From: Loripinus fragilis
Taxonomy: Eukaryota > Mollusca > Bivalvia > Lucinida > Lucinidae
Direction: 5' to 3'
Assembly (NCBI GenBank): GCA_964019695.1
Contig: OZ026514.1
Coordinates: forward strand, 104,628,345-104,692,344
DNA length: 64,000 nt
The translations under genes and the position numbers were made by a program. Shown here one piece after another: positions 1-64,000 of this stretch. The first letter of the stretch is position 1. Every line of letters starts with the position of its first letter. The notes under the pieces were generated by a model that made no database searches, had not been told where the DNA came from, and saw only the letters and a program-made list of their open reading frames with translations.

Positions 1-459
1 TGGGCATTTCTACTTTCGTTTTTAACAAAATGGCTGTCTCATTTTTGCGAAAATGAGATGCAGAAATCTAGTAATGAAAGTGTGCAAACATGCGCACAGG
101 AACCTGAAACTACAGCCGTACCTCGTTTGGCACACAGCAAAAAAGTTTGAGTGTATCATGAAATTCAAAGACGATGAATGACCTGGCAGGAAAATGACCA
201 TTTCTTAGGAAATTGGAATATTAAATTGTCTTCTACCAACCATATGGTCACATAAGGTATGTGCCATTTAGTTAATATATCTGTTTTCCAAAAATCTATC
301 ATTCTGGAGAAGAGGGTGCTCTGATTCCATTTGTTTATATTCAAATCAGATACACCTCCCACTCTCCTCCATACTCTGTCTTTTCCCAACACTTTTGAAG
401 GCCAGGGTTATTGTGGTTGGGGGGTGAACAGAACAGGCCAGCGCCTAAGGACGACCCCT
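1..459. other. Flank with no recognised gene
   Basis: No exon-like open frame with splice sites, RNA gene or repeat family that recurs in this window was recognised here. The longest open stretch, on the minus strand, has no recognisable domain. Confidence 0.5.
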
Positions 460-543
460 GCTCGATTTTTTCTTAGGTGTGGACTTAGCTCGATTTTTTC
501 TTAGGTGTGGACTTAGCTCGATATTTTCTTAGGTGTGGACTTA
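460..543 (+). repeat. 28-bp minisatellite, three copies
   Basis: Three head-to-tail copies of a 28-bp unit starting GCTCGATTTTTTCTTAGG lie at 460, 488 and 516. The third copy has a T-to-A change. T-rich decayed sequence follows to about 620. No function is suggested. Confidence 0.85.
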
Positions 544-840
544 GTTTTTTTTAAGGGGTGCAGGGTTGGTCTGCAGTGTTTTTTAAGGGATGAAGGGGTG
601 GTCGGCAGTGTTTTTTTTAGAAAAACACCATTACCCATTTGATTTGCAGGTTAACTCTTTTGGGAACACAAGGGGGGAGTTGGCCCCTTCTGGAAAAATC
701 CTAGAATCAACTCTGCATGCTATTTACTGGAATCCTGCAATTTAATTGGATTGAAATTTGGGAGGGGTGTAGTACATAAAATATCCAGAGTGATAAAGAT
801 CAATATTAAGGAGAATCTAGCAAGGAAGGAAAACTCCCTG

Positions 841-1086
841 TACAGTAAAACCTGTCTTAAACGGCCACTCAAAAATAGACAAAACAAAGGTCTTAATGAC
901 AAATGGTACCTTAATGAAGGTCAAAACTATTGCAGAATGCTCCCCTTGGAGCATTCTGCAATACTTTTGACCTGCATTAAGGGGAGCATTCTGCAATACC
1001 TTTTGTCCTGCATTAAGCGATAATCGGTCTTGAAAACCAATTTTGGTCTTCTTTTTGAGTGGCCACTTAAGACAGGTTTTACTGTA
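841..1086. mobile_element. Palindromic MITE, ACAGTAAAACCTG family, copy 1
   Basis: A foldback element about 245 bp long with inverted ends: TACAGTAAAACCTGTCTTAA at the left and the matching GGTTTTACTGTA at the right. The centre is a second palindrome (GCAGAATGCTCC / GGAGCATTCTGC), with an extra partial arm copy. It ends in TA on both sides, consistent with a TA target duplication. Related copies lie at 14660-14870 and about 45756-45961. No coding capacity. Confidence 0.85.
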
Positions 1087-1287
1087 TTTGGTTGGATCAT
1101 GAACAGGCATTATTGATCAAATTAATTTCAGGAAGTTTTTCTTCCTTTCATTCTTTTATGTACCCTTCCTTTTTTCTCTATTTGGTGCCAGGTTCTCTAA
1201 ATATGGGGAAAATATTGCTTCACTATCTCAGTAGAATATATCTAATACAGTAAAAATAATGCCATTTTAGTGTGAATCAATTTTAAC

Positions 1288-1985
1288 CTACTTTATCATA
1301 TGACGTCGCATCTGGGAGTGAAATAATGTTGATAAACCACTAGCGGTTTATAGATTTTTGGTTTTGTTTGTTCGTTTTTGTTGCTTTACGTCCCATGTCA
1401 ACAGCTATGGTCATTGCAGGACGGTCAGTTCACTTAACCACACTTTTTCCTGGGCAGGCTTGAGCAAGCGGTTAACCAGTAATTTGTGCACATACTTTCG
1501 CTTGTAACTGACAACAACCCTTCTTGAATAAATCAGCGGAAGGGAGGAGAATGACCGTAGAAATTATTTCATGATCAATCTCCACGAAAGTATGGTACCG
1601 GGCCGGGATCAAACTCGCGACCCCTGGATCTGCAGTCAGACACGCATCTGTAGCCAGACACGTTACCGACTGCGCTACGTGGCCCTGTATATATATAGAT
1701 TTTTGGGAAACGTAATAATGCCCATAACAACATTGCATAGTTATCCCGTTTTTACGGCAGAAATGAGATTTCAAAGTAATCTTAATGTCATATAATAAAT
1801 AGAATCTAACATTCATGCTTCTGTATTATCGAATTTATTAAACTTGTTGTGAAAAAGAGATAAAATGCTCGGAAAGCCTCTCATTTTATCTCTTCTCAAC
1901 TGGTTTGATAAATTCAATAAAACATGAGCACTCATGTAAGATCCTCTATGTATTCATCAAAGTATACTTTACTTGAGCCAGTGCA
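1288..1985. repeat. Dispersed repeat interrupted by a SINE
   Basis: The sequence beginning TTTATCATATGACGTCGCATC and ending near the palindromic pair around 1825-1930 recurs at 31995-32120 plus 34310-34535, and partly at 34660-35040. In this copy a SINE is inserted at 1362-1693. The inner palindrome pairs the GAATTTATTAAACTTG region with GATAAATTCAATAA. It looks like a non-autonomous DNA element; its exact ends were not fixed. Confidence 0.6.
1362..1693 (-). mobile_element. tRNA-derived SINE, family 1, copy 1
   Basis: Read on the minus strand, the element starts with a tRNA-like head: box A-like GTAGCGCAGTCGG and box B-like GAGTTTGATCC. A conserved body follows (TTTCGTGGAGATTGATCATG, AAGGGTTGTTGTCAGTTAC, GGAAAAAGTGTGG), ending in a CAACAAAAACGAACAAACAAA-type tail. 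A 13-bp direct repeat, TATAGATTTTTGG, flanks it at 1349-1361 and 1694-1706, the expected target-site duplication. Other copies: 5208-5516 (-), about 41076-41394 (+) and a diverged one near 58422-58640. Confidence 0.9.
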
Positions 1986-2274
1986 TGACAAAATCAGAAA
2001 ACCAATGTTTCTGCCAAATGAAGGCTCAGATCACTCTGGATGTAAACCAAGTTATATCAAAGTCTTTGCTGTGCTACCGATGTGAAAGTAATATTCCTAT
2101 GGCCAAAAAAGACTGATCTGAGTCTCCAACTGGACGTATAGGTCATATTACTGGTTTTACATTATCATTTTTAGCTAGCATAAAAACAGTTTTTAAGAAC
2201 TTACACCATAAATTTGGAAATTCTAAACTGTGGCACTTCAAAGAATGTAATGATCCATCCAAACTTTTTTGTAT

Positions 2275-2480
2275 TAAAACCCCATCGGTCAAAAATGTCT
2301 GCCTGCCAGCATCAAATTTTGTCGTCTGCTGCTGATCTCTAAAAACAGTTTGGACCCAAATCAGGCCCAACAGAATGGGCCTGATCTGGAGTCAAACTGT
2401 TTGACACTCTGATAATGTTCCTGAAAGAATTTTTTGAAAAAGTTAATTTTGAAAAAAGTCAGCAGACGACAAAAATCATG
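2275..2480. repeat. CTGCTGA-ended palindromic repeat (family P3), copy
   Basis: Contains TCGTCTGCTG near the left, CAGGCCCAACAGAATGGGCCTGATC in the middle and GTCAGCAGACGAC near the right. It belongs to a short palindromic family with copies around 6590-6622 plus 13006-13120 (split), 13255-13375, 13540-13700, 20160-20270, 23030-23100 and 37480-37640. Non-coding. Confidence 0.7.
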
Positions 2481-2543
2481 AAAAATTACCCATCATGCAA
2501 TGATTTATATATTGCAGAGGCTCTGGAGGACCAGATGAAGGAC

Positions 2544-2743
2544 NNNNNNNNNNNNNNNNNNNNNNNNNNNNNNNNNNNNNNNNNNNNNNNNNNNNNNNNN
2601 NNNNNNNNNNNNNNNNNNNNNNNNNNNNNNNNNNNNNNNNNNNNNNNNNNNNNNNNNNNNNNNNNNNNNNNNNNNNNNNNNNNNNNNNNNNNNNNNNNNN
2701 NNNNNNNNNNNNNNNNNNNNNNNNNNNNNNNNNNNNNNNNNNN
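2544..2743. other. Assembly gap of 200 N
   Basis: Exactly 200 N bases, a conventional placeholder length, so the true gap size is unknown. Open frames drawn across it are not real. Confidence 0.99.
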
Positions 2744-3424
2744 TACCTTAATTAATTTTTTGAACAATTGGGTACATTACCCACTCCTTTTTCATTCATT
2801 TGGGTATGCAAATGTTTATTGGGTATTCAACATTTCTAATAAATATTTATTTGCATTTTTTGGTTTTTCAATTGAGTATTTTTGTAAATGTTAAAGCTTC
2901 ACTTACCAATTGATACATTTTTACGTCTTATTGCTGCTCAGAACATTAGACTTGGAAGCCATTTGTACCAAAAACAAATATCTGATACTGGCTCAGATCA
3001 TATTGAATAAATGCTAAAATCCGGTACCTATGACTATTTGATTGTATTGGGTATCCTGAATTTCTTTTGCTTTTTGTTACCCTACTGAATCAATTTTAAT
3101 TGCTTTTTTTGAAAATTTTATTTTGGTAAATATGCAAATACACATACTAATTAAGGTACTGCTATGTGTGTTGCAAGTGACAAAAATTTAGATATAACAG
3201 AGCATTTCCTTTATAACACATCTTGTTATACCACAGCTTTGGATAAAACAAGGTAATGTTGTGGCTCACATATTATTTTATCATGGAATTTAACAAAAGA
3301 ATGAAGTAAAATTGTCCCTGTATAACAGGTTCCCATTTTTATAAAGCATTATAAGGGAGTGCACTGTATAAAAGTATGTTCTAGGAAATACTCGGTATGT
3401 TTGTGACTGCATGGGAACAACAAA
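2744..3424. other. AT-rich DNA without recognised features
   Basis: AT-rich sequence directly after the gap. No exon, RNA gene or clear repeat unit was recognised. Confidence 0.5.
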
Positions 3425-3720
3425 AGTTCAGACCAGCCTGCCCATCCACACAGTCTGATCAATGCGTTTTTATTAACTCTCTAGAAAATACAGTTGCAAC
3501 ATGCAAAATTCCAGTATTCAAGCTAGACTCTGTAGCTAAGCAAGCTTGTTTGAGCATAACCAGAATGGAAAACTCCCGGTTAGCATGTAAAACAGGGCAA
3601 CTAGCAGCCCGCCAGCAAAACACCATCCGGATGGTGTTTCGCTGGCGGGACGATAGTGGCCTGTGGTGGGATGCTGGCTGGGATGTATATCTGCTTTATT
3701 TATGGTTGTAGGTGAGGCTG
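3425..3720. repeat. Dispersed repeat AGACCAGCCTGC with palindromic insert
   Basis: Begins with the CAGACCAGCCTGCCCATCC-type sequence that recurs near 23739, 38240, 35760 and, inverted, 57450-57700. It runs into a palindrome pairing GCCCGCCAGC with GCTGGCGGG around CACCATCCGGATGGTG. A relative of that palindrome occurs near 49870-49960 and 62525-62590. Open frames across it have no domain and are not counted as genes. Confidence 0.65.
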
Positions 3721-4004
3721 GCCTCTTCCGTTGCCACAAGAAACTTTCTACAGAGTTTGCCATCTGAAACAGCAAGAAATCAGTTCTATCCTGTACTCAT
3801 ACCCAGGATGTGTTTGAACAGGTGAGTTAACTGTAAGAGATATGTTGTCTTTATTGTTGGAAATTGCATTTTTATGACCTTTTTTATGTGCACCAAATTT
3901 ATCCCCAAATAACTGATTTCAGTATAGTAATCCTCTATTTAAAAGTTTTTGAAATGTCTTTAACAATCAAACTGTACTTTTTAATATGTTTTACTAAAGC
4001 GCGG

Positions 4005-4144
4005 GTTGATACATCTTGTGTGGAAATTTCCATACCAAAGCACGTAAAGTTTTTAGTGAAAAGTGCAGAATTTAGTTGATACATCTTGTGTGGAAATTTC
4101 CATACGAAAGCACGTAAAGTTTTTAGCGAAAAGTGCAGAATTTA
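4005..4144 (+). repeat. 70-bp tandem duplication
   Basis: Two adjacent copies starting GTTGATACATCTTGTGTGG at 4005 and 4075, differing at a few bases. Non-coding; a recent local duplication. Confidence 0.85.
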
Positions 4145-4319
4145 TTTATATCAAATACGCTGATTTTCTAGGCAATTACATGTACCTATGTATGCCTTTT
4201 CATTAACCCATTTAAGCTGAATAGAATTTCCCACTCTTATCAGTTGGAACAATCCATTTCCATTTTAAGTGTAGTTGGGTGGTATTTTTCATTTTATTCA
4301 AATTTTAACAGAACAGTCT

Positions 4320-4410
4320 GTAAGCAAACAGTGGAGACACTGATCAGAAAGTGCATTCTGCGGCGTCAGCGTCTGATCTGGGTCTTCTCTGTTTGCCTAT
4401 GTCCCACAAA
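4320..4410. repeat. Short palindrome with CAAACAG ends
   Basis: Starts TAAGCAAACAGTGGAGAC and ends with the inverted counterpart CTGATCTGGGTCTTCTCTG. Related to the GCAAACAGTG palindromes at 20826, 31207, 34826, 36385, 41930, 43795 and 49472. Confidence 0.6.
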
Positions 4411-4973
4411 AATGACCCTCGGCTTGTATGGGTTAATTGAATACAGAGCCCTATGTACACCAGTATGACTTTGCTGCAGCACAAGAATACTTTGCACCTT
4501 TTTCTATGCAATGACTGAGCAATACTTCTGAAGGGGACAAAAATATTTCAATATTGCATTTGTCCTTCAGGACGAGTAGCTTACAATTCTCACTGGTCCT
4601 GCAAACACATTCACAGTCCTTTAAAAGAATATGCAATAAATAACATAAGGGAGTAATATTTAATATGACATCCTCGAGTAATTCTTCCCAAAGCACTCGT
4701 CCTACAGGATGGGAGCTTTGGGGAGAATTACTCGTCCTTTCTAGATTTCACTTGTAATTACTAGTGGACCAGTGGATTTTTTGTCCCCTTTGTTTTGAAG
4801 AAGTTGGTCAATCAAATTTGTGCAGATGGGAATGTATGCCTTTTGTTTTTCCTGGGTGATAAGCTATTGTCTTTTCTGTTTTGTGTTCTTTGCTTAATAT
4901 ATAAAATATAAAATCTTAAAGCCGTGAAATCTACATGTATGTAAATTGCTACATGAAGAATGTTTTTCAAACA

Positions 4974-5085
4974 AAACATATGTTACGGGGGTATTCAAAA
5001 GATCTGTCTCAATGAGATGGATCTTTTGAGCATCCAAACAAATATTTAAACTGATTGGTAAGAAAATATTTACAATTTTATGCTC
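4974..5085. repeat. Palindromic repeat family P1, copy 1
   Basis: The core pairs TCAAAAGATCTGTCTCA with TGAGATGGATCTTTTGA, followed by a conserved GGTAAGAAAATATTTACAA flank. Seven copies are seen in the window: here, 20041-20090, 22801-22870, 31592-31665, 45268-45335, 48102-48170 and 62951-63016. Confidence 0.8.
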
Positions 5086-5207
5086 AAAATATTTGTTTAT
5101 TACTTGCGTCACTTTATGGAAACTCAGGTCTAGTAGTGGATCCATCTGTTCGTCCATTTGTTTGTCCATCGGCAATGCTTTTTGGGTGCCTAGTTTGTGT
5201 AATCTGT

Positions 5208-5516
5208 TTGTTTGTTTTTTGTTGCTTTACGTCCCAAGTCAACAGCTATGGTCTTGGCACCTAACCACACTTTTTCCTGGGCAAGCTTGAACAAGCAGTT
5301 AACCAGTACTTCGTGCACATACTTTCACTTGTAACTGACAACAACCCTTCTTGAATGATTCAGCGGAAGGGAGGAGAATGACCGTAGAAATTATTTCATG
5401 ATCAATCTCCACGAAAGTATGGGACCGAGCTGGGATCGAACTTGCGACCCCTGGATCTGCAGTAAGACTCGCATCTGTTGCCAGACACGTTAGTGACTGC
5501 TCTATGCGACCCGGTG
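5208..5516 (-). mobile_element. tRNA-derived SINE, family 1, copy 2
   Basis: Same body as the element at 1362-1693, in the same orientation. A 12-bp direct repeat, TGTGTAATCTGT, flanks it at 5196-5207 and 5517-5528. It is inserted into a decayed tandem repeat whose other units show the uninterrupted TGTGTAATCTGT(A) sequence. Confidence 0.9.
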
Positions 5517-5585
5517 TGTGTAATCTGTAACTACAAAAGTTTTCATTCCATTATATTCAAACTAATGATTGTTCACACATTGAAG

Positions 5586-5783
5586 AAGGGAGCACAGTGG
5601 CTCAGTAGTAGAGTGCTTGACTCGAGACTGAGGGGCTGCGGGTTCAAACCTCACCAGCGTCACTGTGTTGTGTCCTTGAGCAAGACACATTTATCCTTGC
5701 TTAGAACTGGTTCAACCCAGGAAGACCCATCCCTACATAGCTGAAAAATTGTTGACTGGGACATAAAGAATCAAATCAAACAA
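5586..5783 (+). mobile_element. tRNA-derived SINE, family 2, copy 1
   Basis: The tRNA-like head contains GTGGCTCAGTAGTAGAGTGC (box A) and GCGGGTTCAAACCTC (box B). The body reads TCCTTGAGCAAGACACATTT and ACTGGTTCAACCCAGGAAG, and the tail is AAAGAATCAAATCAAACAAA. It is flanked by ACACATTGAAG (5575-5585) and ACACACTGAAG (5784-5794). Other copies: 21537-21735 (-), 42249-42454, 42759-42953 and 44812-45003 (+). Confidence 0.9.
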
Positions 5784-5788
5784 ACACA

Positions 5789-6320
5789 CTGAAGATATGC
5801 ACCTCCTATTTTGTGCGCCTTTCATGAATATTTTCTCATTTTTTGGGTGTGATGAACCTAGACATTTTTCTGTCCAAAATTCTTAGATGGTTTCTGGTTT
5901 GTGTAATCTGTTACTCCAGCAGTTTTCATTCCTTTATAAAATCAAACTTTACATAATGATTGTTCACACATTAAAGAAATGCACCTCCTTTTTTGTGCAC
6001 ATTTGATAATATTTTATTATATTTTTTGGGAGTGTTGTACTTAGACATTATTACATCTACACCACCTTTGGGGTGCTTACATTGTGTAATCTGTAACTCC
6101 AACAGTTTTCATACCTTTTTATTCAAACCTTGCATACTTATTCCTGACATATTGAAGATGTGCACCTCCTTTTTTGTGCAGTTCTGATATATATATTTTC
6201 TCATATTTTTTGGATGTTGAACTTAAACAATTTTCTTACGCCCACAACACGTGGAACTTAGACATTTTTTTTTACGTCCACAACACACTTATGGGGTGCC
6301 TGCTTTGTATAATCTGTAAC
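5789..6320 (+). repeat. Decayed tandem repeat, about 180-bp unit
   Basis: Repeated blocks carry TGCACCTCCTTTTTTGTGC, a TTTTTTGGGTGT stretch and GTGTAATCTGTAACTCCA at similar spacing. The same array extends left to about 5160, where two SINEs interrupt it. Non-coding. Confidence 0.7.
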
Positions 6321-6622
6321 ACCAACAGCTTCCATTTTTATACAAACCTTGCATACATACAAATCTCATCAAAATTTCTTGGTGGGCGTGTGTGTGAGTG
6401 TGTGTGGGGTGTTTGTTGGTCAATTAATTTACATAGTCTCCCCTAATAGATATGTCAATATACTATCAGTATTTTTGCGACGCAGGTCCAGAGCAAAGTT
6501 TGGTCTTGTCTTAACCTATGAATGAGGTCAGTGAGAAAACGGGTTTTACCTATACCTCCTTACAGATATTATGCCTGCATGTGTTGTCTCCTGATCACCT
6601 TTGCAGACAGTTTAGTCCCAGA

Positions 6623-6780
6623 CCGGTGTAACGGTCAGTTTTTTCCCCAGTCAGTTTTTTCCCCGGGGAAAGAATGGGCCGGCCCATTCTTTCCCCGGGG
6701 AAAAAACTGACCGGTCAGTTTTTTCCCCCGGGGAAAGAATTGCCTAGTCAGTTTTTTCCCCACCCAGTCAGTTTTTTCCC
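6623..6780 (+). repeat. Left inverted terminal block of the satellite element
   Basis: Contains CCGGTGTAAC, several GTCAGTTTTTTCCCC copies and a near-perfect 32-bp palindrome centred on GGGCCGGCCC. The right block at about 12870-13005 is its inverted counterpart, although the motif copies are arranged slightly differently. Confidence 0.8.
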
Positions 6781-7199
6781 CCCATTTTATTTTTTCGGAA
6801 AAGGCTTGAAAATGATATATGTGTCATTGTGTAGTTAAATCAAATTAAATATCATTCTGAAATAGCTGTATTATAACTCTACCACCCTCAACACAGTACA
6901 AAAGTGCAGAGGGTGTAGAAGGATTTGATTATAAATGGTTAGCCTATTCAAAAACAAAATGAGTATGTTCTTAATTCAAAATGGTTATTTGAATGGGTTA
7001 AAGGAAAATCGACCCAGTCTTTCCCCAACCCACTATTTGGAAGAATCAATTCACTAAGATAAAATACAAAGGTTGGAACACTTTGGAGGAAGATAACCAA
7101 TAAACTTTTTGGTTTGAAAATTTGATTATCTCTTTGGAATGAGTCATTCATAAGTCTTCAGATACAGTAAAAGAATAACATTAACTGAAAGACTGAAAG

Positions 7200-10100
7200 A
7201 TAAATAGAAAGATCAGAACATTTTGGAGGGGTGAGGGGGTGGGTGGGGGGGGGGAAAGAATGGGCCGGCCCAGTCTTTCCCCACCCCACAATGTAGCAGT
7301 ACAAATAAAATGTTTGGTTTGAAAACTTGATTCTCTATTTGGAATCGGTCATTCATAAGTGTTAAGATACAGTGAAAGAGTAACATAAACCAAAAGACTA
7401 CAATTGTAACTGATCAATAGAAAGATCTGAAGATTTTGGAGGGGGGAAAGAATGGGCCGGCCCAGTCCTTCCCCACCCAACAATGTAGAAGTACCAATAA
7501 TCTTGTTGGATTGAAAACTTGAATCTCACTTTGGTATAGGTCTTTCATAAATGTTAAAATAGAGTGAAAGAGTAACATAAACCGAAAGACGAAACGATCA
7601 ATAGAAGATCGAAAGATTAAGGAGGGGGGGAAAGAATGGGCCGGCCCAGTCTTTCCCCACCCTACAATTACGAATAAACTTGTTGGTTTGAATACTTGAA
7701 TCTCTGCTTGGTATAAGTCAAGAGAGTTCAGATACAGCAAAAGAATAACATAATCCAAAAGTCTAGAGGATAAATAGAAAGATCCCAACATTTTGGAGGG
7801 GGGAAAGAATGGGCCGGCCCAGTCTTTCCCCACCCCACAATGTAGCAGTACAAATAAAATGTTTGGTTTGAAAACTTGAATCTCTATTTGGAATCAGTCA
7901 TTCATAAGTGTTAAGATACAGTGAAAGAGTAACATAAACCAAAAAACTACAATTGTAACTGATCAATAGAAAGATCTGAAGATTTTGGAGGGGGGAAAGA
8001 ATGGGGCGGCCCAGTCTTTCCCCACCCAACAATGTAGAAGTACCAATAATCTTGTTGGATTGAAAACTTGATTCTCACTTTGGTATAGGTCTTTCATAAA
8101 TGTTAAAATAGAGTTTAAGAGTAACATAAACCGAAAGACGAAACGATCAATAGAAGATCAAAAGATTAAGGAGGGGGGAAAGAATGGGCCGGCCCAGTCT
8201 TTCCCCACCCTACAATTACGAATAAACTTGTTGGTTTGAATACTTGATTCTCTGCTTGGTATAAGTCAAGAGAGTTCAGATACAGCAAAAGAATAACATA
8301 ATCCAAAAGTCTAGAGGATAAATAGAAAGATCCCAACATTTTGGAGGGGGGAAAGAATGGGCCGGCCCAGTTTTTCCCCACCCCACAATGTAGAAGTACC
8401 AATTAACTTGTTGATTTAAAAACTTGATCTCTCTTTGGAATAGGTCATTCAAAATTGTTCAGATACAGTCAAAGAGTAACATAAACCGAAAGACTAAACA
8501 ATAAATTGAAAGATCCAAGCATTATGGAGGGGGGGGGGGAAGAATGGGCCGGCCCAGTCTTTCCCCACCCAACAATGTAGAAGTACCAATAATCTTGTTG
8601 GATTGAAAACTTGATTCTCACTTTGGTATAGGTCTTTCATAAATGTTAAAATAGAGTGAAAGAGTATCATAACCGAAAGACGAAAAGATCAATAGAAGAT
8701 TGAAAGATTAAGGAGGGGGGAAAGAATGGGCCTGCCCAGTCTTTCCGAGTCCTACAATTACGAATAAACTTGTTGGTTTGAAAACTTGATTCTCTGCTTG
8801 GTATAAGTCAAGAGAGTTCAGATACAGCAAAAGAATTACATAATCCAAAAGTCTAGAGGATAAATAGAAAGATCCCAACATTTTGTAGGGGGGAAAGAAT
8901 GGGCCAGCCCAGTTTTTCCCCACCCCACAATGTAGAAGTACCAATTAACTTGTTGGTTAAAAAACTTGATCTCTCTTTGGAATAAGTCATTCAAAATTGT
9001 TCAGATACAGTCAAAGAGTAACATAAACCGAAAGACTAAACAATAAATTGAAAGATCCAAGCATTATGGAGGGGGGGAAAGAATGGGCCGGCCCAGTCTT
9101 TCCCCACCCAACAATGTAGAAGTACCAATAATCTTGTTGGATTGAAAACTTGATTCTCACTTTGGTATAGGTCTTTCATAAATGTTAAAATAGAGTGAAA
9201 GAGTAACATAAACCGAAAGACGAAACGATCAATAGAAGATCGAAAGATTAAGGAGAGGGGAAAGAATGGGCTTGCCCAGTCTTTCCCAACCCTACAATTA
9301 CGAATAAACTTGTTGGTTTGAAAATTGATTCTCTGCTTGGTATAAGTCAAGAGAGTTCAGATACAGCAAAAGAATTACATAATCCAAAAGTCTAGAGGAT
9401 AAATAGAAAGATCCCAACATTTTGGAGGGGGGAAAGAATGGGCCGGCCCAGTTTTTCCCCACCCCACAATGTAGAAGTACCAATTAACTTGTTGATTTAA
9501 AAACTTGATCTCTCTTTGGAATAGGTCATTCAAAATTGTTCAGATACAGTCAAAGAGTAACATAAACCGAAAGACTAAACAATAAATTGAAAGATCCAAG
9601 CATTATGGATGGGGGGGGGGGAAGAATGGGCCGGCCCAGTCTTTCCCCACCCAACAATGTAGAAGTACCAATAATCTTGTTGGATTGAAAACTTGATTCT
9701 CACTTTGGTATTGTTCTTTCATAAATGTTAAGATAGAGTGAAACAGTAACATAAACCGAAAGACGAAACGATCAATAGAAGATCAAAAGATGAAGGAGGG
9801 GGGAAAGAATGGGCCGGCCCAGTCTTTCCCCACCCTACAATTCGGATAAACTTGTTGGTTTAAAAACTTGATTCTCTGCTTGGTATAAGTCAAGAGAGTT
9901 CAGATACAGCAAAAGAATAACATAATCCAAAAGTCTTGAGGATAAATAGAAAGATCCCAACATTTTGGAGGGGGAAAGAATGGGCCGGCCCGGTTTTTCC
10001 GCACCCCACAATGTAGAAGTACCAATTAACTTGTTGGTTTAAAAACTTGATCTCTCTTTGGAATAGGTCATTCAAAATTGTTCAGATACAGTCAAAGAGT

Positions 10101-10480
10101 AACATAAACCGAAAGACTAAACAATGAATTGAAAGATCCTAGCATTATGGAGGGGGGGGGGGAAAGAATGGGCCGGCCCAGTCTTTCCCCACCCAACAAT
10201 GTAGAAGTACCAACAATCTTGTTGGATTGAAAACTTGATTCTCACTTTGGTATAGGTCTTTCATAAATATTAAAATAGAGTGAAAGAGTAACATAAACCG
10301 AAAGACGAAACGATCAATATAAGATCAAAAGATTAGGGGGGAAAGAATGGGCTGGCCTAGTCTTTCCCCAACCCAAAAATTACGAATAAACTTGTTGGTT
10401 TGAAAACTTGATTCTCTGCTTGGTATAAGTCAAGACAACATTTTGGAGGGGGGAAAGAATGGGCCGGCCCAGTCTTACCC
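7200..10480 (+). repeat. Satellite array A with three-unit higher-order period
   Basis: Units of about 170-196 bp, each marked by a G-run followed by GAAAGAATGGGCCGGCCCAG and TCTTTCCCCACCC. Core spacings cycle at roughly 188, 182 and 171 bp, a period near 540 bp repeated about five times. That is why similar chance open frames recur about 540 bp apart on the minus strand. The spacer contains AGTACCAATAATCTTGTTGG or related sequence. No coding function. Confidence 0.9.
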
Positions 10481-12640
10481 CACCCCACTATTGAGAAGGA
10501 ACATGCAGTTAGCTAAATGCTTTCTTAACGTGAATTTCTCCTTAGGACAAGACAATCATGAGTGTTCTGATACAGTGCAATGGTAGGTTAAACCTTAAGA
10601 CTGAGAGATAAATAGAAAGGTTAGAAAATAATAGAGGGGGGAAAGAATGGGCCGGCCCAGTCTTTCCCCACCCCCTATTTAGAAGAATCATTTGGCTGAA
10701 TGCTTGTAACTTGAATTTTTCCTTGAGATATGTCAATCATGAGTGTTCAGATTCAGTGTAAGAGTAGTTTAAACCAAGGACTGATAGATAAATTGAAAGG
10801 TTAGAACCCAATGGAGGGGGGGGGGAAAGAATGGGCCGGCCCAGTCTTTCCCCACCCCACTATTGAGAAGGAACATTCAGTTAGCTAAATGCTTTCTTAA
10901 TTTGAATTTCTCCTTCGGACAAGACAACCATGAGTGTTCAGATACAGTGCAAGAGTAGGTTAAACCTAAAGACTGAGAGATAAATAGAAAGGTTAGAAAA
11001 TAATAGAGGGAGGAAAGAATGGGCCGGCCCAGTCTTTCCCCACCCCCTTTTTAGAAGAATCATTTGGCTGAATGCGTGTAACTTGAATTTTTCCTTGAGA
11101 TATGTCAATCATGAGTGATCAGATTCAGTGTAAGAGTAGTTTAAACCAAGGACTGACAGATAAATTGAAAGGTTAGAACCCAATGGAGGGGGGGAAAGAA
11201 TGGGCCGGCCCAGTCTTTCCCCACCCCACTATTGAGAAGGAACATGCAGTTAGCTAAATGCTTTCTTAACGTGAATTTCTCCTTAGGACAAGACAATCAT
11301 GAGTGTTCAGATACAGTGCAAGAATCATGAGTGTTCAGATACAGTGCAAGAGTAGGTTAAACCTTAAGACTGAGAGATAAATAGAAAGGTTAGAAAATAA
11401 TAGAGGGGGGAAAGAATGGGCCGGCCCAGTCTTTCCCCACCCCCTATTTAGAAGAATCATTTGGCTGAATGCTTGTAACTTGAATTTTTCCTTGAGATAT
11501 GTCAATAATGAGTAATCAGATTCAGTGTAAGAGTAGTTTAAACCAAGGACTGACAGATAAATTGAAAGGTTAGAACCTAATGGAGGGGGGAAAAGAATGG
11601 GCCGACCGAGTCTTTTCCCACCCCACTATTGAGAAGGAACATGCAGTTAGCTAAATGCTTTCTTAACGTGAATTTCTCCTCTGGACAAGACAATCATGAG
11701 TGTTCAGATACAGTGCAAGAATCATGAGTGTTCAGATACAGTGCAAGAGTAGGTTAAACCTTAAGACTGAGAGATAATTAGAAAGGTTAGAAAATAATAG
11801 AGGGGGGAAAGAATGGGCCGGCCCAGTCTTTCCCCACCCCCTATTTAGAAGAATCATTTGGCTGAATGCTTGTAACTTGAATTTTTCCTTGAGATATGTC
11901 AATCATGAGTGTTCAGATTCAGTGTAAGAGTAGTTTAAACCAAGGACTGATAGATAAATTGAAAGGTTAGAACCTAATGGAGGGGGCGGGGGGAAAGAAT
12001 GGGCTGGCCCAGTCTTTCCCCACCCCACTATTGAGAAGGAACATGCAGTTAGCTAAATGCTTTCTTAATTTGTATTTCTCCTTAGGACAAGACAATCATG
12101 AGTGTTCAGATACAGTGCAAGAGTAGGTTAAACCTTAAGACTGAGAGATAAATAGAAAGGTTTGAAAATAGTAGAGGGGGGAAAGAATGGGCCGGCCCAG
12201 TCTTTCCCCACCCCTATTTAGAAGAATCATTTGGCTGAATGCTTGAAATTTGAATTTCTCCTTGAGATATGTCAATCATGAGTGTTCAGTTTCAGTGTAA
12301 GAGTAGTTTAAACCAAGGACTGACAGATAAATTGAAAGGTTAGAACCCAATGGAGGGGGGGGGGGGAAAGAATGGGCCGGCCCAGTCTTTCCCCACCCCA
12401 CTATTGAGAAGGAACATGCAGTTAGCTAAATGCTTTCTTAACTTGAATTTCTCCTTAGGACAAGACAATCATGAGTGTTCAGATACAGTGCAAGAATCAT
12501 GAGTGTTCAGATACAGTGCAAGAGTAGGTTAAACCTAAAGACTGAGAGATAAATAGAAAGGTTAGAAAATAATAGAGTGGGGAAAGAATGGGCCGGCCCA
12601 GTCTTTCCCCACCCCCTATATAGAAGAACCAGCTAGCTAA
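10480..12640 (+). repeat. Satellite array B with two-unit period
   Basis: The palindromic core is the same as in array A, but spacers alternate between a TTGAGAAGGAACATGCAG type and a TTTAGAAGAATCATTTGG type, giving a dimer of about 370-400 bp. Some dimers (near 11320, 11715 and 12485) are about 28 bp longer because AATCATGAGTGTTCAGATAC.. is duplicated inside the unit. Confidence 0.9.
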
Positions 12641-12869
12641 ACAGGTTTTAAAGTCGAAGATCTCTTTGACATGTCATTCGAAAGTATTTCGATACAGTGA
12701 AAGAGTACAATAAACCAAAAGACTTATAGTAAAAGTGAATGGTCTGAACCCCTAAAAATCAGAACCAAACAGCAATAAGTATGAGTACTTTTGAGTCCTA
12801 TCGCTATTTTAATGGCGGCTTTTTAAATTTATGCTAAGAAATAATAATTCCATTATGATTTTTGAAATT

Positions 12870-13005
12870 ATTAGGGGGGGGAAAAAACTGACTGGGTGGG
12901 GAAAGAATGGGCCGGCCTATTTTTTCCCCGGGGAAAGAATGGGCCGGCCCATTCTTTCCCCGGGGAAAAAACTGACTGGGGGGAAATTCCGGCCTGTTAC
13001 ACCGG
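12870..13005 (-). repeat. Right inverted terminal block of the satellite element
   Basis: Read on the minus strand it starts CCGGTGTAAC and continues into CCCAGTCAGTTTTTTCCCC and the GGGCCGGCCC palindrome, mirroring 6623-6780. Confidence 0.8.
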
Positions 13006-13900
13006 GCCCAACAAAATGTCGGGCCTGATCTGACTCCAAACCATTGGTCACTCTGATGGTATTTCTGAAATAATTTTTTATAAAAGTTAATTTTGAAAAA
13101 TGTCAGCAGACGACAAAAAAAAATTATGCAAAATTACCCAGCATGAAAAGAGATAAAGGAAGAGAGCAAAAGCATTTCTCTATATTAGATTTTTGCTCTT
13201 TGGTCAGTGAAAACTTGAATTAGATCAGTGAGAAACTCAGGAAATTTGGTCTGGCTCTACAAAATGTCGGGCCTGATCTGGATCCAAACTGTTTGTCACT
13301 CTGATGGTGTTCCTGAAAGAATTTTTCGAAAACGTTACTGTTGATAAATCAGCAGACAAAAACATATCATGCAAAATTACCTAGCATGAAAAGAGTTAAA
13401 TGAAGTGGGTAAAGATATTTTGCTATACAGTGTATCAGATTTGGGCAAGCTTGAATTAGATCAGTGAGAGACTCAGGAAATTTGGTTTTACCTACTTTGG
13501 CAAGTCTGTTCCTCTTTATAGGATAAATCTGTATATATATGTCGTCTGCTGATAACCATTGAAAACAGTTTAAACCCAGATCAGGTCCAACACATTGTTG
13601 GGCCTAATCTGGATCCAAACTGATTTTCACTCTGATGGTATTCCCAAAAGAATTTTTTGAAAACTTTTATGACGAAAATAATCAGCAGACGTCAAAAAAG
13701 TATTTCCGAATGAATTTTTCGAAAACAATAATGTTGAAAAAATCAGCAGAAGACAAAAAAAAACTTACAAAATTACCCAGCATTCAAAGGGAAAAAGGAA
13801 TGAGGTCAGTAAGAGCCTCAGGAAATTTGGTTTTACCTGCTGTGGATACTCTATTCTCCCACCTTTGCCCATGTAAGATAGGCTGTCAGCTCATGTAAGA
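13006..13900. repeat. Cluster of P3 palindromic repeats
   Basis: Three partial or complete P3 copies (about 13006-13120, 13255-13375, 13540-13700) plus a short fourth segment around 13690-13790. Each has GGGCCTGATCTGGATCC-like sequence and ends near CAGCAGACGACAAA. The first is the right half of the copy split by the satellite element. No exon was recognised. Confidence 0.7.
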
Positions 13901-14346
13901 AATTTCTATCTTACATGACCACGTGACTGCTTTCTTACATTGGCAGAGCTAAATATTTTTTATTCCCGAAAAAGGATACTTAAAGGACCAAGATTATGCG
14001 CCTAGGTATTCCAAAGGCACCAAGCAAGGTTAAGCGCTACTTACTGACGTCATATAACGTTAATGACGTCACCGAACGTGCACCGTGTGACGAAAATGGC
14101 AATGTTACGCTAATGACACAGGGAGCCAAGCAGGAATTTATTTTGCATATTGCAACTTAACGAATGCTCCAAGGGTGTTTTCCTGGCAATAACAAGGTGC
14201 AAACTACGTTTACACCCACTTTAATGCTCGATAAAAACACTTGTGAACTCAGAAATAATATAAATTCAACTTTAAAAAGTTAGAAATTTCAGGTTTTTAT
14301 GGAGTTTTTATGTTCTGACAAAAACCCTTCGAAAAGTGGGAGAAAA
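13901..14346. other. Stretch without recognised gene
   Basis: Contains a short inverted pair, GTAAGAAATTTCTATCTTAC, at about 13896-13916 and several TGACGTCA-like words near 14046-14070. These match a cAMP-response-element core but have no adjacent gene start. Nothing else was recognised. Confidence 0.4.
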
Positions 14347-14499
14347 ACGATCCATCATGAGCCTGTCCATGTAGGATAGAGAAATCTCACCCTCGGGGTC
14401 GGAATTTAACCAGGGACTCGGCAAGCCTTGTCCCTGGTTAAACTTCCGACCCCTCGGGTGAGATATCTCTATCCTACAAGGACGCTCATGGTGGATCGT
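14347..14499. repeat. 75-bp-arm hairpin next to an exon
   Basis: The left arm (GATCCATCATGAGCCTGTCC.., then GATAGAGAAATCTCACCC) pairs with the right arm (GGGTGAGATATCTCTATCC, then GCTCATGGTGGATC) across a short loop near 14428. It ends only about 17 bp before the exon at 14517, so it would lie over the branch-point region of that intron. Confidence 0.75.
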
Positions 14500-14516
14500 T
14501 ATATTCCTTGTTACAG

Positions 14517-14619
14517 GTATTATGTAGCAGAAGGGGTGAGGATCTACTCGCAGGACACCTGGAAACTGGTATTAGAAGAGAAAGGAAAACAGCTAGTAGA
14601 AACATACATAGCTAATGTG
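14517..14619 (+). CDS. HEAT gene exon 1 of those visible
   Basis: The acceptor is TTCCTTGTTACAG; the first base completes a codon from an unseen upstream exon. The frame reads YYVAEGVRIYSQDTWK..ETYIANV. Two donors are possible: GTATGG after 14619 or GTGGTA after 14616. Both keep frame with the next exon and differ by one Val codon. Confidence 0.8.
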
Positions 14620-17600
14620 GTATGGTAGTTTGGGTCCTTGTGTTGTTTGAGATACGTTGTACAGTAAAACCTGCCTTAAGTGGTCACTCAAAAAGAAGAC
14701 CAAAAATTGGTTTTCAAGACCGATTATTGCTTAATGCAGGTCAAAAGTTTTGCAGAATGCTCCAAGGGGAGCATTCTGCAATACTTTTGACCTTCATTAA
14801 GCTACAATTTGTCATTAAGATTTTTGTTTTGTCTATTTTTGAGTGGCCGCTTAAGACAGGTTTTACTGTATTAGCAATTTGATGCAATCACTACCCCTGT
14901 AGGAAACATATAGGCTTTTACTTATACATTGTATTCATATACAAATACCATTGTAAAGATTGAGCTTGTATTGTCCGATTTTATTAACCTGACACAGGTG
15001 CATAATTTCACGGTTAGTGCACAGGATATTTTACCTTCCGTCGACTTTCGGTATTTACCGTAAGTTTTACAAGAATTTTGCAAGTTCTAATGCAGATAAC
15101 GAAACGTTTTGCAATGTACTACTGACTAGTCAAGTGGTTTTGGTACAGAGTTTACAACCAAAAGGTCCTGAGTTCGAGTCCACGTAAATTCTCTTTTTTT
15201 ATGTATTCTACCTCTTTATTTGATTCGTTTAACTTCATTATTATAGATGTATCACGACCTCTGAGTAATGTCTTTTGGATCATTATATTCAAAAGGTTGA
15301 TGCGTAACACATACACTGAGCCAGTCTGTCTGGAACAGCTACTTGCTTCAAAATTGAATAGTATACGTAATAAAAGCCTGAAACCCCTTTTTCTAGATCC
15401 GTATTTTCAATTTTGTAAATATAGTCTCGCGTTTATCTATACTTGAATTTGTTATTGTTATTTTTGTAGGACCCTCACCAAGAACGTTAACCGTACGCTC
15501 GATATGTGAAGCTGAATCTCTGTGCTTTTGACATATTTTTAAAGAAATCGCAGATATTCAAAATAAATCTGCTTTGCCTTAGTGCAAAGACTTGCTGCAT
15601 ACTTTTCTTCAGACGTTTTCCCACTTAACTTAAGTTCAAACAACTTGTATAGTGAATACATTTTAACCATATGTTTTGGCTATAATATGGAACAATATTT
15701 TCCAATAATCTCTGAAGATGTTCGGACAGATTGGCTCATTTTACGCGTTACGCATCAACCTTTTGAAATAGAATGATCCAAAATTTCATTCCTCAGAGGT
15801 CGTGGTACATCTATAATAAATGAAATTAAACAAATCGATTAAAGTAAAAAAAAACCACACACACGTGGACTCGAACTCACGACCTTTGGGTTGTAAACTC
15901 TGTATCATAACCACTTGACTAGTCAGTAGGACGGTACAAAACGTTTCATTATCTGCATAAGTTATTGCAAAATTCCTGTAAAATTTACGGTAAATACCGA
16001 AAGTCGACGGAAGGTAAAAATATCTTGTGCACTAACCGTGAAATTATGCACCTGTGTCAGGTTAATAAAATCGGACAATATATAATATAGCCTTGCATAC
16101 AATCACCTTTAAATGCATCTTTTCTTTCCCTTGAAGCTTTGGTTATGATATCATGTATATATATATATTATATTTCATTTATGTAAGATCATTTTTACCC
16201 TACATCTGGCTTAGCACAATCTATCAATCATATCACAGCTTGCTTTCAAGTTCTGCCTGGATTTGCAAATAATAATAGATCCCTCATAGGGATCTTTGCT
16301 TGATGATGCTTGCTATTACCACACTAATGTCCAGGGTGTGAATAAAAGCCTGGACCAAAGCCCATGACTCGGGACCAAATTTTGAGAGCATAATTGTAGG
16401 AAGTATTTACAATGAATGTATCAAGCTGAAATCAAGTATTGTTGAATTCTATAATAACTTCATAATCATAATATCATAATCGGATTTTTGATTAACGTGC
16501 AGGTGCACATCATCCACATCAGTGGGCCCCTTTCCAGGTAACTGGCTAGCTGCACACATAGCAGATCTCACACCTGATCTCCAGGTGCTCCTTTCTTGAG
16601 GGTCAACTGTCGTGAGCTTCCACTCACGGCAGTCTCTCTCCGTCAGTTTCTTCCATGTAAGCTTGGGCCTCCCTGCCCTCCGCCTGCCATCAATCTGTAT
16701 ATCACATGCTGTTCTGATTGCACCACTAGAACGCTCCACATGCCCAAACCAGCGAAGCCTTCTCTCTCTCAAAATGAGGTCGAGGTCCTCAAGCTCAAGC
16801 TTTGCCAGTAATTCGCTTGACCTTACCGTGGCCACGTCCTCTGGCTTGATACTGCAGATCTGTCTGATCATGGGCCTATCATTGCGCTGCAAGCGCTGCA
16901 GGTTTGTCTTGGTCACTGGCCAAGTTTCACTGACATGGAGCATGACGCTCTGCACGCAAGAGCTGTATACATGGCCACGTGTCTTGTAAGAGAGGTGGCG
17001 GGATTTGAGAACTGGTAGTAGCTCCCTGAACTTTTTCTAGGCTGTTTTCACACGAGTAGTGACAGCTATTTCACAGCCTCCACCAGCAGAAAGCATGTCA
17101 TCCAGGTAGCAGAAGGAAGCTACCACCTCCAGCGTATCAGGTCCGACCTGGACTTCATTCTGTGTTCTGCCATGCACCGTGCACACCTATAATCAGGATT
17201 TGGTGTCAGTCGTTGCAGCCCACTGCATTTCTTATGCACCCAAAGTTTGCAGCCATTGCAGTAGATGCTGTTGTTGCCTACTCCTGTACGACAGACAGCG
17301 CATGGGTATTCGCCTGAACTCTGCAAGAGGTCCAGGCCTGTACCACAGATCATGACCTTTGTCTTTCCTGCATTTACCCTCAACCCCTTCTTCTCCATGG
17401 CTTCTTTCCATATCAAGAGCTTCCTGACACATTCCTCTAGAGAGTCAGCAATGATGACAAGATCATCCGCATATAGGACCTCCCAGGGAAGACCAGCCCG
17501 AAACTCATGTGACAAGGCCTCCAGCACAATGATGAAGAGCAAGGGACTGAGTACGGATCCCTGGTAGACTCTGACCTTCACCTCAAACTTTTTGCTGAAA

Positions 17601-20600
17601 CCCTTGCCAACACGGACCCGACTTCGTGCATTAGCGTTCATTCCCTGGACTAATCGCAAAATCCATTCCTCAACACCTAGCTTTCTCAGGGCCCACCAGA
17701 TAACCTTCCAACTGACACAATCAAATGCTTTCTCTAGGTCCACAAAGGCCATATAAAGCCTATTGTTCGCTGCTAGGTATTTCTCCTGCAGCTGTCGGAC
17801 CACAAAGATTGCATCTGTAGTGCCTCTTCCTGGGACAAAGCCAAACTGGGAGTGGTCAATAGACACCACCTGTCTTATGAGACCATCAACAATCCTCTCT
17901 AGGATCTTCATGGCCTGCTCAGTCAGCTTGAGGCCTCAATAGTTGCCTCTGTCCAAAGCATCACCCTTGCCCTTGCAAAGGCAGACAATATAACTTTGCT
18001 CCCAGTCAGTTGGGACCTTGCCATCACGGATAATCGCAGTAGCAAGATCACGGGTCATGGTGGCACCTGTATCACCTGCTGCCTTGATCATCTCCACCAC
18101 TACGCCTGAAGGACCTCCAGCTTTGCCCGACTTCATCTTTGAGATGGCCTTTTTCACCATATCAAAAGTGATTGGGATATGCGGGCCTTCTAGCGACGGT
18201 TAGTAGGACAGATGATCAGGGTCCCAGTCAAATTCAACGTTGAGAAGCCTTTCGTAATGTTCAGCCCACGCATTCTGCTTTGCCTCCTCGCTCATTGACA
18301 TTTCCCCAGCGCCATTCTTCACTGGCTTGTCCCCTACAACATAAACATTCTCTTTCCTCATCTGGTTGGCGAGGTGGAAGATATCAGAGGACTTGTGGTC
18401 AATGCCATCATAGACCACCTTGTCTGCTTCGTGGCGTGCATGGTGCACCACACGTCTGGAGATGCACTTGGCAGTGTTATATGATGCTTGTGTGCATTTG
18501 CCAGCCTTCCATGGTTTGAAAGCTTGGGGCTTGGCTGTGATGGCATCATCCACTTCCTTATTCCACCACCAAGTTTCATGTCGCCATTGGTGGGGCTTTG
18601 TTGTGCACCTCCTCTGTTTTCAGCAAACCTGTCTTTAGTTTCTCCCAGATTTCCTCAGTAGTAGTAGCCCCTTCAGTTTCCACAGCGGGCACATGTGCAT
18701 TGAAGACTTCCTGAAATCGGCTACACGTTTGAGGATCTCTGAGCTTCCACACTTTTGGACGTGGGGTGAATTTGCGCTTGACTTGGCGGCATATCAATCA
18801 TCATGTCGCCACAAGGAGCTGATGCTGCAGAGCAACCTCCTCTCTAGGAATCATCTTCACAGCCATAACAAGTTTGCACAGGCTCTTACGATATAACGCA
18901 AAGTCTATCTGGGTTGCTGTATTACCGGACCTGTATGTGATGAGGTGACTGTCACGTTTCTTGAAACACGTGTTACCGAGGAACAGGTCATATGCTAGTG
19001 CATATTCCAGGATCCTCTCACCCTCACTATCAGGGTCTGCCTTGCCATACCCATAGCCTCCATGAACTTCTTTGTAACCTAAGCCTGTACTGCTTACATG
19101 ACCATTCCAATCACCACATGGGATGAGGAATTCTGATGCTGGGATCATTGCAGTCACAGCCCTAAGTTGGTCGTAGAATAGATCCTTTACAGAATCACTG
19201 AGACCACTCTGTGGGGCATAGACAGACAGAAAACAAAGCACTCGCTGACCGACTATGGTCTTCACCAGGATGATCCGGTCGGAGACTTGCTTGACCTCAA
19301 ATACCTTCTCTATCCACTTCTCTGCCACAAACACTCCAACACAAGCAGTACCTTTGCTGTTTCCAGACCAGAACAGTTTGTATCTTGAGTCTCTGCCCTT
19401 AATTATACGGCAATGACCACCCCAGTATCTGGTCTCTTGGACACAACAAAGGTCTACTTTTCTACGAGATAGTGTTTCAACCACCTCGCAGACCCTACCT
19501 TTCAGAGTGTTCACATTAAGAGTGCCCACCCTGAAATTTCTCAGATGCTTGCTGGATTTGCCGCAATGGCCCGACCCTGCCCCCACACCTGAGAGGGGGC
19601 CAAGCCGGAGACGCCACTGACAGTAATCTTGTTTCTGCCAGCATTGTCTAGCGTGACTACATTTGTTGATTCTGCCATGTTTGTTTTGGAACTAAGGTTT
19701 TTCTGGGATAGCCTGTCTTAGCTGACATCCCAACTCAGATCTATGACGGCCTCTTAGATTCCGCCGTTCCCGCACTTTGGCAGTGTGCCTTGCCGTTGTT
19801 CTTATACAGAGTCGTCCGCCAAGCCACAATAGCTAGGATGCCAAACCATTGGTGTGTAGATGGCTGCCATCTAGCTCTGCCACCCAGGCTGTGGCATTCT
19901 CATTAACCCAGAGGTGGGGGATGCAGTTTAACGTCATACCCAGGACTTAACTTATATTACTTATTCACAGGCTTGGATAAACAAAAACTTTTCAGCGTAA
20001 AATTGAAAATATTATCTTACCCATCAATTTTAACATGTTTTGGGTGCTCAAAAGAACTGTCTCATTGAGACGGTTCTTTTGAGTACCCGTGTGAGAAATA
20101 GGAATTTTAAATTTTCATTACATGATGTAAACTTTGACAATTTTCTTTGCTAGTGGAGATTTTGTTGTGTGCTGATAGCTTTGCAAACAGATTGGACCCA
20201 GATCAGGCCTTTATTGAAGATAGTTAATTTTGAATAAAATTCAGCAGACGACAATAAAAGCATGAAAAATTACCCAGCATGTGTCATTGTACGTAAATTA
20301 TACCAACTAAACAGCTGGCCCTATAATTAATTTTACACAAATGTTACCAAAATTTATTGCTGCAGCAAAAAAACTATAATCATCATGCATCACTTAACAA
20401 GATGGCTACTATATTTATAATGTTCCCTGTGTTGTTTAGTACCAAAGTTGATCAAACAGTGAAGCCCTGCAAACAAGAATACCACTGTTCATTCTGGATA
20501 CTGGTAAACAGGTACTTTGGCAAACATGTAGACTCCTATGAAATGCCACATTAGGTGGCATAATATCAGGGTCCGCACTATTTGCTTAAGATAAAAATGA

Positions 20601-23600
20601 TTTTTGTAATTTCATAATTTATAGCCCCTTTAAATACAAGATGGACTATCCCATAACTATTGTATCAATATTTTTTTGGAAAAAGCATCAGAATGAAAAG
20701 GGTTAAAACTACTTGTCTGATTTTGAAATATTTAAGTTCACTAATTTACTACCCTTGCTTAAACAAATTGTATGGTCCTGTCACTTAATCCTTTGGATAC
20801 TAGTGGCTCCTAAATGGGAACTTTGGCAAACAGTGAAGACCTAGATGAAATGCCTCAATTTGCAGCATTTCATCGGAGTATTCACTGTTTTTAAGACAAA
20901 ATTGCTCTCAGATTGAAGAAAAACAATTTTATTTAAGAAATAGATTCGTGCGCACAGTGATTTGTTGCTTAATATATCACTGGCTGGAGGTCAGTCGTTA
21001 AAGTGAATAAATCATGAGCGCGAAGCGCGAATGATTTATCCACTTATGACTGACCGACAGACAGTGATATATTAAGCAACAAATCACTGTCAGTGCGAAT
21101 TTATTTCGATTCTAACACACAAAAAGATTAAAAATATGAACGAATCCTTCATAGTCTATGACAATTCCGCCATCTTAAACAGACTGTCACAAATTCCCGC
21201 AACTCTTGTTCAGACTGAAACGCATATTTTTACGTACGTTTTCAAGTGAACTTCAGTTCACTTGAACTCAAACGTAGTTGTGAAAACGACGTTACGCCGT
21301 CTATTGTGATAAATGACGTCATGAAAATCAAGCTGGCGACTGAATGACATCACGTTGGTCTGTGCCAAGTCCGTGCAGTGATAAATCAGCCAATAAATCA
21401 CTGAGTTTAACCATTGGCTATATAGGCGAGGTGTGTTAGAATTGGAAATTAAAACCTGTGACCAAACGATATATACAATGGACCATCTCACATATCGAAC
21501 CAAAAGGAAGAAACCATTAGTGCATAAAGTTTGTTTGATTTGATGCTTTACATCCCAGTCAACAATTTTTCAGTCATGTCAGGACAATATCCTGTCTTCC
21601 TGGGTTGAACCAGTACAAAGCAACAAATAAAGTGTCTTGCTCAAGGACACAACACAGTGACTCCGCCGGCGACGAGTCTTGAACAAGCAACCCTTTGATC
21701 ACCAGTCTAGCCCTCTAACAATTGAGCCACTCTGCTACTTTGTGCATATTTTAGGGTTAAGGGACTGTACAGGTCTTAAACATATTTTTGTTTTGTCTAG
21801 GTGGAGTATTACATAGAAGCGACAGATGCTGATAATCATGCCGTCAGAGAGGCTGCTTGTGCCTGTATAGCTGAATTAGGGGCAAAGGTAAGTAACTGTT
21901 AGTTTCTGTTCAAACTATACCCTTGGAAACACATAGAAGCAACTGATGCTGATAATCATGCCGTCAGAGAGGCTGCTTGTGCCTGTATAGCTGAATTAGG
22001 GGCAAAGGTAAGTAACTTGCCGTCTCTATTGAAATAGAACAACACTTGTTATTGTGCCTGTATAGCTGAACTAGGGGCAAAGTCGAGTAACTTTCAGTCT
22101 CTATTGAAATAGAACAGCACTTGATAAAAATGAATAAACCATATTTACCCTAAATATTTATATATCTTAGCTTCTTACCATAAATTATTTTCAAATTTTG
22201 TGTAAAGGGAAGAGATGGAATATCAAATAGTGTAAACCTTGATCAGGCTGCTCCTTGATGAACCAACATGTGAAGGCATTTTAACTTTTTCAAGCATAAT
22301 AAATGTCATGCTCAGTTCAGTTGAGCATGAGAAAAAGTTCTTAGGACCAAGATGATGTGTTATTCCAGATTAGTATAAATGTTTTTGATGAAAAACTTAG
22401 ACTTGCGCTTGTTAACCTTTTTGCACACAGAGTGGCCAAAACTCTCCATAGAGTTATGGCCACTCTGAGTGCAAAATGGTTAACCTAAAGGTATGGTGAT
22501 TTAAAGCTTGCATTGTTATTAACAGGTGGATAAGGCAGTCATTCACAGCTATATTCCTAAACTACTGGAAGCCTTGTTGATATGTTTCAACGATGATAGT
22601 TGGCCCGTCAGAGATGGTAAGTTTGCATTTCTTTATCTTTCCATAGGTCTTTCTTTATCTTTCCATAGGTATTTCTCTATCTTTAAATAGGTATTTCTTT
22701 ATCTTTCCATAGGTATTTTTTTATCTTTCCATAGGTCTTCGTATATTCAGGCCTTTAAGTGTGCGTAACGAAACAATAATTTTCTTATTTCTCAACCAAA
22801 ACATATGTTGTGGGTACTCAAAAGAACCATCTCAATGAGACGGTTCTTTTTAGCACCTAAAACATATGTTAAAACTGATGGGTAAGAAAATATTTACAAT
22901 TTTATGCTAAAAAAATTGTTTATCTAAACCAGTAATATTGATGAAAATTTTATAGGTCTGGCTACTTTTTCTTTGGGTATATAGAAATCTGCTTTCAACA
23001 TAAGTGGAGTCTGTGTTCAGCAAAAGATACAAGTTGGCATGTGCATCCTGAAAGAATTTTTTGACAAAATTAACTTTTAAAACAATTCAGCAGACAACAA
23101 AAAAAGCCCGAATAATTACGGAGCATGCATATAGTAACATAGAATTATAGATCTTTCCTTTTCTTCCAGCTGCATGTGTAGCTTGTGGCAACTTTGTGAA
23201 GTGTTTTCCAGAGGAGTCTCGGTAAGTACAAGTTTTGTGGTTGACCAAACTAAATACTATTGAAACTCACAGTTGTTGATATCTTAATTTGACCATTAAT
23301 TGTGTCTCAATGAGAGAAAACCTGTCTTCGGGGTTTGCGAACAACATAGGCGGGGGATACCGACAAAACGATGACAGACAAAACATTGAATGGACTTAAG
23401 GTTGATATGACAAAAACACGACATGACAAATAATCTAAGAAAATATTCGACAAACAGGGACATGCCTAATTAATGCAGCCATATATGTGGGCTTGTCCCG
23501 AACACAAAGTCTTAAGAAATTTGTAGATGTTGGGAGGTGCCTCGCCCACTACACTTTTGAATCGCCTATGCCACGCTATGTCATTGACTGCTGTTTATTT

Positions 23601-26600
23601 TTTTAAAAAAGCATGTAAGAGAAAACGAAGACACAACACGTCGTTAATAAGTCGCGTCTATAAATTATTGCATCAATCAATTATTGCGTCTGTAATTAGT
23701 TGTGTCGATGTTTTGTCTGTCGATTAACTGTCATAGACCCCATAGGCGCAGACCAGCCTGCACATTCCCACAGACTGATCAGTGCCTTTGTTATTCGCTT
23801 ATCGGAAAGTATCATATCCAGCCTTGCTACGAGGGAAATTTCTATTTTCTAGCTAGTCTCAGTAGCTGGGCAGGCTGGTTTGAATCTCACTTAGCAGGAA
23901 ACCCTGAAGACAGGTTTTTGAGCATCACAGCCAGATTGGAAGCAGTGATGGTTCAAAGAGAAAGGACTGTTTTTGGTCCAAATGCATTTTTTATGAAAAA
24001 ACAACAACAACAACTAACAAACACAAGAAATGGGCTTTTCTGTGTTGCCCACCCCGTTTCATTTTGTTTTAAATTAGCAATATGTTAATTAATGATCTAT
24101 CAGACATTAATTTGATATTATTAGTTTGAGATGATGTCTAAAACTAGCGTAATTATATATTGAATTGTGGTAACTGACCCATAAAATAATTAGAGAATGT
24201 AAAGTGATTGGTTTGTGTTCTCACATTTTAAGTACAAGCCATTTATCTTCATCACCTTGCATACATAAAAGGGTTATGTATTTGGACTTAACGTTGCTTT
24301 CAACAATTTTCATTCATATTATTATGGTTATATCATTACACTGTTCCTGGACAGGCTACTCATATCCCTTTGTATACTAATGAATTATCCCATCTAGTTT
24401 GATACAATGAGCCTGGGGTAACCAGGTCACAGGTGTAACATGTATGTTGTTTATCTATTTTGTTTACTTAGTTTCTGCTGACCCAGATATTGGAGACATT
24501 GATGGTAAATAAGTTGTTGTAAACAAAGTATTTATTTGGTTATAAGATTTTTCTAGAATGATGACTAATCATCCAGAACTTACCGGAAAAGACCAGAACT
24601 TACTAGAATTTTCTTTTCCATGCAAATAGAAACTTTGAGTAGGTTCTGGAATTCAGTAGAAGTTTGTTGAATTTTCCAGAATGAATAAATATAGCATATG
24701 ATATAATAGTCTTTCTTGACCGTTCTAGAACTTTCTTAAAGGGTATATATAAGAGTAAATTTTTCATAAGGGCATCTTTGGAATAATTTCACCTTTTAAA
24801 AGTCTAAACCTTTTGTACTGGAATTCTATATTGGAATACTTAGTGCTTAACTTATTCATTCTGGATTACTTTGGATTATTCAGTTTTGGATTCAGACTTC
24901 ATGATCATTTGGATTTATCTTCAAAATCTGGGATCAGAAACTGCTGAAAGACTTGTGTTAATAGATATTCTGAGGGACAGTTTGGAATACAAGGTATTGT
25001 AAATTAGACTTTCTTTGATAGTATAACTATTTTCCATTGTTTACTGTAAATGATAATTTTGTTTTTAATAAATTTTGTTAAATTTTAAAAGTGCTTTTTG
25101 CTGACTTTCCAAATAGCTAAATTTTGGTTTCCTGAATTCTTTTCTAGTTACGCCTGGCACGTAACAGAAATTGGGGGCTCGTCCGGGATTGAAATTTCTT
25201 CTGCACCAAATTAGTTTGAAATTTAAAATTATCTTTACTGTTTGCTGTTTAACTAGCTGAAGCCAGCAGAAAGCAAATATGTCATTCAAACTTAGTGATT
25301 TTACTGAGTCACCTTCTCAGGAGCTGTTAGACTTGGCAAAAAAGTCTGATCTTTTGGACATTGCTGACCATTATGGCCTACCCAATGTCAAAAAGACTAT
25401 GCTGAAACATGAAATTAAGAATATTCTCATTCAGTTCTTTGTGGACGAAGAAATATTTGATTCCTCAGCTATATCTCAGATTCTGGTTACCCAGACTGAT
25501 TTGCAGTTGAGAGAATTAGAAATTAAAAGGCAAGTTGAGATGGAAAAAATAAGGTTAGAACATGAGAACAGAATAAGGGTAGAAAATGCAGAGTGTGAAG
25601 AGAGATTAAGGCGTGAGAAAGAAGAGATAGAGGATAGAATAAGGCTAGAAACTTTAGAACGAGAAGATAGGTTGATGAGAGAAAAATTAGAACAAGAGAA
25701 AATAAGATTAGAAATGGAAGAACGAGAGAAGGAAAAACAAAGAGAAATGGAAAGAGAAAAATTAGAACATGACAAATTAAGGCTAGAAATTGAAGAAAAA
25801 GAAAGAGAAAGACAAGAACGCATTGAAATTGAAAAAGAAAAATTACAATTTGAGTTAAAGATGAAAGAGCTTGAGTTAGAAGGAAAATCTAAATCAAAAC
25901 CTTTGCCTTTAGACTTTGGCAAATCTTTTGATGTGACAAAACACATCCGACTTGTTCCTCCATTTCAAGAAAAAGAAGTTGACAAATATTTTTTACATTT
26001 TGAGAAGGTAGCTGAAAACCTGAAATGGCCAAGAGAGCACTGGACCTTACTTTTACAGAGCGTTGTAATAGGCAAAGCTCGAGAAATTTACACTCAGCTT
26101 TCACTAGAACAAAGCTCAGATTATGACAAAGTAAAAGAACTTATTCTTAAGGCTTATGAGTTGGTCCCTGAAGCTTACAGGCAGAAATTTAGAGATTGTA
26201 GAAAAGAACCTAACCAGACTCATGTGGAATTTGCTAGAACAAAAGAACAATTATTTGATAGGTGGTGCTCTTCAAAGAAAGTAGGCTCTGATCATGAAAA
26301 ACTAAGACAGCTCATGCTTGTTGAGGAATTCAAATGGTGCATAAATTCTGATGTCAGGGCTTTCTTAAATGAAAAAGAAGTTGAAAATTTGGATGTAGCA
26401 GCTAGACTTGCTGATGATTATTCTTTGACTCATAAAACTTCTTTCGTTAACAAGCCATTTCCTAGGAAACCATTCAACCCTCAATTAAAATTTACACCTC
26501 AATCAAGACCATTTTCCCCTCAGTCAAAACCATATTCCCCTCAGTCAGGTCCAAAATCTAACCCCAGTAATCCATCCGATAATTCCAGCCAGTCATTTAC

Positions 26601-29600
26601 CCCAAAACCTAGATTTTCTGGTGAAAACAAAGGTCAAAGTCCATTATCCCAGCCAATTTGCAATTATTGTAAACAATCTGGTCATATCATATCTGAATGT
26701 ATAGCTTTAAAAAGAAAGAGAGAAAAAGAAAGACAGGAGAGTCCTAAACCCACAGGTCTCACCTATTTAAGGCTAAAACCTCAGTCTTCTGTTCAGGATG
26801 AGAATCCTATTTTGGCCAAAACATCTGAGACTGATACCGTTATGGAGATTTATGAACCATTCTTATCAGATGGTTCCGTGTCACTAAATAGTGACTTTGC
26901 CCAGTCTACCCCTATTAAAATCTTACGAGATACTGGTGCTTCTCAATCCCTTATCTTGGCAGATACCCTGCCTTTTTCTGAGAAGACTTCTTCTGGGACA
27001 AGTGTCCTTATCCAGGGTGTAGAGTGTGGATTTATTAATGTACCGCTCCATAACATTTATTTGTCCTCAGACTTAGTTACTGGTCTTGTGGCTGTAGGTA
27101 TTAGACCTTCTTTACCTTTTAAAGGAGTTCACTTGCTTTTAGGCAATGATTTGGCTGGAGATAAGGTTGTGGTAGACCCACTTTTGACCAGCACACCTTG
27201 TGTTGATCAACCACCTGATCCCATTGAGCAGGAAATTCCTGACCTTTACCCTTCTTGTGCCGTCACTAGGGCAATGGCGAAGAAAGCCAATCAGAATTAT
27301 GTGATGCAAGATATTAATTTAGCTGACACTTTGATAGGTCAGTCCTTTAATGATGAGATTTCAAATTCTCTTTCCCCCAGCCAGTCTGACATTCAGACTG
27401 ACTTTGACACTTCAAGGTCAAACCTTGACCTTTCACCTTCAATTTCAACTGACCAAGGTCATGACCAGCTGTCAAGGTCACAGCTTTGTAAGGAACAACA
27501 TAGTGATCCTGAGATATCACCTTTATTTGATAGAGCGTTAGATGAAAATGAAATGTCACAAGTCCCTGTATGTTTTTATGTGCAAAATGACATTTTGATG
27601 AGAAAATGGCGTCCTCCTGATGTCTCAGCAGATGATGAGTGGACTGTTAACCACCAGATTGTGGTCCCTAGGGCTTATCGTCCTGAAATTTTAAATTTGG
27701 CTCATGAAACTCCCATGTCAGGCCATTTAGGTGTAAATAAGACCTATCACAAAATTCTTAATCATTTCTTTTGGCCAGGATTAAAATCAGATGTTTCTCA
27801 GCACTGCAAATCCTGCCACACTTGTCAAATGGTAGGAAAACCCAATCAGACCATTCCAAAAGCTTCTTTACAGCCCATTCCTGCCTTTGATGAACCTTTT
27901 AGCAGAATCATTATTGACTGTGTAGGTCCCCTACCCAAAACAAAGTCAGGTTGTCAATATCTTTTGACTATTATGTGTGCTTCAACACGCTTCCCTGAAG
28001 CCATTCCACTCAGAAATATCAAGACTAAGACAATTGTTAAAGCACTTGTGAAGTTTTTCACATTTGTGGGACTTCCAAGGTCTGTACAATCTGATCAAGG
28101 TTCAAATTTTATGTCAGGAATTTTTCAACAAGTCATGCATGAACTTGGTATCAAACAATACAAGTCATCGGCTTATCATCCTGAAAGTCAGGGTGCCTTA
28201 GAAAGATTTCATCAAACTTTGAAAAACATGATCAGATCTTACTGCTTTGACACGGAAAAGGATTGGGATGAGGGCATACATTTACTTTTATTTGCTGTAA
28301 GGGAATCTGTACAAGAGTCTCTTGGGTTCAGCCCATTTGAACTGGTATTTGGGCATACTGTGCGCGGACCCTTGAAACTTCTGAAAGAAAAATTTCTCTC
28401 AGATGATGACAGTTCTTTGAACTTACTTCAGTATGTGTCTGATTTCAAAAATAGACTATCAAAAGCCTGTGAAGCTGCTCGGTCCAATCTCAAATCAGCT
28501 CAAACCAAAATGAAACTACATTATGATGAAAATGCTCAGGATAGAAATTTTGAACCAGGAGACAAGGTACTTGCTCTTTTGCCCATTCCTGGTAAGCCAT
28601 TGCAAGCAAGATATTATGGTCCTTATACTGTTGACAAAAAGTTAAGTGATGTTAATTACACTGTCAACACTCCTGGGAGGCGTAAACAAAAACAGTTATG
28701 TCATATTAACATGCTTAAAAAGTATATTGATAGGGATAGTTCTGTTATTTCATCAGTGAATCTAGTTAATTCTGTCCCTCTTGAACAAAATCAAATGGAC
28801 TCTGAAGATATGAACTTTGTGCAATCTGATCCGGCGTCGTCCAAACTCAAGAACTCTGATATTTTAAAGGATCTTGACCAGAAATTGTCACATCTTAGTT
28901 CAGACAAGAGACTTGAACTGAAGCAGTTAATTCTTGAATATGAGCACTTATTTCCAGACATTCCATCCAAAACTGACAAAATTTATCATGATGTTGAACT
29001 TATTGATGGTTCAAAACCTGTGAAACAACATCCATACAGAATGAACCCTGTAAAACAACAAATTCTCAGAGATGAAGTTCAATATTTGCTGGATAATGGC
29101 TTTATAGAACCTAGTCAAAGTGAATGGAGTTCTCCTTGTATTCTTGTACCAAAACCTGATGGGACATTTCGTATGTGTACAGACTATCGTAAAGTAAATT
29201 CTGTCACCAAAACGGACACATTTCCAATTCCTCGACTCGATGACTGCATAGATAACATTGGTCAAGCCAAATACGTTACAAAATTCGATCTGCTTAAAGG
29301 ATTTTGGCAAATACCTCTGACAAAGAGAGCAAAGGAGATCTCAGCATTTGTTACTCGAGACGGATTGTATCAGTATAAAGTTATGCCTTTTGGAATGAAG
29401 AACTCTCCAGCAACATTTCAACGCTTGGTTAACAGCTTGATATTTAATCTGGTTGGCTGTAAAGCCTATATCGACGACGCTATCATCTTCAGCGAAGAAT
29501 GGGAACAACACTTACAAACTATCAGAAATTTCTTCGACAGACTTAGTGAAGCTAAACTAACAGTTAACTTAACAAAGAGTGAATTTTGCCATGCAAATTT

Positions 29601-32600
29601 GACATTTTTAGGTCATATGGTGGGACAAGGTCTGGTAAAACCTGTAGAAGCCAAAGTTGAGGCTATCTCAGATTTTCCCGTACCTTCTGGCAAAAGACAA
29701 CTGATGCGCTTTCTCGGTATGGCTGGATATTACAGGAAATTCTGTAATAACTTCTCTGTCATAGCAGAGCCCTTGACAAACTTACTTGGCAAAAGGGTCA
29801 AGTTTATTTGGACTGATAATTGTCAGAAGTCTTTTGAAAAGCTTAAAGCCATACTTAAAAGTGCTCCAGTTCTCTTAGCACCAAGCTTTAACAAAGAATT
29901 TAAGTTGGCCGTAGATGCCAGTGATGTTGGTGCAGGCAGTGTATTGTTACAAGAAGATGACAATGGTGTTGATCATCCTGTTTGTTACTATTCTAAAAAG
30001 TTTAACAAACATCAGAGAAATTACTCTACCATAGAAAAAGAATGCTTATCTCTCATCCTTGCTCTTCAGCACTTCGAAGTTTACCTAGCATCTTCAGTTG
30101 CACCTATTGTCATTTTCACTGATCACAATCCACTGACTTTCATTCATAAAATGAAAAACAAGAACCAGCGTTTACTCAGATGGAGTCTCATGTTGCAAGA
30201 GCACAATCTAGATATCAGACATATTAAGGGAAAAGATAATATCATCCCAGATGCGCTCTCTAGGGCTTAATTGCCACTATACTGTTGATGTGAGTTTGTG
30301 CTATTGCTCTTTATTGATCTGATGTGATTTAACATTATTGTTTGTTATATAATTGTTCATTATTGCAAAAGAAAGCTTTACTTCATAAAACTTTCTTTTC
30401 TTTGAGGAGGGGAAGTGTAACATGTATGTTGTTTATCTATTTTGTTTACTTAGTTTCTGCTGACCCAGATATTGGAGACATTGATGGTAAATAAGTTGTT
30501 GTAAACAAAGTATTTATTTGGTAATAAGATTTTTCTAGAATGATGACTAATCATCCAGAACTTACTGGAAAAGACCAGAACTTACTAGAATTTTCTTTTC
30601 CATGCAAATAGAAACTTTGAGTAGGTTCTGGAATTCAGTAGAAGTTTGTTGAACTTTCCAGAATGAATAAATATAGCATATGATATAATAGTCTTTCTTG
30701 ACCGTTCTAGAACTTTCTTAAAGGGTATATATAAGAGTAAATTTTTCATAAGGGCATCTTTGGAATAATTTCACCTTTTAAAAGTCTAAACCTTTTGTGC
30801 TGGAATTCTATATTGGAATACTTAGTGCTTAACTTATTCATTCTGGATTACTTTGGATTATTCAGTTTTGGATTCAGACTTCATGATCATTTGGATTTAT
30901 CTTCAAAATCTGGGATCAGAAACTGCTGAAAGACTTGTGTTAATAGATATTCTGAGGGACAGTTTGGAATACAAGGTATTGTAAATTAGACTTTCTTTGA
31001 TAGTATAACTATTTTCCATTGTTTACTGTAAATGATAATTTTGTTTTTAATAAATTTTGTTAAATTTTAAAAGTGCTTTTTGCTGACTTTCCAAATAGCT
31101 AAATTTTGGTTTCCTGAATTCTTTTCTAGTTACGCCTGGCACGTAACACAGGTTGGAATTTCTGAATTAAGATGTATTTCAGTCGCTGAAGATTGTTTAT
31201 TACTTAGCAAACAGTGCAGACCTTGATGAAATGCCACATTATGCAGCATTTCATCTGGGTCTTCACTGTTTGCAAATGTACCTGTTTAGGGGTTTCCAGT
31301 ATACAAAGTGTTAAGCCATTTACCAGTGCTTAGTGTATAGCTACTTTATTTAGTAAATGACAACTGCTCTTCTTGAATCATATGTTGGGAAAGAATAATC
31401 TAATTAAGAATCTGGGATAAAGAGGCTTAGGTGCACAGAACTAAGAACATAGGCCTAGATAAGCAAACGTTTTGAGCGTAAAATTGCTATTATTTTCTTA
31501 TTCATCAGTTGCAGACCATGATGAATTCACAGGTTTAGATAAAAACAAATTTTAGTGTAAAATTGTAAATATTTTCTTACCCATCAGTTTTAACATATAT
31601 GTTGTGGGTGCTCAAAAGAACCGTCTCATTGAGACGGTTCTTTTAAGTACCCACAACATATGTTTTGGCTGAGAAATTAGAAAATTATTTTTCTGTTACA
31701 CACTCTTAACTAAAGGCCGGGAAATGTTGCCTTATGCGGCATTTCGTCTGCGTCTTCACTGTTTACCAAAGTACCTGTTTACCATTATCCAGAATGAAAG
31801 GGTTAAATGTGTTCACCAGGTCATCTTTAGCTGTAATTTGCCAATTATGTATAAAGTAATTTTCCCCTATATAATTTCAGGTCCACCCTTCCAGCTTTGT
31901 ATCCATTATTTTTCAACAATCTACAAGACAATATTCCCTCTGTGAGACAGGGTGCTGCCCTAGCACTCTCTAATGTGGTTAGAGCCTATGGTCAGTATAT
32001 GACTTGTTGTAATTTTATCACATGACGTCACATCTGGAAGTGATATATGGTCATGCATTAAAATCAATAAACCACTTGTGGTTTACACTTTAACATTTTA
32101 TAATGATGTCTAGAAATACTTTGCGTACATACGAGGACTGTTCAAATATGAATGCAAGTAGCTTCATAACTTTCTTCACATATATGCAATGACAAAATGT
32201 CATACCTTTATGGAAAGAACTATTTGTTGTCTTTAAAATGGCACCAAACATAAAGAAACACTCACTTTATTTCTCGAGTTACAGATGCTTATATAAAGGC
32301 CATTCCTGTATACTGAATTTTTTCTGAAGCAAATTGCTATACATGTTTTGGTACATGTGCGGATATAGTGTCATATCTTTGTAAGTTTGAGACAAAATGG
32401 CACCAAGTTTTAGATGCAAGTTTAAGGTACATTGACAAAGTTTCTTGCAGGAAAAAGTTTATAAAATCCTGTTTCAATCTCGAGTAAACAGGCACTTTTG
32501 TGACGTCATTAATTTTATGATAAAGTCATTTTGAGATATTTACTGGTGATGCAATAATGAACATCGCTGTGTCTTTTTCTTGGCGTTTTGCTTAAAACCT

Positions 32601-35600
32601 GCTTAATATGTCATAAGGAAGTTTTCAAAATGCACCGTCCTCTATTTACAGAGTTATGACATTTTAGATAATTTTTCAAGCATTTTTCTGCTTCTTAATG
32701 ACGTGTTTACATTAATTAAAATATGTTCAATCTGTCTAGTCGTCAAGACCAGGTAAGTAATGTTATTGTAAATAATGCCTACCATATACAGCCGTGTATA
32801 ATCCGCAAGAATACACAACCCGTACCCCCACTTTTGACCCCAAAATCCTGGAAAAAATGGATTTCAGGTGTATTGACCGCATCCCAAATTCAGCATTCTA
32901 AAGGTCCGTGTGTGTCAACTCCAAACAAATAGCCTACCTTGCAAACTCTTTTTCACACATGATGTCATCACAAGTTCTAATTATGCATACCTAAGTCTAT
33001 TTTAACACATCAATTATCCGCAATTAGTGCAGTAATTGGCAATATATTTACTATTGTGAAGCTCCAGTTTAAGCGTCATGCATTGTGCACATGTCAAAAA
33101 ACATATCTCCAGGCAAGGGAAGCAACTCAAAAATACAATTTCAGGAGAAGAAAGCTGTGTTGTTCCAAATGAAGTGTTTTCCAATATTGCAGTTTACCTG
33201 TTTATAGATGTGTGTATAATATAGAGCATCTAAAATAGAATGCTTGAATGATTATCAGTTTTTAAGCTAATACTAGGCACTGCTTTTATTATATCCGGTA
33301 CCAGGCATATGCTCTTTTAAACTCCACACAACAAAATTCAGACAGCTGTTGACAAAGACTGGGTTTACCGATTTGTGTGCGGTTTTCAATGTCTGTAAGG
33401 CCTAAATGACTTCAGCAACATGATGGATAATCTCATGATGTACTGGCACATAAGTGCATAGCCATTTTACTTGGAAAATCTCTTCAATTATTCCATGAGA
33501 ATCCGAGAATCGGTCCGCTTGTGTTTGGTGAAAAAGTCCCAAATTTTGATCTCGATTACACTACCGGCACCCCCTTATTTCATGAGTTTTTGGGGTAAAA
33601 AAGTGCTGGTTGTATGCACCTTTCTACAGGATTTTGGTAAAACTTAAAGTTAACATTCAAATTTAGATTAAAACAGCAATGTTATGGCAACAAAATTAAG
33701 TATTAGTTCTTTTACCCCTTCGCCTAAAGCAGTTTTGACTAAATAAAAATGCTTTTCAGTGTTTAAAAATTACCCACTATCTTTCAATGATTTGTAGCAA
33801 CAACTCAGTATGAGTGATCAACATATTGTCTTTGAGTTAAAACTAGTTTAAATGTTGCTTTGTGCATTATGTTAGAGAAAAGCTTGACTGAAAACTGAAA
33901 GATGGTGTTTTGTTTACCATTTATTTGCAAGCATAAGAAGGCTTTAGTGAAAACGATTCGATGTAATTTAACAAAAACATGTCGGAGGTTCGCAACTTTC
34001 ACAGAATCATTAGATAAGTATATGGGGATACTTCCTTCAAAATTTCAAGAAATTTCACCAGTTTATCGAAGAATTATACGCTCGTCTATATCACTGTTAT
34101 GTTCGAAGCATTGAGTTTGTTAGTTTACTAAAGTAACGCTCAGTCAAAGGGCTATAACTTGATAAGTATACTGTATTTTTCTTTAGGTCTGGTGCCTGTT
34201 TAAAGGTAGCATATAATCCTTTATAGAAACGTATACCATTTTGTCGCAGCATATATGTGACGAAAGTTATGAAGCTACTTGCATTCATATTTGAACAGTC
34301 CTCATATGAGCAAAAGCTTAACATTTTCATGCCGAAAATTAGATTTCAAAGTAATTTTTATTGTCATAGGATGAACAGAATCTAACAATTACATTTGTGC
34401 TCCTGTATTATTGAATTTATTAAACTTGTTGCGAAAGAGCGATAAAATGCACTGCTAAGCCTGGAAACTATCTTTTCCCCAACCTGTTAGATAAATTCAA
34501 TAATACAGGAGCACTCGTGTAGGATCTTATTTGTTGTTCAGGAGGAATGTTTTATTGAAATAATCAAGAAGGCGAAAGAAGACCTGTTGGGTGTAGAGAT
34601 ACCGCCGGAGAACACCGAGAAATACAGTAATCTTGAGAAAGGTCTCACTACCTACATTTCGTAATAATGTCTAAAACAACTTTGCGTACATAATAGCAAA
34701 ATCTTTAAGTTTTCATGTCAAAAAGTAGATTTCATTGTAATTTATTGTCATAGGATGAATAGAAACTCAGGTTATAATTAAAATAAAAGATTGTTTTTTT
34801 TGTCTGGAGATATATTTTACCTTAACAAACAGTGAAGACCCTGATGAAATGCCGCATAATGCGGCATTTCATCTGGGTCTTAACTGTTTGCCAAAGTACC
34901 CATTTAGGGGTTTCCCAAATACAAAGGGTTAATGAGGTGCAGAAAAGTGATAAAATGCTTGGCAAGCCTTGAATTTCATCTCTTTCCCCAACATTTTTAA
35001 TAAATTCAAGAATACATATGCACTCATGTAAGATCCTATTTATTGTTCAGGAGAGGAATGTTTTATTGAAATAATCAAGAAGGTGAAGGAAGGCCTGTTA
35101 GGTGTAGAGAAACAGCCTGAGACCACAGAGAAATACAGTAATCTTGAGAAAGGTCCCGCTACCTATGGTGTTGCTAAGAAACTAAGAGATAATGATATGG
35201 AGTTACATACAGACAGACAGATGTATTCCTGTGGCTCCCTTGCTCCTAAGATGGGTAGAGGTCCCAGGGAAGGGGGCTGTATGGATCATAAGTTCAGGAA
35301 GGATCCAGAGCCTTGGGAGTTGGCGGATGGGTAAGTCATTTAGAATTTATATCTCTCATTGATAAACATGCAGTAAAGCGCCATCAAAGATTCTGTTCAG
35401 TATCTTTTTCATTTCACGACCAACATATTACTGTAAATTCGCATATGTGAAGTTTCGTGAAAATAAAACCCTCGCAAAGTGGCAAGATCATTCTGCCATT
35501 TACTGATACAGGTAAATCATGCCCTAGTCGCGAATTTTTTACGTTGCAGATATGTTTTTAAATGCTATTTGCGAAAATAAAATTCATAGTCCATCACCTT

Positions 35601-38600
35601 TGGTAAAAATTAGATTGGTTCCTTTATACTTTTATATACCTGAAACATATCTTTTGAAAGCAAATAGGAAAAATGCTTAGGAAAGATGTCCGCCAATGAA
35701 TCCCAAATGATTTATAACAAATATGAGCTGTGGCATGGGATTTCCAACAATGTGGTATGTGCGACCAGTATAGCCTCAGATCAACCTGCACATATGCGCA
35801 GCCTGATCAGAGCCTTTGCTAGTATCTTGCATATTCTAGGAGTGTTAAGCTACTGACTGAACATCATTTGGAGTTTCTAAGCTTCAAAGGAGGCTGCACA
35901 GGCTCCTCTGAGTCTACACTTATCGAAATGCCACATTGTTTGAAATTACATGTCCTGGCTCAATTATGTCCTCCAATTGTTCTCCAATGTATACCAAATT
36001 TACTTTGATTGAAAAGGGTACTTTGTGTTATCAGAATTGAATTATTGAGAGTCGTCCATTGAGCAATTTCTTTAATCAACTCATTCAGGTTTTAATATCC
36101 ATCAATTTCAGCTTAAGCTTAGTGAACTTTTCTGGATTTTTGTTACAGGTGCATTAATGTCGTAGCAGAGTTATCTAACCTGGAGAAGTTTGCTGGGAAA
36201 GTATCAGAGTTACTTCCCTTAGTGAGCCAAACAGCATCCCATGCCCATTACACCCACCATACATACATGAAAGAAACCTTATGTACAAGGGTAAGTACTG
36301 TAAATGTTCTAAAATATCGAACACTTTTCTCTTTCTGTTCTCAAATAAAATGTTGGAATTCAAAAAATGCTTGACAGAATAGCAAACAGGGAAAATCCTG
36401 ATCACATTGCTTCTTCAGAAGCAGTCTGATCTATGTCTGCTCTGTTTGACTATACAGTCTACTCTCGATACATCGGATTTCAAGGGACTGAGCAAAATAT
36501 GTCGAGTTATCAGTAGTTTGAGGTAACTAAATCATGACGTATAGCCACCATTTTGGGGCGAAATAAATCATGTTCAACTCGTCCATTATTAGATCGTTAT
36601 TGGGAGCTATTACATAAATAAACTGCGGGATGAATATTGGCATTTGAAGGTGAAAAAAACAAAACAAACAAAAAACAAGAATAACAAGGGGGAAAATCAG
36701 GTACCACTGCAGTCCCGACATTATGGCTTTTTTTCACTTTCTCAGACAAAATAAGATAAACAAAGCATTTTCAGTTCTAAGTAAGTATCGCCAACTGGTC
36801 CCGCGGTCGCAGGTTTTACCCTTTCGTATGTCGTCATACTTTTAAGCCCCAAAAGACAGTGTACATGCATGTTTAAGTTTCCGTCGGCTTGATGTGCCTT
36901 CCCAATCTATTTTTGTCATGACATATCCGAAAATAGTCTTACATGCACAACTACAACTGTCCAGTGCCTGAAATAAAACGCTTCATTTGATTTAAAAAAA
37001 TGGCCTGAGAAACGATTATTATACTTTGGCCTTATTTAAAGCGAGCGGTCATCGGCATGTGCAGATCCAGGAATTTTCGTCGGGGGGGGGGTCCAGGTCA
37101 GTCTGACAAAAAAAGCTCTGGCAACGTTGTTTTTTTTTTTATTGTTTTTTTTTTTTTAGTCCTCAGCTGCTTTTACTGAAGTCAAATGGTCAATTTCAAA
37201 GAAATCTATCATTTTTTCAATTTATGTTTTGATTGATGAGTAAGAAAATGATGACAATTTTTTGCTCAAAAAAGTTGCTTAGCTGGACATAGAGGTGTTA
37301 GTTTAATGAATCATTTCTGGTGTATTACAGTTACCACAGATGGCTAAGGGCCTCGGTAAAAGATATTTCAAGTTGTACCTGGAAAATTTCTTTGATGTCA
37401 TCTTCTTTAGTGTGGTAAGTTCTTATTTTTTAACTTAGTGATTTTTTTTAACTCTTTGATTGACAGTGGCAATTTTTACCTCTGCTGATAACCTTTGCAA
37501 ACAATTTGAACCCAGATCAGGTGCAACAGAATGTCAGGCCTGATCTGGATCTAAACTGTTTGACCCTCTGATAGTGTTCAAGAAAGAATTTTTACAAACA
37601 AAAGCATGAAAAATTACCGAGCATGCAAAGAGTTAAATTGAGAATGGCAAGCTAGGAGTTAAAACACAATCTGGTCTTTAAACTTAATTTTTTCCAATCA
37701 AATTGAATTGATAAGTTTCTTTTGTTGTTTCTTTTAAATAAAGCATCTATTGTGCCGTCAGAAATTCAGTGGGCATCGTTTTTCTTTTTTAAAATGTCTT
37801 TAATGATATCATTTTGGACTGAAATTTCGCACATGCATGTGATATATCACCGCCTCATATACAATTGCATGTTCGAACATTTAAGATTGGAAAATAAGTC
37901 TGGAATCTCTTGTAAAATAAAATAACTTAGATTTAGAAAACTCCTCATTTTCCCCCAATGTATTTCATATGGGTAACACAAGATGTATACATTTCAATGA
38001 TTACCATGTTTACTTTCCTATATCAGGTTCTATGATAAAGAAAAGGGTCACTAGCAGGTAACTCGAGGTGTGTCAACATACATACTGCAAATGCTTTGAA
38101 GAGACTGCGCAAATAACAATTCTGTCTGAGTTATATCATATTTCACGAAAATTGAATTTTGCATCTTGCTTTCTAAGGGTTCATTATAGCAATTGGACTG
38201 CGACTGAGAAAAACTGTCTTGTGTGACTTGTAGCAACAAAGGCGCAGATCAGCCTGCGCATCCGCTCAGTCTCATCAGCAACTTTGTTATCTGGTTTTTG
38301 GAAGTCATATCTAAACTCTCTACGAGGGAAACTTCAATTTTCTTGCTAGCCTGTTAAGCCGAAGAGACTGGGTTGAGACTCGCTTTGTTGGAAACCCAGA
38401 AGACAGGTTTTCTCGCGACATGGCCTCAACAGCTCTAGGAGAAATATTACAAGTGCAACAGATAATAATATTTAAAAAATAATGAGGAAGCTATTCATCA
38501 GATGTTTTAAGGGGAGTCACATCATTTGGCTGTGCTCTACATTGTCTAATACACAAGCCATTCATAACTACAGCCCACAGAGCGGGGCAACAGCGGGGAC

Positions 38601-39053
38601 TTTGATTTTCTGGTTGCAGGTCCCTGGCATGACCCTGTACTAACAGCTCATTAGCCCGACTGGGGCGTGGTTACAAATGACTGGTGGGCATAGTTTTTTT
38701 CGCCTTTATGCACTAGTCAACTGTGACCACTGCCTCCCTCCCCCCTCCCAGGGGAATGTAGAGGACTTTGATTTTGTGTCTGCAGTTCCCCATAGTAACC
38801 ACCACACTGTGGGGACAGCTAGCTGGCAAAACCATGACAGTTCTCCCCTGCAGTATGTTATTATACTGCACTGCCATGGTTGCCTATGTCTATCAAACAC
38901 CTACATTTCCTCTGCATGATGGAGACAATGTAGAAGTAAAATCACAGCACATTTGCCAGGCTATCCCCTCCCTGCTGAAACAGTGGTTACAAAAATAACT
39001 GGTGCATAATTTATAGCCTATGATGCACTTCACATGACAATTTAGTTTTCAGC

Positions 39054-39086
<33 letters not shown>

Positions 39087-42000
39087 AAAAAATATATATA
39101 TATTGACCCCCAGGGTCCGAACTTATGTATTTTTGCCACAAGCAAAATTTAGCTTGTTACAAAAAAACTACTGGCTAAAATGAAAATCAACTCTATTTTT
39201 AAAAACAACAACATTAAGGCTATTCCAGAAAAAAACTTGGGGGGGGGGGGGGGGGGGGGGGGATCCACTTTTTTTACCCCAACATCCATAGAATTATATT
39301 TCCACAGACAAAATGATCAGTGATATTCTCACGTAAAAGGGAAGGAACTTATAACCAGTATTCCAGCCAGTGAGCCCCATAATAACTTCTGTAGCCTAAG
39401 CACTTCACTGTTGGCTTTAAGCAATCCTCTGAAGTCCGATTTGAGCTATCTATTTGCAAATATATTGTAACAAACTTCCGTAAAAATGACAAAAGTGCAA
39501 GTCATGCTCGCAATTATCTTGTCTACGCACATCGACGTATGAATATAAACATTTACGGAAAAAAGCCACTGTCATTGAATGAAAAGCTTCATGCTTTTTA
39601 GTTTTGAAGCAAATGGTTATAGATCTAGATCTACTTTCTAATTTTATTAATTTTATTAATATAAGTCTGACAATCGACTCAGCTGCATTATCTCAGATAG
39701 GAAGCATTCTCAAATACTGATCCTTTGAGCATCTATCGCGCATGCACAGACAATGACTCAGCTGTTAATACGAGGGGATAAATGGAACAGCCAATATTTT
39801 ATCCAATCTTACCCCGGTAGTTATAGACGCTGCATTTGGAAACCTTTGTAGGTTGTCGTGTTGCTTTACCAATTGCATACTGCCATCAGGTTTGACATGA
39901 CGGCTTTATATAACCACTACGAAAAACAACTTTATTTTATTTTCACACAAAATAAATTTATTTTGGCGTAGAACAGAAAAACAGGCAGATTGGGATTCAA
40001 TATTTTGATCAATACTTTTGCACTTGCGAAAATTTGCTTGTACAAATATTTTGGCCTCGCATTTTGAAATTCTGACCCGCATTTAGCGTAAATGCAGGCT
40101 TAATTTCGGACCCTGACCAAAACACAAAATATGACATCCGCTGATATATTTTTCAACCTATTTCCAAGTACATTCCCACCCCATCACAAAGTGAATAATG
40201 ATGCATATTTTGCACTGCCTGGTGTCAACAAATCAGTATTTGGAATAAACAGATAGAAAACTCAATTAATTTAATAAAACAAGTTTGAAAATTGTTTAAA
40301 ATCTGATGATCAGAGGGTTAAACCTTTAAGGAGCAGGGAACACAGAAAATCAAGATTTTGAATTGAGGAACAACGAAACACAGCGATTCATTTCATAGGA
40401 ACAATCCGATGGGTACCCACTGCGAAGGCCTCAATATTTTCTTGTATGCCAAAATTCAATGAGCCCAAACTATGGCCATAATTTGCATTTGGTGGAACTA
40501 TTTTGATATGATAAGAATTCCTTCTCCTAGCATGTTACTTCGTCTTACAAAACTATATAATTATTCATTGATAGTCAACTAAAGGCAGTGATCTGTACAA
40601 AGGTGCGTTTAGGGTAAATAAAAAAATGCAGATGCTCAAATGAGGACATATTCCATTATATCACAGCCCAAATGGCAATACCTTTTGTAGCGAAAAAATA
40701 TCACCAATTAGGCGGTGTATAGATGCAGTAAATTCTGATGTTTATCCTACGATTAGTCTGTACAAATAAAAATAAAAGCAAAAAAGCGATGTTCACTGAA
40801 TTCCTGTACGCACTATAATTTACTAAGGGAGCTGACTAAACCACTTTAGTCACATATAAAATAAAGATAATAATACATTTTCACCTTTACTTTTATTCAC
40901 GTGAGTTCAGTCTTGTGTCTCTTCCTCATGCATGGCACAGTGGATCAGTCTGTGATTATGGCATTTTCTGGTCATGTTTGTATTAATGTGAATATTGAAT
41001 GACAAAGCCTATACATTTCATGAATAAGATGTCATCTCATTTTCATTTACCTGTTAACCCATAAAACACCACTTTACCGGGCCGTGTAGCACAGTCGGTA
41101 ACGTGTCTGGCAACAGATGCCAGTCTGACTGCAGATCCAGGGATCGCATGTTCGATCCCAGTCTGGTCCCATTCTTTCGTGGAGATTGATCATGAAATAA
41201 TTTCTACGGTCCTCCCTTCCGCTGAATCATTCAAGAAGGGTTGTTGTCAGTTACAAGCGAAAGTATGTGCACAAAGTACTGGTTAACTCCTTGTTCAAGC
41301 TTGCCCAGGAAAAGGTGTGGTTAGGTGAACTGACCGTCCCGCCATAACCATAGCTGATGACTTGGGATGTAAAGCAACAAAACAAACAAACAAAATAAAG
41401 CGCCCCTTATATTTTGCAGCAGATGACTATTTCAAATTTTGCTGCTTTTTCAAAAATATCAAATAAGGCATGATATTTCATGTAAATTGTCTGCTGAAAT
41501 ATACCTTTTATTCAAAATTAGGAATGATTTAGCAAAATTTGTCTTCTGCTGTGGTCGTGATGGCGCTTTAAGGGTTAATTAAGATATTTTGAGGTTTTAG
41601 AAGCTAGCTGTGAATTGCAGATTTAATGCATAATGTAAGGCACAGACTCTCAAAGCTGCAGAAATCTGATATGATTTATAAATATGATATTTTAATTTTT
41701 TTAAGATAATATTTAGGCATTGTCATATTTGATATTGAAGCCAAAACATACCTTAAAAAACACTCAATTCCATATCTATGTATAAATTTCATGTTCAAAG
41801 GTTAATTCCATGTTTTAACCCTTAAAGCGCCAAGAAAAAAATGCATCTGAAAATGTCGTCTGCTGAAGTCATCTGCTGCAAATGATTGCCTAGCATTACT
41901 GACGAATTAAGTAAAGAAGCAAACAGTATGGACCCAGAATAGACTGCTCCTATAGGAGCAGTCTGATCTGGGTCCACACTGTTTGCCATAGAGGCTTCTT

Positions 42001-45000
42001 AAACATTTCAGCAGACGAGAAAAGCAGAGGACTTTTGTTGCGATTGGCCCATTAAGGGTTAAAACTCTTACATTTACTGTGTATGTCTTCCACAGACCTG
42101 TGATAATGCCCTAACTGCTGCTGCAGCCAATAACTGTTTAGCAGAGCTCAGTAAATTCTTGGGGCCATCCATACTACGAGGCAGAGTGGAACAGTATAAT
42201 CCAAGGTTGGTTTACTTTCACTTCTAATTAATGCCTTATTAAGATATGAGGGAGCGCAGTGGCTCAGTGGTAGAATGCTTGACTGGAGACCCAAGGGCAG
42301 CGGGTTCGAGCCTCACTGGCATCACTGCGTTGTGGTCCTTGAGCAATACACATTTATCCTAGCTTAGTACTGGTTCAACCCAGGAAGACCTGTCCCTGTT
42401 TAACTGAAAGATTGTTGATGGGACGTAAAGAATCAAATCAAACAAACAAACAAATTATTAAAATAAGTTTAGAAACAAAAGTGGTAATAGATGTTCTTAC
42501 ACAGTGACCATTTTATAATAATGGCATAAAGTTAAGCATATTTTGAAAGTGTTGCTGATTTTTACCAGACTGTCAATTTTTGCTAAATATTTTATTGCAC
42601 ATCAAAATTTATTGTTCATCTTCTATCCAAAAGTCAGCAACATGGAACTCTTCCAAATTGAATCCTGGCTACATCATGGCAACCCGATTATTGTACCTAC
42701 TAAGGCATCTCCCACAATTAAAAAGGTGATTTTCTCCAAAATTTCAGAAATGGATTTGGAAGCGCAGTGGCTCAGTGGTATAGTGCTTGACTTGAGACCG
42801 AGGGGCTGCGGGTTCGAGCCTCACCGGCGTCACTGTGTTGTGTCCTTGAGCAAGACACATTAATCCTAGCTTAGTACTGGTTCAACCCAGATATACCCGT
42901 CCCTTTATAACTGAAAGATTGTTGATTGGACGTAAAAAATCAAATCAAACAAATCAAATCAGAAATGGTTTTGTTGATTGTCTGTCAAAGTTTACAGATA
43001 ACCATCCCTGCTAAATTACACCGGCATAACTGTATAGCTATGATGATTTCAAGTGGAAAATAGAAGGAATGAAACAGATTTCCTAGTCATTAGGATAATG
43101 ACTAGGAAATCTGTTTCATACTTTCTATTTTCCGTAAATACCACAATGTTTCTTCTAACATCTCCAAGCCATACTTTGCAACAAATAAGGGTGGTTAAAA
43201 CAATCAAATACCAAAATTATTGACTGGATTTCATTTCATTAACACATTTCATGACTAAACTTTGTACATTTTTGTCTTCAAAATGCTCCATACCAGGCCA
43301 CTGAATCTGTTAAATATTTCTGTCATAACATGGATGGAGCATTGGTCTTTAAAGTCTGAAAATCTAAACCCTATTTTATCTGTTGTTTGTTAACAGCATG
43401 GAAGTTTGGCATTTTTCCTGCTGAGAGTACCCCCAGAAAAAATGTTTGTTTGCCAAGATAATTGCCTTTTGAAATACCAATCTAAGGCTTTCCAACTCAA
43501 AATAAGATTGTTGAAGTATAAAAAGCGTTTTATGTTAGCCCATCAGATCTCATTATTTTGGTCAATGGAAGTACATATTAACTTTATGCCAATAGTATAT
43601 ATGAAACTTTCATAAATTTCATATGAGTTTGAAATGGCTGTAAGGTTTTGTTTACCATATGATGGTTTTAGCCAGGATTTTAGACTTTAACCCTTAAAGC
43701 ACTAAGAAAAAAATGTATCTGAAAATGTCGTCTGCTGAAGTCGTCTGCTGAAAATAATTGCCTAGCATTACTGACGAATTAAGTATAGAAGCAAACAGCA
43801 TGGACCCAGAACAGACTGCTCCTATAGGAGCAGTCTGATCTGGGTCCACACTGTTTGCCATAGAGGCTTCTTAAACATTTCAGCAGACGAGAAAAGCAGA
43901 CGACTTTTGTTGCGATTGGGGCAGTAAGGGTTAAAATAAGAAGACAAAGTAACAATGTCAAGGATGTTTCTGTGAGGTAGAATTGATGCCCCAAAGTGCT
44001 AATAAACAAGTGGTCATATCATTATATATAATAAGATATTAACCTCTTAAAAACAATGATGTCATATTATAAACTTTTTTCATATATTATAAAAATTAAT
44101 TGTTGCAAAATATTGGCTATAACTCAATCCTAAAATGTAACACAGATAGTAATATCTGCTTAGAGCTCTTTTTTTGGGCTTTTGTACATGGTAGATTTTT
44201 TTAGGATTAAGCATGAATTTAGGATTTTGGGGCTGACTTTTCATAGCCCCAAAGCCATGAATTGGACCTAAAATGTATTAGCTTCATTGTATTAAAATTT
44301 GATTTTCTGTCTGTCTGTAATTCAGGATGTTCTTCATAGTTACAGCTTTTACTAAAGAAGATATAATTAGGGGATCACTGTATTCAAAATTTTAATCTGT
44401 TGAGGTATATTGTCAGATAAACAGTCATAAATTTAGTTTTATAGTGACAAACAAGCGGAATTGTAAAACGTGATTTCGGAACGTATATCTGACAATATAC
44501 CTCCTCAAATGAAAATTTTGAATATGGTTATCCCATTTCTAATGCACTTCTGCAGTTTTGTCTCGAATTGAAGCATTGCAAGCTAGATGACATCCAACAA
44601 AATGTGACGTAATTAATGATGTCAGACTATTTTCGACAGTATATCACAGGATATACCGTCACCCTGTGATATACTGTCACCAATTTTTGACATTATCCAA
44701 TCAGACTTCACATTACAAAAGCAATTGTGATGGCAAATAACTGATAAGGATTCCTGAAGTACCAAAAGAGCATTGCTCTGGTTAATTAATTCCTTTTGAG
44801 CTCTGGGAAGGTTAAATTGTAGAGTGCTTGACTCGAGACAGAGGGGCCGTGGGTTCCAGCCTCACCGGCGTCACTGCGTTGTGGTCCTTGAGCAGGACAC
44901 ATTTATCCTAGCTTAGTACTGGTTCAACCCAGGAAGACCCGTCCCTGTTTAACTGAAAGATTGTTGATGGGACGTAAAGAATCAAATTAAACAAACAAAC

Positions 45001-45666
45001 AAAAGCTCTGGAAGGAAACAATTTTAAATAGTTGTGTAAGCATAGCCAACAAAGTTTTTATTCTTATCAAGTTATTGAGCCTCAGGCCTGGCTAATTAGA
45101 ATTGAACATTCAGTAATGAGTATTGATTGGTGCTTTCACTTCTATGAATTGTGATTGTGGTTGTGAATTCAAGCTAAGGCTTAGCCACATACTTTCATTG
45201 AGATAGTATAGGACTGTAGTTTTAAGAGTGTGTAACAGAAAAATAATTTTCTTATTTAACAACCTAAACATATGTTGTGGGTACTCAAAAGAACCGTCTC
45301 AGTGAGATGGTTCTTTTGAGCACCCAAAACATATGCTCATGATTATAGGTAAGAAAATATTTACAATTTTACAATGTCAGATTAATTGGGGTTAATATTT
45401 TCTTTAACTTTTCCAGATATGTTGAACTTCTGGGCTCAGCACAGGGTCCTCCTCTTGGAGGTGGATTTCCTGGTAGTCATATGGGCCCTGGATCCTTTCA
45501 TCCTGGATCTGAACCCATGTCACACATGCCAGTCGGGCCAGGAATGCCCGGTCCTGTAGGATTGTCATCTTTTGGACCTGGAGCTGGTAGAGGCTCTGCA
45601 GGACATCAGATGTTTGGAAGTATAGGCACTAAACCACCTGTGATAGGATCAAAACCACCAACATGA
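14517..45666 (+). CDS. HEAT/ARM-repeat protein gene, ten exons seen, 5' end missing
   Basis: Joining 14517-14619, 21801-21887, 22526-22616, 23170-23221, 31881-31990, 35051-35330, 36149-36290, 37331-37414, 42096-42205 and 45417-45666 gives one uninterrupted frame of about 435 residues ending at TGA 45664-45666. Every junction is AG/GT and every phase matches, which is strong evidence for the model. The first ~150 residues show repeated amphipathic helices typical of HEAT repeats (AVREAACACIAELGAK, WPVRDAACVACGNFVKCF, PSVRQGAALALSNVVRAYG). A charged middle exon (MYSCGSLAPKMGRGPREGG) follows, then more helical repeat and a Gly/Pro/Met-rich tail. HEAT solenoids are usually protein-binding scaffolds; the particular partner and family name are not recognised. 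Upstream exons were not found before 14517. Confidence 0.88.
14660..14870. mobile_element. Palindromic MITE, ACAGTAAAACCTG family, copy 2
   Basis: A cleaner 211-bp copy of the element at 841-1086: TACAGTAAAACCTGCCTTAA at the left, TTAAGACAGGTTTTACTGTA at the right, and the central GAATGCTCC/GGAGCATTC palindrome. It lies about 40 bp inside the intron after the first visible HEAT exon. Confidence 0.88.
14969..16080. mobile_element. 1.1-kb foldback element with tRNA-Val-like arms
   Basis: Two inverted arms of about 335 bp (14969-15308 and 15745-16080) flank a roughly 440-bp loop. Ends are TATTGTCCGATTTTATTAAC and its complement. Each arm has a tRNA-like segment: AGTCAAGTGGTTTTGGTAC, a loop with TAC anticodon, AAAGGTCC and GAGTTCGAGTCC, all resembling tRNA-Val(UAC). 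The tRNA parts point outward in opposite directions. The loop has no recognisable protein. This is either a foldback transposon that captured a tRNA-derived sequence or an inverted duplication of a SINE-like unit. Confidence 0.8.
16449..16955 (-). pseudogene. LINE C-terminal region fragment
   Basis: An open segment of 168 codons containing HVSETWPVTKTNLQRLQRND, RRLRWFGHVER and GRPKLTWKKLTERDCREW, the conserved tail after the reverse transcriptase in this LINE type. It is separated from the RT segment by frame breaks and stops between about 16956 and 17119. Confidence 0.85.
17120..18160 (-). pseudogene. LINE reverse transcriptase, broken
   Basis: Contains the N-terminal fingers (MKSGKAGGPSGVVVEMIKAA), QFGFVPGRGTTDAIFV, MAFVDLEKAFD (motif A aspartate), QGSVLSPLLF and LYADDLVII (motif C at about 17463-17475). 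An in-frame TGA near 17937 splits it where an Arg CGA codon is expected (NY-stop-GLKLTEQ). After the RT comes a C4HC3 pattern (CAVC..YCNGC..WVHKKC..YRCARC), a PHD-type zinc finger. Confidence 0.9.
18200..18797 (-). pseudogene. LINE endonuclease-RT linker, frameshifted
   Basis: Two open pieces in different frames (18576-18797 and 18200-18553) carry the region between endonuclease and RT, including a WWWNKEVDDA-type segment and NAWAEHYERLLNVEFDWD. A stop at about 18200 ends the second piece. They match one protein interrupted by small indels. Confidence 0.75.
18801..19586 (-). pseudogene. LINE endonuclease (exonuclease-endonuclease-phosphatase fold)
   Basis: A 261-codon open stretch with the EEP landmarks: TLNVNTLKGR, LCCVQETRYWG (catalytic Glu), SVYAPQ, PCGDWNGHVSSTG (catalytic Asp and Asn), LGNTCFKK and LITYRSGNTATQIDFAL. 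It nicks target DNA for target-primed reverse transcription. It is broken at its end by a frameshift before the linker. Confidence 0.88.
20041..20090. repeat. Palindromic repeat family P1, copy 2
   Basis: The core GCTCAAAAGAACTGTCTCA pairs with TGAGACGGTTCTTTTGAG. The TTATCTTACCCATCAATTTT flank lies upstream, so this copy is in the opposite orientation to 4974-5085. Confidence 0.8.
20160..20270. repeat. P3 palindromic repeat, internally deleted copy
   Basis: GCTGATAGCTTTGCAAACAG..GACCCAGATCAGGCC runs directly into GTTAATTTTGAATAAAATTC and AGCAGACGACAA. The right half of the central palindrome is missing. Confidence 0.65.
20826..20892. repeat. GCAAACAGTG palindrome (family P2), copy
   Basis: GCAAACAGTGAAGACCTAG and GATGAAATGCC pair with GCATTTCATC and TATTCACTG. 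Related copies: 31207-31274, 34826-34893 and 49472-49541. Confidence 0.7.
20940..21440. repeat. Foldback repeat with GCGCGAAGCGCG core
   Basis: CGCACAGTGATTTGTTGCTT and ATATATCACTG on the left pair with CAGTGATATATTAAGCAAC and AAATCACTGTCAGTGCG around a GAGCGCGAAGCGCGA centre (about 20945-21106). More inverted pieces (GATTCTAACACAC near 21110, GTGTGTTAGAATT near 21430) suggest a larger element whose ends lie near 20940 and 21440. Confidence 0.65.
21537..21735 (-). mobile_element. tRNA-derived SINE, family 2, copy 2
   Basis: Minus-strand copy: the tail TTTGATTTGATGCTTTAC lies at the left, then GGGTTGAACCAGTAC and GTGTCTTGCTCAAGGACAC, with a decayed tRNA head (GAGCCACTCTGCTAC) at the right end. 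It lies just upstream of the exon at 21801. Confidence 0.85.
21801..21887 (+). CDS. HEAT gene exon 2
   Basis: Acceptor TTTTGTCTAG, donor GTAAGTAAC. Twenty-nine codons begin VEYYIEATDADNH and end ACIAELGAK, a typical HEAT helix pair. Phase 0 at both ends. Confidence 0.9.
21931..22128 (+). pseudogene. Two partial tandem copies of exon 2
   Basis: Copy 2 (21931-22016) repeats the last 77 bases of exon 2 plus its donor at a 120-bp offset, but lacks the normal acceptor and the first 10 bases. Copy 3 (about 22053-22128) repeats only the last ~35 bases of the exon, with the donor GTAAGT changed to TCGAGT; it shares the GTCTCTATTGAAATAGAAC intron sequence with copy 2 at a 75-bp offset. Neither is expected to be spliced in. 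Confidence 0.85.
22390..22490. repeat. Hairpin in the intron before exon 3
   Basis: GTTAACCTTTTTGCACACAG and AGTGGCCAAAACTC pair with GAGTTATGGCCACT and GAGTGCAAAATGGTTAAC around a CCATAGAGTT-type loop. Part of the general palindrome load of these introns. Confidence 0.7.
22526..22616 (+). CDS. HEAT gene exon 3
   Basis: Acceptor TTGTTATTAACAG, donor GTAAGTTTG. Encodes VDKAVIHSYIPKLLEALL..SWPVRD and ends with one base of the next codon (phase 1). Confidence 0.9.
22629..22738 (+). repeat. 22-bp minisatellite, about five copies
   Basis: Units of TTTCTTTATCTTTCCATAGG-type sequence start about 12 bp after the exon 3 donor. Each contains a pyrimidine stretch followed by ATAG, so each resembles a weak splice acceptor. 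Confidence 0.8.
22801..22870. repeat. Palindromic repeat family P1, copy 3
   Basis: CTCAAAAGAACCATCTCA pairs with TGAGACGGTTCTTTTTAG inside ACATATGTT ends. The GGTAAGAAAATATTTACAA flank follows. Confidence 0.8.
23170..23221 (+). CDS. HEAT gene exon 4
   Basis: A 52-bp exon, acceptor TTTTCTTCCAG, donor GTAAGTACA. It completes an Ala codon and encodes ACVACGNFVKCFPEES plus two bases of an Arg codon. The intron after it carries the LTR retrotransposon. Confidence 0.88.
23739..23960. repeat. Dispersed repeat GCGCAGACCAGCCTGC, copy
   Basis: GGCGCAGACCAGCCTGCACA at the left, CTACGAGGGAAATTTCTATT in the middle and AAACCCTGAAGACAGGTTTT at the right. The same layout occurs at 38240-38420, and diverged relatives lie near 3425, 35740-35950 and 57450-57700. 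Non-coding despite chance open frames. Confidence 0.75.
24434..25166 (+). repeat. 5' LTR
   Basis: Starts TGTAACATG and ends CACGTAACA (TG..CA). A TATA box (TATATATAAG, 24744-24753) and a polyadenylation signal AATAAA (25067-25072) mark promoter and 3'-processing functions; in the gene's sense orientation both could affect HEAT transcription. Confidence 0.95.
25172..25189 (+). promoter_or_regulatory. Primer-binding site, tRNA-Pro type
   Basis: TGGGGGCTCGTCCGGGAT, six bases after the LTR, is the 18-base sequence known as the tRNA-Pro primer site of murine-leukaemia-type retroviruses. It would anneal the 3' end of tRNA-Pro to prime minus-strand DNA. Confidence 0.9.
25279..30270 (+). CDS. Gag-Pol polyprotein, order Gag-PR-INT-RT-RNase H
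   Basis: 1663 residues, no frameshift or stop. The start ATG lies 89 bases after the primer site. Residues ~75-205 form a Glu/Lys/Arg-rich coiled coil; ~218-375 a retrotransposon Gag capsid-like helical region; 393-460 a Pro/Gln/Ser linker; 461-474 a CX2CX4HX4C zinc knuckle. Protease has D551-TGAS. Integrase has H809, H816, C846, C849, then D880, D939 and E975 (D-35-E) and a GPY motif at 1114-1116. A linker follows, then RT with D1337 (KFDLLKGF) and YIDD at 1397-1400. RNase H has D1546, E1588, D1615 and D1658 (PDALSRA, the C-terminus). The integrase-first order differs from normal Ty3/Gypsy although the RT and GPY/F integrase are gypsy-like. All catalytic residues are present, so it may be active. 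Confidence 0.96.
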   Translation: MSFKLSDFTESPSQELLDLAKKSDLLDIADHYGLPNVKKTMLKHEIKNILIQFFVDEEIFDSSAISQILVTQTDLQLRELEIKRQVEMEKIRLEHENRIRVENAECEERLRREKEEIEDRIRLETLEREDRLMREKLEQEKIRLEMEEREKEKQREMEREKLEHDKLRLEIEEKERERQERIEIEKEKLQFELKMKELELEGKSKSKPLPLDFGKSFDVTKHIRLVPPFQEKEVDKYFLHFEKVAENLKWPREHWTLLLQSVVIGKAREIYTQLSLEQSSDYDKVKELILKAYELVPEAYRQKFRDCRKEPNQTHVEFARTKEQLFDRWCSSKKVGSDHEKLRQLMLVEEFKWCINSDVRAFLNEKEVENLDVAARLADDYSLTHKTSFVNKPFPRKPFNPQLKFTPQSRPFSPQSKPYSPQSGPKSNPSNPSDNSSQSFTPKPRFSGENKGQSPLSQPICNYCKQSGHIISECIALKRKREKERQESPKPTGLTYLRLKPQSSVQDENPILAKTSETDTVMEIYEPFLSDGSVSLNSDFAQSTPIKILRDTGASQSLILADTLPFSEKTSSGTSVLIQGVECGFINVPLHNIYLSSDLVTGLVAVGIRPSLPFKGVHLLLGNDLAGDKVVVDPLLTSTPCVDQPPDPIEQEIPDLYPSCAVTRAMAKKANQNYVMQDINLADTLIGQSFNDEISNSLSPSQSDIQTDFDTSRSNLDLSPSISTDQGHDQLSRSQLCKEQHSDPEISPLFDRALDENEMSQVPVCFYVQNDILMRKWRPPDVSADDEWTVNHQIVVPRAYRPEILNLAHETPMSGHLGVNKTYHKILNHFFWPGLKSDVSQHCKSCHTCQMVGKPNQTIPKASLQPIPAFDEPFSRIIIDCVGPLPKTKSGCQYLLTIMCASTRFPEAIPLRNIKTKTIVKALVKFFTFVGLPRSVQSDQGSNFMSGIFQQVMHELGIKQYKSSAYHPESQGALERFHQTLKNMIRSYCFDTEKDWDEGIHLLLFAVRESVQESLGFSPFELVFGHTVRGPLKLLKEKFLSDDDSSLNLLQYVSDFKNRLSKACEAARSNLKSAQTKMKLHYDENAQDRNFEPGDKVLALLPIPGKPLQARYYGPYTVDKKLSDVNYTVNTPGRRKQKQLCHINMLKKYIDRDSSVISSVNLVNSVPLEQNQMDSEDMNFVQSDPASSKLKNSDILKDLDQKLSHLSSDKRLELKQLILEYEHLFPDIPSKTDKIYHDVELIDGSKPVKQHPYRMNPVKQQILRDEVQYLLDNGFIEPSQSEWSSPCILVPKPDGTFRMCTDYRKVNSVTKTDTFPIPRLDDCIDNIGQAKYVTKFDLLKGFWQIPLTKRAKEISAFVTRDGLYQYKVMPFGMKNSPATFQRLVNSLIFNLVGCKAYIDDAIIFSEEWEQHLQTIRNFFDRLSEAKLTVNLTKSEFCHANLTFLGHMVGQGLVKPVEAKVEAISDFPVPSGKRQLMRFLGMAGYYRKFCNNFSVIAEPLTNLLGKRVKFIWTDNCQKSFEKLKAILKSAPVLLAPSFNKEFKLAVDASDVGAGSVLLQEDDNGVDHPVCYYSKKFNKHQRNYSTIEKECLSLILALQHFEVYLASSVAPIVIFTDHNPLTFIHKMKNKNQRLLRWSLMLQEHNLDIRHIKGKDNIIPDALSRA
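30404..30415 (+). promoter_or_regulatory. Polypurine tract
   Basis: GAGGAGGGGAAG immediately precedes the 3' LTR and follows a T-rich stretch, the normal primer for plus-strand DNA. Confidence 0.92.
30416..31148 (+). repeat. 3' LTR
   Basis: 733 bp, the same length as the 5' LTR with four substitutions noticed. It has the same TATA box (30726-30735) and AATAAA (31049-31054); the latter would end the element's RNA. Confidence 0.95.
31207..31274. repeat. GCAAACAGTG palindrome (P2), copy
   Basis: GCAAACAGTGCAGACC and GATGAAATGCC pair with GCATTTCATC and GGTCTTCACTGTTTGC. Confidence 0.75.
31592..31665. repeat. Palindromic repeat family P1, copy 4
   Basis: TCAAAAGAACCGTCTCA pairs with TGAGACGGTTCTTTTAAG between ACATATATG and ACATATGTT ends. 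The conserved TTTTCTTACCCATCAGTTTT flank is upstream, so it is inverted relative to copy 3. Confidence 0.85.
31881..31990 (+). CDS. HEAT gene exon 5
   Basis: Acceptor TATATAATTTCAG, donor GTCAGTATA. It completes an Arg codon and encodes STLPALYPLFFNNLQ..PSVRQGAALALSNVVRAY plus one base: a clear HEAT repeat with the usual Val-Arg start of the second helix. Confidence 0.9.
32132..34304. mobile_element. TA-flanked foldback transposon, 2.2 kb, no transposase
   Basis: Ends CGAGGACTGTTCAAATATG and its complement near 34285-34304, with inverted arms similar for about 180 bp. TA flanks both sides (32130-32131, 34305-34306). The host repeat on either side (CTTTGCGTACAT left, GCAAAAGCTTAACATTTTC right) appears uninterrupted at about 34663-34710, giving an empty site. 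TA duplication and end sequence fit the Tc1/mariner group, but no transposase frame is present; the interior is non-coding. Confidence 0.8.
34542..34655 (+). pseudogene. Partial duplicate of exon 6 (possible poison exon)
   Basis: The first ~114 bases of exon 6, with its CAG acceptor and about 110 bases of preceding intron, are repeated about 500 bp upstream of the real exon. This copy lacks two bases near its start (GAGGAATG versus GAGAGGAATG). If spliced from exon 5 it would read a few codons and stop at TGA (GGA GGA ATG TTT TAT TGA). There is no good donor at its end. Most likely a dead duplicate. Confidence 0.85.
34826..34893. repeat. P2 palindrome, copy with perfect core
   Basis: CAAACAGTGAAGACCCTG and GATGAAATGCCGCAT pair with ATGCGGCATTTCATC and TGGGTCTTAACTGTTTG; the central 30 bases are a perfect palindrome. 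Confidence 0.85.
35051..35330 (+). CDS. HEAT gene exon 6
   Basis: The largest exon (280 bp). Acceptor TTTATTGTTCAG, donor GTAAGTCAT. Encodes EECFIEIIKKVKEGLLG, a charged linker, then MYSCGSLAPKMGRGPREGG and DPEPWELADG. This loop-like middle part, rich in Gly, Arg and Asp, breaks the helical repeat and is a good signature for finding homologues. Confidence 0.92.
35740..35970. repeat. Dispersed repeat (AGCCTGATCAGAGCCTTTGC), copy
   Basis: GATTTCCAACAATGTGG at the left, TGATCAGAGCCTTTGCTAG and AAAGGAGGCTGCACAGG in the middle. The inverted copy at 57450-57700 matches it along most of its length. Confidence 0.75.
36149..36290 (+). CDS. HEAT gene exon 7
   Basis: Acceptor TTTTTGTTACAG, donor GTAAGTACT. 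Encodes CINVVAELSNLEKFAGKVSE..ASHAHYTHHTYMKETLCTR, helical with a His-rich loop. Ends in phase 0. Confidence 0.92.
37331..37414 (+). CDS. HEAT gene exon 8
   Basis: Acceptor GGTGTATTACAG, donor GTAAGTTCT. Twenty-eight codons: LPQMAKGLGKRYFKLYLENF.. then FDVIFFSV. Phase 0 at both ends. Confidence 0.9.
37480..37640. repeat. P3 palindromic repeat, near-complete copy
   Basis: TCTGCTGATAACCTTTGCAA, CCCAGATCAGGTGCAACAG, CAGGCCTGATCTGGATC and AGAAAGAATTTTTACAAAC. This copy shows the unbroken CCCAGATCAGG site used above to define the satellite insertion. Confidence 0.8.
38240..38430. repeat. Dispersed repeat GCGCAGATCAGCCTGC, copy
   Basis: GGCGCAGATCAGCCTGCGCA, CTACGAGGGAAACTTCAATT and AACCCAGAAGACAGGTTTT, in the same layout as 23739-23960. 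Confidence 0.75.
39056..39084 (+). repeat. Poly-C run of about 29
   Basis: An uninterrupted C run followed by an A run and (AT)n. A run of about 24 G at 39239-39262 lies 155 bp away in inverted sense. Lengths of such runs are unreliable in assemblies. Confidence 0.9.
39111..40115. mobile_element. Candidate DNA transposon relic with CAGGGTCCGAA ends
   Basis: CAGGGTCCGAACTTATG at the left and TTAATTTCGGACCCTG at the right are inverted ends about 1 kb apart. The CAGGG-n-CGAA end type recurs at 56164-58294. No transposase frame and no clear target duplication, so this is tentative. Confidence 0.5.
40116..41074. other. Intron without recognised features
   Basis: AT-rich intronic DNA of the HEAT gene between exons 8 and 9. 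No exon, RNA gene or recurrent repeat was recognised. Confidence 0.5.
41076..41394 (+). mobile_element. tRNA-derived SINE, family 1, copy 3
   Basis: Plus-strand full-length copy: head GTGTAGCACAGTCGGTAAC with box B ATGTTCGATCCC, body TTTCGTGGAGATTGATCATG and AAGGGTTGTTGTCAGTTAC, tail AAAGCAACAAAACAAAC. Confidence 0.9.
41815..42062. mobile_element. 248-bp MITE with TTAACCCTTAA ends, copy 1
   Basis: Ends TTAACCCTTAAAGCGCC and ATTAAGGGTTAA. Inside are GTCGTCTGCTGAAG/CAGCAGACGAG arms and a GCAAACAGTATGGACCC.. palindrome centred on GACTGCTCCTATAGGAGCAG. A nearly identical copy of the same length lies at 43687-43934 and a truncated one at about 48775-49081. It ends only 33 bp before exon 9. Confidence 0.88.
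42096..42205 (+). CDS. HEAT gene exon 9
   Basis: Acceptor TATGTCTTCCACAG, donor GTTGGTTTA (non-consensus beyond GT). Encodes TCDNALTAAAANNCLAELSK..FLGPSILRGRVEQYNP plus two bases of an Arg codon. Confidence 0.9.
42249..42454 (+). mobile_element. tRNA-derived SINE, family 2, copy 3
   Basis: GGGAGCGCAGTGGCTCAGTG head, GCGGGTTCGAGCCTC box B, ACTGGTTCAACCCAGGAAG body and an AATCAAATCAAACAAACAAA tail. It starts 43 bp after the exon 9 donor. Confidence 0.9.
42759..42953 (+). mobile_element. tRNA-derived SINE, family 2, copy 4
   Basis: GAAGCGCAGTGGCTCAGTGG head, GGGTTCGAGCCTCACC box B and a CAAATCAAACAAATCAAATC tail. Confidence 0.9.
43060..43132. repeat. Long perfect-type hairpin
   Basis: GAAAATAGAAGGAATGAAAC and AGATTTCCTAGTCATTA pair with TAATGACTAGGAAATCT and GTTTCATACTTTCTATTTTC across a few-base loop. 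The arms are nearly perfect. Confidence 0.85.
43687..43934. mobile_element. 248-bp MITE with TTAACCCTTAA ends, copy 2
   Basis: Same length and structure as 41815-42062 with only a handful of differences by eye, so both copies spread recently. Confidence 0.88.
44380..44700. repeat. Inverted repeats around GACAATATACC and GATATACTGTC
   Basis: ATTCAAAATTTTAATCTG and GAGGTATATTGTCAGATA at about 44380-44420 pair with TATCTGACAATATACCTC and AAATTTTGAATA at about 44485-44526. A second hairpin follows at 44635-44688 (GACAGTATATCACAGG / CCTGTGATATACTGTC). Confidence 0.75.
44812..45003 (+). mobile_element. tRNA-derived SINE, family 2, copy 5, 5'-truncated
   Basis: Starts inside the tRNA head (GTAGAGTGCTTGACTCGAG) and keeps box B (GTGGGTTCCAGCCTC), body and AAACAAACAAACAAAA tail. 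The missing 5' end is typical of incomplete reverse transcription. Confidence 0.88.
45268..45335. repeat. Palindromic repeat family P1, copy 5
   Basis: TCAAAAGAACCGTCTCA pairs with TGAGATGGTTCTTTTGA between ACATATGTT and ACATATG. It lies about 80 bp before the last HEAT exon. Confidence 0.85.
45417..45666 (+). CDS. HEAT gene last exon, Gly/Pro/Met-rich tail
   Basis: Acceptor TTTAACTTTTCCAG. Encodes RYVELLGSAQGPPLGGGFPG and then about 60 residues rich in Gly, Pro, Met and Ser (MPVGPGMPGPVGLSSFG), ending KPPT before TGA. The tail is low-complexity and probably disordered. No canonical AATAAA was found close downstream; an ATTAAA occurs near 45758 inside the next MITE. Confidence 0.93.
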
Positions 45667-45755
45667 TCAAAACTTTTTTTCTTTTCTGTAAAGATATATG
45701 TGCCAGTACAATATATTTTGGTACTTATCGCATATGAACAAGATCCTCCTTTATA

Positions 45756-45961
45756 CATTAAAACCTGTGTAAAACGGCTACTGTCAAAAAGACCAAAAAC
45801 TGGTTTTCAAGACCAATTATTGCTTAATGCCGGTCAAAAGTATTGCAGAATGCTCCCCTTGGAGCATTCTGCAATACTTTCGACCTTCATTAAGCTACCA
45901 TTTGTCATTAAGACCTTTGTTTTGTCTATTTTTGAGTGGCTGTTTTACACAGGTTTTACTC
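45756..45961. mobile_element. Palindromic MITE, ACAGTAAAACCTG family, copy 3 (decayed)
   Basis: ATTAAAACCTGTGTAAAACGG at the left and GTTTTACACAGGTTTTACT at the right, with the central GCAGAATGCTCC/GGAGCATTCTGC palindrome. It lies about 90 bp after the HEAT stop codon, so it is probably within the 3' UTR. Confidence 0.8.
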
Positions 45962-46196
45962 CACACCCATGTTGACGCATCCAGCAGGGCTTGAGGTATA
46001 AATTATGCTCTCAGTCTTTATCTATATCCATACTTTAGCTTAAATTTTCATCTACTCTCATGCTTTTTATATGAGAGCAGTGAAGTCTCTGGTAAGGGTG
46101 CCCAAATGCACAGCCTCGTCTGAGCCTTTGATGGTTGCCTATTCATTAAGTACCAAAATCTTGTGCTGGCCCACATTTTTAAAAACAAGTTGTACT

Positions 46197-46530
46197 ATCA
46201 TAATGATTTGTCTTGGGCATAATAATTGTGGGAGACAACACTATAAAAGAACTTCAGTTCCCAACGTCAAGCTAGCCACTGTCACAATAGGACTGAAAAT
46301 GTTATTGAAGTGACATTAAAATGTGAAATCAATCAAACGTAAAAACATAAATGTTTGTTTGAGTTATTTCCTTGCTTTTATGTTTGTGTATATCATCATA
46401 GTGATTTGATGGGGCATAATAATTGTGTGAGGCAACACTATAAAAGCGCTTCAGTTCCCACTGCCGAAAAAGGCACTTTCAGAATAGGACTGAAATGTTG
46501 TTTAAGTGACGTTTAAATATGAAGACAACA
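46197..46530 (+). repeat. Tandem duplication, about 194-bp offset
   Basis: GGGCATAATAATTGTG, CAACACTATAAAAG, CTTCAGTTCCCA and AATAGGACTGAAAATG occur in the same order at about 46214-46300 and again at about 46412-46495, moderately diverged. Confidence 0.75.
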
Positions 46531-46769
46531 AAACTTGAAACAGAAACTTGGCTTACAACCAGGCAAACACCAGGTTAGCATTTCATTCCATGAAACCTCT
46601 AACGATAAGCTGTCAATAATATAAAATTGGCTATCTATTATTTTCATCTAGGTGCATGCCAAACTACACAAAAACTTGTTCATTTCTACATGCTCATTAC
46701 ACTGAAACATAAATAGTAGTTGAGAAGTTTGTGAAAGGTGAAAAACACTCATTTATTGAATGGACATAT

Positions 46770-46835
46770 GTGGTAGGTGCACATTGGAATTGCCTCTATG
46801 AGGCAATTCCAATGTATACCAACAACATATGCTAC
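46770..46835. repeat. Hairpin with CATATG ends
   Basis: CATATGTGGTAGGTGCACATTG.. pairs with the complementary CAATGTATACCAACAACATATG around GGAATTGCCTC/GAGGCAATTCC. Structurally like P1 but with a different core. Confidence 0.75.
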
Positions 46836-47072
46836 TGAAATTAAGGAAACCTATTTTGAAAACACTAAAAAGGTATCATGTCCATTGGCTTTCCTCTTTT
46901 AAACATCTCAAACTGCCCATCAGTATTAAAATACCTGTCACTATATGGCAAATTGTTTATATTTATATGACAGCTATATCACCAAATTTGATTTCATGAA
47001 CTATGCTTTTGCTAAGCTGGTAGTTGCATAGTAGTAAATTGTTTACTCCAAGACTAGAATTTAAGAGTGGAA

Positions 47073-47095
47073 NNNNNNNNNNNNNNNNNNNNNNN
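47073..47095. other. Assembly gap of 23 N
   Basis: Twenty-three N bases, followed by GCAGAGGGAAACTG-type repeats. Confidence 0.98.
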
Positions 47096-47100
47096 ATTTT

Positions 47101-47560
47101 TTCCAGCAGAGGGAAACTGTTTGTGCAATCTGACAAGAGGGCATTACGAGGAACATTTCTGTGAAATTATTTTAAATTTGGGCCAGTGGTAAAGCAGATG
47201 TTGTTAAGTTTTCGGTAGAGGCCTGAGGGCATTATGAGGAATATTTCTGTGAAACTATTTTGAATGGGTCAGCGGATAAGGAGTGGGCCAGTGGATAAGG
47301 AGATGTCTTTAAAGATTTTTTTATCTTTAGCTCTGACAGCCATTTTTGTTCAGCAGAGCTGAACCATTTTTGCAATTTTGTTAGAGGACATCATGTGGAA
47401 ATATTTTAAATTTGGACCAGTGGTTCAGGAAAAGCTCTAATGGCCTTCGTGTTCAGTGGAGCTGAACCTTTTATGCAATTTTGGTAGAGGGCATTATGGG
47501 GAGCATTCGTGTGGAATTATTTGAAATTTGGAACAGTAGTTCAGGAGGAGATTGTGTTTA
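47101..47560 (+). repeat. Decayed tandem repeat with GCAGAGCTGAACC motif
   Basis: CAGCAGAGGGAAACTG, CAGCAGAGCTGAACC and CAGTGGAGCTGAACC, each followed by TTTTGCAAT, AGAGGGCATTA(T/C)G and TTTAAATTTGG(G/A)CCAGTGGT, recur about every 120 bp. Confidence 0.65.
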
Positions 47561-48100
47561 AGAAAAATTACGGATGACATGCCGGAGGAAGGTCAAATCA
47601 CAACAGCTCACATTGAGCCTGATGGTATTCATTATTTTTTTAAAAATCAGCATGCAACAAAAAAGCTTGCAAAAAGTGTATCTCTGACATGTTTTCCTTA
47701 TATTGCAGTAAGGTGTGAAACTGCTACATAGATCAAAACAAATAGTCTATTATAAAAACATATTCAGTTAGATGTTGGTCCTAATCACTTCAAATTAGCC
47801 AATGTCCTGAAAAGCAGATATAGTATCCACTTTTGAAAACAGTGTATGACCTTAGAATAAATTCATGATCAACATTTTCAATGTAGTCTTTGAATTCTTT
47901 GTAACAAATGGAAGGCCTTTTGTTTTAAAAAAAAATATATAAAAAGTTATTTCTCTGAAGATCGATTTTGTCTTAACAGTTTAAAAGTACTCGTTTAGTA
48001 AACTTTAGAGGTTTTGGTCACTAAAGGGTTAATCTGATGGTTACAGGACTTTAGTAAAGAGTGTTCAACAATAATTTAATTTTCTTATTTCTTAACCAAA
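47561..48100. other. Stretch without recognised features
   Basis: Between the decayed repeat and the P1 copy. No minus-strand exon continuing the SAP gene was identified here, though a short exon could be missed. Confidence 0.4.
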
Positions 48101-48101
48101 A

Positions 48102-48170
48102 CATATGTTGTGGGTACTCAAAAGAACCGTCTCAACGAGACGGTTCTTTTGAGCACCTAAAACATATGTT
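48102..48170. repeat. Palindromic repeat family P1, copy 6
   Basis: TCAAAAGAACCGTCTCAACG pairs with CGAGACGGTTCTTTTGAG: an almost perfect core with ACATATGTT ends and the GGTAAGAAAATATTTACAA flank. Confidence 0.85.
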
Positions 48171-48498
48171 AAAACTGATTGGTAAGAAAATATTTACAAT
48201 TTTACGCTGAAAAATTTTGTTAATCTAAACCTGTGATGGCTAGGCAAAAAAAATGTCTGTTTCCGGTTACTCAAACTTTTTGAAGCCTTTTTGGAATATA
48301 TTTATTTCTAGACCTTTTTGAAGGATTTTTTTTTTACTTTTCCATTCAAAAGGTTTTATAAAAAAAGTTTGCCTGCCTTCCGATTCTTAAAATATTGGAG
48401 ATGTAACTGGAACCAAGACATTTTTTTTGGCCTAAGGAAATATTTCCAATTTCACGCTAGCGGTTAAAGAATGACTATCTTAATCTATGGAGGCTCAC

Positions 48499-48614
48499 AT
48501 TTGTGACAGCATCTTGTTCTTCTGAAGAATTCTGGGAACCCTGGGAGCCTTCTTGGGAACTCTCATCCAGGTTTTCTTGAGATGTGTCATGGTCAATTGA
48601 AGTGTCTACATCAG
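48499..48614 (-). CDS. Probable internal exon of the SAP-domain gene (acidic Ser/Gln-rich)
   Basis: On the minus strand, acceptor TTTCTGTATTTCAG precedes a 116-base exon: two bases, then 38 codons (DVDTSIDHDTSQENLDESSQ.. to EEQDAVTN), then donor GTGAGC. Without the donor the frame would end at TAG 48475-48477, so a terminal exon is an alternative. The entering phase (two bases finishing a codon) matches the SAP exon at 60029-60161, which leaves one base (T), giving Ser at the junction. Acidic, Ser/Gln-rich sequence after a SAP domain is usual in SAFB- and hnRNP U-type proteins. The linkage is inference. Confidence 0.6.
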
Positions 48615-48774
48615 CTGAAATACAGAAACATATTTTAACCCCTTTAGGACCAATGGAATTTTCCATAACGATAACAGTTAAGTCAGAATGGTAAATTGTA
48701 TATATTGGGGGTCACTAATTATTATTTTCAAATGAAAATGGAATTTCTTTCTCTGAAGATCGTTTTTGTCTTAG

Positions 48775-49081
48775 CCTTTAAAGCGCCAGAATTTCATGAG
48801 AAAAAATATCCCGTTCAGTCAAAACTGACGAGAAGCTATATCTTTTTTTTGCGAGAAACTTTAACAAGATTCATTGCTTTATTTTATTTTTCTGTTATAT
48901 TTTTCTCCCATCAAGCCAATATCAATGAGATTTTTGACAGAAAAATGAGCAAATCTCTCACTATCTCCCCCGAAAATTATCCCTGTGAAAATGTTATCTG
49001 CTGATGTCGTCTGCTCCAAATAATTGTCTAACATTACTTACGAATTAAGTATAGAAGCAAACAGTGTGGACCTAGAACAGC
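48775..49081. repeat. Truncated relative of the TTAACCCTTAA MITE
   Basis: Starts CTTTAAAGCGCCAGAATTTC and includes GATGTCGTCTGCTCC, TTACTTACGAATTAAGTATA and GCAAACAGTGTGGACC. It stops at the middle of the central palindrome (49081), where unrelated sequence begins. Confidence 0.7.
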
Positions 49082-49149
49082 CAATCATTGCGCTTTATTT
49101 TGAGTCTGAGACTGCACTCAAGTTTTATAACCTCGAGGTAAATGATAGT

Positions 49150-50640
49150 GTTGTATCGATGATCGATTATAATCGATGATCAATCGAAAATTTCTTTCGA
49201 TTCTACTAACAAATTGTGTTTGGTAATAATCGATTATAATCGAAAAGATTCACACCTGAGTGACCTGACCCTCTTGTAGGCTACTATTCTAAATTTGCAA
49301 CTTTGCTACATGAAAATGCAATCCATAAATTTGAAGTTTTATAGAATGTGAGGAATAAAGAAATAAACTACAGCCTTATTTGCTGTGTATTCTATCCCCT
49401 TTAAAATCATGACTAAGAAGTCTTCAATGCAATCTTTACCCATTGTATGCTAATTACTCCTAAATGCGTACTTTAACAAAGAGTGAAAACTGATGAAATG
49501 CCACAAAATGCAGCATTTCAACAGGGTATACACTGTTTGCTATTTAGGACATAAAAGATTTTCAAAGAAAGAAATATTTATTTGGGAATGATAACCTGTG
49601 ACCCCTTGATGTTTACAATGGACCTTCTCAAGTTTATTGTTTCAAACCAGAAGGAAAAATCCATAAGTGTATAAATTTGGGTTTAAAATGCCAATGGCTG
49701 TTAATTGAGTGTCTGATGGAGTATAATGATTAGTGAATAATGGCCTTATTTTAATCCTGGCTTCTCGCAGTCTGTCGGATGAGACTTAAAGCCGTGGCCA
49801 CGTTTTCTGAGACACTTTAAAATCAGAACCACTGCCCGTTGAGCCTTCGCCCAGCCATCATCCGATCTCGGGCCACTATTGGCCCGCAGCAGTAGCGAAA
49901 CCATTCGGATGGCGTTTCCCTAGCGGGCCGATAGTGGCCTGATTGATTGTGCTTACTGGGTCCCAGTAACCAGGGCTGGTGCTTCTGGACATAAAAACCA
50001 TAAACCCATTCGGCCAGTACTGGTTATAGTCAAAGAACACGGCCAAAAACAATAGAATTACGTCTCCAGTAATAAGTCTTCTTAATTTATTTTATTTAAC
50101 TTTTGCCTAAAGTATTATTCAATATCAAGGATTTCTTGGAAAGCGCTGATTCATTGTAGATAGTTTGTAAGAGAGTCTAAAGGATATATCAGTTCAGATA
50201 AAAACAGCCTCAGCCTAGAATCTGACGTTAGCGTCATGGATTGAAACTTAAAATGATCCCGTAAATTTGCCATCACTTTTGACGTTAATAACTCGTAACG
50301 TCATTAATAACGTTTAGGACCCAAATCGTGTGTTGCGCATCAATTGGTCTTATTTTAATGAGATGAAAAATGGGCTAATTTTTTAATGAATTATCAATAG
50401 TGAAATTACCAGACCCCCCCATCCAGACTCTCTTAATTTGAGTTTGCTGTCAAAACCAGTTGTAGTATTTGATATACTGTACATAAAATAGCATGACACT
50501 GACGCTAATAAATTTGATAAAGATAAGAGTTTCAAGGAGTACAAGGGTAGACATTATATGGGATGGAACCTGTGTTTCCCTTTCATTTGATATTTTTGGA
50601 TTATAATCGATCATCAATCGAAACCTCCTGACTGGTTATT
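49150..50640. repeat. Possible element bounded by ATCGATTATAATCG repeats
   Basis: GATCGATTATAATCGATGATC occurs near 49160, with a second ATCGATTATAATCG near 49225, and GATTATAATCGATCATCAATC near 50602. Between them are a P2 palindrome (49472-49541) and a GGGCCGATAGTGGCC palindrome (about 49870-49960). The bounding may be chance; no transposase is visible. Confidence 0.35.
49472..49541. repeat. P2 palindrome, decayed copy
   Basis: CAAAGAGTGAAAACTGATG and AAATGCCAC pair with GCATTTCAACAGGG and TACACTGTTTGC. Confidence 0.65.
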
Positions 50641-50654
50641 TTCGATGGTAACAA

Positions 50655-50790
50655 GTCGTTTCGCCCCAAGACCAGTTCGACCCTGGTCGTTTCGCCCCAA
50701 ATTCGATGCCTAGACGTTTCGCCCCTACACACTATTTGTTTGCCCCTCTTTTTTTTCACCCTAGTCGTTTCGCCCCACTATTTTTAATCC
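50655..50790 (+). repeat. GTCGTTTCGCCCC direct repeats
   Basis: AGTCGTTTCGCCCCA, GGTCGTTTCGCCCCA, GACGTTTCGCCCC and AGTCGTTTCGCCCCA occur within 120 bp, separated by short spacers. Non-coding. Confidence 0.75.
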
Positions 50791-51808
50791 CTTTAAAATG
50801 TTATACACTTCATCAAGATATTATAAGCATTATCATAATATGATATTTAATTTTAACGATGAACATGCTTCAGTAATAATTTGTTTTTTAACGATGATCA
50901 TGCTTCGATGCTTATCACAATTATTTTTAATTCCATCTTTTATAGTTGAATATTGATGCACAATGAAATATTTCTGCTCCCTAGTATCTTCGATATGAAA
51001 TGAATGGTTGTTTTTGCATATTCACATGGATTTGAAACAAAATTAAGATAAAATAATGGGTGTCAGTATTTCCCTTCAGGAAATTTAATTTCGGATACGT
51101 CATCGTTCAGACGATGATTTTTGACCCTTTCATATAGTTTTCTTCCCTTTCCAGCTGTTTGTAAATAAAATGCATTGCATCTGTTTACGTTTTAGATAAG
51201 ATCATTTTAGATTCTTGTTGGTATAGCGATTGAAAGACTGTAATGCATCTGCATGGACCCCAAAAATTGAGCAAGAGTTGACTGCGGGTTGAAAAGATTC
51301 TGTAGCTTTGCATGCTGGTTGACATTTCAGCACTTGATTTTAGAAGCAAATGAAATTGATATCTTAAAAGACCTCGGTAGTTTACTCATATGATAAATGA
51401 AACATGTTTAACTGTTTTTGACAGAATAAAAACATTTAAAGAGCTTTATTTTTTAAAAAGAAACAACTGTCCGATTTTCCCTTCAGCTATGTCCGTAATT
51501 CCCTATAGCCTTTCGAATTTTCATGTTCGACCCTAAGTCACTTTAAGTGCTAATCAAACACATTTAAATGCGTTGGCCAATGAAATTACAGCTTTATTAA
51601 GTCAATCGAGCATGTCTGGTAGCTTCCAGCTAGATTTAACCTGATGACTTGTCTGGAGCAAAGCACAAACCGTGCTGAAGTAGTGACACAGCAAAAAGCG
51701 TCCGAAGTTCGATATTTTTACCCTAGTCCTCAAGGTTTTTTTTTTTTAAAAATCGAGCAGATTTTCATTTTAGCCAGATTTTTTGGTAAGAAGCTAAATT
51801 TTGCTGTA
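50791..51808. other. Intron without recognised features
   Basis: AT-rich DNA within the presumed SAP-gene intron, up to the left end of the 7.7-kb transposon. The only feature noted is a T run near 51731. Confidence 0.45.
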
Positions 51809-54800
51809 GACACTGCCGGGTCAGTCTGATTACCGCAGGATACCACAGGATACCGCAGGCTCCCACAGGATCCCTTGATATGGGCGTTTTTAATGGAATT
51901 TAGCATATTATTAGATGGTATTAGTCATTTTATAATTGATAACAGTATTTAGGTTCACTTTTTTGTTTTGTTGGTAAGAATGGCCATGCAATTAACGGAC
52001 TTAATAAAAAGACACCATTTCACGTTAGCCTTAGGATAACACAATTTGGCGTTATTATTTCACTTACTAAATTTTGTCAAGTCATATGATTGTTTCCTAT
52101 TTTTATTTTTGATATATGTTTCTTAGCTATTAATCATGATTTAAGGTTTTCCTAGATAAAGATGATATTTGAAATAAATTTTTTGAAGAATCCTGCGGTA
52201 TCCTGAAGTGCAATATCGCCAATGTGACAATTTAAAATAGGTTCCCCCCATTCTTTCTTTAGATTAGAGTTATTCTTGTTCAAACACTATTAAAAACATG
52301 TCTTAAATGATGTATCCAGCTTTTCATTGAAGAAAATAAACTATATAATAGTACTTTGAGGGGTCCTGCAGTAGCCTACCTGTGCTGCATAATGCTGGTT
52401 TGACTCGTTGAAACTTGTTCGTACATACTATTGTTAGGCAGGTTTCAGTATAGCACTGAATTCAGGGCGATATGATGGATTTTTATTATATGTTATCATA
52501 TAGCCCTGATTTTTTAAGCCTCTATCTTTTCCCTTACTGTTATCGTGGACGTAAACCAAGTTGAAAACACATTTCCAAACAGTGTCTTCCTCTAACACTA
52601 CTCCATTTTGTATGTTTATAGGTTTATCTATATTTTGCTATTTAGTTTGCCGCTGATGCATACCTGATTAGTTCTAAAAAGATAAAATACTCCTGTCCAC
52701 ACAGAATGTTTACACTATTTGTTTTCAAAACATGGCGTCATTTTTGTCTTCTGAGCTGAAGAGCATGCTTTTTCTGTGGGTACTAAAGTCACGCACGAAT
52801 TTGTTTTGGTATTTAATGTACCGACAATGACCCGCTTACAGGTACTTTCCGTTTTCTGAATACGCAGATGTTTTAACAACATTAAATACCAAAATCAGAC
52901 TTATATAATGTTTTCTTTTACCTTCCTTATTTTCATAATTGGCCTAAAAATGATCATATCTGGTCTGTTGAGATTAAAAGAATCCAATACCATCTCACCA
53001 TACATTTGTTACATGTAGATATTTGCAAAAAAAGATGACCAATTACTGATCTAACTGGGGCCGCCTTTTACCAATTTGTTGCCATCGAGAACTACCCAGT
53101 TGGATATGTACAAACTGTGTCCGAGGAGTTCTTAATGGCAATGGATGGGATCCTTTTTTGTGCATACAGTTTAATTTTTATGGTGACCTCTCTCACCATT
53201 TGTAATAGGTTTTCTTTTAATATCTTGATGAATGTCAACGAATAAAGGTCAATCTTCAACCTAGTATGCAAATTTTTCACCCTGGTTCTGTATCCCGACG
53301 GATGTCACTGGATTGAAAATTGACTATTTTCAGACAAGGAACTCCCCCACTTCCGCTAACAGGAAATACATAGAAAAAATCCAAATGGTTTTGCATATTC
53401 AAACAATGACATCATTATACAATTCTAATCATAAACCATTGCGCACATGTTCAAAAAGAAGGTCAAAACACCCAATGTCTCTATATAAGATTCACGTGGC
53501 GCCTGAAAAAAAAACGATGGGCACCAACTGTGTGTATTGACTGATAGCCTATTTGAACATAGGCGATTGATAGTAAAGCTATTCAGCGTGCAGCAAGGTT
53601 AGCCATGAAATAAAAAATATTTTCTTTCACTAATATCTTACTGATCACTGTGCAAAAGTAATTTGATTCTGATCTTTCCAATCCATCGCTTCTTGTCGTA
53701 AACAAGCTGACCATCTCTCGGTTCAGAGGTCAATGTACTCTTGCGTTAGCTTGCTACTTTTGGTGGGAAACTTGTCACGTGAGCACATGATCAGAATAGC
53801 AATTATCTGCCTTGTAGGAAAAGTCCATTTTCGGTCTGATTATGACATATTGGGACATGACAAAGCTTCCTTTCTGAAATTGAATTTATACGGGTGGGGT
53901 ATGTGATTGTTAAGGATTTCTGTCAAGTAAGTATCTCATTTACTTTGGCATGCTATATTAAATTGAAATCAAACCATTCCTTGGAAATCGACTTTCATTT
54001 TCTGAAATAGGTCATTACTCGTTATAATTTAATAGAAAATAGGGGGCGCTACAATGCACAATAATACAGAAACGTGACTGCTGCGAGTGTACCAACATTG
54101 AGTATGTTAACAGAATCAATAGCTTTAACAATTTTGCCCTGATTTTCAAAATTCAAACACCTACTTGTTTCGTATAATGTCCAAAATCCACTGTTAATCT
54201 TATTATAATAATGTACTGAGTTTTTGAAAAAGCGCTGACATACCTTACCTAGTCATGGGGAGTATAACCAGTACCGGGTTTTATTATAATATTTCTCAAC
54301 GTTTTATTAAGTTCGTCTCATCGATTCAACATCCGAATTTTATCGCAAAAACGTCATCACCCCTAGCTCGTGAAAAGCATGCAGGCCCCCTAGCACACTC
54401 TCATGAAATTAAAGGTTTTTTATAAAGGCTATTTTAGGCAAAATAAAGGTTGTTTCATTGAAATTCTAAGAAAAAAAAAATTTCTATTATTTTCATCGGA
54501 TCCTGATCTTTTTAAATCCATGTTATGATAGATGATGGTATAAAATGGGTGCAGCAAATTCTTAGCCAATAAAATTATAGCCCATTTATGACAAATCAAT
54601 AGAAAATTACTTTTGTCATTTACTCCCTAGTCGAAAGCCTCACTTTCCTACTAAAGGCTTGTGTTGAACATTGTTGAATTGAATAAAATGAAAAAAGTCA
54701 ATAAGCAATGCTTATTAGATACCCCCCGCACAGTAAGAGTCAGTGAAAAAACTTGGCAAATTAAAGTTCGAACAAGAAGACCTTAGTTTTGATAAGAAGA

Positions 54801-54824
54801 TTTCAGTAGAATCTGTGCAAACAA

Positions 54825-55395
54825 AAATTGTTCCATCAAAAGCTGTAGTAGGAGTTGATCGGCCCATGAAGGCACCATCTATGCATATACAAAAGCCTAA
54901 TAAGGGAAAAATTGTCTAAGTTCTCACAGCTGTCATTTCGTCAAAAAATATTTTTTCTGAATAAAACTCCTTCATGCATATGTTCAATGTGTGTACATTG
55001 TATAGGCAAAGTATCAAATTGTTCCATCAAAAGCTGTGGTTGGAGTTGATCGGCCCATGAAGGCACGATCTATGCATATACAAAAGCCTTATTAGGGAAA
55101 AATTGTCTAAGTTCTCACAGCTGTCATTTTGTCAAAAAATATTTTTTCTGAACAAAACTCCTTCATGCATATGTTCAATGTGTCTACATTGTATAGGCAA
55201 AGTATCAAATTGCTCCATAAAAAGCTGTGGTAGGAGTTGATCGGCCCATAAAGGCACCGTCTATGCATATACAAACACCTTATTAGGGAAAAATTGTCTA
55301 AGTTCTCACAGCTGTCATTTTGTCGAAAATTATTTTTTCTAAACCAAACTCCTTCATGCATATGTTCAATGTGTCTACATTGTATAGGAAAATAG
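54825..55395 (+). repeat. Three tandem copies of a ~190-bp unit
   Basis: Copies start near 54828, 55019 and 55208 with TTG(T/C)TCCAT(C/A)AAAAGCTG and share GTTGATCGGCCCAT and ATGCATATACAAA. The chance minus-strand open frame across them is not a gene. Confidence 0.88.
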
Positions 55396-55441
55396 AATTG
55401 GCCCCTAGCCCTTACTTTTTTGTCCAAAGTATTTGTCTTGC

Positions 55442-55817
55442 CAGGGACCAAGCTGGCCCAGAATTTTAGGGAGAAGTGACTTCTCCCTGCAGGAAAATTA
55501 GGGAGAAGTGACAGTCAGATAGGGAGAAGTAAAAGCGCAAAATTACGGCATTTTCTGTCAATTTAGATGCAAATTAGCCATTGCACATACTATAACCATT
55601 TAATGGAAGGAGAAACATGATGTAGTGGTAGTAGATTGTCTGATAATGTCACCACAGCTTGCATTTGTGTGATGACAGAATGAAAATGAGTCTCCCTAAA
55701 AAAAAAAAAATTTTTTTTTTCAGGGAGACTCCCACTCCTCCCTGGGTCCCATTTAGGGCGAAATTTCGGCCCCTAGGGCGACTATTTCGCTGAAATCGCC
55801 CCTAGCTTGATCCCTGC
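55442..55817. mobile_element. 376-bp MITE with CAGGGACCAAGCT ends
   Basis: Left end CAGGGACCAAGCT, right end AGCTTGATCCCTG, flanked by CTTGC on both sides (55437-55441, 55818-55822). Inside, TAGGGAGAAGTGAC repeats at the left and a perfect A12/T12-type hairpin with GGGAGACTC arms lies near 55690-55735. Nested in the 54382-59133 element. Confidence 0.8.
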
Positions 55818-56517
55818 TTGCATATATGAACATGTTTGCGAGGTTTGATGAAAATCCGGCAATGACTCTTCGAGTTATTAAGGAAACAAAGCGTTACGGA
55901 CGGGACAACGTGAAAACAGTATACCCCCTACAAACAAAGTTTGCGGGGGGTATAATAAAGCACATATCATCTAGGCTAGAAGGGGGGGTTCGGGGGTCCT
56001 CCCCCGAAAAATTTTGAAAACCAAGAAAGCAGGAGAAGCCATCTCTGGTCGATTCGTAAAGACAATCTTACCTTCAGTAAATGAACAATTTCAGTGGATA
56101 TTGCTCCCATTTATTGTATGCTCTTTTTTCAACATAAAATTTAGATATGCATATTGTCTGTATCAGGGCTCGAAATTTTTTTTTTGACCTACTCGTCCTG
56201 TGGGGCAAGTGGTCTAATTTTTTCACTCGCCCTTACTCCAGTTGAACTCGTCCTTAAGTTTGGTATTTTAAAAGAGACAAAACACATAATTCAGTAACTT
56301 ATTTACAATTAGTTTTAGGTGACATGTGACATCAACTGACTAGTAATATATGTCAAAACAAATAAAACTGTAATTTACACTATTCCCTTTCAGCCATCAG
56401 ACTATTCAGTCATCTGCATCGGACCAGTACATATGTGCCCCTTAATCAATCGATGTAGGCCGTTTTCGTATACAGAGATAAAATCCGGAACGTCGGCTTT
56501 ATACTTTCAAAACCCTT

Positions 56518-58010
56518 AAGCCCCAGTTACATTGTCACGATTCAAGCCCCGATTCACCACGACTCATCCCGATTTGAGACAGATGAAAATCGGGGTGCAT
56601 CGGGATGCGTCAGGATAGAAAAAAAAGAAATTCCAGCATCAATACGATGTCTCACGATGCTCCTACGGTGTCTGCACGATTCATCGACGGATCCACTACG
56701 ACTCATGACGGCAGCGCTACGATTCACCACGGTGGAGCTAAGAATGCTCACGATGCCTCCGCGATTCGATACGGTGCTAGTACTATTCAAGCCAGTAGCC
56801 CTACGGTAGCGTCACGACCTCCCACGAATGTGCATGATTTAGTGGTTGTCATGCGACAGTCCTAGGGGGGAGGGGTTACTCTCATTTTTTCTCCATATGT
56901 AGGTTCGAGCCCAGCATCTACCGTTCACTCCCCCCCCCCCAAAAAAAAAAAAAATTAAATTCTAAATTTTAGCAATTAAAAAAATATTCTCCATTCTGTA
57001 CATTGACCTTTAAAAAGACCCTAAAATGCATAGAAATGGCCCCTAAATGTAGTCCAATATTGTGATGACCCCCCCCCCCCCTCCCAAATATTCACAAAAA
57101 TTTAATACCCAAAAAATATTCATTTTTCTGAAAACCCCAAAATATATTAAAATTCAAAATTTTGAACCCCCCTCCCCCCAAAATAACCAGAGCCTACGTA
57201 TGTATGAAAATTACAGAGTAACCCCCTGGGGTGACAGTTTGCCAATATCATTATCTCTTCAACCTTTGACGATGTCAGTCATGCCATCAAAAAGAAAAGC
57301 TGCGGGAAAATCAAAACAGTCACCGGACCCACGGGCTAGGCTCAGTCCTGTCCCAAGTCCAGTGGCATGTCCAGTTATATCAGATGACTTCCAGTTCAAG
57401 CTTCAAATTCACAATTTGAAGTCTCTGGACATAATCCATGATGCGTTGCACTAAAATTGAGTCGTGACATGTGATTTCCAACAATATGGCATTTTGCATG
57501 TGTAGACTCAGGCGAGCTTGTGCAGCCTCCTTTTAAGCTTAGAAACTCCAAATTATGTTCGGTCAGTTGCCTAAGGGTCATAAACTATTCAAGGGACTAG
57601 CAAATGCTCTGATCAGACTGCGCGTATACGCAGGCTGGTCTGATCCTTTGCTGGTCTCACATACCACATTGTTGGAAATCTCATGTCGCGGCTCAATTCA
57701 CTTTTGAAAATGATTTTCAGCAATGATACCTCTGTTTTTAGACCAGAATCTTGTGTCAGTGATAATCCGATTCGCTACGAACGCACACGAACGACCACGA
57801 ATACTACCACGGTACCACTAGGAATGATCCCGATCCTGCTACGGTAGAGCTACGATTTAGGCCACGCCCACAATCCAACACGATTCGAGTTTAAACGATT
57901 TAAACTCGTCGTAGCCTTGTCGTGGAGTTGCCAAATCACCAGAAGTCTTCACGAATCACCACGGTACTACTAGGATTCGTTTTAGGACGAATTGATTTTC
58001 CAATGTGTCC
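56518..58010. repeat. Foldback-like region rich in CACGATTC / CCACGG words
   Basis: AGCCCCAGTTACATTGTCACG at the left and CCAATGTGTCCCCG at the right are imperfect inverted ends. Both subterminal regions are dense in TCACGATTC, CTACGGT and CCACGGT(A/G) words (56540-56840 and 57770-57980). Likely one more non-autonomous element nested here; the ends are approximate. Confidence 0.5.
57450..57700. repeat. Dispersed repeat, inverted copy of 35740-35970
   Basis: GATTTCCAACAATATGG, GTGCAGCCTCCTTTTAAGC, CTGATCAGACTGCGCG, CTTTGCTGGTCTCAC and CACATTGTTGGAAATC; the first and last are inverted, making the copy itself a long imperfect hairpin. Confidence 0.75.
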
Positions 58011-58421
58011 CCGTATTTAGTTCAAAGACCGGGTTGCATTTACTGCTGACTAGTGTAAACATCCGGTCACATTTTAGTGACATTTTAAACCTACCGAACG
58101 ATCTTTCTTCACTGTGTTTGCGTTGCTTTTGCAGGCTGTAAAACATGCGAGATAGTTCTTTTTTTTCCTCAAAAATAATGACCAAACCAAAAAAATCTAC
58201 TCGTCCTGTCGGGCTAGCAAATGGCAATTTCCACTCGCCCTTACCGAACTTCAACTCGTAAATACGAGCAGACGTGTACAATTTTCGAGCCCTGCTGTAT
58301 TGGTCTTGGGGTGTAGATAACAATGTTTAGATTCGACAACCTTCAACAATGACATTAGAAAATCAGGACATTATTCAAAAGTAGAAAAACCCAAAAGATG
58401 CTATCCATTAATATTTGTTGG

Positions 58422-58640
58422 CGCAGTTATTGCAGTTGGTAGCATGTTAAACCTACTGTCTGGGGGGTTTGCAGGTTCTATTCCCAGATCTAATACATTC
58501 TTTCACTAGTTGTCAGTTACTAGTGAAAGATGAGCACTGAGCACTGATGAAAGGATTTTGGTAAAGTCAGCCTAGGAAAAGGGTGGTTAGGATCAACAAC
58601 CCCTGAGCTGTTAAGCATGGATGTAAAGCAAGAAATCTAA
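58422..58640 (+). mobile_element. Diverged tRNA-derived SINE related to family 1
   Basis: Head GCAGTTGGTAGCATG, box B-like CAGGTTCTATTCCC, then TTGTCAGTTAC, AGGAAAAGGGTGGTTAGG, GAGCTGTTAAGC and GGATGTAAAGCAA, in the same order as the family 1 copies. Confidence 0.65.
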
Positions 58641-60028
58641 CAAAAGCATTTATATTTACCTTACCTCACTCTTTTTTATTGCTGCCTTATCTGAAACCTC
58701 AGAAAACTATAAGAGTCACCCTGGTGCAAGAGGTAGGTATAGACACAATGGTCTGAGCAGAGCTCTCACTAACTGACGATTTGCAGTTCTGAACTCCCAT
58801 TTTTGGTGCTGGGACTCCTATTTTTTGAAGGAGGCTATATTCTTTTGTATTGTGGGACTCCCAATTTTTGGCAAAGAGAGCTCTGGGACTCCTGTTTTCA
58901 AAATCCTAGTGAGAGCTCTGTCTGAGGATGAATACAGCTCAAGTTGTCACAGACATTACTTATCAACATATGTATGGTCTTATCTGTTATGCTCAAACTG
59001 ATCTTGAAAAAGTTAACGGTTTATTAATCAAAATAAAGGTTATTAAAGGTTTTTCAGCCAAATTAAAGGTTTTAAAGGTTTGCAACCAAATTAAAGGTTT
59101 CTAAAGGTTTTAAAGGTTCCAATAGGGGGCCTGAGCATGCAAAATGGCTGCGATGAGCCGAAAAACAACAACAAGAACATGGTATTACAGATTGCATTGA
59201 TCGTGTCATAATAACGAAGTCCATGGTAACATTTTTATAACTTTGGTTGTGTATGTAAAACACATGAAGAAGTCTAAATGGTTGGATTGTCAAGGAAACG
59301 AGTTTTTCCCAAAACAAAAGGGGACTCCATCACTGGTCAAGATAGAGCACAAAAACACTGCGACTTTAGATTCAGCCAGATCGAAAAAAAATCTAAAGTC
59401 GCAGTTCTGCAACTAGTTTCAGTATTGATTGCTAAATTCCAAAATTAAATGTCACCAAATCCAATATATTGAGCTTTTTGCAGATTAAAATATTATAAAT
59501 TATAGCATTTTTGGGATCCTGCGGTAATCAGACTGACCGGACACTGCCTATTTTTATTTATCTATCTATCTATCTTTTCATTCTGCAGCACCCTCTCACG
59601 AGTATTATGTGCAGTCGCGCTGTCAGTGCAAGGATAAAAGCTAGATTCTAGCAGATGTGAAAGTAAAATAGTGAGAAGGAAATAAAAGATGATAGTGTTA
59701 GTGCAGATGTGAAATTTAAAAGCAGGTTAAAAAATAAAATTTGAAAAAAAAAGCTGGAAAAACGAAGTCCACACCTTAAAAAATTGGGCATAAGTTCCCC
59801 TGTATTTTGTACTTTTCCATTCATCCCAACCAAATAACATAGGCCCAGCACTGGGGGGTACACTGGAAGAGCCTGACACAACAGGATACGCAAGTTTCCG
59901 AGATTTCCAAGACCTGTTGGGACGATTCCAAAACATCAAATTTATCTTGCGTCATAACTGCACCGATATACAAGAGGTGCGCCTTTGTTTAGAAAAAGTA
60001 CAGACTTCCAAAGCTTGCAGATACTTAC

Positions 60029-60161
60029 ATCCCAGGTGCTCTTTCAATCTTTTAACAAGAACCGCTTTTTTGCCTTTGAAGTCCAGTCCACGTTTTTTCA
60101 ATTCATCTTGCAATTCGGTAACCTTCAGTTTGTCGAGCTTACTAGGATCTAAATCACTCAT
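60029..60161 (-). CDS. First coding exon of a SAP-domain protein
   Basis: On the minus strand, ATG at 60161-60159 opens 44 codons (MSDLDPSKLDKLKVTELQDE.. to KRLKEHLG), plus one base, then donor GTAAGTATC. The pattern is a SAP domain: two helices with LKVTELQDELKKRGLD..GKKAVLVKRL, which binds AT-rich scaffold-attachment DNA. An N-terminal SAP domain is typical of SAFB/SLTM and hnRNP U nuclear RNA-binding proteins; which one cannot be told from this exon. The next linked exon is probably 48499-48614. ATG 60161 was chosen because upstream in-frame sequence does not resemble the family. Confidence 0.88.
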
Positions 60162-60335
60162 TGTGATAAAGGGAATAATATGACATAAATCAGTATTTGC
60201 AGGGTGATCTTCTTTCAATGTATTTAACAGTTTTTGTTTTAAGAATTTGACTACAAAAAAGATGGCACGCCTCGCTTGAACAAAATGGCCGACTTTGACG
60301 CACATGCAAGGAGACTTAAAAGGACAATTGTCCAA
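60162..60335 (-). promoter_or_regulatory. Probable 5' UTR/promoter of the SAP gene with GCCAT motifs
   Basis: AAGATGGC (60259-60266) and CAAAATGGCC (60281-60290), read here on the plus strand, match the core of the YY1 motif often found just after the start site of housekeeping genes. They lie about 100-130 bp upstream of the ATG. No TATA box was seen. The assignment is inference. Confidence 0.45.
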
Positions 60336-60801
60336 TGAACGAAACGAAATACAGTCATTGTTGTCTGGGACCTCCGGTAGCAGGGCACCGCCGGCAATTT
60401 ACAGTCATTGGAGCGGTACCTAGCACTTCCCCCAAAATGATTGTAAAACTGATCCTGAATAGCTACCATGCTTCTACCACAATTAAGCGTCCCGAAAAAT
60501 GGGACATTAGCAAACTGTGCAGATCCTATTTTCACTATTTATTATTTATTCACTGAAATGGAGGGACATGTTTTTTGCTGGATTTCAGGATTTGGTTTTA
60601 AACATATTTCTTTAAATTGATTTGTACTTGATATATACAGCTTGAAACAATTTGATAATGATAAGAATGGGAGCATGTAGCTTACATGTATATAGTTCTT
60701 CTCCAAGTATTTAAAGCTAATAATATATGACGTCTATCAAACTCTACATAATTTGCCAAAACAAAATTACTTTATTTCTTGATTAACACTCGGACTCATA
60801 C

Positions 60802-60803
60802 AC

Positions 60804-60888
<85 letters not shown>

Positions 60889-60889
60889 G
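60802..60889 (+). repeat. (AAT)n microsatellite
   Basis: About 29 uninterrupted repeats of AAT/ATA; length is likely variable between individuals. Confidence 0.97.
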
Positions 60890-60983
60890 AAGATAGGCCT
60901 ACATTTTGAATAAATAAATAAAATAAATAATGTATAGAGTATAATAAATCTTTCTATTTAAAATATGGGATTTATAAACTGAG

Positions 60984-61051
60984 GGAGGTGAAAATTCCGA
61001 TAAAGAAACGAGTGCGCAAGCGCCAATTTCTTTATATGATTTTTCACCTCC
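60984..61051. repeat. Hairpin GAGGTGAAAA / TTTTTCACCTC
   Basis: GGGAGGTGAAAATTCCGATAA and AGAAACGAGTGCGC pair imperfectly with GCGCCAATTTCT and TATATGATTTTTCACCTCCC. Confidence 0.65.
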
Positions 61052-61387
61052 CGAGGTTAATTAATATCAAATTATAAATAGAATGATTCAATAAACTGTA
61101 TACATGTACTACATGTATTCTGCTTGAACTGCTTGCTCAAATCAAGAAAATACTGCGGTATACGATGTACAAAACTAGTGGGACCATGACATGTCTAATT
61201 CTAACCCGAGTAGTAATACACCAGCTGTTCCCTGCTGAAAAAATGGAAGTCCGCCATTTTGGAAATCTTCCTCATCAAGTCCACCCCAGAATTTCAAGCG
61301 TCTGTTACTTTTTTATAAGTTACCGAAAACATAAAGTGTGGGTAGTCATTTTCTTAGTTAGATCCCAACGAACATTTTGGTTCTAAC

Positions 61388-61490
61388 CACCCCGATAGCT
61401 CAGTTGGTAGAGCGTCCGCTTTCGGAGCGGGAGGTCGTGGGTTCGAATCCCAGCCGCACCATACCAAAGGTGTAAAAATATGTTGTTTGT
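61388..61490 (+). mobile_element. SINE with tRNA-like head, anticodon-like TCG
   Basis: TAGCTCAGTTGGTAGAGC (perfect box A) and GGTTCGAATCC (perfect box B) with a pairing anticodon arm (TCCGC / GCGGG around TTTCGGA). The 5' acceptor strand (ACCCCGA) does not pair with the 3' side (CCGCACC), and a non-tRNA body, CATACCAAAGGTG, follows directly. It is therefore a SINE head or tRNA pseudogene and not a functional tRNA-Arg. The Pol III promoter is intact. Confidence 0.75.
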
Positions 61491-62510
61491 TTCAAATAAG
61501 CGACGTTACAACCGGGCAAGTAGCAAAAATAGTATGCGAGTATGAAAGTTAGCAAAAGCACATCTGGAGTCGTGCCATCACATGACCACCAGGTCAGATT
61601 TCAAAGACTCGCCGAACAAGAAACAGCTCAATAAGTGACAAGCTCATCAAAGTAAAAGAAACCGCAATCCATATTTAGCAACACCAATTTATTTGGACAT
61701 TCCCGCTTGTAGCGAGTAGGCGGGGCTAAACGGTTGTAAAAAACTATGATCATTTAGTCAGTAGGCGGAGCGAAGTGGTTGTAAACATTAATGTGCCGCA
61801 CCATGGCAAAATAAACTGTCCGTTTGTGAGAGTACAGGCTGATCGGGATCATTATATGGGCACATGATAGCTATTAAAGGAACTTAAGCTTTCCCCATGC
61901 AGACAGCGTAGTGTAACAAGACCCTTGGGAACAGGCTGATCCGAGTCTTCCGTTAGCGCACATATCATAGTTTCTTTGGTGCGAACCAAACCAAACTGGT
62001 GAGGATATCGAGGCCAGAGCAGGCGCCACTTTCAACAAATCCAATTACAATCAAATTAATTGGTTTACACCACCGTATTATGGACTTGGGAGGTTATTTC
62101 CTGGTACATTCATATGCTCTATGACCTCCTCTGTAAACTGTAAAATAAGTCCAGGCTATTTTCTGCCCCCCCCCCCCCCCCCCCCGTGACAAAAATTTCT
62201 GGGTCCGCGCATGGAACCTATGGTATCCTAAAATATCTGTAGTGATGCTTCTAGGGTACAGGATTGCTGGAATCTCACGAAAACTCTAGTCAGAACGAAT
62301 AAAAATATGCCCTGCGCCCAAATGCTTTATATTTTAATAGCTAGTTTCATACATGCCTGTTTAGTTGACAGTAACCTACGAACATGCGCCTATCCAGATG
62401 AGGGGGGGGGGGCAGGGGTCTGAACCCCCACCCCCTGAAAAATTCACAAAAAGGGTTTCGTAGCAATACTAGTCTCGATCTCCTGAAAAATCACAAAGCT
62501 GCAAAGCCAG
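61491..62510. other. Stretch without recognised gene
   Basis: Holds a loose repeat of TAGGCGG(G/A)GC..(A/T)GGTTGTAAA (about 61715-61790), a poly-C run near 62165-62185 and a G run near 62403. No exon was recognised. Confidence 0.45.
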
Positions 62511-62520
62511 CATTCAATGT

Positions 62521-62590
62521 TGGGCCATCATCCGCCTGCCAGAGAAACGCATTTAATGGTGTTTTGCTGGTGGGCCGATGATGGTCCGCA
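62521..62590. repeat. GGGCCATCATCC / GGGCCGATGATGG palindrome
   Basis: GGCCATCATCCGCCTGCCAG and AAACGCATT pair with AATGGTGTTTTGCTGG and GGGCCGATGATGG. Related to the palindromes near 3605-3660 and 49870-49935. Confidence 0.7.
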
Positions 62591-62950
62591 TATAGTGGCA
62601 TTGGATTCTTTCTCCTCTTCTCCCATCATGAACAAAGAACAAAAACAAGAACAAAAAAAAGTTGTCATACATGTAGTTAGACCCCTTCTGACAAAGCTGT
62701 CTGGATCCGCGCATAACAAATATTAGTTTGGTTGACCGTAACTACAAATATCGGCAATTATTTACTACGGAAGAGGTTTCTGACATTTTTTAAGTGTTAA
62801 CCATTGACACATATATTTCTTTACATTTCTTGCGTCTTAACTATCATTCTTTCTGCGTCAATGTGAAAAGCATATTTAGAACCATAGATCCAGATAAGGA
62901 AATTTTTTTAGCGTCAAATGGTAAGTATTTTCTTACCCATCAATTTAAAC

Positions 62951-63016
62951 TGTGTTTTGGGTGCTCAAAAGAACAGTCTCATTGAAAAAGTTCTTTTTAG
63001 TACCCACAACATATGC
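62951..63016. repeat. Palindromic repeat family P1, copy 7
   Basis: GCTCAAAAGAACAGTCTCA pairs with TGAAAAAGTTCTTTTTAG, with ACAACATATG at the right and TTTTCTTACCCATCAATTT at the left. Inverted orientation, core decayed. Confidence 0.75.
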
Positions 63017-63059
63017 TTTGGATGAGATATAAAAAAAATAGTTTTACAATACGCACTTT

Positions 63060-64000
63060 TATCTGGAGGCCTGTTGAATTAATGAAAAAGTGAGAAAAAA
63101 CAACAACAAAAACATATACTTAAGGAATAAAGAAACGCAACAGACAAAAATATAATTTTTGCGTGTTTAAATGACGGTTTGGTGAAATCTCTTTTTAAAA
63201 TTTCTTATTGAGTATTTTTAGCGTGTGATGAAATGCCAAAACATCATTTTAACGCTACATTTTACGCTACAAGATGAAAACATATAAAAACGTAAAATGT
63301 GACGTTAACGTCAGATTAAAGATCAAGAAACTCCGTCTTTTCCATGTTTGGTTATTTGACGTCGAGTTGACAATGTGCAAAATAAACAAACGTCCAATCA
63401 TATTCCAAATGCAGTCAAATATTGCGTCAAAACACGCTACTTGAATTGCAAGATAGACAATGGTAGTGAATAAACGATAAACGTCACTTAGAGCCGTCGG
63501 GTTTGGGTCGCTGGTGAATATACGGGATAAGATAAACCTAGAGACATCAGAACATGCTTTCTTGGGAAAAAACTGACTTCTCAGATACCGTAGAAATACG
63601 CTGGTAAGGTGTTTATATTGACGTTAGCCAAACAAAACACGGCATAATGCAAGAGAAAACATGTGATTACATGCTGAGAGTGGTCACCAAACGTGTTAAC
63701 TGTAACCTTAACTTTGTCACTGGACCATTTTATCATTAGAAAAACACACAAACATCATGGAAACCATTAAAACGTAGGATGTCGAATTTTGACGTCAGAA
63801 TTGAGTTTTTTTGACGTCTGAAGATCTCAGGTCATAATTCTTGAACAAAACGTCCTTGTAATGAATAAATTTCAAGCAGAAACTAATGTTTACGCGTTTT
63901 ACGCAGTATTCAGAGTTGACGTTAATGACGTTACGCCGTTTCAGAATCCTACAGAAACGTCGCCATTTGATCATTTCCTTGATCCGCAATCTATGCCAAA
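63060..64000. other. Right flank without recognised gene
   Basis: AT-rich with many ACGTCA/TGACGT words (about 63300-63365, 63785-63820, 63915-63935). No exon, RNA gene or recurrent repeat was recognised. Confidence 0.45.

Follow-up and report, generated by a model that had tools for sequence, protein, structure and literature searches.

A complete Ty3/Gypsy-class retrotransposon from the bivalve Loripinus fragilis, with integrase upstream of reverse transcriptase, fits the Gmr1-like group

The window, a stretch of 64,000 nucleotides from the bivalve Loripinus fragilis, contains a complete LTR retrotransposon of 6715 bp (24434-31148) with paired TG..CA LTRs, a target-site duplication (TSD), a primer site and a polypurine tract. 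We consider with high confidence that it is a Ty3/Gypsy-class element of the Gmr1-like kind, which probably inserted recently and likely spreads by ordinary LTR retrotransposition, and whose single Gag-Pol carries the integrase between the protease and the reverse transcriptase (RT). The arrangement is real. However, since it fits the Gmr1-like group already described, the element is a good new example and not a new kind.

Both LTRs are 733 bp long (5' LTR, TGTAAC...GTAACA, 24434-25166; 3' LTR, 30416-31148) and show 4 mismatches over this length. They lie on the forward strand, as do all internal features given here, and are flanked by matching left and right copies of the TSD CAGG (24430-24433 and 31149-31152). 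The predicted primer binding site, TGGGGGCTCGTCCGGGAT, is located at 25172-25189 and presumably matches tRNA-Pro, while the polypurine tract, GAGGAGGGGAAG, is found at 30404-30415, directly 5' of the 3' LTR. A search of the window with ARAGORN detected no tRNA. The element is complete and its LTRs have diverged little, in agreement with the initial reading of a complete, young copy, and it has likely been active recently. The SCAN domain, the LTRs and the TSD were absent from the initial annotation, and the element is wider than the ORF coordinates given there.

A single unbroken Gag-Pol ORF of 1663 AA occupies positions 25279-30270. Its domains follow the order SCAN-type capsid, zinc knuckle, protease, integrase (HHCC, D-D35-E, GPY), RT and RNase H. 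The charged N-terminal part of Gag, rich in Glu, Lys and Arg, includes a 75-bp tandem repeat (25678-25819), and inspection by eye leads us to suspect a coiled coil there. A SCAN domain follows (residues 297-386, 26167-26436; Pfam 4.1e-11) and is likely the C-terminal part of the Gag capsid; a PDB search with this capsid region found nothing similar in sequence. The nucleocapsid carries a CCHC zinc knuckle (residues 461-474, 26659-26700), and the aspartic protease region, with borders set by hand (residues 535-645, 26881-27213), includes DTGAS at residue 551 (26929-26943). Both were assigned from motifs, neither zf-CCHC nor a protease being among the matches listed in the Pfam scan of the Gag-Pol protein.

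The integrase comprises an H2C2 zinc-binding domain and an rve catalytic core (residues 791-1000, 27649-28278; Pfam Integrase_H2C2 about 796-852, 3.1e-21; rve about 872-968, 3e-12). On the translation its DQG motif starts at residue 939 and the catalytic Glu is residue 975, with 35 residues counted between them. A C-terminal GPY/p58_C module is found at residues 1114-1148 (28618-28722; Integrase_p58_C, 1.2e-11), with the GPY motif at 1114. The RT (residues 1198-1470, 28870-29688; RVT_1 about 1290-1447, 1.4e-35) carries YIDD at residue 1397 (29467-29478), and the RNase H region (residues 1480-1662, 29716-30264; RT_RNaseH about 1537-1641, 7.8e-36), with VDASD at 1545 and DALSR at 1658, ends the protein. 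From its stop codon to the polypurine tract there are only 133 bp, which leaves no room there for an integrase. The Pfam scan was done on the protein in three pieces, with residue numbers converted to the whole protein, and it gives the domain order independently of the motifs. The motif order and positions read initially, from the zinc knuckle to RNase H, agree with both.

In Ty1/copia elements the order is protease, integrase, RT, RNase H, and the copia-type RT bears the Pfam name RVT_2. The position of the Ty1/copia integrase is also given in the available part of PMC6238403. This shared domain order is all that favors reading the element as a true Ty1/copia member that merely resembles gypsy. 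The enzyme families differ: RT and integrase are of gypsy type according to the RVT_1, H2C2 and GPY/p58 C-terminal models, and RVT_2 is absent from the Pfam matches of the Gag-Pol. Moreover, among named solved structures Ty3 gives the best match to each half, the integrase (7q5b, 5.4e-36) and the RT/RNase H (7q5b, 4e-90; 4ol8, which we take to be Ty3 as well, 1.1e-90). The copia reading is thus rejected, its probability being close to nil, and the proposal of gypsy-like enzymes in a copia-like order stands. The Ty3 Gag-Pol itself has the opposite order, its RT being matched at 583-1009 and its integrase at 1088-1448.

Since nesting of elements occurs generally in such genomes, the order could in principle result from an assembly or nesting artefact in which the integrase of one element was joined before the RT of another. 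No support for this was found in the data. The 1663-AA frame runs uninterrupted between the LTRs of a single pair, the TSD copies on either side being identical, and the same 1.99-Gb genome holds at least 39 other near-identical matches to the element. From 436 candidates, 39 other copies were scored and 20 retrieved, and in all 20 the integrase precedes the RT, as it does in 111 of the 120 database proteins listed as matches to the RT region. An assembly join, which the initial annotation had named as the outcome that would overturn its reading, is therefore rejected, and the artefact explanation is refuted by the copies. Two of the copies (L026 and L027) have flanks that are 99.9% alike and may be one insertion.

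LTR divergence ranges from 0 to 0.011 in the 19 copies with a measurable LTR pair, and TSDs of 4-5 bp were observed at 19 of the 21 copies examined (the window included in both counts). Differences between the window ORF and the 20 copies number 626, 587 and 2323 at codon positions 1, 2 and 3, counts that are not independent because the copies have a common history. The nonsynonymous to synonymous ratio lies between 0.06 and 0.20 of the random expectation, depending on the region, with its minimum in the integrase. An intact long frame whose differences are mainly synonymous might also be expected of a host gene domesticated from such an element. This explanation is refuted by the LTRs, the TSD and the many near-identical genomic matches, and we give it virtually no weight. 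An animal genome thus supplies an intact, many-copy gypsy element of the integrase-first order whose LTRs are almost the same.

The Gmr1-like (GmrI) clade of Ty3/Gypsy reportedly goes back to Goodwin and Poulter in 2002. Descriptions of the clade are found in the available parts of PMC6238403, PMC8220671 and PMC3587641, and Gmr1 is listed among five gypsy clades found in several phyla (PMC8556966, as far as its accessible text goes). The element fits the published traits of the group: its pol has the integrase upstream of RT/RNase H, both enzymes are gypsy-type rather than copia-type, the capsid is of SCAN type and Gag-Pol is a single frame. The initial proposal that it belongs to this group is thus upheld as the likely one. 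In the available text on frog LTR elements, SCAN occurs in over half of the Gmr elements and in no others (PMC4131045). The Gmr elements of tetraodontiform fish, as given in the accessible part of PMC11117352, also have a single Gag-Pol (1506-1634 AA in elements of 6058-6465 bp, here 1663 AA in 6715 bp), but their LTRs are shorter (337-518 bp versus 733 bp here). Vertebrate SCAN zinc-finger proteins are DNA-binding proteins of the host, and the part of PMC3424704 consulted reports a Gmr1-like Gag as the source of their SCAN domain; here the domain belongs to the element's own Gag.

The suggestion that this copy would extend the group to protostomes is out of date, as the group is already recorded beyond deuterostomes. 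Judging from the available portions of the two reports, four crustacean elements were called the first protostome Gmr1-like elements in 2013 (PMC3587641) and the annelid family LGF3 was assigned to Gmr1 in 2021 (PMC8220671). A mollusc survey lists 21 gypsy clades and, in its available text, mentions Gmr1 once, in the background (PMC6238403). No report of a Gmr1 element in a mollusc was found in the accessible parts of PMC6238403, PMC8220671, PMC8556966, PMC3587641, PMC2774666, PMC3424704, PMC4131045 and PMC11117352, Repbase and most subscription literature being outside this scope.

Among the proteins listed as matches to the RT region (121, window included), 112 are integrase-first, 4 more distant ones are RT-first and 5 have no detected integrase. 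A broader set of 298 proteins, also including the window, contains 141 integrase-first, 69 RT-first and 88 that could not be scored. SCAN is found in 116 of the 141 integrase-first proteins versus none of the 69 RT-first. Labels of the relatives include mollusc (Pinctada imbricata), cnidarian (Paramuricea clavata), sponge (Dysidea avara), hemichordate and echinoderm names. Three matches bear bacterial labels (P0010 and P0014, Thiodiazotropha; P0016, Campylobacter) and are likely host contamination; when the integrase piece was run against contigs of prokaryote genomes, 34 pattern matches appeared, but none passed tblastn, and no relative was confirmed there.

Length checks reduced the 210 proteins that have a single RT and a single integrase to 167, of which 104 are integrase-first and 63 RT-first, and these were represented by 86 rows (34 integrase-first, 52 RT-first). 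For careful trees, 41 of the 86 were chosen by hand: 12 integrase-first rows together with RT-first rows, 25 of them nearer and 4 farther. No copia row was among them, and the relatives used carry a species name at most. Integrase-first rows form one clade in the integrase tree (98/85) and in the RT/RNase H tree (99/99), the long-branched P0232 not being firmly placed in the latter. All four trees built require a single change of order. Most likely the order arose once, in an ancestor of the whole clade, when the block formed by the integrase and its GPY tail left the 3' end of pol and came to lie between protease and RT. The integrase and RT/RNase H trees, built separately, suggest a single lineage with this order and not repeated shuffling.

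Repeated origin of the order, or recombination of integrase and RT from different gypsy lineages, nevertheless draws some support from P0232, the most divergent integrase-first row, whose RT is 40% identical to that of the window versus 42% for the best RT-first row. Placing it among the RT-first rows gave a tree 29 log units above the quick free RT tree in the 86-row set (p-AU 0.758) and one 15 log units lower, not rejected, in the 41-row set (p-AU 0.184). The RT tree thus does not fix the position of P0232, and this one row may have gained the order independently or exchanged its RT. Many inner forks are also weak in both trees, so that neither identifies the sister lineage of the clade. On the other hand, one change suffices in every tree, and P0232 has a SCAN capsid, a feature of none of the 69 RT-first rows. 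Multiple origins or recombination therefore appear improbable compared with a single shift.

For an element of this layout, the mRNA would be translated as one polyprotein that assembles via the SCAN-type capsid. The protease would then release integrase and RT/RNase H, so that their order in the precursor may matter little. A tRNA, likely tRNA-Pro, would prime the RT, and insertion of the cDNA by the integrase would duplicate 4-5 bp of the target. A bolder scenario, which we find rather doubtful as a whole, combines two proposals: that the integrase moved forward once, before the split of sponges, cnidarians and bilaterians, and has been kept there since, and that the family tolerates a three-base insert in the primer site, so that only about nine tRNA bases would be needed, and copied, at each replication round. 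Such an insert is observed: 13 of the 20 readable copies carry 3 extra bases within the tRNA primer site. Closely matched copies that differ in this site offer a natural comparison for the length of tRNA primer needed.

The window element (24434-31148, 6715 bp) is bounded by two LTRs of 733 bp (24434-25166 and 30416-31148), each with TGTAAC at its start and GTAACA at its end. They differ at 4 of 733 positions, and the element is flanked by the target-site duplication (TSD) CAGG. A single forward-strand open frame of 1663 aa (25279-30270) lies within the LTR pair. The predicted primer site TGGGGGCTCGTCCGGGAT (25172-25189), which we take to be that of tRNA-Pro, lies 5 bases past the 5' LTR, and the polypurine tract GAGGAGGGGAAG is immediately upstream of the 3' LTR. 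Along the ORF, scanned in three pieces with Pfam (E 0.01), the domains follow the order SCAN, Integrase_H2C2, rve, Integrase_p58_C, RVT_1 and RNase H models. The zinc knuckle and the protease gave no Pfam match at this threshold and were called from motifs; the positions given in the initial annotation for the motifs from zinc knuckle to RNase H were borne out by a motif check. The ORF stops just past RNase H, only 133 bp from the polypurine tract, so that the usual place of the integrase is empty. In the solved Ty3 Gag-Pol structure (7q5b), residues 583-1009 are matched by the RT part and residues 1088-1448 by the integrase part of the window protein: the two enzymes are the same but their order is reversed.

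A 1-kb internal piece identified 436 candidate places in the same genome (1.987 Gb, 685 contigs). Forty were scored, including that of the window, all with 97-100% identity, and 20 of the 39 others were fetched as the most similar. Integrase precedes RT in all 20, a repetition that led us to reject an assembly artefact. Counting the window, LTR divergence could be measured in 19 copies and ranges from 0 to 0.011, and a TSD of 4-5 bp accompanies 19 of the 21 copies, again with the window; the exceptions are L015 and L020, where an LTR is partial or cut by the fetched stretch. Besides the window, four copies (L011, L014, L016 and L019) remain open for 1640 codons or more across integrase and RT, and 8 of the 20 have no single open frame across both. 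Differences between the window frame and the 20 copies fall at codon positions 1, 2 and 3 in the numbers 626, 587 and 2323, counts that are not independent since the comparisons have a common history. The nonsynonymous to synonymous ratio relative to random changes, counted on singly changed codons of the same comparisons, is 0.06 for integrase, 0.09 for protease, 0.12 for RT/RNase H, 0.16 for gag and 0.20 for the spacer. Spread was likely by ordinary LTR retrotransposition from one polyprotein. The protease would release integrase and RT/RNase H from the precursor and, with both enzymes freed, their order in it need not alter their work. The copies L026 and L027, separated by about 1 Mb on contig C2, share 99.9% identity over 8832 bp; this extends into the flanks and indicates a recently duplicated region or two uncollapsed haplotypes.

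The primer site occurs in two forms among the 20 readable copies (window included; L022 is unreadable). Seven carry the TGGGGGCTCGTCCGGGAT form, two of them with one base changed, while 13 have three extra bases past the ninth position, in some cases together with another single change. Both forms occur in copies with nearly identical LTRs. If the full 18 bases were rebuilt from tRNA-Pro at each round, the insert would not be expected to persist; a short primer contact or a different tRNA may explain its persistence.

With the RT/RNase H region as query, the 7975 candidates with the most shared words were scored, yielding 4379 proteins. The best 120 of these and the window make 121, of which 112 are integrase-first, 5 show no detected integrase and 4 (three Lolium, one Cordylochernes) are RT-first. 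The latter are long, with more than one RT or integrase each, and their order is that of the best-scoring stretch. Public-record labels among the best 120 include Pinctada imbricata, Paramuricea clavata, Dysidea avara, Glandiceps talaboti, Amphiura filiformis, Apostichopus japonicus and Holothuria leucospilota. Three close relatives (P0010, P0014 and P0016) carry bacterial labels (Thiodiazotropha, Campylobacter) in public records and are likely animal DNA within bacterial assemblies. Adding searches with a Cordylochernes RT-first element and the window integrase gave 298 proteins with the window: 141 integrase-first, 69 RT-first and 88 unscored (a domain absent or present more than once). Within these best-match lists, SCAN was detected for 116 of the 141 and 0 of the 69, a contrast partly expected because the capsid of the window element itself was the starting point of the SCAN profile; the Pfam SCAN model concurs for the window and three relatives scanned. 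These order and SCAN counts mirror query choice and best-match lists rather than natural abundance. Three proteins (P0075, P0116 and P0118) keep SCAN, protease, GPY tail and RT/RNase H with the zinc-binding and catalytic part of integrase undetected, in P0116 by Pfam as well. Possible readings are a deletion, a non-autonomous form or a gene-model gap.

In quick trees of 86 representatives, none a copia element (as in all our trees), the integrase-first proteins lie on one side of a branch supported at 90 (RT/RNase H) and 97 (integrase). Careful trees of 41 proteins support the split at 99/99 (RT/RNase H) and 98/85 (integrase, whose bootstrap had not settled). P0232, a divergent protein with SCAN and the integrase-first order, is the least secure point of the trees. 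Its placement among RT-first proteins by RT/RNase H is not rejected, with p-AU 0.758 (86-protein set, where the constrained tree scored 29 log units above the quick free tree) and 0.184 (41-protein set). The remaining 33 integrase-first proteins are set apart together by a branch with supports of 100 and 99. The parsimonious history is a single relocation of integrase together with its GPY tail.

The window element is very probably a well-preserved new example of the already known Gmr1-like group, with GmrI compared by description, because its integrase-first order, SCAN capsid and single Gag-Pol frame match those of that group. Goodwin and Poulter (2002) is reportedly the founding paper. In the sections available to us, the upstream integrase is the defining description of the group (PMC6238403, PMC8220671), its first protostome members were from crustaceans (PMC3587641) and the annelid family LGF3 is reported as Gmr1-like (PMC8220671). 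The text available of PMC8556966 lists Gmr1 among the clades found across several phyla, with none in its own annelid set. Likewise from partial texts, SCAN occurs among frog LTR elements in more than half of Gmr elements and in Gmr alone (PMC4131045), and Gmr elements measure 6058-6465 bp with Gag-Pol of 1506-1634 aa (PMC11117352). The accessible part of the mollusc survey PMC6238403 names Gmr1 once, in background; some of its unnamed clades could include Gmr1-like elements.

Other features lie around the element. A near-palindromic pair (22779-22891 and 31592-31685, 81% alike over 94 bp) flanks it on both sides and, from its sequence, looks like a MITE family. On the reverse strand, 17120-19586 holds probable LINE remnants: an RT fragment with a PHD finger after it, and an endonuclease-like fragment under the Pfam cut-off. 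Two forward-strand Rfam tRNA matches (42761-42832 and 61396-61454; 29.8 and 40.9 bits, cut-off 29), at which ARAGORN called no tRNA, are possibly tRNA-derived SINEs. A reverse-strand ORF of 127 aa (59955-60335) encodes a SAP domain (E 3.9e-13). Finally, the 32-bp palindrome GGGGAAAGAATGGGCCGGCCCATTCTTTCCCC is found in 29 copies (at most 3 mismatches) between 6665 and 12961, 25 of them within a tandem array (7249-12495) whose units measure about 183-397 bp.
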